Source of the DNA: Ceratodon purpureus
Taxonomy: Eukaryota > Streptophyta > Bryopsida > Pseudoditrichales > Ditrichaceae
Reading direction: 5' to 3'
Length of the DNA: 64,000 nt
Assembly (NCBI GenBank): GCA_014871385.1
Contig: CM026426.1
Coordinates: 17,298,183 to 17,362,182 of the forward strand
Part shown: one piece after another, positions 1 to 64,000 of the stretch
Numbering within the stretch: position 1 is the stretch's first letter
Layout of the letters: each line of letters begins with the position of its first letter
Notes under the pieces: model-generated
Told to the model about the DNA's origin: nothing
Seen by the model: only the letters and a program-made list of their open reading frames with translations
The model's database searches: none
Position numbers and translations under genes: made by a program

Positions 1-525
1 AAGCCTGTAGTGCTCACAGAACTGTGCGGCTTGGTCATGGTCAACACAGTTGTCGATTGCAAACCTGTACTTGTCTGATGAAGGCGACCACTTTGTGAAA
101 ATTTCGGCGTCAGAAACAGCTGCCACCGTCTCGACTTGGTCTACCTCAACACCATGGTTACAAAGTCCACAAACAAGGGTGAAGAATCGCTCGTCATAGA
201 CACCCTCACGGCCTTTAAGCATGGACGCCACAGCATACATTAGTTGTTGAAGATCTTCCGGAATTCCATCCAACATAATCGGCTCTTGGAATTCATCGCT
301 GCCAATGTCTCCCCTGCCAATAGAAACAGTGCCATCTCCAACATCGCTGGGGCCTGTTTCCAACATCTCTAGGCCCACTGCATCTGCTCCATCGTGAGGC
401 TGCATGGAATCCCCTCTACACTTGCGACAAAGTCTCCTCATATCTGCAACCAGATTCAAGCGACCGCAACTTCTGTTAAAACTAGAAGCCACTCGACTGA
501 ATACAACATCTAATTCAAAGGCCAT
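1..525 (-). CDS. Coiled-coil/RING-like family gene A, 5' part (runs off the window)
   Basis: An open frame starts at the ATG at 525-523 (complement) and stays open for 175 codons to the window edge, so only the N-terminal part is visible. From about residue 87 (LDGIPEDLQQLMYAVA, then GREGVYDERFF and GLCNHG) it matches gene B at 27 kb (LDGIPQKLCERL, GRDDARYPPTFF, GLSNEG) and gene C at 48.5-50 kb (GRDAEYGSDFF, GLCDKG). This is therefore a third member of the same family. The coiled coil and RING-like end expected from B and C would lie outside the window. The first 85 residues are acidic and low in similarity to the others. Function is unknown. No stop codon interrupts the visible part. The gene lies outside the 2313-21476 element, 1.8 kb from its left end. 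Confidence 0.7.
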   Translation of the reverse strand, partial: MAFELDVVFSRVASSFNRSCGRLNLVADMRRLCRKCRGDSMQPHDGADAVGLEMLETGPSDVGDGTVSIGRGDIGSDEFQEPIMLDGIPEDLQQLMYAVASMLKGREGVYDERFFTLVCGLCNHGVEVDQVETVAAVSDAEIFTKWSPSSDKYRFAIDNCVDHDQAAQFCEHYRL

Positions 526-2302
526 ACACGATGACAACAACACTGTGGCACTTCAACATCTTAAACAAGCTGAATGGTTCTAAAATACTATACTAAATAG
601 AATTACCTAAGTTGCGTACTACTATCTGCACTCCCCTTCCGCAACTTTAGAAGTTAACAAATGTAATGAAGCCCTAAAGTTTTGGCTGATCAAAATTTGC
701 AGCCCACCTAAAATAAGTTCGAGGTATATTTCTGACTCAGTCTATCACTTACACATCTAGAGCACAAGACATAGTGCTGTTAATACGACTGAAGTCCTAC
801 CCATCAGCAACCAACAAGAGAATTCCAACAAAAGGAAAAAAAACAAGAATGGAAACAACCCTAACCTGATTGGAAGGATTACTGCGTCCTAGAGGTTTTT
901 GAGAAGTTCCAAACAGTCCTGAAATATGAAATGGTAATTAATCGGTATTAAGTGCTCATTGATCAAACCACACAAGAGAACACAAATACAAATTATACCT
1001 TTAAAATTAGTAACAGCGGCAACGATGACAGTTAGCAATAGTGGCAACGATGACAACAAGATTGGAGGCACTTCAACATCTACAGCAAGCTCAATGGTTC
1101 TAAAATACTATACTGAATAGAATATCTTTGACAATTCTAGCATCCCCAAAACGAAATTCAACATCTCAAAAGTTAAAACACATCGTATATGCACCATTAC
1201 CAATTACTCACTACACCACTGAAACTACAAAAAAAAAAAAAAAAAAACTGCCAATATAACAAACTGATCTCCATTCAATCACATACTCATCCCAATCTCT
1301 CTCATATCCATGCAACATGCCAAGAAGGCTATCAAATCCCAACTCATACCTCTAACTAGAAAAAAAATCAAAACTGGTCTCAACGGTTCTTTAAGCAATC
1401 TAAAGTAAAAGTTTCCAAAAACCAGCAATGATTAGCTGCAGCATAGCGACAAAAAGGACAAGACGAAAATGGAGATAGCAATACTTGCAATAAGAAAAAG
1501 AAAAAAAGTTGCAGCCGAAACTATTGGCCTCCAAATCCCGCCCACAGAAACAGGAGACGCACCAATCTATGGCTTCAAAGTTCACTGGCCCTTCTGATGC
1601 AAACAAGCAGTCGGTAGGTGCGACATGGAAATGAAAAAAGTCAATGTCCCTTACGTTTGCTGGCAACACCTCATACATGGTCCAACACAGTGGCAACGAT
1701 CTTTGTTGGGTGCGGCATTAGCAACAGTGGCAACGATGACAACAAGACTCAAGGCACTTCAATATCTACACTATCGCTCAATGGTTATAAAATAGTATAC
1801 TCACTATACCACCAAAAGGACAAGACAAAAATGGAGATAGCAACACCTGCAACATACAAATCCCGCCCATAAAAACAGTCCAAAACACTAGTCTTTGGCT
1901 TCAAAGTTCATTGTCCACTTTGATATCTAAAATTAGTAACAGTGGCAACGATGACAGTTAGCAACAGTGGCAACCATGACAACCACAAAACCAACAAACA
2001 ATCTCAATGAGTACTTTAGAATCTTCAAAAAACTCACCAAATCAGTTGAACCAAGCTCAACCACCCCATTCATTCATGGCACACATAAGATAGTCTGCCA
2101 CATCAAAAAATGAAATCAGCTGTATTCTCATCAATGAGATATTAGACCCCTTTCGTAGCAAAAGAGTTCCAAGGACTCATGAAACCAATGCTCTGAATTC
2201 CATACCCAGCAGAGCAATCACAACCACTTCATAGTGTATATCTGAAAGTTACCATACCTGAATTCCTGCCATCTGTTAATTGAAAGGAAACAAACAACTA
2301 CA
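526..2302. other. Gene A upstream region, no clear gene
   Basis: No convincing coding sequence. The stretch holds short repeated words (GGCAACGATGACA and relatives near 1015-1060, 1685-1745 and 1935-1985) and an A-run at about 1230-1246. A block at 780-1310 recurs at 21885-22390. The word ACTTTAGAATCTTCAAA near 2012-2030 recurs just right of the large element at about 21479, which suggests the insertion site lies in an already duplicated upstream region. Confidence 0.6.
780..1310 (+). repeat. Direct repeat, left copy (partner 21885-22390)
   Basis: The block starting around AACCAACAAGAGAATTCC and including GAGAAGTTCCAAACAGTCC, ATGGTTCTAAAATACTAT and ATCTCCATTCAATCACATA recurs in the same orientation and order near 21900-22370, with scattered substitutions. 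A partial third copy of its middle lies at about 1690-1830. Without the 19.2-kb insertion the two full copies would sit about 1.9 kb apart. Confidence 0.8.
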
Positions 2303-2312
2303 GACTTTAGAA
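2303..2312 (+). repeat. Target-site duplication, left (GACTTTAGAA)
   Basis: GACTTTAGAA occurs here and again at 21477-21486, immediately outside the inverted ends of the large element. Mutator-like elements usually make duplications of about 9-11 bp, so a perfect 10-bp repeat at exactly these positions supports a single insertion. Confidence 0.8.
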
Positions 2313-2392
2313 GGGAAAACCACAGGTGTGAGCGTAGAGCGTAGAGTGTAGAGCGTAGAGCGTAGAGCGTAGAGCGTAGAGCGTAGAGCGTA
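2313..2392 (+). repeat. Left terminal inverted repeat with 7-bp tandem run
   Basis: The end begins GGGAAAACCACAGGTGTGAG and runs into nine copies of GAGCGTA (2330-2392; the third copy reads GAGTGTA). The complement of the right end begins GGACGTTACTCGGGTGTGAG and runs into six copies of the same unit. The outermost GG and the GGTGTGAGCGTAGAG core match; the bases between have diverged. Confidence 0.75.
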
Positions 2393-2442
2393 GAAATTCT
2401 GCCGGCCTACGCTCTGACCAAAAATATTTAATGGAACATTAA

Positions 2443-2531
2443 GACCCTATTACCACGGATTTAGGCATTATTGAATTCTGTGGATTTCTTTTCTAGGTAG
2501 AAGGATACCCTACATCCGCGGTAATAGGGTC
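2443..2531. repeat. Subterminal inverted repeat (GACCCTATTACC...)
   Basis: GACCCTATTACCACGGA at 2443-2459 is mirrored by TCCGCGGTAATAGGGTC at 2515-2531 with one mismatch, so the stretch could form an 89-base stem-loop. The same word, TCCACGGTAATAGG, lies at 21271-21284 and 52031-52044, each time 100-200 bases inside an element end. It may be a transposase or host-factor site. Confidence 0.65.
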
Positions 2532-2728
2532 CTAAAAACTAGTTATAATATTTTCTATCGTGGTAAATTAGGGCTGACGTCATCATAAAAAAATGATTAC
2601 CGGGGACCATTATTAAAAGGGTGGATTGTCAATGCTTTAAATGTCTGAGCTTTATTCGATTTATAGAATAATTTATGTTAGTTTAGGGTTAGTGCAATAT
2701 TATGGCTAACGTCATAATTTATAAGTGG

Positions 2729-2739
2729 TCATATATAAA
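2729..2739 (+). promoter_or_regulatory. TATA box of the hybrid-binding-domain gene
   Basis: TATATAAAAGG lies about 225 bases before the ATG at 2963, and no better TATA word is nearer. The plant telo-box-like word GGGTTTAGGGTTT (2869-2881) falls in what would be the 5' leader. Telo-boxes are common in plant promoters of growth-related genes. Confidence 0.55.
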
Positions 2740-2962
2740 AGGAATGGGAAGATACAATAGCAGCATCTACTTCTACTAATAGTTTAGGGCATGGATGAGT
2801 GGCAATCGCTATTGATGAAACCCTAGCAGTCAACAGGAGGCAGTTAACATTCTAGTATAAGTTACATTGGGTTTAGGGTTTGGACGCCATTTTGAGGACC
2901 TTTGTTTCTTGTATTCGCTGCGTGCGTTAGTCTCTTGGTTGTGATAGTGTGACGTTGCAAAA

Positions 2963-3415
2963 ATGGTGGACAGTTGTAGTAGTCATAGAGGTTTGTCCGA
3001 TAGAAGAGGATTGAGAGAAATCGCTGCTATGATGGTTTGGGCAGTGGCGGCGTTGATGTTGCGTATCTGCGAAGTCCTGTTTGAACGGGTTGATCGATGG
3101 TTTAGGGAAGGTCAGAGACGGGATTCTAGAGTTTAGATTGTGCAGGCGGAAGAAGAGAATACGGAGTTACTTCAACAGGGTGATGTTGTGGATTGGATGA
3201 GACGGGAGGTGCGAATGGGAAGGGAGATGTCAAACCTGAGATCTAGGGTTTTGACAAAGAAGGAAGGGAGATACTATGCTGTACGACGAGGAAGGATAGC
3301 GGGTGTGGTTCGAGAGTGGGAGGAGTGCAAGAGAAGGGTGCATAGGTACAGCGGCGCCCAATACAAATCATTCAGTACCCTAGATGAAGCAGTTCAGTAT
3401 TTGCAAGAGGGCTAG
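2963..3415 (+). CDS. RNase H1 hybrid-binding-domain (viroplasmin-like) small protein, one in-frame TAG
   Basis: ATG 2963 opens a frame of 150 codons to the TAG at 3413-3415, interrupted by one TAG at 3134-3136. The C-terminal 45 residues (YYAVRRGRIAGVVREW, ECKRRVHRYSGAQYKSF, TLDEAVQYL) match the N-terminal hybrid-binding domain of RNase H1, also found in the caulimovirus P6 family, which binds RNA/DNA hybrids or double-stranded RNA. No RNase H catalytic domain follows. The N-terminal part has a hydrophobic stretch (IAAMMVWAVAALMLRI), possibly a membrane helix. The internal TAG would be CAG before a C-to-T change; alternatively translation starts at ATG 3197, keeping the whole domain but losing the hydrophobic part. 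The gene lies inside the left end of the large element, convergent with MT1. Confidence 0.7.
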
Positions 3416-3916
3416 TTTATCAAACAAAGGTTGTATCGTGTTATAGAGAAAAATAGTGTCTATCATGAAGAATGACATGTAGTGTATACATGAAGATAAA
3501 GAGCCATAGACTAAGTAGAAGAAGAATCATCACTAACAATGCCATATATTGTGGACATGAAAATAAGAAGCCATAGAATAAGTAATAAGAAGCCATAGAC
3601 TATGTAGGAGGATAATCATCACTCAAAGGTTGGTCACACTGATCAGCTTCAATGTCTAGAAAACGGAATACTCTATTGCAATAGCGGTAACGACTAGAGT
3701 CATCGATCGCAGGTGAAGTTGCACGTGTGAATTGTTGTGCAATGCCCTCGGCATAGGAAGGCAGGGAAAACGTGGACGGGGGACTCTTGTAAAGCTCAGA
3801 GTTAAGGCTTAGTCGCTGTTTGAGACCTGCATGCCTAGAAATGCAAACATAGTCAAGTTGATTTCCATTGGTATTGAAGATGAAAATTGCTAGGAGATGG
3901 TTTAGGGAAGAAATTG
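3416..3916. other. Convergent 3' regions of the hybrid-binding gene and MT1
   Basis: No gene. It holds three loose copies of AAGCCATAGA(C/A)TA(A/T)GTAG near 3500-3610. Both flanking genes should terminate here, but no clear poly(A) signal can be assigned. Confidence 0.5.
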
Positions 3917-6900
3917 TTACGCACCCATATAAATGCGCCCCTTTTTGGGTGGAGGAGAATCACTGTCAGAGTCAAATTGAGACTCTCCGCTGTACTCTTT
4001 GACAACAGGTTTATTCTTGTAGGCAGCAAGCACTCCCTCAAAAATCTCGTGATCACGCTCCAATGCTATCAAATGACGGTTCGAACGCGCACATGCAATG
4101 ACAGAAGCTCCTAAACAATTACAAGTACAAATTAGTGATCATAATGTTACACAATATTACTCACAGAGAAAAGGTATGGCCTAAAACTGTTAGGAGATTG
4201 TGACTAAACAGAGCAGCAATCAGTCAAAAAAAGTGTAAATCACAGAAGATAGATCAGTGAGAAAGGAGATAGGTCTATCGTAGAAACGGAGGAATTACAT
4301 CGCCTAGATACTACTGGCCTTGAAGCCTGAAGAAATTCAATACAAAAATTAAAGGATCTCCTCTAAAAAGGATGGGTCATGTGATGGAAACGAAGGCATA
4401 CATGACATAGGTCCTCTGTATGAATGCTGTCAGAGTAAGCAATCGCAAACAGTGTAAACTGAAGGAAATTAAGAAAAAAAATAAAAAAATGGAAGTAGTT
4501 TAAAGGATAAACCAATGTGAATGTGAGGTACTGAATCATGAAATGAAACTAGTTTCAGGAAGAAAAATGGACAGTCGAGAGTAAGAGAGACATCAAAAAA
4601 AATTAAAATTGATTGAGTTAAGAGTCAGTGACAAATTTCAAAAAGAGTGTTCTAACATTCACAAATTGAATCAGAATGAACATAAACAATATGGCAAAGG
4701 TCGACCACAGTCAAGGACAGAATTTGAATAGTTCATTTTATTTGGACTGTATATGAAAGGGCAGGCTAAATTTGACTCAGTATGTACAAGACTTTTAATG
4801 AAAACCGAAACAATTAAGACCGAACCCATGACTGATGGGGCTACGAAATCTTAGCACAAAGCATATAGAAGCTGAACCAAATAAGGATTACAGCTCATCA
4901 AATCAGGACGATCAAGGCTTGACATGTACCATAGAAAAAAAAAAATGTGATATGAACATACCTGTGCTGGCACTCCAGTCAAAAACGATGTCTCCCTCGT
5001 CAGTGAGTAAGTCCACAAAACTCTGGATGAACGAAGGGTCCTTCTCACGGGAGCCACGCCATGGGGTCCCGTCAGGACGGAGGAGCTGAGAAATTTTGTC
5101 GGTGAAGTTACACAAATCATCTTGCTCGTCTGGGACGATGTTAACCCCGGCGTACTCTTTGTTTAATTGCCGAGTTCTAAATTTCACGCCCACGCTCTTG
5201 CGAGCATACACCTTGATGTTGAAATTGTGCGTCTAGAGAGAAAACCAGAGTTAGTATATAAGAGATTAAGGATCCAAAGAAGAAAATGATTGCTAAAAAG
5301 AGGAAGGACTTACAAATTTCTCATGAGGTAGAGTAGAGGCCATAGGGAGGGGATTGTATCCCCACCAGTCGCGAACAACACGAAAATCATAAGCACGGGA
5401 ACGGTCATCTAAGACGCGTTCAATTTTGCGATCCTTGGCATGCATAAGAAGGATACATCCTACATCTGTTAAGTGGTAGGATGCAAAGTAGAAGAGGTTC
5501 TCAACATAGTCCTTTTCTCGTACATTCCATGAAGGAACCTCTTGCTCTGATATCACTGGAACTGGCAATCCCTCCGGAGCATCCGCAATGATCAAATCAA
5601 TGGCAGGATGTTTTGGATTGAATTCCATGGCCGTGACAGGGTACCTTCGACCTTGTCCAATCTGGAAAAAAGAAAGTTCAGAAGTGAGACAAACACGGTT
5701 TCAAAAGAATGAAAACTGTATTAACTAAGAGATGGTTCAGAAACTCTGGTTTTACACTGATGCTCACATGGTCAAATAGCTACAAGTTCAAGTAACTGCG
5801 ATTTCTGCCTATTAGCACACATAACAATAAACTTACAATAACGTGAACCTACAATCCATTCAAAGTATACTTAACTGTGTGCCTGCAGGGATTGTTAGTC
5901 ATAATAATCGGGCCAAAGCATTCGGAAAATAACAAGGATATGGCATTATTTAGAGTGCCTCGCAGCATTCTAAATAATCAGAGGGTAGGGTTCGATCCAG
6001 CATATTAACCGTGCGGAAGAGCCTCCTTTACACACAAATTGCACCAAAATGTACCGCATTAAGATTATTAATTTATGGCAAAAAGGAGCCAGACTCCACT
6101 AAATTACAACCATGTCGGAACTGGCTGAATTCTGAATGGATACACAGAAACAAACAGTCGTGACATTGACTTCGCTTAGATGTTGAGAACCAGGACTACG
6201 ACGTATACACAAGATTAAAAGCATGAGCAATGAATAAACTCGCTTTAGACTTGAGCAAGACTAATACAGGTCATTCATTGTATTGAGCAGTCCACAACCC
6301 GCAAAAGCAAGGTAGATCTGTGTACCTGGTGAATATGCTGAACGATATCCATAATTTGAGGCACCCATGTACTTTTGTGGTTGGACTTGCAAACCATCTC
6401 AACCGGGTTTCATCTTTCCAGGTACATGGGCAATGTTGGTATCTCTGGACCAGAGGATGATGACGGAATTGTCTTTGGCATCAGAATGGGACGCGTTACG
6501 ATCCTGGCCTAGCCTCCCTGATGAGGAGACTGAGCGGAGTCTCCATCTAATTTAAAGGAAGGACGCGAGCAGGCATTGAAAACCCCTCCCTCAGATGCTT
6601 GGGAGGAATTAGCCCCGACTTTCCCTGCACTCAGCCCCTAAGACACCTGAGACAAGATCTCGGCAGTTACCCCTTGAGTCTTAGTGGCCGTCGGCACAGA
6701 TGCATTCCCACTTGTCTGCCCAAGGTCTTGAGGAACATCAATGTTGTCATTGTTTCCATCTTCAAGGGGTGGTGCGGGTGGATGGTTTTTTTTGTTCTTA
6801 CGCTTGGTGCCACGAACTCCACGACCTCTGGTCTGTGCAACGGGAGAGACTGATGCAGGCGATTCGTCTTCGAGTTCAAGCCCTTCTACTTCTAAATACA

Positions 6901-9900
6901 GTTGTGTGCCTCCTATCGCAGAAGGACTAGGGGGAGGGACCAAGTACGCCTCCTCCTGGTGGACAATATTCCGTTCGCACTCAAGGAACCAGGCCCCTGT
7001 CATTAGCAAATGATTATCAAACCGGTCTTGCTGATCTGCAGTAAAGATGGTAGGTTGTGATTCAAGTAAAGCCACGTCTTCGAATTGCTTTGGCATGGCT
7101 CAGACACCAAGCGCGCCTTTATGAACAAGTTCGTTTCGAAAGTACCTGCAATTACAATGGTTAATAATATATAGATGGATTTGGTAGAAACACAATTCAG
7201 TACAAGAAATAGAATCGAAGAAATTACCTGTAGACTAGGCGATTCCCGGCCATCTTGCCTCCCTCAATCTTGAGGAGATCCGATCCCTTATGAAACCTGG
7301 GGCTTGCATTAGCTCCGAGTAAATATCCATAAGCTTTTTTCCATAAGGGAACTCTCCACTTCTCAACGTACTGAATTGGTTTCAGAACTTCGTCTTTCCA
7401 GTCGATGTGAAGATTGTGAGTAGCGACCAGCCTCTCCACCTCATCAACGAGGTACCTCTCCAACTGAAGATGCTCGGAATTGTTAGAATAGATTAATGAA
7501 GTTAGAAGAAACATGTATGGAATGTAAAAGAAACAGGGTAGAGGATGTGAGGAATACCTGAGCCCAGAGGGATGCGACATGAAGCCATGTGTCTAGAGTC
7601 TTGTCCTTCATTGGCCGATCTTCTGGAAACCGTACACTCTTGCGAACAGCGAGTGTCGCATTCCACCATTGAAGCCATTTGGTCTTGTGATCAGAGGGAA
7701 CGTTGGTCGTTGCGATTTTGTGTAGGCGGTCAAGTGTCATATCCGCCAAAGGGAAATAAGAGTAATGATAATTGATCTGGAAAAAAGAAAAGAGTAAATG
7801 AGAGAATTATATGAAGAACTGGAAATAAACAAGTGGAGGTAAAGAATCGAGAGTACCTCTTTTTCAAAAGACTCTCCTAGAGCTGGGTTCGCAACCGCTA
7901 CCAACTTGTCAAAGTTTTTATTTCGGATTGCCTTGATGCATTTTTGGACAGCAGTGTCCATTGCTTTCCAAACACCATGTCCAGTTGGTTTAGGATTGTT
8001 CTCGTAATAACTGGAACATGCAATGTCTGAAGCTTTTGAGACTTCACCCTGAACATAAAGTAATTCAGTTAGATAAAGGTCAGTCGGTAGCTTGCACTAA
8101 AAACATTGACTCGGCTAAAGTTATTATTGACAGTGAGCTAGAATACGATATGTGAATCTGAGCACATTAACAGAAATGAAAAATTCTCGAAGTACTCATG
8201 AATCCATATTAATCTATAACTTTCCAAGCAGTTGGTGACAATGAACTTAATTATTTGCAGTAAACGAACTGTAGTTCTTAATGAACAAGACTACCGTCTG
8301 CGACAAAACAATAAACGAAGTTAGTCTTGGTGATATCAGAGGAGATGTTCGGATGGTTACAACTTGGATAATGTCCAGTTTCAAAAAAGTCATCAACAGT
8401 CTTTGCTGATACTATCGAGTAAACATAAATAGCTTGTAAATAAAACAACATAGTCGTTCTGAAATAGACTGAGCAAAAAGCGTAGAAATGCTAGTCTGGC
8501 GAAATCTAATACAGTACTAGCTGAAGAATTGGATTACTTCTCTGTTAAGGAAGTGAGCACCTGCGAGGAGATCATGGGCCTACCTAGGGAGCAAGTTTAG
8601 CGAACTCCAGTTATTGAAGGGCAATCTAACACCTTGTGAAAGAGTTGGTTTGAGCATTGTATCGATGTAACTCTATGAGATATCTCCTCAATGGACGTGT
8701 AGGTTTTGAATATCTACGACCAAAGTTTTTAGAACAACGCCGAGAGAAATTGACTCCGGAATAGCGTAAGGGACTAGAAATGAAACAAACACACTTGGAC
8801 AAAAAATTACATCGAAAACCTATACAGGAACAATCCTTGACCGCAATCCGGCATCAACTGGAAAGATTGAGCATAAACCAAACGACTCGCAACCTCTGTG
8901 ACAGAGGTGTAGGCTAACTTCCCGCAACCAAAGACTTAAATGCTTGACAACCGCCAGCGATCGTAGAAGGAACCAATCCCCGCCATCAAAGACAAAAGCA
9001 AGCCCCAACGACCCAAACGAAACAACCATGTACAGACTAAACCGTCATGAACATGAAGGATGCTGAATGAAGCCCCAGAAATGCAGAATCAGGAGATGCT
9101 ATGGGCAGGCTGCGTTACCGTAGGCCTGAATAATATTATGAAGCACCCGGGCCCCCAATCTAAGATAAAAAATCGGAGCAGAACTTGAAGAAAACCAAAG
9201 CGGGAACATGTGCTAGACTCTAGAAACTCAAGCTAGACATGTGCTAGACTCTAGGAAATAAGAACTCGATCTTGTCCAGGATCCAGCGAATTCAATAAAC
9301 AAAAAGAATCCACAGAACCGAAAGAGGAGACACAATCGTATTAGAAACTTTCAAGACCAATTTGAAAAATTGAAACAGTATATAGAAGCTTTGATACCTG
9401 GGGGCTGCCTTCCATTGTAAAATTTATAAAATTTTAATTCCCCCTTAAACAAATACCTAGGAGAAGAATGCTCAATGAACTCATGCGAAACCTAAGAGAA
9501 GAAATTTATGATGGCAGACTACGTTACTGCAAGCTTACTTTCGGTAGGCCGGATTTCCAAACCAGAAATGAATAAAATTAACCAAGCCCCTTAATCAAAG
9601 ATGGACCAAGAACATAATCAAAGATAGAACATTAATTTAACCAGGCCCCTTAATCGAAGCAGAATCTGAAGGAGACTAGAAACCAAAGCATCGATGGGGG
9701 ATATCAAACCAGTCTTTACTGATGCTATCTACATGAAATATGTGTGAAATGTATTAACTTACTCGTACATAAATTCACACATGAAAGAGCAGATTTAACT
9801 AATCAAAATTGGGAATGAAAATAATCAGTTCAGAAACCAAAAAACATCGGCAGAAGAGACACAACAATTTAGGAAACTTTCAAAACTTAGGATTAAGAAT

Positions 9901-12900
9901 GCAAGAACAAGATAGAAATAAAACAGTGTATAATGTAGACCTGATACGTGGGGGCAGTCTACGCAGTCAAGAAGATAAATTTTCAAATTTCAATGCCCAC
10001 TTTAAAACTCGTCACGACCATGAAGGATGCTGAATGAAGCCTTAGAGATGTGGAGAAGAAATATCTGAGAGCAGACTACGTTAACGCAGGCTTACATTCG
10101 AAACTAAAAAGAATAAAGTCACAAAGGCCAACTGTCCAGGCATAGTACATGGACACAGAACCTGAAGGAGACCATACCGAAAACCTAGGTGCATGTGACG
10201 ATGTGAGATACTGGAAACCAAGCAGAGTTTATTAAAACAGTAGTATAATCAAGGAAAGATGAAAATACCATATGACGCTGTAGAAAGACATACCGAAAAC
10301 AAGAATTTGACGAAGACGTCCATCGTCAAAGAGTACCACGTCGGCTGCTTTGCTTTGTTTTTTTGGCAAACCTCCATGTCCTCGTCAGATATCAATTCTT
10401 TGAAGGATTGAAGATCAAGCTTCCCGAAAGTTCTAACCCGCTGAAGTTTAGCTGGAAGACCTTGTTTCACATGGTCATTCTCAGTTGACCTGTTTCATGA
10501 GTACAAAAAGCGTAATTAGACCCAAATAAATTAAGATGCATGAAGAAAATAAATTAAGAGTGTAATGGGATTACCAATTGATGTCGTTCATGGCGTTAAG
10601 GAGTAACCCATGTTGTCGGCGTCCATCCAAAACGATACAATCAGGGGAAATGTACCAAATAGGATCATCTGCATGGAGGATTTTAATGTGACGAGTCCAG
10701 GCAGTGACCCTATGATTCCCCTCGTACACATGGAAGAACTTCTTGCTGAATTGCATAAGATCAGGATCCGCTTGGAGACGTGCCTCAAATCGTTCATTCT
10801 CGAGCTTCCAAATGGGGTTGAGCCAAACCTCTTCCGAACCAGTCACAGGGGTCTCCATATCTTGAGCATCGTATAAGGAGACGTATATCACCCGATCGCC
10901 TACGCGATAACCTCGAACGAAGTCATTCTCTAACTTTCTGACATCCTGTTCAATGATTGGGCGAACGAGAGGGCATGTAATCAATCGACAGAGGGGGATA
11001 CACAGTCTAGATTTCCCCTGTGGAAAATTTTGAAGTCGATTGATAATTCCCACACAATCGTTCTTGTGCATTAGTCTCATCTCGTTGGCGGTGAACATTG
11101 GGTCTTGATCTAAGAGATGGGCAGGCATCAGACTAACATCTGCCTGGGCAGCCAAGGGTGAATCGACACCCAAGCCGTTAATGGGTGCCATGGAAGGCGT
11201 GGGAGTCAAAACCTCGACTGGCGCCTCAGTAGCATTGAGTTCGAGAATAACCTGAGAAGCAACAGCCGCAACAGCACACTCTTGACTTGCGATTGGATTG
11301 GTAGCTTCCAAGGGTTGAGAAGATGTCATCGCAGGTCTCAAGGGGAGTGACTCGGAATCTGATAGAGCCATCTGTTAAGAAGAAAAATCCAGTAGTTAGA
11401 GTTTAGCAAATATTACAATTAAAAACAGAGACTAATGTGTAAGGGAGATACAAATTAATTAAAAACATTGTAATGACATTGTAAGTTCGGATGAGACTCA
11501 AACAAGAGCATTGTAATGACATTGTAAGCATCCTCGTCAACGAGGGTTACTTGAGCCCCAATCAGAATTCCCTTAGCCTCTAGAATCCGTGAGATCTCGA
11601 AGCCAGTTTTGCACCCAATATAAAAGAAATTTGCAAACCAGATCATCCTCGTAAGCTCTATCTATGCTCTCAGCATAGCATAAAATGCACCCTACCACAC
11701 GAGCACCGAGGCACAGCTATGCAGACCAGAACCGAGGCCAGTAATGCACCCTAGCACCGAAGCCAGAAATGCACCCTACCATGAGCAAAAAACAAAATTA
11801 AACCATGAGCTAGAGCATCCTCGTCAACGAGGGTTACTTCTGAGCCTGTGAGAAATCTTGGTAAGCTTCCCCTTTGAGCCAAAATTGTAATAAAAATAAT
11901 TTTTAACCAGAGCATCCTCGTCAACGAGGGTTACAGAAAATCCAACCAATATTCACTGTAAGCTCTCTCTGTATGCTCTCAGATCTCTCGAAGCCAGCAA
12001 TGCACCCTACAACACGATCAAAGCATCACCCCCTGTAATGACATTGTCAGCATCTCGATGCTCAAGGAAGGGGACTTGAGGGCAGTCTGCGTTAACGTAG
12101 GCTGCTCTCACAAGTTAAAAAAGAACTTAAATCTCAACACACATAATCCAAAGCGATCAGTACCGAACCGAAGCATCATCTTGATCCTGAAGAAGAAGGA
12201 CCCGGGGGCAGTCTGCGTTAATGCAGGCTGCCTTCACAATGACAAGTTTATTTTCTACGAACCCATCCTAACATTAACTCAAACGTATCAGCAACCATAA
12301 ACATCATCAAGTAAGAAAATATTAACTCAACCATAACGTGAACTTAACCATCGTTAAGTTAATCAACTAGTCCCCGTAAATGAATCTGCCTGGGGCAGCC
12401 TGCGTTAACGCAGGCTCTCTTCACAGGTACAAAAATGATGTAATTGTAACATAATCTAGAGCAAACAGCAATGGACCGAACCACAATATGAGCATCTCAT
12501 AGCTCAAGCAAGGGGACTTGAGGGCAGTCTACGTTAACGTAGGCTGCTCTCACAAGTAGAAAAAAACTTAAATCTCAACACACATAATCCAAAGCGATCA
12601 GTACCGAACCGAAGCATCATCTCGATCCTCAAGAACAAGGACCCGGGGGCAGTCTGCGTTAACGCAGGCTGCCTTCACAATGACAAGTTAATTTTCTTCG
12701 AACCCACCCTAACATTAACTCAAATGTATCAGCAACCATATACATCATCAAGTAAGAAATTATTAACTCAACCATAACGTGAACTTAACCATCGATAAGT
12801 CAATCAACTAGTCCCCGTGAATCTGCCTGGGGCAGCCTGCGTTAACGCAAGCTCTCTTTACAGGTACAAGAATGATGTAATTGTGACATAATCTAGGGCG

Positions 12901-14106
12901 AACAGCAATGGACCGAACCACAATCTGAGCATCTCATCGCTCAAGCAAGGGGACTTGAGGGCAGTCTGCGTTAACGTAGGCTGCTCTCACAAGTAAAAAC
13001 AAATTAAATCTCAACATACATAATCCAAAGCCATTATAACCAAACCGAAGCATCATCTCAATCCTCAAGCACGAGGACCCGGAGACAGTCTGCGTTATCG
13101 CAGGCTGCCTTCACAATGACAAATTAATTGCTAAGGAACCTACCCTAACATTAACTCAAACGTATCAGCAACCATTGACTCAAATATAACTCAAACATAT
13201 AACTCAAACATAACCATCAATAACTCAAAGAAAACATGGTCAGCGTAGGACCGAACCACAAAGCGAGCATCTCGATGCTCAAGGAAGGGGACTTCAGGTC
13301 AGGCTACGTTAACGTAGGCTGCTCTCTCTAGTACCAAACAAAAGGAAATTCTAACATACATATCCCAGAGCCATCAGCACAAATCATAGCATCATCTCAA
13401 TCACGAGGACCCAGGGTCAGTCTGCGTTAACGCAGGCTGCCTTCACAAGATTCTGACCAACACTAACATAAACGAAAACCTGTACTTGAAGCCAATATTG
13501 AACTTCGAGAAGCCTACACTACGAGAAGCCATACTTGAACTACAGTAACCAGTACTCATGAATGCATTATATAAGGGCAGTCTGAGCTTGTAAACTCTCC
13601 CCGTCACAAGTGAAATAATAAACATTCAATAAGCATACCACCGGAACAACAATACTTTCACCTCCGAATTCATACTTCACCAAACTATCACTAGTTCCAA
13701 ATGGTAATACCACCAACATCCGAGAAAACCTAATTTACAAAGTCAAGCACCTTCACGGAATCAACAATGTTTGCATATTCGAATTTCAAATTATTGTTGT
13801 AGATAACCTAAGTCCACAATCGCAGCGATCCAAGTCCAAATGTTGTGTTCAGAATTTCTTGATCGCTGAGGTTTAGGCTACAATTAGCAAGCGACTTGCT
13901 GTCCATTATCCTGAGGGTTTAGAGCAAAAGTTTGAGTTGGAATTCTAACTCACATGATCTGCTTGCGCGTTCACCATCTCCGATACTTCGCCAAGTATCA
14001 CATCCTCTTTTCCAACATCCATCGCAATTGCCTGAGGTGATGCAGCATCTCCTCCAACCACCATCTCGACTGCCTGGGAGATTTTGGAAACCAACTCAAT
14101 ATCCAT
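3917..14106 (-). CDS. MT1: ParB-like domain fused to a beta-class DNA-methyltransferase-like domain, 11 exons
   Basis: Exons on the complement: 14106-13954, 11371-10575, 10489-10294, 8048-7857, 7776-7558, 7463-7228, 7145-6647, 6508-6326, 5661-5314, 5232-4962, 4110-3917. All joins are GT-AG and keep frame for 1,096 codons, ending in TAA. Residues about 180-310 hold a ParB/sulfiredoxin-like region with GNHRVTAW near residue 269. Residues about 826-1060 look like a beta-class DNA methyltransferase: motif IV first (DLIIADAPEG, in place of DPPY/W), then TPWRGSREK, then motif I last (IVFDWSASTG), and the acidic IALERD after it. Such fusions are known in bacteria and phages. In-frame TGAs at 7102-7100 and 6412-6410 each fit a lost CGA. 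Target base and activity are unknown. Paralog MT2 at 38-47 kb supports the exon model. Confidence 0.75.
8060..10290. repeat. MT1 third intron with diverged palindrome-bearing repeats
   Basis: This 2.2-kb intron lies between the exons ending at 10294 and starting at 8048. It holds at least three imperfect copies of a block with GAAGGATGCTGAATGAAGCC (about 9058 and 10021; a looser copy near 9460), each followed about 40 bases on by a degraded palindrome: GGCTGCGTTACCGTAGGCC (about 9107), GACTACGTTACTGCAAGC (about 9514) and GACTACGTTAACGCAGGC (about 10074). These are older forms of the palindrome in intron 1. Confidence 0.65.
11460..11950. repeat. CCTCGTCAACGAGG palindrome group in MT1 intron 1
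   Basis: The word GCATCCTCGTCAACGAGGGTT occurs three times (about 11529, 11816 and 11911). Its core is CCTCGT-CA-ACGAGG, two 6-base arms around a 2-base spacer. ATTGTAATGACATTGTAAG also recurs at about 11467, 11511 and, partly, 12033. It is unrelated in sequence to the GTTAAC palindromes that follow but has the same design. Confidence 0.7.
12035..13620. repeat. Higher-order array of GTTAAC-centred palindromes in MT1 intron 1
   Basis: About ten copies of a palindrome near AGCCTGCGTTAACGCAGGCT are spaced about 110-190 bases apart (near 12090, 12203, 12396, 12523, 12652, 12833, 12963, 13085, 13301, 13414). They belong to a higher-order repeat: blocks beginning GCATCTC-(A/G)-GCTCAAG-AAGGGGACTT start at about 12051, 12490, 12928 and 13267, giving periods near 438, 438 and 339. 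Units alternate between palindromes flanked by GGGGACTTGAGGGCAGTC and by GGACCCGGGGGCAGTC. Arms show paired changes (CTGCG/CGCAG versus CTACG/CGTAG), suggesting that symmetry is maintained. Confidence 0.85.
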
Positions 14107-15240
14107 ACTCGTACACTCAAGAAAGAAAGAGAATTCTGATTCCGAGCACCTTCTCCTAAGTACCCTTCGCAGACCAAATCGAATCCAAGCAATCGCCATT
14201 TGGAATTCCAGCAGTTCATTATTCCCCAACAACAAACCCAATCTTGTACACACTAAAAACAGATATTTCATTCTTGCTGCCGTCGGTTGCTACTTGGATT
14301 CCTGCAAAGTAAAATCTAAATCCAAGCGTGAGCCAACCATCCTGACGACCACTCCAATCTTGGTACTCTTTTACAGTCTGTTCTGACTAGCTTCACATTA
14401 ATTAGACCACCCTAATCTCGATTCTCTTTCATACTCTGTAATATGTATAAAAATCTGACAACGCCGAGCTGAAAATTCCGAAATTAGCATCGCGACTTTA
14501 CTGTCCACGAACCAAAAGCCTAACCCTGATGACCACATGACCGCCCACTAAGTTTGATCCAAATGAAAACCATTCTCAATTCGCAATATCGAAGTTGGCC
14601 ATATGCACGCGTACTAACTTCCACTATACCCGCTGGCCATATACCCGGGATCCGAATACAAGCTGGCCATATACCCGGTTCTGCAATTCGCATGTAAGAA
14701 CCGGTAATCTACCCGAGTTTCCTATACCCTGTCCACCAGCTTATACCCGGGTATCATGATATTTCCTTGTAAGTATACATTGTCTCATCTTTAAGCGTAT
14801 GTGTAAAGACTCTACATTTGTTGAAAGATAAAAAGAAGGAGTTGCTATTTATCAAAATTAAGGAATAAAAAAAGTCGAACAAAACCTATTTCCAGTTGTT
14901 TTATTCTTATGCACACACATATTCATGTAAAAGATTAAAAACTAAAATACTATAAGCTATCACCTTCATTATGTACGCCTAATTTACATGTTAAGGAAGT
15001 TATATCTTAATAATTGTTCGTTCCAAATTCCACGATCTTAACGTAGGACGATCTTACTATGGTCAATATACCATGATATAATAACTTGAAGAGTCTACAA
15101 ATCAAAAGATACGGAATATATAAAAGTTTTTAAAACAATCGCATATTATCCCTTAGGAATCTTCATTTGCAATAATTCACCATGTCACATATTAGAAAAA
15201 GAATTGTATACTTTTAAGATATTCTAATAGAAGTAATTAC
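14107..15240. other. Spacer between MT1 exon 1 and the basic-protein gene
   Basis: No gene seen. The words GGCCATATACCCG and relatives repeat at about 14627, 14671 and, loosely, 14742. The stretch at 14800-15240 is AT-rich. The MT1 promoter should be in the 14107-14500 part, but no TATA word is convincing. Confidence 0.5.
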
Positions 15241-15880
15241 CTCCTCCTCAATGGATGGACCATGTGAGATATTTCTCTCGTCGATTGCATCCAAAACATT
15301 TCCCTTCACATTGTTTTCTTCGCGTGACAACTTACCACCTTCAAAAGGCATGTCTTCTGTAGTCTGCCACTTCACAAGTCACCATGTAGTCTCTAAGTAC
15401 ACTATCCGTAATCTACAAACAAAAAAACTTTAAAAAAATAAACAATAATAAACAATATATAGTGAATTCAGAAAATAGTACCTCATTCTGTATTTTGTCA
15501 CACTGATCAATTACAATAGTATCAAACCCAAGAGAGTCGCAATGCGAGGGAGACTGGTGCATGTAGTCCTCTTCTGCTTGAATGTCTTGTCCATCATTCC
15601 TTTCATCGACGTCCACCTTCTCCACAATCTCTACCACTGACTCTAAGTTAATTGAACGCATCTTAGTATGTCTCCTAAATGAAACTGATCCTTCATCATC
15701 AGATCTTTCCACTTCGTCACCATATTGATCCTCTCCTATAGACACTGACGCCTCCTTCCTACGTTGAGCATTGCGCTTCATCGCCTTCGTATTACTAAAC
15801 TTCATGCCACCCCTCCTCTTTTTCTTCTTCTGCGTTGTATCTACCTTCACTCTCTTTCCTACATTGTCAACTAGGTCCAT
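15241..15880 (-). CDS. Small basic protein, two exons visible, same strand as MT1
   Basis: Exon 15880-15482 begins MDLVDNVGKRVKVD, then the lysine/arginine run KKKKRRGGMKF, and ends ...CDKIQNE before GTACTA. A second exon, 15363-15241, is joined in frame (TTEDMPFEGGKLSREE) and ends at GTAATT. No later exon or stop is clear, so the 3' end is uncertain. The protein is basic at the start and acidic afterwards, with a nuclear-localisation-like patch. The first exon resembles the + strand exon at 37303-37572 (KRKKRGKFYYSTKK, GRKKKESW), which also lies between a transposase ORF and an MT gene. It is divergent from the transposase and shares its promoter region. Function unknown; a DNA-binding accessory of the element is possible. 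Confidence 0.55.
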
Positions 15881-16407
15881 ACTACACGCAATCTTCAAGA
15901 CCGGATTTCTAACTACAACATTGCACCTCAAGTCCACTATATCTCACTCAAGAACAAAGAGACATAACTCTTGCATTCCACCTCTAGATATACGAATTCT
16001 AGATCCCAATCCTCTCCCTAATTATATGCACGCGCATTCTACTTGTCCATGAGCCACCAATGCCTAACAATATGGCATTCCGCGTCTGACATGAAATTCT
16101 AATCTCATTTCAATGGCAGGTTACAAAGACGGCCGCGGGCGCGTTTCTAATCTAACAAGTGAACTAAAAACTAACAACTCTTACTTTCAAGGCTTAATAT
16201 AATTTGATGCATTATCATTATATATATCATGCACTCACCATAATCCATTACAACATTAATATATAATACACCAACATCAATAATTCACTGTCATCTTTAT
16301 TTATCAACAATCGTACGTTAACCTTTATGCATTATAAAGAGGTTCACAAAGTCTGAACAATCCCTTCTCATGTGAATTGTCCATGCACACTATCACCTGC
16401 TCTCCCC
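15881..16407. promoter_or_regulatory. Bidirectional promoter, basic protein / transposase
   Basis: The 527-base gap separates two divergent starts (ATG 15880 complement and ATG 16408). On the transposase side, ATTATAAAGAGG at about 16331 is a reasonable TATA box some 75 bases before the ATG, which has strong start context (CCCCATGGC). An earlier ATG at 16370 is followed at once by TGA. Confidence 0.5.
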
Positions 16408-19400
16408 ATGGCTTCCTCTTCTACTCTGCCTCCAATCCTTACTGCTATTGAGATTTCTTCTGTTGGTTCCACTGCTCCCATCTGCATCCCCCCTGGTCTC
16501 GATGGGTTGGCAGATATTACTTCTCAATGGCTAGGAATTCGTTTTGGATATGATGCTTCTACTCTCTGGTTAGAGACAGAAGTTATGGATCCTGTAACTA
16601 AGCAAGTTCAGTACTCCAAGGTCGTAGAGCCTTCATCTTCTGTTAACAACGTTAAGATGTGGAAGCTCTGTCCTGGGAAGTACCGTCTGTATGGTTTGAC
16701 CGAGTCTGTCATGAATGCCTCCACAGTTCTCCTAACTCCTCGTAGTTCCTCTACTCTCTCCACTGTGGTTCCGATGACTGCTCGTGTCAAGGTTGAGCCA
16801 GGAACTCGCGTCAGTATAGATATTTCAGATTCGTCCGATGATGAGAATAAGTCTTCTGTTGAGGCTCGTCCCGCCTCGTCAAAACTTCCTTCTCCTTCGT
16901 TTTCATCTCAACACTCGCATAGGTCAACCCAATCTCACTTACCCTCTCCTCAATCTACAAAACAGAAAACCATTCTTCCGTCTCTTTTAGCTCTCTCTAG
17001 TATGAGTGGTAGTAAAAACATCCTAAAAAAAATAAACTTCAGATCCATCCGTACTGTAACTACATCTTTCCTACCCCCGTCATTCAATGGCGATGTACTC
17101 TTCATTCTCCCTCCTGCCCCTTCATCAGCATCCCAGAGGACTGCGAAGTCCTTGGACGGCATGGACAAACGATACGATGGTCACGTTTGGACCAGAACTA
17201 TGACCACCAACATTAGCAACACACTAGGGTTGACATTCAGATACTCCCACTGTGTAGGGCATCTGCAATGCCACAACCCTTAGTGCAGTTTCTTGCAACG
17301 TCCAGACCGTGCGCATGGAGTGAACGAGTTGGAATTCGAAGGCGTCACCAAAGACCTATTCCCTGTGGGGGAGGCGCCTCGATCTGCGTCAACTCTGCTC
17401 TGTAAGATCTGCAAAGAACCCCCTGTCTGTGTGAGTCTCTGTAGTGCCAAAATCTTCTACATTTTCGGTGAGGATAGTCAAGAGCGTGCCTGTGTGCATA
17501 TTGGTACTCACGAACATCCGGTGAAAGTAGGAGACTACAGATGCTTCCGAGGGAAGGTAGATGAGTTGATAGAGGAACATGTTGGACTAACCCCCAATGC
17601 TACCATCTCAAAGATAGTTCTAGAAACCAGTAAGGACCTTCTTGGTAATTTCCTTCTTCGTGACGAAGCTGACCCACAGACTTCTCCCCTCTCTCTTCAT
17701 GATCTAGAACCTGTCTTTGAACAATGTAGAGAATTGAACTCCCCTGCATTACGAAACCGTATCTACAGTTTCAAAATGTTACGAAGATATGGCGTCATAG
17801 ATGGGATCACGAAACTCAGAGGTCTCAGTAATTGGGCCTACGTCCAGAAGAATATCTTTCCTGGCCAAGGCGACGACGCTCATAAAGTCTTCATATTCAA
17901 GATGTCAGAGGTCGGTCCTGGAAGCGGTGTTGATCTAGTCCGCCGTATGCAGCCCGGTGGGTCCCTCTCTCAAGCCTGGATGATGTTTGACCATGTCAAA
18001 CGGGTGAAACCTTGGGCCACGATGGGGTGCCACGTCTACAACTCCACTTATCAACGCATACTAACTATTGCATGCTGTGAATTCCAATCTGAGGACACAG
18101 AAGCACAGGTGTTGTTCTGGACGAATCTCAATGACGTTATGGCAAGGCACGGAATACCAATGCCTCAATTCCAAAGATTCATGGCTGATAGTGCGCACGC
18201 CAATTGGAACGCCGTGCGCATTGTTTATGGCTCCGGTGACCCCAGTGTCCCGATGGAGGGCCAAGAAAGGACATGCTACTTTCATTGGACGCAGTCACTA
18301 GAGACTCACACCAAGAAGTATATTATTCACGACTTGCAGGACCAACACAAGGTTTTGTGCAAGCAATATAAAGATGCACTTACCATGGATGAAGCAGAGA
18401 CACGTTACTTGGCGATCAGGGCTTGCTGGTCATCCTCAAATGCTACATTAGAAACAGGGCTCTATAATCTTGGCCACTGGCTATCATATTGGCATCATCG
18501 TTACAGACAGTGGGGTGGATTCATGGAACTGGTAAGTTCTCTCTTACTGTAATATACTTTATATTTATCCTTTTTCTTCTTTTATCCTTCTTTCTTCTTT
18601 TATCCTTTTTTATATTTTAAATAAATTATAAGAAATTATAATTTCTATGTATAGGAGAGGGTTGCGTTACCGCAAGCCTCTACCATGAGGTCAAAATATA
18701 ATTTCATTGATTTTTTGCTCATCGCTTTATTTGCAGGAAAACAAATATTCTGCCGAAGAGCTGGCTGAGATGCCGTCCTGTAACCTTGCGGAGTCTATTC
18801 ACAATAAATGGTTACAAGCTTCTGGAAACAAGGGTAGAGACTTGTATGTGGCAGCTGTCGATGATTATGTACGTGCATTTCTCCAAGTTGTTGCGTACTA
18901 TCAGTACACAAAAGGTGGAACCGCTGGATTTGGTCCATCCAGAGAAGAACTTAGGCTACGTAGTGCTCAACGTCGTGCTCAACGGAGCGGTGATCCTTCG
19001 GCACTCAGTAAGGTGGTGACAGAGTTCCCAGGAGCAGAAGAATTTTGTACTCGTGATGCGCACTTAGAGGGAGCAGAAGTATTTGGTACACAGAAACGTA
19101 AAGCCAATGTTCCAATCGGAGCTGAAGAGGAAACTCATAGACCAGACACCGTGAATTTCTCACGTCCTCAAATTGGAAGAAGGGTTACCCGTGCCCGTGG
19201 TGGAAGCTTGACTACCATCCAAGAAGACGATGATGTTGAGATAAACCCTGTTCAGCCTTCGACCTCTATTCCGTCCGAAATTCAGCGCGTGACAGCTGTG
19301 CAGGAGACTTCTGTGGATGTAAAGCAATGGCACATTGCTTGGCTTAATTACAACTCAGCCAAGTCCTGTTGGGCTCAGATGGCAGTGACAAAGAAGAAGT

Positions 19401-20185
19401 GTGAATCGCGCATAGTCCAGAACGGGAAGTCCACCCTTGCTCCAACGTACACCGGCATATGGATGCCTCCTCAAAATGGTCAACGCAAGAAGGTGGAAGA
19501 ATTTTATTTCTGCCCCGACGATATTGAGAGGTGTCGGAAGGGTACTCGTCGGAAGTGGGTTGAGCCATTCTCACAAACTCAATCTAGACCCCCCCTCCCA
19601 ACAATCTGGCCCGTGAAGATAGGCACCAATCTGACTCGTTCAGAAATGGAGGCCTTGGAGAATGCTGGTTTTCAACTACCTCAGAAGGAACGACTTCATC
19701 CTAACCGTTCATTCAATAATACATTAGTACCTCGGGACTTGTCCAATGTTCCGGTGCCGGACAATGCCGATGTCTTCCCAAAATCAAGGAAGTCAAAGAC
19801 ACTCCGTCGCATCACAGACGTTAGTTCCAAGCATACGAGGACCATTGATTCAGCCCGGGCGATGCAAGCAAAAATCTTGAAGGTCACCTTACTACCACAT
19901 CCTGGTATTGGATGCATTATTTCGATGGAGTCGGACTCACAGGCAGTATATCAGCTGTCAATTGGTACATTCCCTGATTGCACCTGTCCAGTCTTTAAAT
20001 CAACGATTGCTAAGTTAGGGCGTAGAGGATAACCTTACAGACCTTGCAAGCACCTGTACTACGTTTTTGTGTTAGTGTGTCATTTTGAAGCAGATGTAGA
20101 CCTCTTCATCCACGCACCTACCTTCAGTTTCAACGAGGTCAAGATGATCATGGAGAGGGGAATCCTAGACCTCCTCTCAGAATAG
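16408..20185 (+). CDS. Mutator-like transposase with N-terminal zinc cluster and C-terminal SWIM finger, two in-frame stops
   Basis: Two exons, 16408-18531 and 18737-20185 (GTAAGT...TTGCAG, phase 0), give 1,191 codons. In order: a variable Ser-rich region with VKVEPG; a Cys/His cluster (HCVGHLQCHNP, then CSFLQRP); a GCM/WRKY-like module (CKICK...RACVHIGTHEHPV); a transposase core with FMADSAHANWNAVRIVYG and CYFHW; a long linker; and a SWIM finger (CTCPVFKS...PCKHLYYVF, the CxCxnCxH pattern). Known: Mutator-like transposases combine an RNase H-like core with SWIM fingers. The first catalytic Asp is not obvious; if it belongs in the CHVYNSTY motif, this copy reads Asn. TAG at 17281-17283 lies inside the Cys/His cluster and TAA at 20030-20032 inside the SWIM finger; both would be Gln codons before a C-to-T change. 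An N-terminal relic of the same protein lies at 36180-36581. Confidence 0.8.
18657..18683. repeat. Palindrome in the transposase intron
   Basis: GAGGGTTGCGTTACCGCAAG followed by CCTC forms arms GAGG-TTGCG / CGCAA-CCTC around TTAC. Its core resembles the MT1 intron palindromes (CTGCGTTAACGCAG), so it may be a solitary relative inside the same element. Confidence 0.55.
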
Positions 20186-21050
20186 ATGTGACTTTACATA
20201 AATATAGATAATTTATAGAATAGATGAGATAGTACATTACATATAGATTACTCATATAATCTCGTGGTTCATACAATATGTAATATTGTTACACAGCACT
20301 GTGTAAATCAATATAATAGACACTACAATCATAACGATGCATACGCCATAGCAAACATCTCATTCCCTCCGACACTCAGACTTAGGCCTTCAGAACTTGA
20401 AAAGTCCTTACAGCAAACTCTGCACTATGAGATCCAGTTTCCTGTTTCTTACTGTAAAGGACAACCCGTCCAACTCTTGTCGATATACAAATTTGCGCCA
20501 TCCGATATGATCACAGACGGCAACTGAACAACTGGATTCACGTCGGAGGTGGAGGTCAAGGGATACGGAATGAGGGACTCCGTCATGATCTTCACCATCT
20601 CGATGGTACAAGCCACTGTCCACCGCCATTCCCCATCACCAACACGGAGGCATCCGATGTGTCTAAACGGCGGAATGACCACGCCTCGTTTCCTAGCGCG
20701 CTCCACCTCCACCAGCCATGGCCGCAGCTCCTCATAACTCGCAGGTGCCTCTGGGGCTAAACCCACAGCCGCCCTTGTCCTCCTTGACATCCGATTACGC
20801 ACCTTCGGCATCTCTCCCGACGCTCTCTCGTTGCTTCTAAACCGATTCAAGCTACCCCGGAATGAACTTTGCCTATCATTCTATTGCAAGTCTTGACACA
20901 TAGTGGATTGACACAGCCCGCGTCAGTATGCTAAGTCCTCACTCCAAAGCCCACAGAAAATCCAAAAACTGGATGTAGATAGGAATCATAGACCTCCTCT
21001 CATAAAATCCAAAATCGGGCTGTAGATAGGAATCTTAGACCTCGTCTCAC
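20140..21050 (+). repeat. Repeated copies of the transposase 3' end
   Basis: The last codons and trailer of the transposase (AATCCTAGACCTCCTCTCAG near 20161) recur as TAGACCTCCTCTCA near 20985 and TAGACCTCGTCTCA near 21030, each with GATGTAGATAGGAATC or GCTGTAGATAGGAATC before it. The third is followed by a trailer like the first (AATAGATG...CTTTACAT, ATATAGATTA). This looks like local duplication of the subterminal region. Confidence 0.6.
20449..20811 (-). CDS. Small unrecognised protein at the transposase 3' side
   Basis: ATG 20811 (complement) opens 120 codons ending in TAA: MPKVRNRMSRRTRAAVGL, then PASYEELRPWLVEVERARKR, WRWTVACTIEMVK and SWTGCPLQ. The start is very basic. Beyond the TAA the frame continues with a TAG and a Cys-containing stretch (CRVCCKDFSSSEGLS) to a TGA at about 20340, or a GTAAGA donor overlapping the stop could lead to another exon. 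It is convergent with the transposase inside the element's right end. I do not recognise it. A second protein convergent with the transposase is a known layout in the Mutator group (mudrB next to mudrA), but no sequence similarity can be claimed. Confidence 0.45.
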   Translation of the reverse strand: MPKVRNRMSRRTRAAVGLAPEAPASYEELRPWLVEVERARKRGVVIPPFRHIGCLRVGDGEWRWTVACTIEMVKIMTESLIPYPLTSTSDVNPVVQLPSVIISDGANLYIDKSWTGCPLQ

Positions 21051-21417
21051 AATAGATGAACTTTACATTATGTATAGATTATTCGCATACTCATGTAGTT
21101 CACACGTTTAGAGAATCAGAAATCTGAAACCTTTGTAATTAAATACAATACTAAAATCTATGACTATGTCATTTCTCTCCATGTCGCACTAATTCATGTA
21201 AAGAGTTTCTATGTAGACTTCACCGAAGTCCACATTTTCACCCTTAAAACCACGGGTTTGGGTAAGAAATTCCACGGTAATAGGTACCAGTTAATTCGAA
21301 TATTCTGTCTAATTTCATCATATTTGCGAGAATATTCTAGAAATCCTTTTTTTTTAATTTATTTTTAGTAAAAGACTGACTAAAAATGTACCCTCACCGC
21401 TCTCAGATCTGACATTC
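21051..21417. other. Right subterminal region of the large element
   Basis: No gene. It holds TCCACGGTAATAGG at 21271-21284 and a T/A-rich run before the 7-bp repeats. Confidence 0.5.
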
Positions 21418-21476
21418 TACGCTCTATGCTCTACGCTCTACGCTCTACGCTCTACGCTCACACCCGAGTAACGTCC
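21418..21476 (-). repeat. Right terminal inverted repeat with 7-bp tandem run
   Basis: Six TACGCTC units (21418-21459; the second reads TATGCTC) are followed by ACACCCGAGTAACGTCC, the inverted counterpart of the left end. GACTTTAGAA follows directly. Confidence 0.75.
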
Positions 21477-21486
21477 GACTTTAGAA
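21477..21486 (+). repeat. Target-site duplication, right (GACTTTAGAA)
   Basis: Right-hand copy of the 10-bp direct repeat at 2303-2312, directly after the terminal GG/CC of the inverted end. Confidence 0.8.
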
Positions 21487-21884
21487 TCTTCAAAGGGCTT
21501 AAGTCCTGTAATGAAATAAACTGCAATAAAAAAACCATCTCCAGTTCATTGAATTTCTTACAGAGCAATCGTCTGAATCGTAAACTGCAAACGCTTGCAT
21601 GCATCACTAAACTAAATCAGCATGTAAACAAACTATCAAAGACACGAACTGCACAATTAAAAGGCAAAATCGTAGTGGAAGTTGCCTAAGTTGGAAACAC
21701 GCACATCTTTCAAGACAGCTAACTATGCTAGCACCTTCAAAGACCGAGGCAATGTATAAAGAAATGCGATCCAAAAAGAAGACTCTGTATCTACTTTCAA
21801 CAGCTGCAAGTTGACACTGTGCACACGATTTAGATGAAAGACAATATAGCGCTCCATACCCACCTTCACTAAAGTTAGCTTGTG

Positions 21885-22390
21885 TGCAACCCATCATCAA
21901 CCAACAAGAGAATTCCAACAAAAGGAAAAAAACAAGCATGGTAACAACGCTGACCTGGTTGGAAGGATTACTACGTAGGAGGTTGTTGAGAAGTTCCAAA
22001 CAGTCCTGAAATATAAAACGGTAAGTAATCTCTATTAAGTGCTCAATGATCAAACCACACAAGCCTAACACAAATACTAACTATACCTTTAAAATTAGCA
22101 ACAGTTCCAACGATGACAGCCCGCAACAGTGGCAACGATGACGACAAGATTCGAGGCACTTCAACATCTACAGCAAACTCAATGGTTCTAAAATACTATA
22201 GTGAATAGAATATCTTTTGCAAGTTCTAGCATTCCCAAAACGAAATTGGACATCTCAAAACACATCGTACAAGCACCATTACAAAGTACTCACTACACCA
22301 CCAAAACTGCAGAAAACAGAATTGCCAATATAATAGACTGATCTCCATTCAATCACATACTCAAGCCAATCTCTCTCCTATTCATGCATA
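21885..22390 (+). repeat. Direct repeat, right copy (partner 780-1310)
   Basis: Same-orientation copy of the block at 780-1310, sharing AACCAACAAGAGAATTCC, GAGAAGTTCCAAACAGTCC and CACTTCAACATCTACAGC. It lies about 400 bases right of the large element, so the two copies frame the insertion. Confidence 0.8.
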
Positions 22391-22960
22391 TGACAATGCA
22401 GCCGCAACGATGCTTGTTGGGTGCGGCAGAGATTGTAGACGTTGTTTGAAACCCCAAAACTTGCAATGCGATCTCTGGTGTCGTAGAGTCTGGAGGGGTT
22501 GGGAGGAATTCATTAGCTGCTGCTCTTGATGCAAACAGCTTGATTTCACTCATTCAAGCCGCCATTGTCATGAGCTGAACTCCTCAAGCTGTCTCGCTTC
22601 ACTCAATTGCACTGTCATCACTGTGCCAACTGGATGATAATTTTTGGATGAGACTTTAATTTTCATTTGATGCTTTTCGTTCTTTTCTTTCTTTGCGACA
22701 TTCTTAAATACAAATATTGTTTTACTATGTTTTCAGTTTTTATGGAATTTCCGTTGTTCGTAGAGATCATTCAATAATTTATTTTTATTTTTTGGGTTTT
22801 TCTAAATATCTATTGCTTCATTTCATTCTTTTAATGGAGTCTATTGTTCTTTTAATAAAATCTAGTGATTAATTTTTAAAATGCTCTACATGCTTTTGGT
22901 TCTTTTTCTTTTTGTGTGACATTCTTAAATTTCATTTTCTCGTCTTCATCTTTTTATGTA
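22391..22960. other. AT-rich spacer, no gene seen
   Basis: A short open stretch on the complement (22553-22353) has no support from paralogs or splice sites. The rest is T-rich on the + strand with repeated words such as TTGATGCTTTTCGTTC and CTTTTGGTTC. Confidence 0.5.
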
Positions 22961-23595
22961 TTTTTTGTTATTCTTTTCAATCATTCAGTGATTGTTTTTT
23001 ATTTCTTTTACAGTTTTAAATATTATTTTTTACATTCCATACTTTTATCTAATTTACATATTTTTTAAAAGGATCTAGTGATTACTTGTTTAAGTAGCTT
23101 TTGGCATCTTTGAATATCATTGATGCAATTCATGCTTTTCATTTTCAATATCATTTGATGCTTTAGTGTATTTTTCGTTATTCTTTTCAATCATTCAGTG
23201 ATTGTTTTTTATTTCTTTTACAATTTTAAATATTATTTTTTACATTCCATACTTTTATCTAATTTACATATTTTTTAAAAGGATCTAGTGATTACTTGTT
23301 TAAGTAGCTTTGCGGCATCTTTGAATATCATTGATGCAATTCATGCTTTTCATTTTCAAATATCATTTGATGCTTTAGTGTATTTTTCGTTATTCTTTTC
23401 AATCATTCAAAGATTGTTTTTTTATTTTTTTACAATTTTAAAAATTATTTTTTACATTTCATACTTTTATTTAATTTACATTTTTTTTAAAAGGATCTAG
23501 TGATTACTTGTTTAAGTAGCTTTTGGCATCTTTGAATATCATTGATGCAATTCATGCTTTTCATTTTCAAATATCATTTGATGATTTTTTAATCT
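22961..23595 (+). repeat. About 210-bp AT-rich tandem repeat, three copies
   Basis: TTCTTTTCAATCATTCA recurs at 22971, 23181 and 23393 (spacings 210 and 212). The unit also holds GGATCTAGTGATTACTTG and GCATCTTTGAATATCATTG. Copies are nearly identical, so the array is young or homogenised. Confidence 0.9.
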
Positions 23596-24149
23596 ATCTA
23601 TGTCAACTTCTCAATTCCAATTTTATATTTCCAATGCTTCATTAATCTAACATTTGGGTTGCAATGGATCTTCGTGAAGTAGTGTCTTTTTGATTTTGTT
23701 AATTTTCAACTTCTCGATCCCAATTTTACATTTCTTTTTAAGCTTTTTAAAGTTTTAATCGTTTGACCATAGACATTTGTGACATCATTTTCCAGATGTG
23801 GATTACTTGAAGCGATAAAATACTTCTTCATTTGCGCCGAATCACTAGTAGATGTGTTCATCACATTACACATAACTCTCACTCTAATGCTGTCGATCAT
23901 ATTACACTTAACACCTCTCTCACCATTGAAGTTTTTGTAGAGCCGGCAGTTCTTGTTGTGGGATGGGCATGGAGATGTAAGAATTCTTGACTAAATCATC
24001 ATGTTATCTTGTCAACACTCTCACTTTTGATGTTTATTGATTGATTTGCAACTCTGTTTATTTTACAGGGCTCCATGCAAGAGGACACGGACACAGGTTC
24101 TTAAACCATGTTGTGTTTATTTAGCTTCACTTCTTAATCCTCACTTCTT

Positions 24150-24510
24150 AAACTAATACACCAAGTATTGCAAAAAATCAAAACACTAATTAATGCAAAA
24201 ATTCTTGCGTAAATCTAAGCACGAATTGATACATAAGTTATTGCAAATGTTTTTGCATACATTTCTAATCAACTTGATACATAAATTAATGCACTAACTA
24301 GTGTATAAATTAATGCATTAGTCAGTGCATAAATTAATGCACAATTTAATCATAAATTATTGCATATTTTGTGCAAAAATTAATGCTCAACTCAATGAAA
24401 CGATTTTTTGCACCATTTAAAGCAAAAATTATTGATCAATTAAGTGCAAAAATTTATGCAACCTTTAGTGCACAAATTAATGCAACAAGTTAGTGCAAAT
24501 CTCTAATATT
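24150..24510 (+). repeat. Degenerate AT-rich short repeat (ATAAATTAATGCA)
   Basis: Words of the type CATAAATTAATGCA recur about 15 times with changes and irregular spacing. No coding potential. The flanks at 23596-24149 and 24511-25028 are also AT-rich without genes, though 24780-25005 resembles 30860-31010. Confidence 0.7.
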
Positions 24511-24839
24511 TTTGCACTTCTATAATTTAAAACAATTTCTATTTTAAATTGTTTACCATTTCATTCTTTTAATTTTAGGCAACAACTAGTTAACTTAAAA
24601 TTGACGAGTAGATCTTTCAATATCATAGCTATGTAGATTGTATTTCTATGTTAATAAAAAATGTAGTCAAGTTATCATTAATATTTGACAATCAATTTTC
24701 AAAATCGTTTAATTAAAATTTTGTAATGAATAGAATGTAAACAAAATTCTTTTGAAGGTTGATTAGAAAGTAAGACTTATTCATTAGGATATTTTGACTT
24801 TGCAAAAGCAACTTGACATAGTTGTGACATTATCCTTAA

Positions 24840-24995
24840 AATTCCTTGTACAAATCGTAGCCATTCGGTATAAGAATTTAAAGAACTTAGAATTTTCATT
24901 TGACTGACGAAAACATTTAAATCTACTATTGATAATTAAATGGCTAGAAATCAAGGCGGTGGCAACAAAAGCAAACTGATTTGAAGGTGGTGGCA
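24840..24995 (+). repeat. Direct repeat with 30900-31010
   Basis: AATTTAAAGAACTTAGAATT, TTTTCATTTGACTGACGAAA and ATTTAAATCTACTATTG recur in the same order near 30940-31005. A single GGCGGTGGCAACAAAAGCA unit here matches the tandem units at 30710-30915. Confidence 0.75.
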
Positions 24996-25106
24996 ACGTT
25001 GAATGCCTCAGATCCAAAACTTAGAGTACTGTTGGGAACTCCGATAAGTTTAGCGATTCCTAATTAAAACTAATTACTGTATGAAAACGGAAAAAGTAAA
25101 AAGAAT

Positions 25107-25260
25107 TATAAAAAGGAAAAATTTGCACCATCAACTGCGCATCGGAAAGCGTGGTGGGGTGGGTGTCGGAGGGTGGATTCGAACCCGGCACTAGCACCCT
25201 GGGGTTGTCACGACAGTTCGAACCCGAAGCCTCGGATCACCAAGCCACTAAGGCTTTGAC
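25107..25260 (-). repeat. tRNA-derived SINE-like unit 1
   Basis: On the complement, the unit runs from AGTGGCTTGGTGATCC (loosely like an RNA polymerase III A box) to GGGTTCGAATCCACC (a perfect B box, GGTTCGANNCC) and ends in a T-rich tail after TTGATGGTGCAAATTT. A second GGTTCGAAC lies between the boxes. Near-identical units lie at 25340-25485 and, on the other strand, 30315-30480. Confidence 0.55.
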
Positions 25261-25339
25261 TGAAGATGTAAACGTTGTCAACAAACTTATACCAAAATCA
25301 AATTAGTAAAAATACAGAAAAAAAAAAAAATTTGAAAAA

Positions 25340-25485
25340 AAACAATTGCACCATCAACTGCGCATTGGAAAGCGTGGTGGGGTGGGTGTCGGAGGGTGGA
25401 TTCGAACCCGGCATTAACACCTTGGGGTTGCCACGACAGTTCGAACCCGAAGCCTCGGATCACCAAGCCACCAAGGCTTTCATCG
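25340..25485 (-). repeat. tRNA-derived SINE-like unit 2
   Basis: Second copy of the unit at 25107-25260, about 90% alike by eye, with the same B box and the same tail after the 3' word TTGATGGTGCAA. The two copies lie head to tail. Confidence 0.55.
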
Positions 25486-26016
25486 ATGATTCAAACTTTG
25501 TGATTGTACTTATATCCAAACTGAGTCGATAAAAATACAGAAAAAATAAAAAATTCAAAAAAATTCAAATTTGTTGCCACCGCCTGCCTTTAGTAAATTG
25601 TTTTGCCCCTTGACATTTCACTATATCTAAGAGTCCCTCGACAGTTCAACTTCCCGGAGTTCCCAATAGTACTAATTCTGAAATATCTTTCTAAAAGATC
25701 TCAATGCCAAAATTCACCAAAAGTATAACAATATAAGCACATCCAAAGGGATCAAGGTTTAAGCTTTAGACTCCAATGTGAAACCTCAAGAGCCGTATAA
25801 CCACTTTTACTTGGAATTTGGTAGTTTAGCAATTACTAAATGAGAAAAGTACTGATTTCCCTGATTGATTAATGTTGCTTGATTAATTTTAAGTTCTAAA
25901 AAGTAAAAAGTCCCAGCTTTAGGGGTTGGGCGTCCACGAATTAGGTCAAGGGTTTAGCAGAGGGTTGTGGCCGTGATTATTAAATAACCATAGGGTTTTA
26001 CCACAGCGTTGAGTTC

Positions 26017-26130
26017 GGGCCGTGTGTGTTGCTACCAAAGGGTTGTGGCGGTGTGTGTTGCTACCAGAGTAATGTGGCCGTGCGTGTTGCTACCAGAGGC
26101 TTTTGGCCGTGTGTGTTGCTTTATTTAGCA
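26017..26130 (+). repeat. Tandem repeat of about 37 bp (GCCGTGTGTGTTGCTACCA)
   Basis: Four units share GTGTGTGTTGCTACCA or a close variant (GTGCGTGTTGCTACCA), separated by AGAGG- or AAGGG-type spacers. It lies upstream of gene B. Confidence 0.7.
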
Positions 26131-26264
26131 TAGTATTTTAGAACCAGGTTTGCGAAGGGCAAATTCCGTGAGGTGCGCGAGCTTGTTTCTGTGCTTTCAG
26201 TAATGCTATGGTTGTAGAATGTCAAACCTATTTGGGCATGGCTCGTGAGTTGATTTCTGCATGT

Positions 26265-26765
26265 TGTTTTCTTGCTCTGTGTTGAACTGGGGATAATAGT
26301 TTACTGATGGGACGCAATGTCTAGTTTAGTTAGAAAATATTTTTTTAGGATCAAGAGGGAATGGCAATTTGATGATAACCCAGCGAGTTCTAGGTGGAAA
26401 CACCCTTCCAATGAACTCACAAATCTGATATGGGCCACATTGCATTTGATTGAGTCTTGACTGATAATGTTGTTGTTGTTGTGATGTAAAGGTCTTGGGC
26501 GGCCGAGGGGAGTTCAAATTGGAGCAGCCGGGTCTTACGCTTTCAAGGTATGTTTAGAAATCTATTACCTTTGTTGCCACCGCCTGCCTTCAGTACTCAG
26601 TGGCGTGACTGCAGCTAGGATGTTCATGTCGTTTTCTTGCTCTGTGTTTAACTGGAGATAATAGTTTACTGATCGGCGCAACGTCTTGTTTAGTTAGAAA
26701 ATATTTTTTTATGATCAAGAGGGAATGGCAATTCGATGATAAACCTATTTGTGCAGCAGAATGTC
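26265..26765 (+). repeat. Duplicated leader of gene B
   Basis: TTTTCTTGCTCTGTGTT, GATAATAGTTTACTGAT and GATCAAGAGGGAATGGCAAT occur at 26268-26370 and again at 26632-26735, about 364 bases apart. The second copy runs directly into the gene B start, so this is probably a duplicated promoter or 5' leader. Confidence 0.7.
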
Positions 26766-29189
26766 AAACCTATCGGTGCAGCGGCGATCCAAATCTTTGG
26801 TGAAAGGAAAAGCTGTGGCACAAGAGGAGGAGCTGCCGCGCGATTCCGCGAAGGGGAAAGGGAAAGTCGTGGCACAAGAGGAGGAGCTGCGGCGCGATTC
26901 CGCGAAGGGGAAGACGGATCTGCCAAAGATCAAGACGGAACCAGGGCCAGAAGGGATCACCAGGGCCGGAAGGGATCACCAGCTATGAGTGGGAGACTCC
27001 CTTCAATCTGGATGGGATTCCACAAAAGCTATGTGAGCGCCTCCAGACTAAGGCTTCGTTGCTGCTGGGGAGGGACGACGCCAGGTACCCACCTACCTTT
27101 TTCGTGGAGGCGTTCGGGCTCAGCAATGAAGGACCCATACCCAACAAGGTCACCGAAGCTATGGTGCCTCGCTCTTGGTACGATCAGATATGGCCTCCTG
27201 GCGATGGTGCCAACAAAAATCGACACTACTTCAGAGACTGCTGTGATGAAGTAGCCTTGAAGAAGTACAACCAATGCTACATGGAGGTATATGGGGAAGC
27301 TCCGGACAACAAGGCCTTCAGTCAATCATTCTTGCGGGCTTGCATTTACCATTTCAAGGAGGGGCACCCAGTCAATTGGGCTGGGGCAGCGGCTCAGATT
27401 CTGGAGGAACGTTTCCAACATGCAAACCTAAATCCCCTGAAGCTGCGACCCCCAGCTCTCCGTTACCAGGTTGAGCAAATTCTCAAGGAGGTGGCACAGT
27501 TCTTGAATGATGGAGGATGCGATACTTGGGGTGATGGAGTTGGGGCCGCTTCTGTTGGCAACGTCAAGGAACCGCACCAAGAAGGAAGTACTGGTGGGGA
27601 CACGAAGGGCTGTGCTACCACTAAGCTCGAAGAATTGCTCGAGGAGGTGGTGCGTAAGACGGCCGAGCTTCAAGCTGTAGAGAAAGAGCTGGAGACAAAG
27701 CTGCAATCCCTGTTGCAGATGGATGAGAGGATTTGCCACTTTGAGGCCGAGGATGAGCGCCTCCAACAGCATGCAATGCTCTTGCGGAAGAAGAGTAAGG
27801 AGCTACAGCGGGCCGGGGATGTAGAGGAGAAGATTCTGAATGATAGGGAGATCCGCAAGGTCGGGGGGGAGATTCAAGCAAACATCTTGGAGTGGGATGC
27901 GGTTGACCTCGCCAGGACTTCAGCAAAGAAAGATGTGGATGTGCCTGCAATGAAGTACAAGAAGGCGGAGGAGGAAATCGCTGACCTCCAGGAGAAGTGC
28001 AAAGCCGAAAAACTTGCTCAAGCCTCCATCAAGCCAAAGGCGCCTGCTGGAAACAACGGAGGAGAGGCGGGTGGGGACCCTGTTCTTCACCTGGACAAAC
28101 CTTGTCCTCGGTGCCACCTCAAGTTTGTTGCAAACACCGTCTTCCCTTTTTCTTGTGGTTGTTTGTTCCACCCTTGGTGTCTGTGGGCAGAGCTTCTTGC
28201 AGGAGGTCGTGTGTGTCCTCTTTGCAAACAAGAAGGTGACCCTTGGTGGATGGCAGCATGGGGGTTTGATGTGTTGGCAACTCAGCCAGAAGCCTGCGAA
28301 GACACATCTGCCAACGTGTCCTCTACACCAAAGCCAGAAGTCGGCGAAGACACCACTACCAACGTGACCTCTACTCTAGTTGTGGACCCGTATGCATATG
28401 AATCTAACGAAGACGCTGACATGCCTCTCTCGAGGAAGAGACCAGGGTCTGGTTCATTCGAGTGTAAACTGCCTCTAAAGATGGCGAAATCGGATTCAGA
28501 GCCCACCCTTGTGCCTGGTGAGGGTGAATCGTTTCAGGCTGGAGCGACATTCAACTCAGAGCCCTCACCTGAGCTTGGTAAGGCTCAACATCAAATCTCC
28601 ACTCCTTTATCTTGTCCTTCAGAGTACATTTCGGATTTTTCTTGTTTTCTGCCCCCCTAAAACTGCCCGAAGAGCTTCCTTGTTTTGAGACACTACAGCT
28701 AAAACCTTCTAACAAGAAAAAGCAAATTTCTTTTGAAAAGATAGAAGCGGTTGCTAAGGCTGTGGCGTACTTATTTCTTCACAGTACGTTCCTCGTCACA
28801 CTTTTAGTTTCCACCATAATTATTTGTAGCCAGTTAGTTGTAGAGCTCTTTGTTTTCTCGGCTTGTAACTATAATAATCATTATTGTTGTTGGAAACTCA
28901 CTTACCACAGGTTGTTGCAGATGTCTGGAATGGGTAAGGTCTGTTTCCAACAGCAAATGAGCATGTAGCCGAGGGGGAGGAGGAACATGGCAAATCAATG
29001 GGTGAGGAGGTAGAGAGGTAGTCGGAGCCGATGGAGGTTGATGTTACCGTGGCCAAACCTATCACTGTAGGACTCCCCCGCAGACTATCTATTCCAAGTG
29101 GAATAGTCACGGATGTCCCCATGAGAACTGACCGAGCACAGGGTCTTCGCGCGGAGTCTCCAGTTCCCGTATCTTCAGGCTCAGAGTAG
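26761..29189 (+). pseudogene. Coiled-coil/RING-like family gene B, frameshifted by a 19-bp duplication
   Basis: Exon 26761-28577 and last exon 28954-29189 join at GTAAGG...CAACAG. ATG 26761 begins MSNLSVQRRSKSLVKGK; two copies of an 18-residue Lys/Glu-rich unit follow (54-bp repeat near 26815-26920). A direct repeat of GGCCRGAAGGGATCACCAG (26945-26963 and 26964-26982) throws the frame; without one copy it runs into YEWETPFNLDGIP. Then come the domain shared with A and C (GRDDARYPPTFF...SFLRACIYHFKEGHPVNWA), a long coiled coil (about 27600-28010) and a RING-like zinc site (CPRC...CGCLFHPWC...CPLC, about 28102-28230). The acidic tail ends in the second exon (ANEHVAEGEEEHGK), which has one TAG at 29019-29021 before the final TAG. 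Known: such C/H spacing usually marks zinc-binding or E3-type domains. Function here is unknown. Confidence 0.65.
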
Positions 29190-30120
29190 TCTCCTCAACG
29201 TGGACAGTAGAATGAAGCCAGGGACTCTAGAAATGAAGCACCAAACAATCATTTTTCTTTATGTAACTGTCTACACCTATTGTATGCTAGGACAATCTAC
29301 CTGTGTTTCCTCAGTTTTGTGTTTGGTACACTTGCTATGATCTTGGCCCTTGAGTGTTTCTTTACCTCTGACTGATGTAGGGTTTTCAGAGACTCTTCAG
29401 TATTTTAGCACCATTCTCGGATTTGGTACATATCATGGTCACATTTTACTTTGAACGTAGATGTCTTGCTTGAACTTCATGCTGGTTTCTGAAGCAATCT
29501 TGTAATTGAAAAAGCAAGCACGGTTTGAATTCACCTCCTGATCATTCTTTTCAGTCATCGGCTTTATCACCTAGTTGTCATTTTTGTTTCGAAGTGCTCA
29601 TACTGTTGAGAATTCAATAGTTCTTCATGTTATCTTGAATTTGAAATTACTATGTGTAGAATTTTGGAGGTTTAATCTAAACGTGGATGAATTGTAATGA
29701 TGGACTTATGAGGAAGTATATATTGAATACAGTTCTGATAAATCGTAGAGGATGTTGATGCAGAATTTATGTACATTACCATGCTAAGGCACAAAATAAA
29801 TGTTTGAAACTATTCCAAGAAAATTAGAAAGTTGGGACTTTTTACTTTCTAAACCCCTAAAGCTGGGACTTTTTACTTTCTAGAACTTAGAATTTGCCAA
29901 TAATAAGTAAAAGTGGAAAAGTAAAAGTAAAAGTTTATTTGCGAATCAAATTCCAGGTATGAGTGGAAATTGGCCTCTTGAGGATTTACATTGGAGTCTA
30001 AAGCTAATGCACAATTACTAATTAATCAAGCAACATTTTACTTGGAATTAATCATTAATCAAGAAACCTTATACTTTTGGTGAATTTTGGCATTGAGATC
30101 TTTTAGAAAGATATTTCAGA
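29190..30120. other. Spacer after gene B, no gene seen
   Basis: No supported gene. The part at 29830-30120 is an inverted copy of 25680-25930 (AAGTAAAAAGTCCCAGCTTT, GACTCCAATGTGAAACCTCA), so gene B sits between two inverted blocks of more than 500 bp in total. Confidence 0.6.
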
Positions 30121-30490
30121 ATTAGTACTATTGGGAACTCCGGGAAGTTGAACTGTTGAGGGACTCTTAGATATAGTGAAATGTCAAGGGGCAAAACAAT
30201 TTACTAAAGGCAAGCGGTGGCAACAAATTTCATTTTTTTAATTTTTTTTATTTTTTCTGTATTTTATCGACTCAGTTTGGATATAAGTACAATCACAAAG
30301 TTTGAATCATCTATGAAAGCCTTGGTGGCTTGGTGATCCGAGGCTTCAGGTTCGAACTGTCGTGGCAACCCCAGGGTGCTAGTGCCGGGTTTGAATCCAC
30401 CCTCCGACACCCACCCCACCACGCTTTCCGATGCGCAGTTGATGGTGCAAATTTTTCTTTTTTTATTTTTTTTATTTTACTAATTCTAAA
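30121..30490 (-). mobile_element. Inverted partial copy of the 645-bp MITE with a SINE-like unit
   Basis: TATTGGGAACTCCGGGAAGT at about 30131 begins an inverted copy of 25340-25673. It includes the SINE-like unit on the + strand (30315-30480: GGCTTGGTGATCCGAGGC, then GGGTTTGAATCCACC, then a T-rich tail). The B box has decayed from TTCGAAT to TTTGAAT. After the tail, AATTCTAAAATATCTCTC repeats the flank that normally lies outside the MITE. Confidence 0.65.
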
Positions 30491-30709
30491 ATATCTCTCT
30501 AAAAGATCTCAATGCCAAAATTCACCTGCCACATAAGAAATTTTGTCAAAATATCACTCAGCCTCATATGAAATTTTGTTTAGCGACATCCCTTTTTGTA
30601 GCCTCAGTCAAGCCCAACACATTCAAACGCAATTTTTCTTCATCAGAATACTTGGGTAATCATTGTTGATGATATATTGGATCAAGGGGGTGGATCAATG
30701 ACCAGAAAA

Positions 30710-30915
30710 AACATAAGAGACCGATTCAAGACTGATTAAGGTCGATGGAAACAAAGGCAGACTAATATAAGGCGGTGGAAACAAAGGCAGACTAATTCAA
30801 GGCGGTGGAAACAAAGGCAGACTGATTTAAAGGCAGTGGAAACAAAGGCAAACTGATTTAAAGGCGGTGGAAACAAAGGCAAACTGATTTAAAGGCGGTG
30901 GAAATAAAGGCTTAC
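30710..30915 (+). repeat. About 31-bp tandem repeat (GGCGGTGGAAACAAAGGCA)
   Basis: Six or seven units of GGCGGTGGAAACAAAGGCAR plus an ACTGATTTAAA-type spacer. A single unit is found at about 24955. Confidence 0.85.
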
Positions 30916-31972
30916 ACCAAAGATCGTAGCAATTTGGTATAAGGATTTAAAGAACTTAGAGTTTTCATTTGATTGATGAAAACATTTAAATCTACTGTTG
31001 ATAATTAATAGTTGGTTTACTCAAGGTGTACACATGACAAGGGTAAAAATACCATCCACAAATTCGCTTAACATAACATTTGCTGTGGAAGCTTTGTAGT
31101 AAACTAAATGGGGAATTCAAGGAATACAATCTGTAATGAAATGAATGCAATCTGTAGTGAAATGAATACAATCTGTAATGAAATAAATAGTATGAAATGA
31201 ATGAGAAGGTGATATTCCTAGCAATAGTTGGCGTTCTTTTTTTTTTTGGCGTTTTGTTTAGAGACCGCTACTCTGTTCTACAACTGAATTCTAATTGAGA
31301 ATGGTACATGAACGACAAAAAGAAGATTAAACAGAATTTTAGTCTAAAAACACCATCCATGATACTCCTAGTCAATTCTGCACGATGTTGATAAGCACCA
31401 TGAACTCATTTTTGCAAAATGAACTATTCAAGTGCAGTGAACATTGTTCCAAGTCTGAAGCAGATCTATATTTCAAGTAAAGGCATCTTTGGAATAATAG
31501 GTAATTCGGATTCATATTTGACATTGGCATTTGCTTGATGGGGAAATTAGTACATGAATTAGTACATTAACAGGATATCATATGCGTTGGAAACCTGCCA
31601 GCACAAGAATTAAATCTGGAAACAAGACTTTTGCATATTGTAATGCAATTTCATATTCCAAATAACAAACTGAAAACCACAAAACCAACCTGCTCTTGTT
31701 TGTCATGAACAGTTCCTAACGGGAAATTAGTAGCCTCACGATTCCACCAACTAAATCCAAGAGTCCCTCGTGACAGTTCAACTTACCGGAGTTCCCAACA
31801 GTACTGACTCTAAAATACTCTCTTAAAGATCTCAATGCCAAAATTCACCAAAAGTATAACCATATAAGCACATCCAAAGGGATCAAGGTTTAAGCTTTAG
31901 ACTCCAATGTGAAACCTCAAGAGCCCTTCACTTCAATGGTAAACAGTTTGCAACCTTGAGGTAAACTTTAGA
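30916..31972. other. Spacer downstream of gene T, no gene seen
   Basis: Starts with the direct repeat of 24840-24995. A short CAATCTGTARTGAAATGAAT repeat lies at 31130-31190. The part at 31800-31925 repeats 25690-25790 (GATCTCAATGCCAAAATTCA, CATCCAAAGGGATCAAGG). No coding support. Confidence 0.55.
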
Positions 31973-34900
31973 CTAAGTATCATCATCGCTATTTTCTATG
32001 TGGCTTTGTTGATCTTCGGAGGACTCCACGTTGCCAACAACATTGTTATCGATGGAATCTTCTGTCACGTCCACCCTAACCCAAGCTTTGCCAACCCGTG
32101 TTCTATCTTCCCTCCACCTTCTTGCTCCCTCCATCGCATCTGATGCGTTATATGCCATCCTCTTTTTCTGCAATGCTGCTGCTATGAACTCGTCATTTTC
32201 CACTGACCTAACGTTGTTGATTCTTTGCAGTCGTTCCTTCTTTGCAAACCGGTGTTGTATATTCTGGTACCAATGTTGATATTGTTGAACAATAGCACTT
32301 GTCCTGTCCTTAGTGCCGTTGTGTTGAGTGTGGTGTTGATTAGCAGCCTTAGCTGCATGATGCGATTTTTCCATACCTTGATTGTTCCAAACAGCAAGGC
32401 TCCCGTATGTTTCCACATACCAAGGATTGTGCCTCACACGGTTATGCTACAAAATAAGCCAGTTTCATGAATTATTAGTACATCCTAAACAACACGGTAG
32501 TAATGACTAGAACTGTTGCAACAATTAAGATCAAATAGTAATGGTGGTTCAAATCCAGAATCATACCATATAATGAGTGACGTGGTCTTCCCCAAAACAC
32601 TTCAAGTAAAGGCGCCCCCATTTCTCAATTTTAGGCCTAAAAGTGCTGATCTGCTCCTGATTCAAGGTAAGGCCCACCAGATATGGAAACACTTGTTCCA
32701 ACGCTTCCCACATTTCCACCCTATCTAGATATTGCCTACCCTAATCTAGGGTGTTGTTTTCTGAGCGCAAAACATCCTTCCACACTCGATCTTGCCCGGA
32801 CCAAGTGGACGGTTGGAACATCCTAGCTGCAGTCACGCCACTGAGGGAAGGTTTGATAGGGACACTGTTGGAAGCACCGCTGAGTGTTGCATCCTTCATT
32901 ATGCGCATGTTCCCACCATGAAGCCTAGCTGCAGACAGTGTCTTTTCCATATTCTCTATAGCAGCATGTTGACGGACTTCATTCTCCATGTTCCAAATGA
33001 ACATGAAGTGCATGTGAAGAATTTTCTCAATCATTCTTGTCAAAGCATGCAATGTACAAATATGGACTCTTTCAAGTGGAATAGGCAGTATAGGTTTCCA
33101 TCGCGATTCTTCTACAATAGGAGACGGGTTGGATCTGATATTACTTGCAAATAGACCTCCATGCCACGTATGTTTTCTTCTCTTTGCCTCAGAGGTGGCA
33201 CCTGCCACTGTTCCCACCACAGGTTTTGTCCTCTCTTGGTTACAGTAGATGCAAGAATGTTTCGCGTTGGCACCATGCTTCAATCCATACAAGCATTTGA
33301 TTGTCTTCATATCTGCAGATAAGTGCCACTCGACTTTGAAGTTGCCAACACCTTCAACAGAAAGCAGCTGGCCCCCTTCTTGAGCTTTGATCAATGCTGG
33401 GAACGCAGTAAGTTCAAACACCCATTTGAGGACCTCATGTGATTCTTTGGCAACCTCAAAGCAAGCAACAAGCCATATTTCTGTTTCTGACTAAACCGAA
33501 AAATACCTATCGTTGCTTTTTTCAATGCTGGTGTCTAAGGCACGATTCATAATTGTCAAAATAACCCTTTCATACTTCCTTCCATGCATAATCTCAGCTT
33601 CGTCCATCTTCAACACAAAGACCAAAGGCGTGTTTCCAACTTCTGCACATCCCAAGTTCCCAACAGCTACCACATTTGAGCACGATGCAATCATGACAAA
33701 GCGTAGAATTGCTAATCAATAAGAAACCCGTTGGGAACACATAGCTAACTGTCCATACTTGTCTACGGTTGCTTCTGAACAAAGTAGTTACCTTCGGTGG
33801 TAAAACCGTACAGCTTCACCATACTCCGTTGTACAGCTTCGATGTCAACAAACAAAGAATTTTTTGATGTCAAGACAACTCTTTCAATCTCTGATTTCTT
33901 CTTCTTTCCTTTGGTCGTTGGAACTTGTGTTACCAGCTCCAGTGTATTATCTATTAAGTAATAGTCACCAACAAGATCTTTCAACTTTGAATTTAATTCT
34001 GTTCGCAACAAACTGACCTGTTGAATGCATTGCCCAGAGTTCAATTTTAAAAGTTACACAACAATCACATGCATGCATGTTATTTGATTAGAACCAATAA
34101 AATGGCAAACCAGATGATTTTTTCTCACAAATACTAGTTCCCAACAGTGTTCTCAACAGTAAGACTAGTATCAAGGTTAATTAGTACTCTGCTTCAAAAT
34201 CAGTGTTCCCAACAAGTGTTACCACATACCTTGTGAGGATTTGGCAAAAATGTTGCCTTTAAGCGTTTGTCAACAAGCTGCACTCTCCCTTTAACTGTCT
34301 TATAGATCTCACCGTATCCTTTTTGAGAGACTCCAGTCACATCACATGGTGCCAGAACCGCTTCTGTTCCTAGCTCCTTCCCAATTCTCTCAAGGTAGTA
34401 GTTGGTCATCCTGGTCGCAGCAAAACTATTTCGCGGATTTGACACCAATGCCACTGTTTCTCCTTGTGACATTATTTGAGCAAGAGCATGGCCTGTCCCC
34501 TCTTGTATGTCCCTGTCGCCACACAACCGCTTCCTACCTTTTGATGTCTTGTTTCCATCATGTATGGATTGAACTACCCTGGGTTGCAACAAGCTTCTAA
34601 TTTTGGCTATACGAGCTCTTGCAGCTCCACCAGTCTTGGCTAATTCAGATAAACCCTTGGATGCTCTCAATTGTGCTCCTAGTGGAGTACTAATCATTCG
34701 TTCAATTTTCTTCCTCAACTTCGACAAAGCCCTCCTCGCTTCTGTCAATTCATGTTGCCCATCCGCAAGTTGTTGTTGGTGTGCTTCACGTACTTGTCGC
34801 AAACCATGGGTTGCTTGCAACATTGCCAACGATATTTCTTCTGTATGTTGATCAGCCGCTTCTTGTCCCTGCTGTCGGAGCTGTAGTAAGTTGTTCCTAT

Positions 34901-35465
34901 AATTGTACTCGTTACGCTCCAACTGATCTTCCAGTGCTACACATCGAGACCTCAAAGATTCAGATTCGCTCTTCAACATATTAATCTCCTCTGTACTACC
35001 GGCAAGAAGGTCAGCTGAACGCATTGCCCATCTGCTATTTGCAGCATCAAGTTCGGACTTCAGATTGGCAACGGAATTTTGCAAGCCAACCTTTTCACGG
35101 ATACAATCAATCCTTGCCTTTTCTAGCTCTTGTTCCAACCCCACTATTGCATTGTTGGTGCTAACGAGGCGTTTTGTATATCCTAACAGGCCAGATTCGC
35201 CATGACAAAGGAATTCCAAACAACTCTTCAACGTCCCAAACTGCGGTGGCTTCCTAGTGAGTGGATCTGTTGGGTACAAATTTCCATCCAACCACAGATC
35301 CATGTTGGTGGCACCAGATGCTCTCAAGACTTGAAATTCTAATCTGGAGACTTGTTGATCAAGTCGAATCCCTTTCTTGACAATAGATGCGAACTTGCTA
35401 TCAAGAGCTACAGATGCCGTGTATCCACTACCCCTTCCCCTGTTGGCAACATCCTGAAGCGCCAT
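31973..35465 (-). CDS. Gene T: coiled-coil protein with a transposase-like C-terminal half, four exons, two in-frame TAGs
   Basis: Exons on the complement: 35465-34230, 34017-33792, 33642-32567, 32446-31973; all GT-AG, frame kept for 1,004 codons. Start MALQDVANRGRGS; residues about 110-280 form a long coiled coil; then a basic stretch (KTSKGRKRLCGDRD). The second half has HLSADMKTIKCLYGLKHG followed by HSCIYCNQER, and later HALTRMIEKILHMHF and GMEKSHHAAKAANQHH. An Asp followed by a Cys-x2-Cys insert, a His-containing helix and a late Glu recall RNase H-like DDE transposases of the kind that include RAG1 and related families. That placement is inference from layout, not a database match. In-frame TAGs at 33493-33491 and 32743-32741 would each be CAG before a C-to-T change. 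No terminal repeats could be assigned. Confidence 0.6.
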
Positions 35466-36179
35466 CTCTAACAACAAAACTGAGACAATCAAGTGGCCAC
35501 CTGGAAAGAACCCTGTATAGGGCGGGAAAGAATTCTATTTGTAGAACAAAGTCTGGACATGGCTGGGATTTTCCGGGAAACATTTTCATTGGTCTTGTCC
35601 CCAATGGCGGGAAATTTTTACATGTCCACAACAGTACCTTGACCTGTCCACATCTCTCGGCCATTCTGTTGGTGGCAACACACACACACGTGTTGGCACC
35701 ATGTGTACCATATATAATACATTCATGTCTCCACATGACCACATGGTGCCAACATAAATAATCCCAGATTAATGTTGGTGGCAACACCCATGCACATGTT
35801 GGCACCATGTGTACCGTGTATAGTACACTCATGGCCCCGCATGGCCACGCGGTGCCAACATAAACTAATCCCAGTTTAATCCGAATGTACATTTTCCCAA
35901 AAACGATGTATCAAGGTTAAATACATAATATATATGGCTTGATATTTTATTTTATCCCAGGTTCTCATTACTGTTACCAACGCAGTACATGCGGGACAAC
36001 CCAAATGTTGTCAACAAGGCCCACTACTTTCCCACACAGTGCCAACTTCCCCATGGATCCACATTTTGATTGGTCGATGGATTTGATGGCAACTTGCTGC
36101 AAGTACTCAAACTGACCAATTTCTTTGATTTTTGGAAAAGTTTAATTGCATTTCCAAGCCAAAAGTACTGGATACTCCT
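35466..36179. other. Gene T promoter side and junction with the second element copy
   Basis: Beyond the two-copy hairpin repeat (35668-35880) no gene is seen. The left truncation point of the second element copy must lie near 36060-36180, because transposase homology stops there. Confidence 0.5.
35668..35880 (+). repeat. Two-copy tandem repeat with hairpin arms in the gene T promoter
   Basis: A unit of about 107 bp (from TGTTGGTGGCAACAC to TAATCCCAG) occurs twice. In the first copy GTTGGCACCATGTG and CACATGGTGCCAAC form a perfect 14-base inverted pair around a TATATAATACATTC loop; in the second the right arm has two changes. It lies 200-400 bases upstream of the gene T start, so it could be an operator-like site or a former element end. 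Confidence 0.75.
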
Positions 36180-36581
36180 TCACCCAAAATTTTCTCTAAT
36201 GGTTACATCAGGAGTATCCAAGCCAGGCTCTAACTTAACCTTCACATCACGAGGCAGAGGAGTCTGAACAGTAGATGATCTACGAGGAGTTAGAATCTCG
36301 GTAGACGCCTGCATCTGGGACTCTGTAAGACCATAAACTCTGTATCTACCAGGATAAAGGTTTTAGAACTTGTTATCGTCATCATCTTTCTGAGAAACCT
36401 GATCTAGCGTATGTGTAATCTCATTTGTCTCATCATCATAAATCTCTTCCTCTAAACAAACAGTCTCCTCTCTGAAGTGAAATCTGAGGCTAAGGCGTTG
36501 TGCCGTCACAAGTGCCAAGCCATCTTCATCTACACGTACTGTAAATGGAATACCAACACCATGAGCTCTGAGCACGGCCAT
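36180..36581 (-). pseudogene. Transposase N-terminal relic (related to 16408-20185)
   Basis: ATG 36581 (complement) begins MAVLRAHGVGIPFTVRV. After a TAA at 36365-36363 the frame continues with NLYPGRYRVYGLTESQMQAS, LTPRRSSTV and VKVKLEPG, ending at a TGA. The intact transposase has KLCPGKYRLYGLTESVMNAS, LTPRSSSTL and VKVEPG at the same places. The zinc cluster, catalytic core and SWIM finger are absent. The TAA stands opposite a Trp in the intact copy, so the site cannot be explained by one base change from that copy. Confidence 0.75.
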
Positions 36582-37302
36582 GCCTCACACTCTGTCTGCA
36601 GGGAGGTGAGCCATCGCAGGGAGAGAGGATAGTACTTGAGTAAAGAATTTGAAATTCTAGAATGAGAGGAATGTTGCTTAGATTGTCATCAATTTATGCA
36701 ATAGTGTAACTGTCAGGACCCACCTAATTTTCAAAAAAACATAAATGAATGAATGTAGTTCGTTAGGTTAGCTGGCATACCGGTTATTGTTATCATATAG
36801 CCGCCCTTACTGATCGGAACATCATGCTTAGAATTCTACTTGCTCACCTAATTCTCTCTGATTAGTAATTTAGTATTAGCCGTCCAATTAGGCTTAAAGT
36901 AGATTAATGTGATAAATTGAGAACGAATCATAAATGCTAACTTATTAATAATACTGAAAGACAAGAGTACATTGTTTTTTAGAGTACCCAAGATTGAAAT
37001 AGATTTGCCACTAATTATTTTAAAAAACTCTTTGACATCATGCTTGTTATTTTATTTGTTGGACATTTATGATTGTTAGATATGCGCCGTCATTCTTGAT
37101 TTATTTATGACGTGGACTAACTTTTATGTTTGTCCTTTTATCTTTTATTTTTATTTTTAATAAACGTCGTTTCTAATCGAATCTTGTAAAGGAACTGGGC
37201 ATCACATTCAACGTCTTATGCCAGTAGAACACCAATGCCTCTATACTGGAGTCATTCTTATATATTTCTAGCTTTGTATGCAACTACTTCTTTTGATGTG
37301 AC
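36582..37302. promoter_or_regulatory. Divergent promoter region in the second element copy
   Basis: The gap between the divergent transposase relic and basic-protein gene corresponds to 15881-16407 in the first copy. It is AT-rich, with no clear shared motif by eye. Confidence 0.4.
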
Positions 37303-37572
37303 ATGCAAGCTGAGACTAGGAAGAGGAAGAAGAGAGGCAAGTTTTATTACAGTACTAAGAAGCAGTTAGAGGCAAGTAAGATGGGAAGGAAGAAGAAGGA
37401 GAGTTGGTTAGAAATGGCCGGTGTAACGAAGACATTAGATTTCGATAGAGTGGCTGAAACTTCTCAGATGGAGAAAGAAGATGTCGATAGCACAAGGCAA
37501 TATGAGCGTCGAGGGAAGTTGAAGAAATCTGTACCTCAAGAATTATGCTCCAACAATACTGGTGCTAAAGAC
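37303..37572 (+). CDS. Small basic protein, first exon (related to 15482-15880)
   Basis: ATG 37303 opens MQAETRKRKKRGKFYYST and continues through GRKKKESWLEMAGV to NNTGAKD, ending at GTAAGT (37573); reading through the donor gives a stop at 37626. The Lys/Arg-rich start resembles the basic protein next to MT1 and holds the same place beside the transposase and MT genes. Downstream exons were not found before the MT2 start at 38113. Function unknown; a nuclear protein is likely from composition alone. Confidence 0.5.
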
Positions 37573-38112
37573 GTAAGTGACAGCCGCCTCTTTGATATGA
37601 CTTTGAAATGCCATGTACATGATTAGATGTTGGAATGACTCCAATGAGTTTTCAAATGTTAGGTTTGTCCTATCCTACTAGTTAGGTCATAATTCCACCT
37701 AAGATTACACAATCCAGCAATCCCCTCAGCCAGATGGAGAGCTTGCTTTCCAGCGTTGCAGTCTTTGTACAGCCAGGGTCTTTCATTTGAACCTTTTGAT
37801 TTAACATTTTCATGTAGATGGCATCACATCTTGTCTTACCGGATCATCCTACCAGTTAGCTAATTATTTCACCCTAGAATTTAGCTTTTTACATAGTCAA
37901 ACCGTATCAGTAAATTCTCAGCCGCATCCAATTCCAATCCGTTTGCTGAGCAAGTATGTTGTCGCTGCCTTCCTACTTTGGTCGCTGTCTTTACTGTTCA
38001 GAGTTGGTGGGTGTTAAACCTAACGGTCCTTGTGCGCCATTCGTATGTCGTGGCTAACTTCTAGGTCAGGTGCATCTTGCAGGCATCACAAGCCATTGTA
38101 GAAGGAGAAAAC
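37573..38112. other. Spacer before MT2
   Basis: No gene identified. CTTGCAG at about 38078-38084, shortly before the MT2 ATG, may be the end of a 5'-leader intron. Confidence 0.4.
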
Positions 38113-38309
38113 ATGTCTGAAGCCCAAGAGATGCCGGAGCGATGTACGCAGTTGGGCTCCAGGGTGGAGATGGAAGGAGACAACACCGAGACTACAGAAA
38201 ACCGCGATCAAAACAAAGGTGTGTACTCTTTTCCTTGCTGAACTTGTGGGTTCGCAAGAAGATTCATGATTGGGTTGTTAGATACTGGGAGTTCACGTTT
38301 TTACAGCCT

Positions 38310-40960
38310 CCCACTGACATGCCGGTACCGGCAGTTGTTGTGAGGCAAGTATTCTGATGTCTGCGGTTTGTACTTTGTTCGGATTTTAGCTCGCTTACAG
38401 GGTTCCATTTGCACGTTCCATATCTTGAACGTTGCTCAACACTTTAGATAGGCAGTGCTCTCAGTTCTTTTGCGTGCTCTCAGTTGGCAATTGCGGTGCC
38501 TCCGGCGACCTATGTTGGGATTAAAAAAGTTATCCACTGCGTCTTTCTAAAATCTGATCGTAGTATTCTAATATGGTCCTTTCTGAACAAGTACTCAGCC
38601 AACATAAAGGATTCATTAAACAAACACCAAAATGACTAGCTGCAACGGCAATACATGTGAGGTTTTTTGCTGTGCCAAGGTATCGGATACGGGGAGTGGT
38701 ACATGGGTTGAGAGTGTGGCATTGTGGATGGTTTGAGATGATATTCAGAGTGAGTCTGAGTTATCAATGAAGTTAATAGATTTCTAGAACTAGATTGAAT
38801 TCAGGTTGTTACATGCTTTTGTAGTGTCGGATGCATTCAAGTTTGTATCAGGATGCACTCAAGTTGCAAGTATCTTTCTGATCAGCCGTTTTGGAACTCA
38901 TACCATATTCTCATTGTCGTCTTTGTAAAGTACAACTCGGTTAATGTCTGTTCTCTTTGGTTTTCGTCTCTTGAATTCTCCATAATTCACCTTACATAGT
39001 CTGTCTCTCAGGCCAATATCAACTCAGAGATAGTAGAGAATATTTAAATAATGTCACATAATGGTCTGTTTTGTCAAATCTCATGATCGCAAGGGAGCTT
39101 CGTTTTTGGTTTACCTTTTTCCCTGAAGAGTCTGGATGCTCAGAGTCTTTGTCCATTCAAGTTCCAATACGTATGCAGGTTTCTTGCAGGCTGTGTTAGT
39201 CTCCTATTTAGTCTTTATGTGCAACTGTAACAGTCTCCAATTTAGACTGCCGCTGCCGGCACTACGAATTATATTATATCAATTTGCTTCTTTGCCATTT
39301 GATACCTTAGACTTATCCTTATATTAATCACTCGAAAAACTGGTTCGTAGAAAGAGTTGATCGATCCTTAGTTTCCTATTTCAACTAACGGTGCCGGCAC
39401 TCAGAATTCTGTGATACTAATTTACAAATGAGACACCTGTTACCTTCTTGCTTCTCTTCAATTTCTGCTTCGTAAAACAAGTGCCGGTGCCGGCAATAGT
39501 TCTGCAGACTTAAAGTGTACGAAGCTTGAGGATCTCTCGAACTTGTTTAATGCCTGAAAGTGCCGTCAGTCAATCGAGGGCTGTGTTTTTAAGTGGTTTT
39601 CTTGTTGAGTTAAATATGTAATCATGCTTAGTTATTATTAAATTCTCTCTTGAAAAAGTTAGATTGAATGATACTTGTCGTTCCCTTCAACTTGTTTAAT
39701 GACTGCCGGTGCCGGCAGTCAATCACGAGGTATGTTTTTCAATGTGCTTTCACATAAAACAATTTTGTATTCGTGCTTAACCTTGACCTTACCCTTAACA
39801 CTGTTCTTTCCCAGGTAGTGCCGGTGCCGGCAGTTGTTTCAAACATAGAAATGAAGCGAAAAGCTTGCTATTTGGGAGTTAATATTAATGTTCATTAGAG
39901 ATATGTCGAACCCTTGCAGGGAAGTGCCGGCACCGGCAGTGTGCAAGACAACCTATTATGTGTTGCGACGGATATGCTTTCCTTTTCTCTATTGAACTGC
40001 CGGTGCCGGCACTCAATTTTTTATCCTTTGTCTCATTCATGTCCACGGTATTGAACACGGTCTTCGCACTCCAGAGGTCATTAATACTGTCTGTGCAAAC
40101 CAAATGCTTGCTAGAAGAGAAATATTTAGTACGTTGCATGGTGCAAAAGCAGTAAATAAGACGACCCCTGGGAATGATATATTTGTCTCTTATGAAGTGC
40201 TGGTGCCGGCACTTAGAATTTGTGTATTCTTTTACACTCTAATTGATTGTAATATATACCTTGTTTGCTTTCCTGAGGTCACTATTTCATGAGCGGCTAA
40301 TTCACTCTGATTTCTCGAGCGTATGGTTGATGTTTAAGTAGCATAGATGCCTGTAATTCCTCATTATTGTGCTCATATATTTTGTTTTCTCAGGTCCTAG
40401 CATGTCTCTTTGGTGAGTACCTCAATCTTATGGTGGTTGTTTCTGTCTGTTAATTTTTAATGTTTTATAAGTGTTGTGATTATGGCAAAGCTGAGTACTG
40501 AAGTCGATGTTGGAGTAATCGGCTATAGTTTGCAGTAATCTGATGAATGAGTTCTGAAGGCAAGATGTACGGATTGATTATGTGAAAAATTTGCTCTGCA
40601 GGTCGCAACTTGGATCTTTTGGTAATACAGTTTTATGTATTTTTAAAGAATCGACTGCATGCCTTTTGTATTTTTTTTGTTTCAAATGTTGCACCCTACT
40701 CAACTCTGCCGAAAGTTTTGTCAGCTATCGGTTCTTTGATGTACTAGTCCTAATGATAATTGAATTTGTCATCTTATGTAACACCTTGGCTAAACCTGTT
40801 TCTTCAACACCGATGTATTCGTTGAGCTGAGAGCAATGCATAATGATGAGAGCAATGCAGCGTTTGAGCAGAATCCATTTGTTTGTACTGTATTATGCGT
40901 TTGCTCTTTGTAAGTCGTTGTAGCATGTCCATTACACTGCCGGTACCGGCACTTGTTATT
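38310..40960. repeat. TGCCGG..CCGGCA palindromes in MT2 intron 1
   Basis: About ten sites share two 6-base arms TGCCGG/CCGGCA around TG, TA or CA (near 38320, 39248, 39395, 39482, 39707, 39818, 39924, 39998, 40199, 40941). Several extend to AGTGCCGGTGCCGGCACT or ACTGCCGGTGCCGGCAGT. They are unevenly spaced single sites in otherwise AT-rich sequence with little higher-order repetition, unlike the MT1 array. Degenerate copies (GTGCTGGTGCCGGCAC) keep one arm. Confidence 0.85.
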
Positions 40961-42484
40961 TGCGTATTAATTTGCTCTAACATGATCTAAATTGTTTTGC
41001 AGAGAGTTCTCTTAGTGAAGGAAGGTCGCTGAAGGGGAAGGAACCGGAGGAGCCCTAGGCTCCACTATCACGCGCCGAAGTGAAGCAAAAGCTTCACGAA
41101 CTGGTGGTAAAAGAGACAGTTAACACCGCATCGAGGCTGGAGCAGTTGAAGTGGGAGCCTAAATCTAAAGGGCGACTCTTTATTCCTCTGTGCAGAATGA
41201 TTTCTCTACCCGTGGTCAGACCATATTTGAAGAACGATGTCTCCCAGTTAGCTTTTCATTTTACCACCTGCGGATACATGGAGGGGAACGGTTATTTCTA
41301 TGTCGCTATGGAAGACAACAATGGACACGCTGTGGATGTGTCACCATCTATAAGTGCAAAGTGGGGAGAGCTTTGGCACGAGGTCAACAATGACTTTGAG
41401 AATACACTAGTTAATGATCCAGATCTCAGTGTCTTCTGTGACAAGATGTTTATGGTCTGGAATGGGAACTATAGGCTACAAGGTTGGATGCCCATAATCG
41501 AAGAGTACCATTCCCATGACATCGACTGGCACGACAAAGTTGAATGTGTCATTCTTAATCCAAGAAGAGATGTTCCTTCAGTACTCACAGCACTTCACGA
41601 GGTCAATTGGTAAGTAATCTTCAATTGCATGCTAGTATTTAATTGTACTTTCTTCAAGTTCTTGTAACATCTTGACCTGACTGTGTGCTATCATTCACTG
41701 TAGGAGGAATCAAAAATCACATGTAGCCACAAATATTGTGCACAAGTTGTATCGAATTCAGAGAATTGCACCGCAGCCCTTTTCATACTTTGAAAAGCTT
41801 ATTTCTCCAGCTGCAATGGAGAGTTCGAAAAAAAAACAGTCTAGGCCTAAACGAACTTGGTATACACTAACACTGGAGGCATTGAATGCAGTTCTCTATC
41901 AGGTGAGCTTCAAAATTGTGCCAAATGATTTAACTTCTCAATTTATTTTAATAATTAGATTATGTATATTGTTAGGACTAATAACCATGTAAAGTGTCAA
42001 TCAGACCAAGCTTGGAAAGGCAGCAGCCATTACGGAGCGAAGGTTCTGTGAACGATTTCCACAGGCGAAGCGGTGGACAAACAGATCGGTGGACGATTGG
42101 GTTAATAAAACAGTTAAGGCCGCCGAGTCTTCTCTACAGGCAGAGCTCAGAAAATTGCTACCTATTGCTGATCCAATTCACACGCCTCCGTTTCTTGAGC
42201 AGGTGAAGCAGCACTACGAAAAGCTCGATGAGCAGCCGGAGATGCAGCAAGAGAAACTTTGGATGTTCGTCCTATCAGCTATGCCCACTCAAATGAAGAT
42301 TAAGTGGCTACAGCGATGGAATTCTCCAAAGTCTATCCGAGAAGGACACAAGTTCCCAAAAGAGAAATTTGGAGATGCTGTATTTCTTCCCTGGCTCCAT
42401 CGAGCAACGTGGTGGGCGCAAGTAAGTCAATCACCTTTCTTGCTTGTCTTAGGATTGTGGCTTGAAATTCGATAACCCCTTGGT

Positions 42485-44695
42485 TTAAGTGCCGGCACCA
42501 GCACTAGTCAAAGTCACACAGAATCGCAGTCTAAGTCAGGACTTGCTATTTCATCCCAGGTTGCCTTGAACTCAAGTGCCGGTGCCGGCACTTGAATCAT
42601 AGTCAATTGTGAGGAACTTAGATTTGAGTCAGACGAGTAGCTCATGCACCGAATGTGTTGTGTGCTTCTGGGCCCATGCGAAATTAACGAACTTAGGCCA
42701 CTCTAGCTAGGCACTAACTGTCTCCTCCTTTTCAAGTGCCAGCAACGGCATTAGTAATAACTTATATTCTGAGATCTGCGAGATCAGGTTCATGTGTTGG
42801 TGATTGCTTTATGGCTGATGAAGCTTGTGAGACTTAAGGGCATTATGTTTTAAGGGCATTATTTAAGGGCATTATGTTTTAAGTATGAGAGAAAGCTCCT
42901 GCACTTTTTGTTGTGGTCTGAGAATCTCGGTTTATCTTTGTGTGACTTAGGTCATTAAAGGTGCGACTGTCAGGAATTGGTATTCGAATTAGGCAGGTTG
43001 CTCGTTTTCAGAATTTGTTACATGATCACGGGCCTATGCTTGATTCATGAACTTAGCAGCTTTTGGTAGATGGTCTGAATGAGGCATCGACAGTTATCTT
43101 TTGTTTGTGTTGATGAACCATGCCGAATGATAGTCTCACAATTAGTGCTCGTATTTTGCCCTGAACCACGTCAATAAGTCTGTGAGTCATGAGCCTCGTC
43201 CAAGTCTCCGCAATTTTATATTAATTAATCTACAACTTAACTGCCGGTGCCGGCAGTTGATTCATACCTCTGCGATGAGGATTCTTCTTCCAGTTCGGAG
43301 AATACTTCATTTTGCCCTTTATAGGAGGCTCACTTTTATAATGCGAAGGTCAAACTTGTGATAAACTCAACTGCCGGTGCCGGCATTATCGAATGGAATG
43401 TTCTTATCGTGTTTGAAACTTGTTGAGACTGGTAGGATTTTGTGCCATGAATACTTGCGTGGTTTAGAGCAAACGTGCAATTCGTGGTGATCGTGATCAG
43501 TGAAGCGTGGGCAGCTAAACTAGATCACTGCAGAGACGGATCATTCAACCGGACTGCCGTGCTTTTTTATTTTCTTCATTTTTATGTGGGTGTGTTGAGA
43601 CGGTTGCTTGCTGGACGAGCGAGGTAAAGCTCAGAGAGTTCGCTGAATGGTGTCTCTCTTTCTCTCTCTCGCGGTGGAGTGGAGGGTGTGATGGGGAGGA
43701 CCAGTTCAAATTCGACTGTTTGTAGCAGGGTTTTGGGAGTGGGTAGGATCTATGCATTCCGGGGTCACTTCTCTGGGTTAGAACTCGTCGTCTAATTGGG
43801 GAATATCTCAGGTCGCAGCTATTGATCATGCATGAGAGCTCGGCTGATCATGTCTGCAGAGTCACCTTCGAGTATTCTTGCGGTCAGATTCATAGTGGAT
43901 TCGGAGCGGGGGTGCTTTTCATGGTTCAAGTAAAGAGCTTTGTGAACTGAAGAGCTTTGCAGTAGGTGTTCGAGGTGGTTCTTTGCGGAGCCTTGGAAGT
44001 TAAGGGAGTTATACTTGCTGGCATTCGGGTGTCGATATCAGAAGTTAATGCGTAGTTTTAGTCAGGAGTCTGCTTTCTTCTCGTTGCGAAAAACTGCGGG
44101 TTCAAAAATTGGGTCGAATCGTAGTTGGGAGGTCGTCGTGTATTAGTTACAAGCGGAGAGGAAGACGATGTCAGCAGCGGTCAAATTACGGTCTACTGTT
44201 GGACCGTAATTAAGTCGAGGTTTATGTCAAGATTGATTTTTTCTCGTTTGTGAATGATTGGATCAGTTGGAGCAGTTGCCACAGAACCGAGTTCAAATGG
44301 TTAGGTTGTGTCTCCGCCTGTTGTCTTAATGTGTGCCCGTCTGGAGGAAGTCTTGCTGAATGGCTTGGTTTTTGTGTCTTGTCACCATGAGTACTCGCAC
44401 GTTTGCAGGTGTAATGAATTTAGAGCTATCCAGTGAGGTTGTTCTTTGCTTCTTGGTTATGGTGATGCAAACCTCTTGTGACTAACTTTTTAGAAGTCTA
44501 TGGTATCCGTCAATTAGACATTTAGATTTCACTAGTTTTAGGGTAATCAAATGTGATAACTCATAGCCTTAGGCATTTGTTATTAGTTTTAGGCATTAAT
44601 CGGTGGATTAGTTTCATTATTGATGCTAGCTCAATTTTGATTAATAATTCAGATATGTTAGGCTGCAACTCAAGTGCCGGTGCCGGCAATGCTAA
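42485..44695. repeat. TGCCGG..CCGGCA palindromes in MT2 intron 4
   Basis: Six more sites lie in the 2.5-kb intron 42422-44884: AGTGCCGGCACCAGCACT (about 42488), AGTGCCGGTGCCGGCACT (about 42575), AGTGCCAGCAACGGCATT (about 42734), CTGCCGGTGCCGGCAG (about 43241), CTGCCGGTGCCGGCAT (about 43370) and AGTGCCGGTGCCGGCAA (about 44672). The intron has no other gene signal. Confidence 0.85.
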
Positions 44696-47209
44696 ATAGC
44701 AGGATTGAAGCTTGAATTGTTTTTGAAATAGTATGATGAGGAGTACGATTTTATGTGCGCTCTGGATATTAAATTGCATTTCGTATAGGGCCAGTAAAGC
44801 CAAGGTTCCGACTCATGTACGTTTATATAATTGTAACGTTTTATGTCTTTCGAAATACTAACTACGCTTTCACTTTTGCTGCAGCTGGCTACTGAGGCAG
44901 AGGAGTTATTCAACGGATGGATCTCAACGTGACTATCGATTAATCACCTGATGGAGGGTCCCTGATTCCCACAATATTTGACTGGGTTGAAGAAATGCGT
45001 TCCTCATTATGGGACACCGCCTTTTTTTCTGCGTTCACTGGAGAGGACCAAGCTCACAAAAACAAGACAGCTGCACAGCAGCCTGGATTTTAGCACGCAT
45101 TGCGAAGAACGCTTTACAGGTACTTTAAGTATGTTATTTTAAAGCGAAAAGTTGTAAGCAAGGTTCCAGCATTCTTTCCCAATTATCTGGATACTACACA
45201 CCAGGACAGTATGTTTACTCCGGCTATTACAAAGGCGTGGGACTCTTGCCATTACGAAAGTTGCGGATGGTACCTCGACTGTCTGGTGAAGAAGCCCCCA
45301 GCTTTCGATATCGAGCTCCGTGACTCCTTGCAGCCATCGCTAGCAAAGATGCTACTTCCTGCGCCATCAGCCCCTGCATCTGATTCACCGAGCCAAGTGG
45401 TTGCTGCAAACACCAAAGGCAAGGGAAAGGTCACGAAAACCAGAGGGTTATAGAGGAAGGCCATCGAGATAGTGGAAGACGAACAGGAGGAGGATATTGT
45501 AGCACTTGTGGCGGCAACCAGCAAGAAGGACAAGACAACCAACGAAAAGGACAAGGCAACCAACAAGAAGGACGAGGAAACTGTTGCAGAGAAGCGGCCA
45601 TCAGGTCCTATTGGAGCTGCACCTCCTCCACAACCCTTACCAAAGGTTGCATTTACCCCCCCTTCGATGAAATCTATGGCAATGGCAGCCTCAGGGTCCT
45701 CACATGTCCCTACTTCTGAAATCCTCATTATCAACGATTCGTTTCGTGGAATCATGGCGTTCAAGGATAAACACAATCGTTTTCCAGATTTGTGGAACTC
45801 CATGCTTGCTTTCATGACTAGGGTAAGTTCGACTTTTTTCCCTGTAATTATGAGATTGTTATTTGGAACTCAATTAAAGATGGTTTTTCTTATAAAAAAG
45901 TTAAATGAGTTCAGGTTGGAGCAGATCGGGACTTCTATTTCGATGGCAAACGTGTTGTGAAGCCTGCAGTAGACCTCGTCATTGCCGACTTTCCAGATGG
46001 ATTGCATGTCCCTGGTATCTCCTTGGCAGCAAATGAAGTTCCACCTTGGAATGAAACTGTCCAAGACTTCATCCGGTACACTGTGGGTTTCTGTGGGGGT
46101 TATCTACATGACGATGGTGCCAGCTTATTTTCTACCCGGACAGTGTCAATGTTGGCAAAGAGATTTCAAAATATTTTAAGAAGAACAGACTTACGTTGAA
46201 GAGGGGGTGGACCATCATCAACTCTCTTCATCTTGCTCACCCACTGGATCCCTCAGAATACGTAAGTCACCTTTTATTTTCTGATAGTTCTTGAATAGGT
46301 CTACTTTTAATTTATGAGTTCAAAATCTCTCACGTTACTTATTGACTCACATTGCAGACTCTGAAGTTCAAAGCAATGCTTTGTGTGCAATCATCAGAGG
46401 ATTCCACCAAACAGAAGCCAATAGAGTTAGTGATCACAATTGATTCTCGCTTTCTGAATATCAATCTGAGGAAAGATGATGTCCTTCTTAATGTCGTAAC
46501 AGCTGAGACGGCACTGAAGAGGAAGGCAGATGCAAAGTTCTGGAGAGGGCCGAAAGAGAAATCGGAGGCACTGGTGCAACTCCTTATTAGTGGAGTTTGC
46601 CCGCAAACTCGTCGCAGACCTGACCGCTGGCACAGGTGAATTTTGGAATTCATTGTCCACATTTTTTATTTTCGCATGAAATATTTTCTAGTATCTAAAA
46701 CTCAGTTTGCTTGTCTTCAGGGAATTCTATTAGGACTGCGAGGTCGGTCAACAAGCACATTGTTGCTTTGGAGCTAGACATGGCCCTTTTTGATGAGGTT
46801 CTCCAACCTCTCCACGAAGGTGCAATGAGAGTCTTGGAGAAACAGTCTCACAACGACGACAAAGATGAAGAATTGCCAGATGAAGATGAGGTTAATCTAT
46901 GTGAGTAAGTCGAATTCAGTAACTAGTAACTTCAGTATTTCATTTCTTCTAAAATCCAGTTGAGTAATTTTACTAAATACTTTCTTGTCATTCAGTCTGA
47001 AGACCGCGAGTACTTGCTGGACCTATGCTTCACCATGGAGCTCGCATTTTGAACTTCCATGTTACGCTGAGAAAGCAGCGTGTCGTTATGCAGAAGAATC
47101 TTCAAATAGTTCAAGCGCGTCTTCTAGCCCTCGGAGAAATTATGACCCCAGAGTATTGTATCTCATAGATGATATTGCTGAAGAAAGTGAGGACGAGTTC
47201 AATCCTTAG

Positions 47210-47885
47210 AATAATATACTTGTTAATTTTCGAGACTTTGATATGCATATTTCCCTATGTGGATCTTTAATTTTCCGCTATGATAAGTTGGTTCTTTAAT
47301 TTTCTTGTTCTGGAACCACAGTATTGCGCAGGTTCACGAAGTCATAGAACCTACGAAGTTCTCAGAATGTTGTCGTATACTTTCTAGTTTATTGAACACA
47401 AAGAAGCATTTTTGGTTGACAATCAGTAATACCTTCTCAGGAGATAGAGTTAATGAGTTCAGGAGATAGAGTTAAAGATTAAAAAGTTTCAATTACTATC
47501 TCATACACACATGGCAATCCATACATCAAACTAAGTCGCTTAAGTAAGTCCCTTGCACCTGCCCACACTCTAGATACGGGTACACGTCATTTCTCAGGAG
47601 TTGTAACTTCACAATTTCAGGCTGAAATACAATCGAGATCTTTACTAATGGTTTTGTCCTGGGCTCATTACAATTTGCACTTGTAGTCTACCTCCAAACA
47701 AGCTCATACATGGTCAGATGTTTTCAATGGGCTTGATCGTTAGAAAAAGTAAATGTTCTATTCTCATATTTAATGCGATCATTTCTCAAACAGTTGTGCA
47801 ATCTTGTGACATGTTTTCTAAGCCCAACCTGGAAAAGCACATAGATATATCTTGAAATCATCGTAATTTTTCCCGTAAGCCATGC
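47210..47885. other. Spacer after MT2, no gene seen
   Basis: No gene. A short direct repeat TTCAGGAGATAGAGTTAA-type occurs twice near 47435-47475. Confidence 0.5.
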
Positions 47886-48325
47886 CTCAACAAATAAAGT
47901 TACATGCCTCTCCACTGTCCCTCTCCCTCTCCACTGTCCCTCTCCTTCTACCTCCCTCCCTATCCCTCTCCCTGTCGCGGCCACTCCCTATCCCTCCCCC
48001 TCACCCATTCCCTCTGTCACCTCTTACCCCTCCCACCTTACCCCTCCCCTCGCAGCCACTCCCTATCCCTCCCCCTCACCCCTCCCCCACGGTCACTCCC
48101 TATCCCTCTCCCCCTCCCCTCCCCCTCGCAGCCACTTCCTATCCCTCCCCCTCACCCATCCCTCACTGTCACCCCGTACCCCTCCCACCTTACCACTCCC
48201 CTCGCATCCACTCCTTATCCCTCCCCCTCACCCCTCCCCCACGGTCACTCCCTATCCCTCTCCCCCGTCCCTCCCCCTTGCTGTCACTCCATATCCCTTC
48301 CCACTCACTTGCGGTAACTCCCTAT
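47886..48325 (+). repeat. Pyrimidine-rich minisatellite (CCCTATCCCTCCCCCTCACCC)
   Basis: About 430 bases are almost wholly C and T on the + strand, in units such as CACTCCCTATCCCTCCCCCT repeated eight or more times. Long open frames here come only from the composition. The C-runs could form i-motif structures and the complement G-rich structures. Confidence 0.9.
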
Positions 48326-48550
48326 CCTCATGACACTTATGAAAATTCTTTTAAAATTTCAAAATTTCAAATCACTTGTAACAATTTAATTTGTCCATCT
48401 AAAGCAGTAGTTACAGTATATATCAAAATTTCTGGTATTCAGTAATTACAGTAGAGCAGTATTTTACGAACTGCCAAAACATGACTACCATTGAAGCTGC
48501 TGGTATTACTTGAGCGCCTAACTACTCCATGAAGCTCTGGAAAGGTCTTC

Positions 48551-50044
48551 TCAACTTTTCGATCCATTTACTGCTGTTCCCTTGATATTATTTTTAGCAG
48601 CCATTAGAACTTTCGTGAAACTACTGCACTCCGCCTCTTGTTGGCTGTTCAGCTCACCACCAAACTGGGCAACCCAAGGCTCCGCAAGATGAAGTGGAGA
48701 CAACGCCAGGAGAAGGTCCATGCAAATCATGCATTGGTAACTCTGCAACAAAATAATCTCCGCTGCACATGGAGGATGCAAGAAACAACCGCAACTAGAT
48801 AGTACAGCTGCTTTCCAGATAAATCCGAGCCCACAATAAGCACAAGCATCTTTACCTGGTATACCCAAGGGCGGAATGGACTGAATCTCTGGATATTCAA
48901 ACACTCTTGGTGTTTTTAGAATATGCATCTTCTCTCTTGCGACCCTGACTACTGTCTTACAGAGATCTAACTCTTCCTTGATTTCCGCCAAGACTGTAGC
49001 TTCATTTCCCATTTGTAATTCCAAATCAACAACAGTCTGCCGGATTTGAACATCAACATCCCTCATGTAAGCGAGGTCCTTGAACAACTCCTCAGACTCG
49101 GCAATGGTCTTTTTGTATTGGATAGTAGCACCCTCCCTACGTAGAATCTGCCTTGCCTCCTTGAGTTTTGAAGAATATTTTTCATTCAAATCCTCTTCAA
49201 CACTCTCAAGTGATTCACCTCTCATCCTCTCTAGACTAGCATTGTACCTCTGTCGTATGTCGTGAAGGCGATCCTCGACTGACTGTAATGCAGTCATCTT
49301 CAGTTGCTCCAGCTCCAATGCTGCCTTCAGCTCACGGCCTCGATGACCAGGCTGGGCCACAGTTGTACCGGAGTGAGAGAGTTCCTTAATTATCCGACAC
49401 AATCCCTCCACTTGACATCTTGTTGCAACTGGGCCCATCTTTGAAGGATTTCGACTAGCAGACTTCTGTCGCATCTGATGTCGGTCCAATGCTTCAGCGC
49501 ACCAATTCACTTGCTTCCCATACACAAAAGTTGCAAAACAGGCTCTTAGAAAACAAAGACAAAAGTAGTTGTTATGGGGCCGATTACCATACACCTTGAA
49601 ATATTGTTGTCCAAACATCTTCAGTTGGCCATCGTCTTCACACCTTGAGAACTCGTACCGCCCCTTCGACATTCCTGTCTTCCACACCGCACCGATTTCC
49701 TCATCTGAGATGAAACTGTAAGACTTCGCCACATCCTTCAAATGCGGACCCTTATCACAGAGCCCTACAACCCTAGTGAAGAAGTCGCTCCCATACTCAG
49801 CATCACGCCCCATAAGCATAGGAGCGGCAACAACCATCCGTTCACGCAGACCCTCCTCAAAGTCAGCAAGATCAAACAGGTCACTGAACTCCTCGGTACT
49901 GAATACTTTGTCACAACTGCCTTCTCCATCACTTCTAACTACAGTATTATCGTCACTAACATCTTGGACCTCTAATACATGTTGCACAGAATTGCGAGGT
50001 CTAGGTCTGTGCTGCTTGCTAGTCTTCTTCCTCTTGGACGTCAT
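48551..50044 (-). CDS. Coiled-coil/RING-like family gene C, intact, single exon
   Basis: ATG 50044 (complement) opens 497 codons with no internal stop, ending in TGA. It begins with a basic, nuclear-localisation-like tail (MTSKRKKTSKQHRPRPRN). Residues about 65-210 are the domain shared with A and B (GRDAEYGSDFF, GLCDKG, FLRACFATFVYGKQVNW). A coiled coil covers about 220-375. A RING-like zinc site lies at about 400-442 (CAYC...SCGCFLHPPC...CMIC), matching B in spacing. It is the only long intact gene in the window, lies inside the second element copy, and is convergent with MT2. Known: RING-type sites often act in ubiquitin ligases or protein docking; no such activity can be claimed here. A shared role with the methyltransferase is possible but unproven. 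Confidence 0.8.
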   Translation of the reverse strand: MTSKRKKTSKQHRPRPRNSVQHVLEVQDVSDDNTVVRSDGEGSCDKVFSTEEFSDLFDLADFEEGLRERMVVAAPMLMGRDAEYGSDFFTRVVGLCDKGPHLKDVAKSYSFISDEEIGAVWKTGMSKGRYEFSRCEDDGQLKMFGQQYFKVYGNRPHNNYFCLCFLRACFATFVYGKQVNWCAEALDRHQMRQKSASRNPSKMGPVATRCQVEGLCRIIKELSHSGTTVAQPGHRGRELKAALELEQLKMTALQSVEDRLHDIRQRYNASLERMRGESLESVEEDLNEKYSSKLKEARQILRREGATIQYKKTIAESEELFKDLAYMRDVDVQIRQTVVDLELQMGNEATVLAEIKEELDLCKTVVRVAREKMHILKTPRVFEYPEIQSIPPLGIPGKDACAYCGLGFIWKAAVLSSCGCFLHPPCAAEIILLQSYQCMICMDLLLALSPLHLAEPWVAQFGGELNSQQEAECSSFTKVLMAAKNNIKGTAVNGSKS

Positions 50045-50899
50045 CTCTTCTCTAACTCACCCCTGAAATGTATCAACGGTCTGCCTTCAACTTCTCCAAG
50101 ATAAGCAAACTAACATACTAACGTTTCACTAGTAATGCAAGTAGATGGACTGTTCAAAGCAATCCCGCGTAGACACATTACTATGTGTGAGTAAACAAGG
50201 AGTATAACCAAGACCTACAAGCTGGATTGGATGCACCGAGCTCAGAGAACGTGAGCCAAGAAGTAATGATGGCCACTGATGATCCAAGCCGCAAACCGCA
50301 TGCCCATATTAAATATTCACATTAGGAGTGTGTGAAACCATTGATTTATAGGAGGCACCTTTATTATAACTAGAAAACAAGGTCATTAGAATTCCTCCCG
50401 GATCTGTACAGTCATGAGGGGAGTATATATTAGCGTAAGGTACATTGAAACGCCTAAAGACGTTGGAGTCAAGGAGTGCATCTATTGATCTACACCCCTA
50501 GCCCTTAAACCTCCAAACCTCAACTGTAACAGTACTAGTCCGCATCCTTTCATCTGAAAGTCTCCTTTGATCAATATATCTTACCATGTATCAGCTATGG
50601 AATCACTGACTATAAATTCATGAGTGATATACATTGCAAAAGAGCCAAGTGTGTGTTATCAACTATCCTTCAATGTTATCCAAAACTTGACCATACTGAA
50701 TTATGATTTTAGTGAGCTGTAAAAGGCTCTCTTGAATATATATTGAAATATAATATGACCATTCATAGATATAAATAAATAAATAATGCAAGTCCGGCAA
50801 TTAGCCTGAATGCACCTACAATTTGAAGTCTCAGAGTACAAATACTCCCCAACTCATATACAACTGTGTTATATTCATAATATATTAATCGTACCACTC
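50045..50899. other. Spacer upstream of gene C, no gene seen
   Basis: Presumably holds the gene C promoter on the complement. No TATA word is convincing. The part at 50550-50890 is AT-rich. Confidence 0.45.
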
Positions 50900-51412
50900 T
50901 CATCTATGCTTGGGAGAGACCCAAATTCCATCACGATGAATGACTTTCTCTCCGGGTACCACCCAAATTGGTTTATTTCTATTATCAATGAGGAATGACC
51001 TCAACTGATCTAGCTCACTGCAACTAAGTTCACCAAATGACGCTCTTTCTAACCTGTCATTGCAAATCGGATGTGCTAGAATCCAGGAACTCTTAAAAAT
51101 ATTCCAGTTCACGTTGAAGCGAAACGCTTCATAGTCTTTCTTGGGAGTCTAGTGTTCCTCCGAGTTAGAATCATAATCCCACTTTGCAAGTCGCAGGCAT
51201 CCGTATTCTAGACTGTTGTCAATCTCAAGTTTCCAGAGCTTCGACACAGCACGAGCATTCTCCACATCTTCAAACGTGATCACTACTGGAGGACTCCACC
51301 TCTGAGTTGTACTAAGACACACTGATTCCCACAGGTCAGGTCCATCTGCCATCCGGCGAAGCAGATCCTGAAGAATAGTTTCACAAGCAACAACTTCAAA
51401 TGAATCGCTCAT
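50900..51412 (-). CDS. Small unrecognised protein, one in-frame TAG
   Basis: ATG 51412 (complement) opens MSDSFEVVACETILQDLLRR and the frame runs to TGA at 50900, interrupted by TAG at 51151-51149. Both halves look coding (WSPPVVITFEDVENARAV before; DYEAFRFNVNWNIFKSSW and ELDQLRSFLIDNRNKPIW after). The frame is also open upstream to 51556, so an earlier start or exon is possible. The TAG would be CAG before a C-to-T change. It lies between gene C and the right end of the second element copy, where the first copy has its hybrid-binding-domain gene, but no similarity between them was seen. Confidence 0.5.
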
Positions 51413-52024
51413 TTGCTCAAGCTCTGCAGTATTCTGTGTTTCAACATATGACTCAAAACAAATACTCAAGAAACCTCGACAGTCTAAATGGATGTGAGAG
51501 AAATAAAAAGCTATGGTAGATCCTATCTGTAGTCGTGGAATTATCAATGAGGACAAGCAAATTTAGGATGGATAAAAGTTTGACTTAGCAATACAATTAT
51601 TGAGCACGATTTTTTAGAAATCTTAAGCAGATCCCAAAGGCATGCTTTACATTCCTTAGTGAAATACTTTCAGCTTCGCAATTTTTATCATATAGTGACA
51701 GAAGCAATGATGCACCCTAAACCTTTCACAAGTAAGTTTTACATTCTTTTTTTCTAAATGTTTTTTCACTATTCTCATGGTATCAGAAAACATATCAGAA
51801 AGATGAATTCCTGTTGTCAATCGAGAAGGTATATGAAACATAACAAGAAATAGGATTTAAAAATGCTTGCAAAGTCTATAAACAGGCATGACGTCACCAT
51901 GACATCAGCCCTAATTTTAACACCTGAATGTAAATCTGGATAAATAATTTGGTTTCATCTAATTATTTTTACGGAATTAGGTACACTTAGTTTCTAAAAT
52001 CTAAAAATAGTTTTGTAATTTTAG

Positions 52025-52148
52025 AAACTGTCCACGGTAATAGGGTTCACATGTTTTCAAAAAAGTTGATGAAAGGTCGAATTTCTGCTCTCCAATTGCC
52101 GCTCGCCGCTCTCCGCTCGCCGCTCGCCGCACGCATGCTAACTTTCCC
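52025..52148 (-). repeat. Right terminal repeat of the second element copy
   Basis: TCCACGGTAATAGGGTTC (52031-52048), then CGCTCGC/CGCTCTC units (about 52092-52133) and GCATGCTAACTTTCCCC. Read on the complement, this is GGGAAAGT...GTGCGGCGAGCGG, which has the same plan as 2313-2392 (GGGAAAAC...GTGTGAGCGTAGAG). Confidence 0.6.
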
Positions 52149-52631
52149 CGGATGGTGCGGAGCATTCTGATCCTTTCTCAGCATTCTAGTTTGTAGTGAC
52201 CCATATATCGGTCATTAATTATTCACCACTTTAATCTTATATCCGAAACAATTATCCACCATTTGGTGGTGATCCTTCATGCTCCTACTGACGCCTTCTG
52301 TACTTCTTGTACACCATTTTGCTCTCTTTGTCCTCTGTTACCCGAGATGTGTATCTCATTTCCATATACATCTAATAAGACTACTGACGTGCGTAACACG
52401 GGATACTGTTATTCAAGTGTTCACGTTGATGCTGACATTAAGCAATACTTTCAATGCCTCTGCATATTGGATCTCTAAGGCATACTCCGCAGGGCAATCC
52501 ACGAAGATTCAATGTTATATACATACAGAATGTCAAACTCCTGCTACTCTTTATGAAACTGGATGTTAGTCTAACTCAAGTTTGACATTCCGAACATTCA
52601 ACTTACTGCATTGACGATGTGATTCCTCAAA
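52149..52631. other. Flank right of the second element copy, no gene seen
   Basis: Short open frames only. It leads into the LCB2 fragment. Confidence 0.45.
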
Positions 52632-53464
52632 TGGCAGAAGATTCTTGTTATTATTGAAGGTATTTACAGTATAGAGGGCAAATTATGTCGACTCAAGGAC
52701 ATTGTGCAAGTGGCAAAGAAGTATAAGTTATGTTTGTTTGTCCTTGTTCGATGTTCTTGAGCGCGAATATAGATTATCAAATTGCCTTTTGAGTAGAAGA
52801 GTATCTGTATTCTCTTATTGTTACTGCACAAAAACTCTTTAGTGTGTTGACAGCAAATATTTCTGTCCCGTCTTCATAGGAATCTCATTTTCCCCTAACC
52901 AATTGACACAATATATATAATGTCTTTAGTTTCACTAGCCAGGACCTCTCTACACATGCACAGGCTTACATTTAGTTAGATGAAGCACACAGGATAGGAA
53001 AACAAGAAAGGACATTTGTGAGCTGCAGGGTGTAGACCCCGCTGACATTGATGTGATGATGGGTACCTTCACGAAGTCTTTTGGCTCATGCGGCGGGTAC
53101 ACTGCAGGGTCTGGGGTATGTTCGGTATCAGTAACCTTTTCGAAATTCTTCGTCATTTGTCGAGAGAATTTAGTACAAATGCATCTCACAATGTTGAACT
53201 TGAATTTCACATGTTTGTGTACACTGTATAGCGTTAGGAAAGTTGGAAACCACACCTGAGACATGTCTTCAGTATCTATGTCAACTTAGCTGTGAGTTGC
53301 TATGTCAAACTAAACAATTTCCCAACGGTTTGTGCAGAAATTAATACAGTACATGAAGTATGCCAGTCCTGCTCATATGTACGCGACATCTATGTCAACA
53401 CCTGCTGTACATCAGGTTATTTGTGCTCTAGAGGTGATCCTTGGCCAAGATGGGATTGATCGGG
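52632..53464 (+). pseudogene. LCB2: Serine palmitoyltransferase subunit 2 (LCB2) fragment
   Basis: Three exon-like pieces match the middle of LCB2, the pyridoxal-phosphate subunit of the first enzyme of sphingolipid synthesis in the endoplasmic reticulum: 52632-52731 (WQKILVIIEGIYSIEGKLC), 52976-53115 (DEAH, then [16 protein letters not shown] and [17 protein letters not shown]) and 53338-53464 (KLIQYMKYASPAHMYATSMS, ALEVILGQDG). The Lys of TFTKSFG is the cofactor-binding residue of the family. The frame is disturbed between DEAH and CELQ, where the family's SIGAVGKTG segment should lie. No N-terminal or C-terminal exons were found, so this is a gene fragment or pseudogene. It indicates a eukaryotic host. 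Confidence 0.75.
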
Positions 53465-54438
53465 GTAAATACTTGTAGCGCCCTTCTCATTTTCAATATG
53501 CCTTCATTTCGCAGCTTTCAGTGCAAATGCAATGAGCTTGCCTGTAAAATCTCAATCGTGTTATGACTGGATGATTTATGGTTTTTCTTCTCTTACTACT
53601 GGTTTAGAAGATGACTTAAGACTCATGGGATGCCCTTTCACAAATGTTGGAATATATACATGATTTTAATCCAAAAGTGATGGCAGCTTGCTACGGGTTC
53701 TCTATGAACACGTCGTAACATTTATTTTCTCTCTTGCACGGGCCAAAAAGCTTGTGCGGGAGCGAGAGTTAGGGTCGGAATTGATAATGGTAACTCGAAT
53801 TCCCTACTCTATTGCATAACAATTATTTCTCAGGTTTCAGCCAATTTGGTGATCCTACGTCTCTGCAATTGAATGTTCAGGATATCCACAAAGAGTCCTA
53901 ATTCATGTAAAAGAATTTCACACATTTCTCTCTGAACTATGGCAACAAAATCTTTCGACATATACTACTGCATGGAATCTTCGCAGGGAAACCTTGCAGA
54001 AAAAAACAGTGGTGCTACCAGATGTAAGTGAGCAACGCACGCAACAAAATGAGTACTTTCACAGCACCAGACACAACGAAATGAGTACTTTCACAGCAAC
54101 AAACGGCAGGTAAGTTCCGAAAGATGTAATATCAATTTTTACAGTAGCAACACTGTTTAACAGACAAAGTCCAAGTACAAAGTTCATAAATTTGCACATT
54201 CAAGTGCATAGCCAAAAGATTACCTACGAGTCTGCAGAAACTGGATTAACATTTTCCAATCTCTCTAAGTCGGAATCCTTGAACCACTCGTACAAAATGA
54301 GAGGGGAAATCAGAACAGGGCTACGTAGGTAAATACTTGAGCTTCGTAGAATCCAAAAGATTGGCCATTGTTAGACTAACATTTAACTTGGTCGGGATGG
54401 TTTTTACAGTGTTCACTCACCTCACTCGCAGGGAAGAG
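53465..54438. other. Spacer, no gene seen
   Basis: No LCB2 C-terminal exon was found. A short repeat, CAACRAAATGAGTACTTTCACAGCA, occurs twice near 54040-54095. Confidence 0.45.
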
Positions 54439-54939
54439 TCAAGGTGGAGACTTTGTTGACAAGACCTGCCCAAGGACGGCGCCGGATCCTGGTGGCCCAA
54501 CTATTTTGCTTGCTATTCCGGAGGATGCGGGGCTGGAGACGTGGCTGCTGCCGCTGCTCTCGCATGTTACGTAGCTCTGCGACCATGGAGCAGAGTCACG
54601 GCTGCTTTCGACCAATGTGTAGCTCACAGACCATGGCGCTGAGGCTCCGATGTCACTCGCATCATCATCGCCACCCTCTCCACTGATGAGAATAGGGTGT
54701 TCATGACATGATCCGCGGAGGTTCGCAAATTGGCAATGAAGTCGGTAATACTCGCCAAAGTAAATGCCTGACGTTGCGCCAAGCCACAACACCTCTTGTA
54801 CACACATATCACTCCAACAATGTTCGTTAGAAAACTGGAAGAACATGGCAAGGGCTGGCACATTAGGGAGCATGAGATTGTGACTTTCTCTCCTCATATG
54901 GACCTCCGACAACCAACCCAAAAGGAGAACTTTATCCAT
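54439..54939 (-). CDS. Unrecognised protein X1 (paralog of 58542-58919)
   Basis: ATG 54939 (complement) opens 166 codons ending in TGA: MDKVLLLGWLSEVHMRRE, LPNVPALAMFFQFSNE, CWSDMCVQEVLWLGA, then a Ser/Gly/Asp-rich tail. The N-terminal 70 residues resemble X2 (LLGWLAGVH, FPEVPAIGHFINLSNE, WSLACYREVDMLGE). The frame is open upstream to a TAG that could be an acceptor near 54962, and an exon-like stretch at about 55735-55548 on the same strand (FTLTQVHEALTHPD, FSHWNPRRLLLVL) may belong to the same gene. I do not recognise the family. Conservation between two copies makes it likely coding or recently so. Confidence 0.45.
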   Translation of the reverse strand: MDKVLLLGWLSEVHMRRESHNLMLPNVPALAMFFQFSNEHCWSDMCVQEVLWLGATSGIYFGEYYRLHCQFANLRGSCHEHPILISGEGGDDDASDIGASAPWSVSYTLVESSRDSAPWSQSYVTCESSGSSHVSSPASSGIASKIVGPPGSGAVLGQVLSTKSPP

Positions 54940-54970
54940 TTCAGATGGGTTGGGGTGAAAGAACTAATTG

Positions 54971-57124
54971 GAATCAAACTACTGCGAGAAAACCAGGGGA
55001 GCGACTCTCTCAGCAAACAGAGTTCACAATTGCCAGGGGATATCAAAGACAGTGCAACAAAAAGAGAATGCTAAATTGTGATCACCTCCAACGTTAAAAC
55101 CCGCAGGTATGTAGTTGTCTGAGTTGTCCTTCTGAGATAGAGTCCTTTCTAGAGAACCTACACCTAGAGTATTAGGATTCTTGAAAGTGAAGCTTGCAAA
55201 TCTTTCAATTACAACTAAATTTCAAATGCATGCCGTGGAAGTGATTGAAATAGGAGTAGACTGAAGAAATTGACGTCATTGCTATCAATTGAACTGATGA
55301 AAACTAGCTTGTACAGGCAACCGAAAGGCCTGTCATCGTACAAATCTAAGACAGATAACGTCCTTGCAGTGTACCTCCACCTCCTCTCGGAAATAATGTG
55401 TACAATCCTTAGATTTTGGATATCCTTGCTTGCACGTGTGAAAATTGCCCATCTGACTTGTAATGAACCCCTTGTGAAACTCTCAAACTATGGATGTTTG
55501 TGTTTGTAGACTATGTGAAGGATTTATTGTATGTATCGACACTTGTATACCTGGACTTCTGACAACCAGTATGTTGTTCAAGAACAGTCGCTGCACAAGA
55601 TGAACTGAATAGGTGGATGTTGCGGTACTGAATAAAACCAGAAGAAGGCGACGTGGGTTCCAGTGTGAAAACTTCTCAGGGAGACTGTCTGGATGAGTGA
55701 GAGCTTCGTGCACTTGAGTTAGCGTGAACACTCTGATGAATAACTAACATATAGGACATGTTAGGATAGGCAATGACACCTATGTTGCCGTGTTAAAAAT
55801 CTTGAGCTAAACTGGTTTATGACTTGAGAGCTCACTGTTGAAAGGTGTATCTTCTGGAGAAGGATTGTTCAGTTCAATCGACATGGATGGAGATTGCAGC
55901 GTGAGCAATGAGGAATTTTGGAGGATATCAACTGGTTCAGATCTTCACATGCTCCTCGTTCTAAGCTTTGAGGGGATATATCACATAGCTCGTACTCTAA
56001 TCAATTGATTCATGATCACAGTTGCCATGTCTTTCTCAAAAATTCTTACAGTGTGGAATGTAACTCAAGTGGTACCATCCTGTTTGAGTTTGGGTTCACA
56101 ACTCGTGGACCATGGTCTTCTAATTTTTTTGGTAAAAAAAAAATGATGCAGTTTTGAACACCTATTGTGATTCCGGTCGTGACGAGATGATTTCTCACAA
56201 GATGTTGCAGATACTATGAGAGTTGCATGCAGTAAAGACCTGTGTCCTCCCAACTGAACAAGGTATTTAAAATAACCCATAGCCCCAAGTTCTCATTGGT
56301 TGCAACTTTAGTTCCCAGTACTTGTATAATTTCAAATTTTCTTTTACAATTAAGTATAGAAACTGTGATATTGTGTCTGGGTTTGATGAGCTGCTGTGAT
56401 ACAGCTTATGCATGTGATAATGAAGACGTCTGACATAGATAAGAATGATGTTCCAAACTTTAAAGAGTTCTATTGTCCTCTATCACAACTCCGCACAACA
56501 TGGTAAACATTGCACAATAACTCAACGGCACACTTGTAATTCCAGAAGTAGATCAAGCCTCATGCCATGTTACGTTTAAAAAATTTTGCAGTCAAACTCA
56601 GTTCCATGAATGTTCATCATTTGCCATGGCACCATGTTCGTTACAGTATCCGCACCAATACCTAAACCTATACCAAGGATAATGTTAAAGATTAGTGAAT
56701 ATGTAACTCATTTCTCATGTGGAATTGTAGATTGTCACATGGTAAACTCCTGACACGCTTTCACATATTACTAAATAAACAAAAAGTTGCAATCCCCCAA
56801 ATGAGAACATGTGTGCAGAATCTTTGTCCTTTATGACGTTTACCTCTTGACACACGACTCGTGATTTTGAAATGGTTATCGGACGTCAACTTCCAGATGT
56901 AGAACTACTTCCTAAAGCAGACCCAGAACTGAAGTAAGTATGTTGAACGTACTAGCACGGCTTAACGACGTGATATGTTCCCGCTTCCACTTTGACAGTT
57001 CATATGTAGGAGCAAAATTAGTATGCCATGCTGAATGCAGAGTATTCGTTGAGCTAAGAAAGTGTACAAAACAAAATGTGAACTGCCTAACATTGTAGCG
57101 GTCCACCATACTTGGGGTCAACCC
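54971..57124. other. Spacer with one possible exon
   Basis: Apart from the exon-like stretch at about 55548-55735 (complement) noted for X1, nothing supported is seen. Confidence 0.4.
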
Positions 57125-57525
57125 CATTAGGAGAAATTTGGGGTCATGAAAAGGCCGTGTAAGCCTGCCCTTTCTAGGTGAACTCCCTGCTGCCCCCCGC
57201 ACTGTCGCTGGCAGCGGGTGCCAGAGTCGCTGCCCGCACAGAACTGCTTGGCGCATTGTGATTAACGGTCCTCGGAATAATTCTTGAGACATGAACGACT
57301 TGTCTCGGGGTTTGGTCCCAAGTGGGCAGATGGTGTCAGCCTGGCACTGTAGATTGTGCCCTCCACACGCCTCGCTCGGAGGTCATTGGTTCGTGCCCCT
57401 GTGGCGGTTGCTGGCACCACGGTGGCACCGCACATGCCATGTCAAAAAGTACGCGGGCAGCGCCTGTTTTTTTCTCTCACGTGCCGCTTACACGGCCTTT
57501 TTGTGACCCGATTTTTCTCCTAATG
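57125..57525 (+). mobile_element. 400-bp inverted-repeat element, copy 1, with tRNA-like B box
   Basis: The left end CATTAGGAGAAATTTGGGGT and AAAAGGCCGTGTAAGC are mirrored at the right end by GCTTACACGGCCTTTT and TTTTTCTCCTAATG. Between them the sequence is GC-rich, with GGTTCGTGCCCC in the position of the GGTTCGAGCCCC B box of copy 2. A second copy at 58032-58431 is about 90% identical by eye. No clear target duplication was seen. It could be a MITE that captured a tRNA-like piece, or a SINE flanked by inverted repeats. Confidence 0.75.
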
Positions 57526-58031
57526 CTCCATGTATGACAGTGAATTTTAACATGGCTCTCGTTTCCTTGCTACAGGTGGAGGTTCTATGACAGTGTACAC
57601 TCTATATCAAAACCTCCAATTCCCATGAGATGATCGTACTTCTTGGAATGCCATCAGAAGTAATACCCTAATAGTACATAGTATCATGTTTATGTCCGGA
57701 CTTACAGAGTGCTACCGTGGAAAACGAAGTGGCAGCCAAAAAAGGTATGTAGACTTTGTCACTCCTTTACGACCCCTGCCTCACAAGTTGAGAACAGGCC
57801 GATCCGTCCACCAAACTTGTCATCTTCAACGAACTGCCCTCCATCTTGGTGTTCACAAACTGAATGGCTCCCCAGAGTCGCAGGTGATTCCTTCAAACGA
57901 AGTATTTGCGCCTACATACATTTTCGAGAGTGTCCACAATTGAAAATGCATTGCAGATGGAAGACGGTAAAATGAAACTAAAATCAAATTAGGCCATCAA
58001 CGTAGCACACATGATTCAAATTCAACAGAAT
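57526..58031. other. Spacer between the two 400-bp elements, no gene seen
   Basis: Overlapping short frames near 57690-57970 have no paralog or splice support. Confidence 0.45.
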
Positions 58032-58431
58032 CATTAAGAGAAAAATGAGCTCAAAATAAGGCCGTGTAAGCCTGCCCTTTCTAGGTGAACTCCCTACTTT
58101 GGGCACCTCTGCCGCTGGCAGCGGATGCCAGAGTTGCTGCCCGCACAGAAGTGCGTGGCGCACTCACAACAAAGGTCCTCGGAATATTAGGTGAGACATG
58201 AATGCCTCGGCTCAGGCTTTGGTCCCAAGTGGGCAGGTTGTGTCAGCTCGACACTATAGATGTGCCCTCCACACGCCTCGCTCGGAGGTCATTGGTTCGA
58301 GCCCCCGTGGCGGTTGCTGGCACCACGGTGGCACCTCACATGCCATGTCAAAAAGTACGCGGGCAGCGCCCATTTTTTTCTCTCACGTGCCGCTTACACG
58401 GCCTTTTTGTGACCTGATTTTTCTCCTAATG
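58032..58431 (+). mobile_element. 400-bp inverted-repeat element, copy 2
   Basis: Same structure and orientation as 57125-57525: left end CATTAAGAGAAAAATGAG then AAGGCCGTGTAAGC, right end GCTTACACGGCC then TTTTTCTCCTAATG. ATTGGTTCGAGCCCCC at about 58291 is a perfect polymerase III B box. Confidence 0.75.
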
Positions 58432-58541
58432 GTACTTACCTTTTATGCGGTCTGTGTTCTCATGTCGTCCCCGTCATTCTCCGGAGTGGCGCTTCTTGCA
58501 TCTGCCGTGTCACTACTGTCCGTGCTCTCGATAGTGGACAA

Positions 58542-58919
58542 CTAAACACATGTACGACATTTTTTTTTTTGGTTCCTGGCTTGAGGAGGCCCGTAATCGT
58601 CGTCAGTATCAGCGATTGGAGATGTCAGTGATGCAAACATACTTAGCTCATGCTGATTCTGGGCACAGAGGGTTTGAGCGTACTTCCTGTAAGGTAATTC
58701 TCTGATTTCTCCTAGCATGTCAACTTCGCGGTAACATGCCAAGCTCCACTCCTCTTCATTTGACAAGTTTATGAAATGACCGATCGCGGGAACTTCAGGG
58801 AACACCAACTGATTTCTCTCACAAATTCCGTGGACTCCTGCAAGCCACCCTAGCAGAGTACTCTTCCCCATAGTGGGCATTCCCGTAGGCGTGGTATCGC
58901 AATACATGTGGCCCGACAT
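58542..58919 (-). CDS. Unrecognised protein X2 (paralog of 54439-54939)
   Basis: ATG 58919 (complement) opens 125 codons ending in TAG: MSGHMYCDTTPTGMPTMGKS, TLLGWLAGVHGICERN, FPEVPAIGHFINLSNE, WSLACYREVDMLGE, PYRKYAQTLCAQ. It shares the LLGWLxxVH, PxVPA, FSNE/LSNE and EVxxLG pattern with X1 but has a short, different C-terminal tail. Function unknown. It may be one exon of a longer gene. Confidence 0.45.
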   Translation of the reverse strand: MSGHMYCDTTPTGMPTMGKSTLLGWLAGVHGICERNQLVFPEVPAIGHFINLSNEEEWSLACYREVDMLGEIRELPYRKYAQTLCAQNQHELSMFASLTSPIADTDDDYGPPQARNQKKKCRTCV

Positions 58920-59569
58920 GGAAGGACAGACACCGATCGCTTTTTAATATTCTATGCGACTACAATATGATGAACAGATGCTTTCCTCCTGAGGAGAAGA
59001 CGATTTCCCTGGCGTTTCACATGAATGAAGTGGTGTACCGCTCAGGACTGATACATAAGAGAGAAGGGCTCTCCAATTAGCACGGGTTCATCTCGACGTA
59101 TTCTGGAATTAAACAGGATTGCGGCTGAAGTAGCTGGGAAGGGTCCGCCTTTATTATCCGATACCTGAATGTCATGTCATATGAAGTCACTTCAAAACTT
59201 CTAGTTACTAGGACATTGACGTCTTTCTAGGCTTTGTGAATTTCTTTTGTAAAGCAGCGGCATTTATGTGGCAGGGTAAGTTCAAACCGTACTTTTGTAA
59301 AGATGCAGTCATGTTTACTTGTGTTAGCTACATGAGTCGCTTTGTCAACTTTTCTTCACCGATTTGGTTTATTGCCACATGTGACGAGGAGAATGCAAAT
59401 CACCTAAGATCATATATACAGCGCATGTTAAAATCGGAACACCTGACTGTCGACTGATCAGATCGGAACACTAGTAGCTTTGAAGCTGCCCAGGCTCTGT
59501 GCTTCGCACTTTCAGCGGGTACTTGACATGTTCATACAAAATATGACAAAATATACAAGTATGGCGTCC
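58920..59569. other. Spacer, no gene supported
   Basis: One short + frame near 59236-59457 lacks any support. Confidence 0.4.
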
Positions 59570-59725
59570 AAGTAGTTGGGCTTGAATGGGCGGATGAAGA
59601 TTTGGGCTCATGGTGCTTGAAATCCAAAGATGGGGAGAATCTGGGGAGATTCAATGCCGTTATTGTGGCCGACAAAGGTGCTGCTAAACTTCTCTTAGGG
59701 CAGACTGCTTACTCGCCTCTTTTAG
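59570..59725 (+). pseudogene. Exon-like fragment, possibly of an FAD-dependent oxidoreductase
   Basis: An open stretch reads KYGVQVVGLEWADEDLGSWC, LKSKDGENLGRFNAVIVADK, then GAAKLLLGQTAYSPLL before GTGAGA. The pattern of a substrate strand, a turn with DG, and FNAVIVADK recalls plant renalase or amine-oxidase-like FAD proteins. This rests on general resemblance only. No neighbouring exons were identified. Confidence 0.3.
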
Positions 59726-59739
59726 GTGAGAATTCTCTA

Positions 59740-60656
59740 CCCTATTGATCTCGCCAACATGTCTAAGCTCCTCTTCATGTGTAGACTTTAGCTTGGAAGT
59801 CACAGCACTCAGTACGTCAGTATTACGGCGGCGTAACTATTAGGAAGGATGAAGACGTTTAATTTCGACGTGTGCTGTAAATGCACAGGGATCTGAACTT
59901 TCTGAGATGCACAAGAAAGTTGCTTTGCTGTCACAGCAACACATTGCTTTGCAGTCATGATGGCCTTTCCTTCACCCCTTGATTTGGTGAGTGCCCTACA
60001 AGCAGATGGCTGTGCATTGTATTATCTCATTGAACACTAAACTATTCCATTGCCTGATGAAGAGTCGAACTATCGATGACTCCACCGTGTTCTCCTTTCT
60101 TTTCTTTTTTTGTACACATGAAATTAGTGTATCCCACTTCAAATGAACAAGTAAAATTGCCAAGTATATCCTTACCGAGCGTTATAATGGGCGAACTAGA
60201 GTTCCTTAGGCATTAGAGTGGAATGTTGTATTCAGGGAATCATACTTGGTGCTCTCTTATTCTTTGAGTGGTTCTTGCGCGGGGGATTTATTTTGTGTGA
60301 TGCTTGTACATACATGGGGACATAATTGGATTCTTCTGGCACTTGCTTGCTATTTGCAATGGATTTAGTGGCAAAGATGTTGTTGAAGTATCGGCGTGTG
60401 AGCTGGTTGTTGAAAGCACTTTTTCAGGAACAGGGGCCTGAGTTTGATGCTGCGTTTGGGTTGCTCGGATTCTGGTTGGTATCGCTCGGAGTCTGGTTAA
60501 CTGTGTCCACTGTCATCAAGTGCATTGCGATTTCGTTGACGAGTTAGAGCTACGCTATTTGTGACCATTGTCACATGTTCATGATGATGTCGAATTACCC
60601 TCTCAAGATCTTTAGGCGAAGTTGAGTAGAGAGGGGAGCCAGGGAGAAAAGTAAAC
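59740..60656. other. Spacer upstream of the CHIP-like gene
   Basis: A + frame near 60326-60546 (hydrophobic, 73 codons) is unsupported. Nothing else seen. Confidence 0.4.
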
Positions 60657-62331
60657 ATGGCGAGGGAGGTGGCTAGTCCGCAGAACCAAGCGGAGTCTTT
60701 TGAAGGACCAGGGTAACATGTACTTCAAGAAAAACCGACTAGCAGCAGCAATTGAGGCTTACACTGAGGTCTTCCTCTTCCCATTTTTTTTTTCCCATAT
60801 TGATATACCTTTGTAACCATGGATTATGTGCTCCAGTCTTTGATGGTTTCCTGCATATGAGTTGGGCAACCGGACTGCTGCCTATATAAGTAATAGCATG
60901 CTCCATTGTCTTCAACAATATATCCAGAGTCGTAGGTACTTGCAGTTCTAAGATCACATGGTAATGCTTTAACAAATAGGGTGTTATGAGCAGGCAATTA
61001 GTCTGTGTCCGAATGTGCCTGTGTACTGGACCAACTGTGCACTCTGCCATTGGAGACGCAAGTAAGCAAGTCAATAAATTTTGGAGTCAAATTCTGCCAT
61101 ATTTTTGTCCGGAGTGTCTGTCCTTTTCGGTCTTGCTCTGCAAATTATGGTTCTGGTTGAGGTTAGGCTTCCGGCTCAAAGCACTGATTTTCATGCTTTG
61201 TGCACAGTGTCCTCTTTCAGAACTGAGTTTCGCCTGGTACAAGTTCATGTTATGATACATAATAGAATAACCTGAGAACAATTTTTCGACTAGTTGCTTG
61301 AGAATATAGCTCATGTGAGCCATGGAGAATCCAATAACAAACTGGAGCAGTAGATTCCGTTACTCACTTTTGTGCCACTGATTTTCTTCGACAGCGAGTG
61401 AGTAAATGTTGAAGGGGATTGTAAGAAAGCTCTGGAGCTGGACAATACGTCTGTCAAGGTATAAACAAAATGGCCAGATAATCAATGTGTTTTTTAGAGC
61501 AATTCAATAAAGTCTTTTAGTACAACAGGGCTCTGGCACCTTTGTGCGGTATGTTGGGAATGGGTTCGTTTTTTATTAGAGCAGGAAAATCAAGATGCTT
61601 AAACTAGTAATATATACATCAACACGTCGAAATGAACTCGTTGAACATTGCTACTCTAAGCACTAGGAAAATTAGGTGCTTCTGAACATACTAGGCCATT
61701 GAATTTGAGAGATGCATGGGGCCTAAATTCTTGTCACTACATTGCAGGCACACTATATGTGGGGATTAGCGCTCTTGCAAAGAAAGAGCACAGAGATGCT
61801 GTGAAGGAGCTTGAAAAGGTGTGCTTCTTAAGATCGTTTGCAACAACAAAAAGTTTATGAAAAATATATTGCATCATCTGTTGAGGTTTCGCTCTACGTA
61901 CAAAATATATCAGCCTACTATCAATTCATACTACGTTATAAAAATTTCTGATAATAAAAAAAGGTTAAATTAGAATGTGGCAAATGTCTATGGCATTTAC
62001 TGACTCGGATGAAGACATTGTATTCTATTTGAGTAAAGTTTTGGTGCTTAAGTTTTTCTCGCTCTGTGTCGTCCGTCTAAATGGTTGCACACGTGCGGAA
62101 CCGAGATATGCAAGAAGTTACAGAATATGCGTGTGTCTGCTGCAGGCATTGGATCTTGGAAGAGAAAGAATACCCGATAACTACATGGTAGTGGAGATAT
62201 GGCAAGAGCTAGCCAAGGCTCGGTATACAGAGTGGGAACAAGGGGCTACAATCCGTCGTTGGCATCAATCTGCATTAAAGTGCGTTTATAACACTGGAAG
62301 CAAAGCCGACGCTCTTGATTCCCCAGGAAAT
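60657..62331 (+). pseudogene. CHIP/STUB1-like TPR gene, U-box not found
   Basis: Exons: 60657-60768, 60994-61061, 61395-61458, 61748-61818, 62146-62331. They spell the TPR half of the plant E3 ubiquitin ligase CHIP: KDQGNMYFKKNRLAAAIEAY, AISLCPNVPVYWTNCALCHW, VEGDCKKALELDNTSVK, AHYMWGLALL, EIWQELAKARYTEWEQ. In the family this TPR domain binds Hsp70/Hsp90 and a C-terminal U-box ubiquitinates clients. Here an extra T near 60705 shifts the first exon's frame, a TGA at 61399-61401 replaces a conserved Trp, and one base is missing in the fourth exon near 61778. No U-box exon was found before the window end. Probably a pseudogene or captured fragment. Confidence 0.75.
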
Positions 62332-63432
62332 GTAAGTGCATTGCAGCAGAGAAACAAATGTATACGGAGTAGAAATAGGCCACAGGTGGAAAACAAGCGT
62401 TAGTGATTATTCACCTAGTTTACTCAATTCTCAGGGTACTTTTGAGCAAAATACACATTTACCATTTACAGAGTAAATGCTTGTTTGAAACGTGCCGCAA
62501 TGCACGACATTACTGTTTTCTATGAAATCTCAAATATTCCACACCCCAATATGAACCAGTATTCATCCGTGTGACATACCAACCGATTGGACCACGTCAT
62601 TTTCATTTCCATAAATTCGAAATACCCAATTTCCGTTTTCACATGCGGTCTAAAATCCTCAATGAGAGAATGAGGTCCTCAACGAGCGGATATAACGGGA
62701 GACCGCAGCGTTTTTTAACCTGAGATGGTTACATTCACATGTCCGGCCATTGTATTCTTCACCTGAAATAGTGCCATCAGCAGTTAGAAATTGACGATCT
62801 GATATCCTTCTAAAAACGGCACCAACTGCATCCACGAGTAATCCAGAATTTACCAATGAACCACGTCAGCCACACAACAAGCATCCACGACTCCGAGGTT
62901 ACACTGAGCTGGACATCGCAGGTATTACAGATAATCGGTGGCAGGCCCCACGTTTTGTTTGTTGTGACGAACATGACTGAGGGTGCTCAGGAAACCAGCT
63001 TCGATCCCAGCAGTGATCGTGAGTCAAAAACATGTCGCTTTGGTCGCTTATTTGCTATTCTGGGGAATCAAGAACGTCGGCTTTGCTTCCAGTGTGGGGG
63101 TCCTTCATTATCCTCCGCAGATATCAGCATGATCCGAGAAGATGTACTAGCGTACTTAGGAGGCACAGTTACCTGTCCAATTTTCCTTTTTTTGGATTCA
63201 CTGAATTCTTCATTTTCACCTCCAACAAGTCCGACTTCGACAACCCATTTCTTCACATCCTTGACTCGGGTCTCTTTATTTCCCCCCTACGAGAGGTGCA
63301 ACCAAACCACAACCGCTGGTTCGGTTGCTAGGCTTGGTGAGTTCCATTTTTCTGCCCTTCCCCGTTTTGCGTTCCTGGGGTCTTTTTTGGTTTTTTTTTT
63401 TACAAATTTGGGGCCGTAGGCCTAAAATTACC
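62332..63432. other. Spacer after the CHIP-like gene
   Basis: No U-box sequence and no supported gene. A long + frame (62856-63419) ends in low-complexity Phe/Ser/Thr sequence and has no support. Confidence 0.45.
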
Positions 63433-63438
63433 CTACAG

Positions 63439-64000
63439 AGGTTCTCTTGAGATCACTAGGACCCCCACTCCGTCTACTGGCAATCCGTTGTCAAACTCCC
63501 ACTTCTGTAGCGGGGTAAAAAGATTGCAACGTGAAACTCCGATTGTGCCTCGAGCAAAGGCTGGCCAAGTTGGATTTGACGCCACTCTATTCTCTCGACC
63601 AACTCTGTCTCTGACGTCCATGCCTTTACCAGGTGTACGAATTTCTGAGACAACTTGTTCTTCAGTAATTTCTTCATACGCCTCTGTACTGTCGTAGTCA
63701 CTGTCGCTGTCTTCACTATCTTTGTCGTCAAGGCTCGCCTCAGTTATGTCCCCAATACTGAGAAGAACTTCATTCCTTCCAGAGGTACTGCCAATGATAG
63801 ACTTCTTTTGCTCCGCAGAGACTGTTTCTTGATGTTGTGGAACCTTCTTCTTCAGTACCACTCCAAAGCCCTTCTGGGTTTCAACGCTTTTGCTAGAAAT
63901 GACATCTTCATTCAGATTTTTATCGGTTACCAACCACAAACGATTGGAGAACATGACCACACTTTTGTTCCGACCAAAACTCGCCCATGATTCACCTGCG
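63439..64000 (-). CDS. Unrecognised acidic protein, partial (runs off the window)
   Basis: The complement is open from the window edge: GESWASFGRNKSVVMFSNRL, WLVTDKNLNEDV, then an acidic run (SLDDKDSEDSDSDYDSTEAY), EQVVSEIRTPGKGMDVRD and LQKWEFDNGLPVDGVG. It ends at TAG 63435-63433, or at the GT donor a few bases before it. A CAG near the window edge (about 63996-63998) could be an acceptor. Function unknown. The even codon pattern and acidic stretch suggest a real exon. Confidence 0.5.

Follow-up and report, generated by a model that had tools for sequence, protein, structure and literature searches.

The window analysed here comprises 64,000 nucleotides from a moss, Ceratodon purpureus, and lies on a contig of 110.5 Mb that is apparently the V sex chromosome; it contains a gene with ParB-like and methyltransferase-like parts between inverted ends. 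The question is whether this gene, MT1, belongs to one mobile unit with the neighbouring transposase, and what it would do for that unit.

The element and its relatives

The window copy (W) spans 2313–21476 and is flanked by a perfect 10-bp direct repeat, GACTTTAGAA, at 2303–2312 and 21477–21486 on the forward strand, as the sequence-only reading had stated; the repeat occurs twice in the window, with no third occurrence, against 0.23 expected, and 3 of 100 shuffles reach two. The same reading gave the inverted ends as GGTGTGAGCG plus 7-bp repeats, and these are present, but the true ends lie 12 bp further out. The left terminus (2313–2395, forward strand) begins with GGGAAAACCACA, followed by GGTGTGAGCG at 2325–2334 and about nine 7-bp repeats (GAGCGTA); the right terminus (21416–21476, reverse strand) has about six such repeats, the reverse complement of GGTGTGAGCG at 21455–21464 and the outer 12 bp GGACGTTACTCG (reverse strand). 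The terminal inverted repeats have 49-nt arms that are 96% complementary; the outer 12 bp differ between left and right, yet each is conserved among copies. In the seven main-lineage copies with both ends located, the left end is GGGAAAA[A/C]CA[C/T]AGGTGTGAGCG and the right end is CGCTCAC[A/T]CCCGAGTAACGTCC. Eight complete elements were obtained, namely W, six relatives and one element of a distant lineage nested in a relative, which has the ends GGGGAAAGTTCGTACGTGAGCG ... CTCACATACAAGCTACGTCC; all eight carry a perfect 10-bp duplication, different in each. The suggestion that this is a single mobile unit is borne out by the seven further elements, which have the same or related ends, each with its own duplication. 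Target-site duplications of Mutator-like elements measure 8–11 bp, and the evidence supports a unit that encloses MT1 and is Mutator-like in the length of its duplication, the structure of its ends and the layout of its transposase.

The genome search for the same ends and duplications of about 10 bp, which the earlier reading had proposed, thus returned further elements, mostly 18–19 kb in size. As many as 33 of 42 end matches lie on the apparent V chromosome, although it makes up 30% of the assembly; in this tally, pieces and right ends of a single copy are counted apart. Among 20 long left-end matches, 11 were read, and all 11 of these left-ended copies contain MT1, as does the nested lineage; ends enclosing only the transposase were not found among them. 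MT1-like genes without located ends occur as a second gene in copy G, in the flanks of copy E and in an older, more distant remnant within the window. This remnant comprises an N-terminal transposase fragment (36204–36584, reverse strand; 64% to the nested lineage), an array of 10 sites TGCCGGTGCCGGCA (38320–40951, forward strand; more at 42490–44688) and an MT1-like gene with the motif DFPDGLHVP (41059–46580, forward strand), whose ParB exon is 38% identical to that of the nested lineage.

Genes of the element and the domains of MT1

The two main genes, MT1 (3600–11371, reverse strand) and the transposase (16357–20190, forward strand, two exons), are oriented away from each other. Mutator transposases have the motif pattern D-x-T ... 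D ... C-x2-H with a SWIM CxC...CxH. This core and the C-terminal CxC...CxH, together with an N-terminal zinc-finger-like C/H cluster, were recognised by eye in a two-lineage alignment (53% identity) without profile support; Pfam, with its MULE and SWIM models, gave no match for the two spliced transposases (E up to 10) or the three window ORFs (E 0.1). Because no profile confirms these motifs, the element is called Mutator-like and not a settled member of the group, and of the SWIM-type Mutator transposase first described, the SWIM-like motif stands in a gene with in-frame stops at 17281–17283 and 20030–20032. Transposase identity is 95–98% among W, A, B, C, E and J; IMG/VR scans with the transposase and MT1 returned no relative.

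MT1, a gene with a ParB/sulfiredoxin fold and an N4/N6-methyltransferase-like part, had been described as an 11-exon fusion; its exons are present, but about 10 are modelled, and exon 6 (7145–6326) of the window copy is broken by four in-frame stops. With these four stops in MT1 and two in the transposase, the window copy is dead: it is a degenerate giant Mutator-like DNA transposon of C. purpureus. In the main lineage, MT1 is under strong purifying selection, with dN/dS below 0.3 except in the near-identical pair W–C (sequences W, A, B, C, E and N only). In at least two lineages, MT1 is constantly present and under selection; it is no chance cargo, and for this reason the term cargo used for it earlier is not supported.

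A ParB/sulfiredoxin superfamily fold is predicted for MT1 exon 1 (10576–11371, reverse strand; residues about 104–265) by AlphaFold2, Foldseek and VIA-align 2. Among 83 sequences, no Pfam family scored better than E 0.02, and CB_ParB_C matched weakly in 2 of the 83 (best E 0.089); neither the ParB exons nor the P0001 family as a whole gave a PDB profile match. The ParB-like motif of MT1 is GNHR, compared with GERR in bacterial ParB. Exons 7–8 (5661–5314 and 5232–4962; 4962–5661, reverse strand) encode a beta-class methyltransferase-like domain in which the AdoMet half is retained. Pfam N6_N4_Mtase scores 34.2 bits in the nested lineage, above the cut-off of 26.7, and 14.5–18.3 bits in main-lineage proteins (20.2 for the cut-out domain), below it. 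With the spliced nested methyltransferase as query, 191 phage records match at E values of 0.1 or lower, the lowest being 2e-6, and the 12 listed are 23–27% identical; a phage tblastn with an intron-containing query gave no match. AlphaFold2 modelling of the methyltransferase half (P0001, three sequences) reached a pLDDT of 28 and was unusable.

Four smaller ORFs accompany the main genes. The first (3137–3415, forward strand) has an RNase H1 N-terminal (Cauli_VI) domain (Pfam PF01693, E 4.8e-18), is matched in copies A to J and is weakly constrained (dN/dS 0.27–0.79 in the 10 pairs computed). Two are uncertain genes on the reverse strand: beyond the close copies C and J, 13945–14289 shows only weak conservation (38–46% in B, E and F), and the small basic ORF at 15413–15943 is partly conserved between copies and has stops in A, B and E. 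The last (20449–20880, reverse strand) is matched in the seven complete main-lineage copies and, at 66–71%, in the nested element, there at the opposite end.

Site arrays and the proposed role of MT1

Between MT1 and the transposase lies a palindromic array that was absent from the earlier reading of the window: 10 sites CTRCGTTAACGYAG (12087–13435), partly within a 441-bp tandem repeat (12049–13175), the whole array occupying 12049–13435 on the forward strand. Two further sites (9110–9123 and 10076–10089, forward strand) lie in the large MT1 intron, and a degenerate one with three mismatches lies in the transposase intron (18662–18675, forward strand). Three lineages have three different palindrome-like sites, each lineage with its own array between the two genes; some copies have perfect palindromes and two have imperfect ones. 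The consensus also differs within the main lineage, for example between W and E, and a comparison of site and ParB variation within the lineage gave no clear pattern.

In our proposal, MT1 acts as a DNA-binding protein that targets its own element and keeps it active or marked through putative binding to these arrays, a reading to which we give slightly less than even odds (roughly 0.47). MT1 would bind the sites of its own element, with the ParB-like domain providing recognition or acting as a clamp; the methyltransferase-like domain would bind AdoMet or DNA or have a changed enzymatic activity. Sitting on the DNA between the two genes, MT1 would keep the element expressed or mark it as self, much as VANC does for VANDAL; the broken window copy would need relatives whose frames are open. 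From one lineage to another the protein would change in step with its sites, so that each lineage would recognise itself. The bolder version, in which a plant transposon has built its own ParB–parS-like self-recognition, the fusion loading on the arrays and protein and site co-diverging until each lineage recognises only itself, is tentative, and we would not bet on it. That MT1 counters host silencing, one of the roles named in the earlier reading, is also possible and is indirectly supported by the site arrays, which parallel those of VANDAL/VANC.

Rather unlikely is the explanation that the palindromic sites serve binding or assembly of the transposase or another element protein, with MT1 as a helper in transposition (a ParB-type nickase or clamp, for instance). 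Nicking by a bacterial ParB–methylase fusion is described in the available text of PMC5512222, and the degenerate site in the transposase intron fits this explanation; however, the transposase is 95–98% identical among the six copies compared while the site consensus differs, and the terminal 7-bp repeats would be more natural transposase sites.

The idea, raised in the earlier reading, that MT1 works as a DNA methyltransferase (6mA or 4mC) and thereby marks or protects the element's DNA is unlikely. Such an enzyme would account for the beta-class motif order, the AdoMet motif (DWSASTG in the window) and the purifying selection, and the best PDB profile match of the methyltransferase half is a DNA cytosine-N4 methyltransferase (8s9m, E 9e-4), presumably the bdelloid N4CMT enzyme, followed by DpnA (1e-3) and, with a weaker score, by CcrM (0.07, close to the 0.11 of the first unrelated match). 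A related phage methyltransferase carries DIPY, so the second position by itself can differ within that family. The catalytic [DNS]PP[YFW] motif, however, is absent from all 15 readable sequences: 13 have D[AIVF]P[E/D/N], with DAPE in place of DPPY in the window, two decayed ones have DIAE or DASD, and the last residue is E, D or N, never Y, F or W. The usual aromatic residue is missing from the end of the motif in every case, which makes base methylation by MT1 doubtful, and in the portion of PMC8885841 available, a change of SPPY to APPA abolished N4CMT activity. With the motif altered throughout and the window copy broken, the earlier statement that the element brings its own DNA-modification enzyme is not supported as worded.

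Mere capture of MT1 without a role, as in Pack-MULEs, would follow a known habit of Mutator-like elements, which capture host gene fragments (PMC6431247, available part); it is highly improbable and was rejected on the further copies, since a diverged lineage and all 11 copies that were read contain MT1, which is selected in the main lineage outside W–C. That the duplication and inverted ends arose by chance or from a flank repeat around unrelated neighbouring genes, as a 0.5-kb flank repeat of 86% identity and a second occurrence near 2013 of ACTTTAGAATCTTCAAA, which overlaps the right duplication, might suggest, has a negligible probability and is refuted by the seven further elements with different perfect duplications.

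Should MT1, as a self-targeting protein, read its sites, plant transposons would have a second self-finding system, built independently from bacterial-type parts. The VANDAL/VANC strategy would then appear convergent, and paired DNA-binding proteins and sites would be at hand for testing co-evolution of selfish elements and their targets.

Comparison with known systems

No description of such an element was found in the literature searched, which mostly excluded subscription journals. The VANDAL elements of Arabidopsis are Mutator-like. According to the available text of PMC5735166, they have a second protein gene besides the transposase gene, non-coding target motifs in tandem repeats that differ between families, and a second protein that is far less conserved than their transposase, all of which resemble the moss elements. 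VANC has DUF1985, for which the MT1 sequences scanned gave no Pfam match, whereas MT1 has ParB and methyltransferase folds; VANC motifs measure 8–9 bp, whereas the moss sites are long palindromes; and binding and methylation loss are demonstrated for VANC, whereas binding by MT1 is a proposal.

Bacterial ParB–parS systems and CTP clamps share with MT1 the predicted ParB fold and the clusters of palindromic sites near the gene, but MT1 lies in a plant transposon, and its CTP binding and site recognition are putative. The bacterial fusion Bce_0392 joins a ParB domain to an amino-methyltransferase domain (PMC5512222, as far as its text was available), and polyvalent proteins of phages and conjugative elements contain ParB or methylase domains; MT1 differs from both in its approximately 10 exons, extra middle region, D-x-P-E motif and eukaryotic transposon host.

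The bdelloid N4CMT, a captured bacterial amino-methyltransferase, is likewise a eukaryotic protein with an N4/N6-type methyltransferase domain, but in the available part of PMC8885841 it is a chromodomain-fused host gene with SPPY that acts against transposons, whereas MT1 is carried by one. Pack-MULEs also enclose genes between Mutator-like ends; these are captured fragments, none above 7 kb in the report cited in the accessible text of PMC6431247, whereas the moss elements mostly reach 18–19 kb and hold constant, selected genes.

Boundaries and copies of the element

C6, which carries the window (17298183–17362182), is 110,524,308 bp long (30% of the 362 Mb assembly) and is apparently the V sex chromosome, judged from the VG tag of the Ceratodon purpureus protein KC19_VG030900 encoded on it. 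When the genome was searched with the left terminal sequence of the Mutator-like element at 2313–21476, further copies with related ends and 10-bp duplications of their own were recovered; the sequence-only reading had suggested this check. The first 168 bp inside the duplication have at least 42 matches in the assembly among the best candidates scored, 33 of them on C6; this count is a lower bound, with right ends and pieces of a single end tallied separately. Twenty of the end matches are long left-end matches, and 11 of these were examined, namely the window's own copy (W) and relatives A to J. Both ends were located in seven copies, each flanked by a perfect 10-bp duplication, all different (W, GACTTTAGAA at 2303–2312 and 21477–21486; A, TTCAATCGCC; B, ACTCTCCAGC; C, TGCCACCAAA; D, AGTCTTTAAG; E, GTTCCTGTAG; J, CGGCATTCTG). 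The same holds for N, an 18,876-bp element of a distant lineage (duplication GCGTGTGTTT), and the element is thus confirmed as a real unit. The seven copies measure 13.8–19.2 kb, apart from E, which reaches 36.8 kb because N is nested within it. The exact right end of F was not found, and G, H and I showed neither right end nor transposase within the 20 kb read from each. The left and right ends have different outer 12 bp, each kept among copies, which explains the gap first seen between the duplication and the inverted repeat.

The surroundings of the element are locally repeated: a 0.5-kb repeat, 86% identical, occurs in both flanks (799–1314 and 21889–22388). Dispersed and tandem repeats are also common to 25–26 kb and 30–32 kb (25066–25563, 29852–31925), and a Pfam search of a 501-aa open frame at 48551–50056 (minus) gave no match above the cut-off.

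Constancy, selection and decay of MT1

MT1 (3600–11371, minus), a ParB–methyltransferase fusion gene, belongs to the element, as had been proposed: its exons occur in the same position and orientation in all 11 left-ended copies read, although only in part in I and D, and N carries MT1 at ~38–51% identity across ParB, middle and MTase exons. At C1:9117000–9154800 and its flanks there are three layers, with N nested in E and E lying within a third-lineage MT1-like gene (31–53% by exon); G holds a second, distant MT1-like gene, and both this gene and the one around E are known without located ends. Between W and the diverged copies A, B, D, E and F, MT1-exon stretches align at ~66–86%, whereas the central non-coding DNA aligns partially or not at all. 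In N, an ORF at 5698–6147 (minus, N coordinates) bears YMPTSPV repeats, which we take to resemble the RNA polymerase II tail.

Selection was estimated as pairwise Nei–Gojobori dN/dS among W, A, B, C, E and N, skipping stops and using pairs whose synonymous sites were not saturated. For the main lineage, with the near-identical W–C pair left out, dN/dS is 0.05–0.08 for MT1 exons 7–8, 0.085–0.13 for the ParB exons, 0.08–0.15 for exons 3–5, 0.14–0.27 for the linker exon and 0.14–0.26 for the transposase; W–C gives higher values for MT1 and transposase (0.34–0.88), from few changes. Against N, the sole usable MTase pair (E–N) gives 0.25 and linker pairs 0.29–0.45.

The window copy is itself broken. 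Comparison with P0001, an annotated open-frame relative 98% identical across the matched 67% of the query, reveals four in-frame stops in MT1 exon 6 (7145–6326); the transposase has two (17281–17283 and 20030–20032). In the aligned parts of MT1 exons 1–8 and the transposase, E (outer) and N alone of the eight complete elements are free of stops; A carries a single stop, in the transposase, and each of B, C, D and J contains at least one, in MT1, transposase or both. Therefore, open-frame copies exist in this genome, though most have decayed.

The two halves of the element appear, from their sequences, to have separate histories. In A, B, E and F, the transposase half (16–21.5 kb) is 90–98% identical to W, while the MT1 half (3.3–15.3 kb) is 68–86% identical, the profile switching at ~15.3–16.3 kb. 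Among W, A, B and E, transposase identity is 95–98% with a synonymous difference of 0.04–0.13, compared with 0.36–0.77 for MT1. Elements of this lineage therefore probably swap or homogenise modules.

Palindrome-like site arrays

With ≤3 mismatches allowed, the window contains 15 occurrences of the site CTGCGTTAACGCAG against 1.56 expected from dinucleotide shuffles (0/100 reach 15); 14 are inside the element, 10 of these at 12087–13435, and the match at 17384, inside transposase coding sequence, may be chance. This single pattern gives 11–14 sites per complete lineage copy (n = 7) versus 0.3–0.7 expected (500-bp block shuffles of single bases, also used for the de novo search), and zero in N. 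With copy-fitted patterns, 8 of 11 copies have 10–14 sites, H has 6, and G and I have 1 each; G's own MT1 lacks exons 1–4, and I retains part of exon 1. D and E have CTGCGTCACCGTAG, palindromic solely in its outer arms; the longer GCAGCCTACGTTAACGTAGGCTGC is common to B and F; and in N, 21 copies of TGTCGTTGACGACA lie 210–212 bp apart between MT1 and transposase, plus two stray matches. When near-perfect palindromes were sought de novo, the arrays of W, B, D and N emerged but that of E did not, and two further repeated palindromes turned up in W.

Since the sites lie mostly in tandem repeats, their number partly reflects one duplication history. However, repeat units of 441 bp, and others with spacings of 138, 156 and 211 bp, each contain one of these sites at an equivalent position within the element, which duplication history does not explain.

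An older and more distant remnant, identified without located ends, has a transposase fragment (36204–36584, minus) and an MT1-like gene (41059–46580, plus) divergently oriented as in the main element. Its site, TGCCGGTGCCGGCA, gives 33 strand-matches across the window where 1.61 would be expected (0/100 shuffles), 31 of them at 38320–44688, from between fragment and gene into the gene.

Proposed reader and known systems

In layout the moss element matches VANDAL/VANC, with different proteins, and its ParB-fold protein adjoins palindrome clusters in a way reminiscent of parS; MT1 is therefore proposed as the array reader. Built on a demonstrated single unit, constant MT1, selection and arrays, the best explanation has MT1 reading the array in its own element, at slightly under even odds; the predicted steps would be site binding, CTP use and an effect on silencing. 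The imperfect sites of D and E count against this role, and the co-variation of site and ParB within the lineage is divided, with D–E against and B–F consistent. Alternatively, the transposase may bind the sites instead.

VANDAL elements are Mutator-like. According to PMC5735166 and PMC10398659, VANC, encoded by Arabidopsis VANDAL, binds to short motifs that lie in tandem repeats within VANDAL non-coding DNA and lifts silencing of its own family; the motifs vary from family to family, and the transposase is far more conserved than VANC. PMC6431247 reports Pack-MULEs of up to 7 kb and, in a red alga, enlarged CACTA elements of 16–20 kb, so large size in a DNA transposon is not new as such. A search of literature listings, mostly of open-access journals, showed no description of an element like the one in the moss. 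VANDAL/VANC already exemplifies transposons that combine a second gene with a motif array of their own; the ParB–methyltransferase protein, the long palindromes and the 18–19-kb size are apparently new, at least to us.
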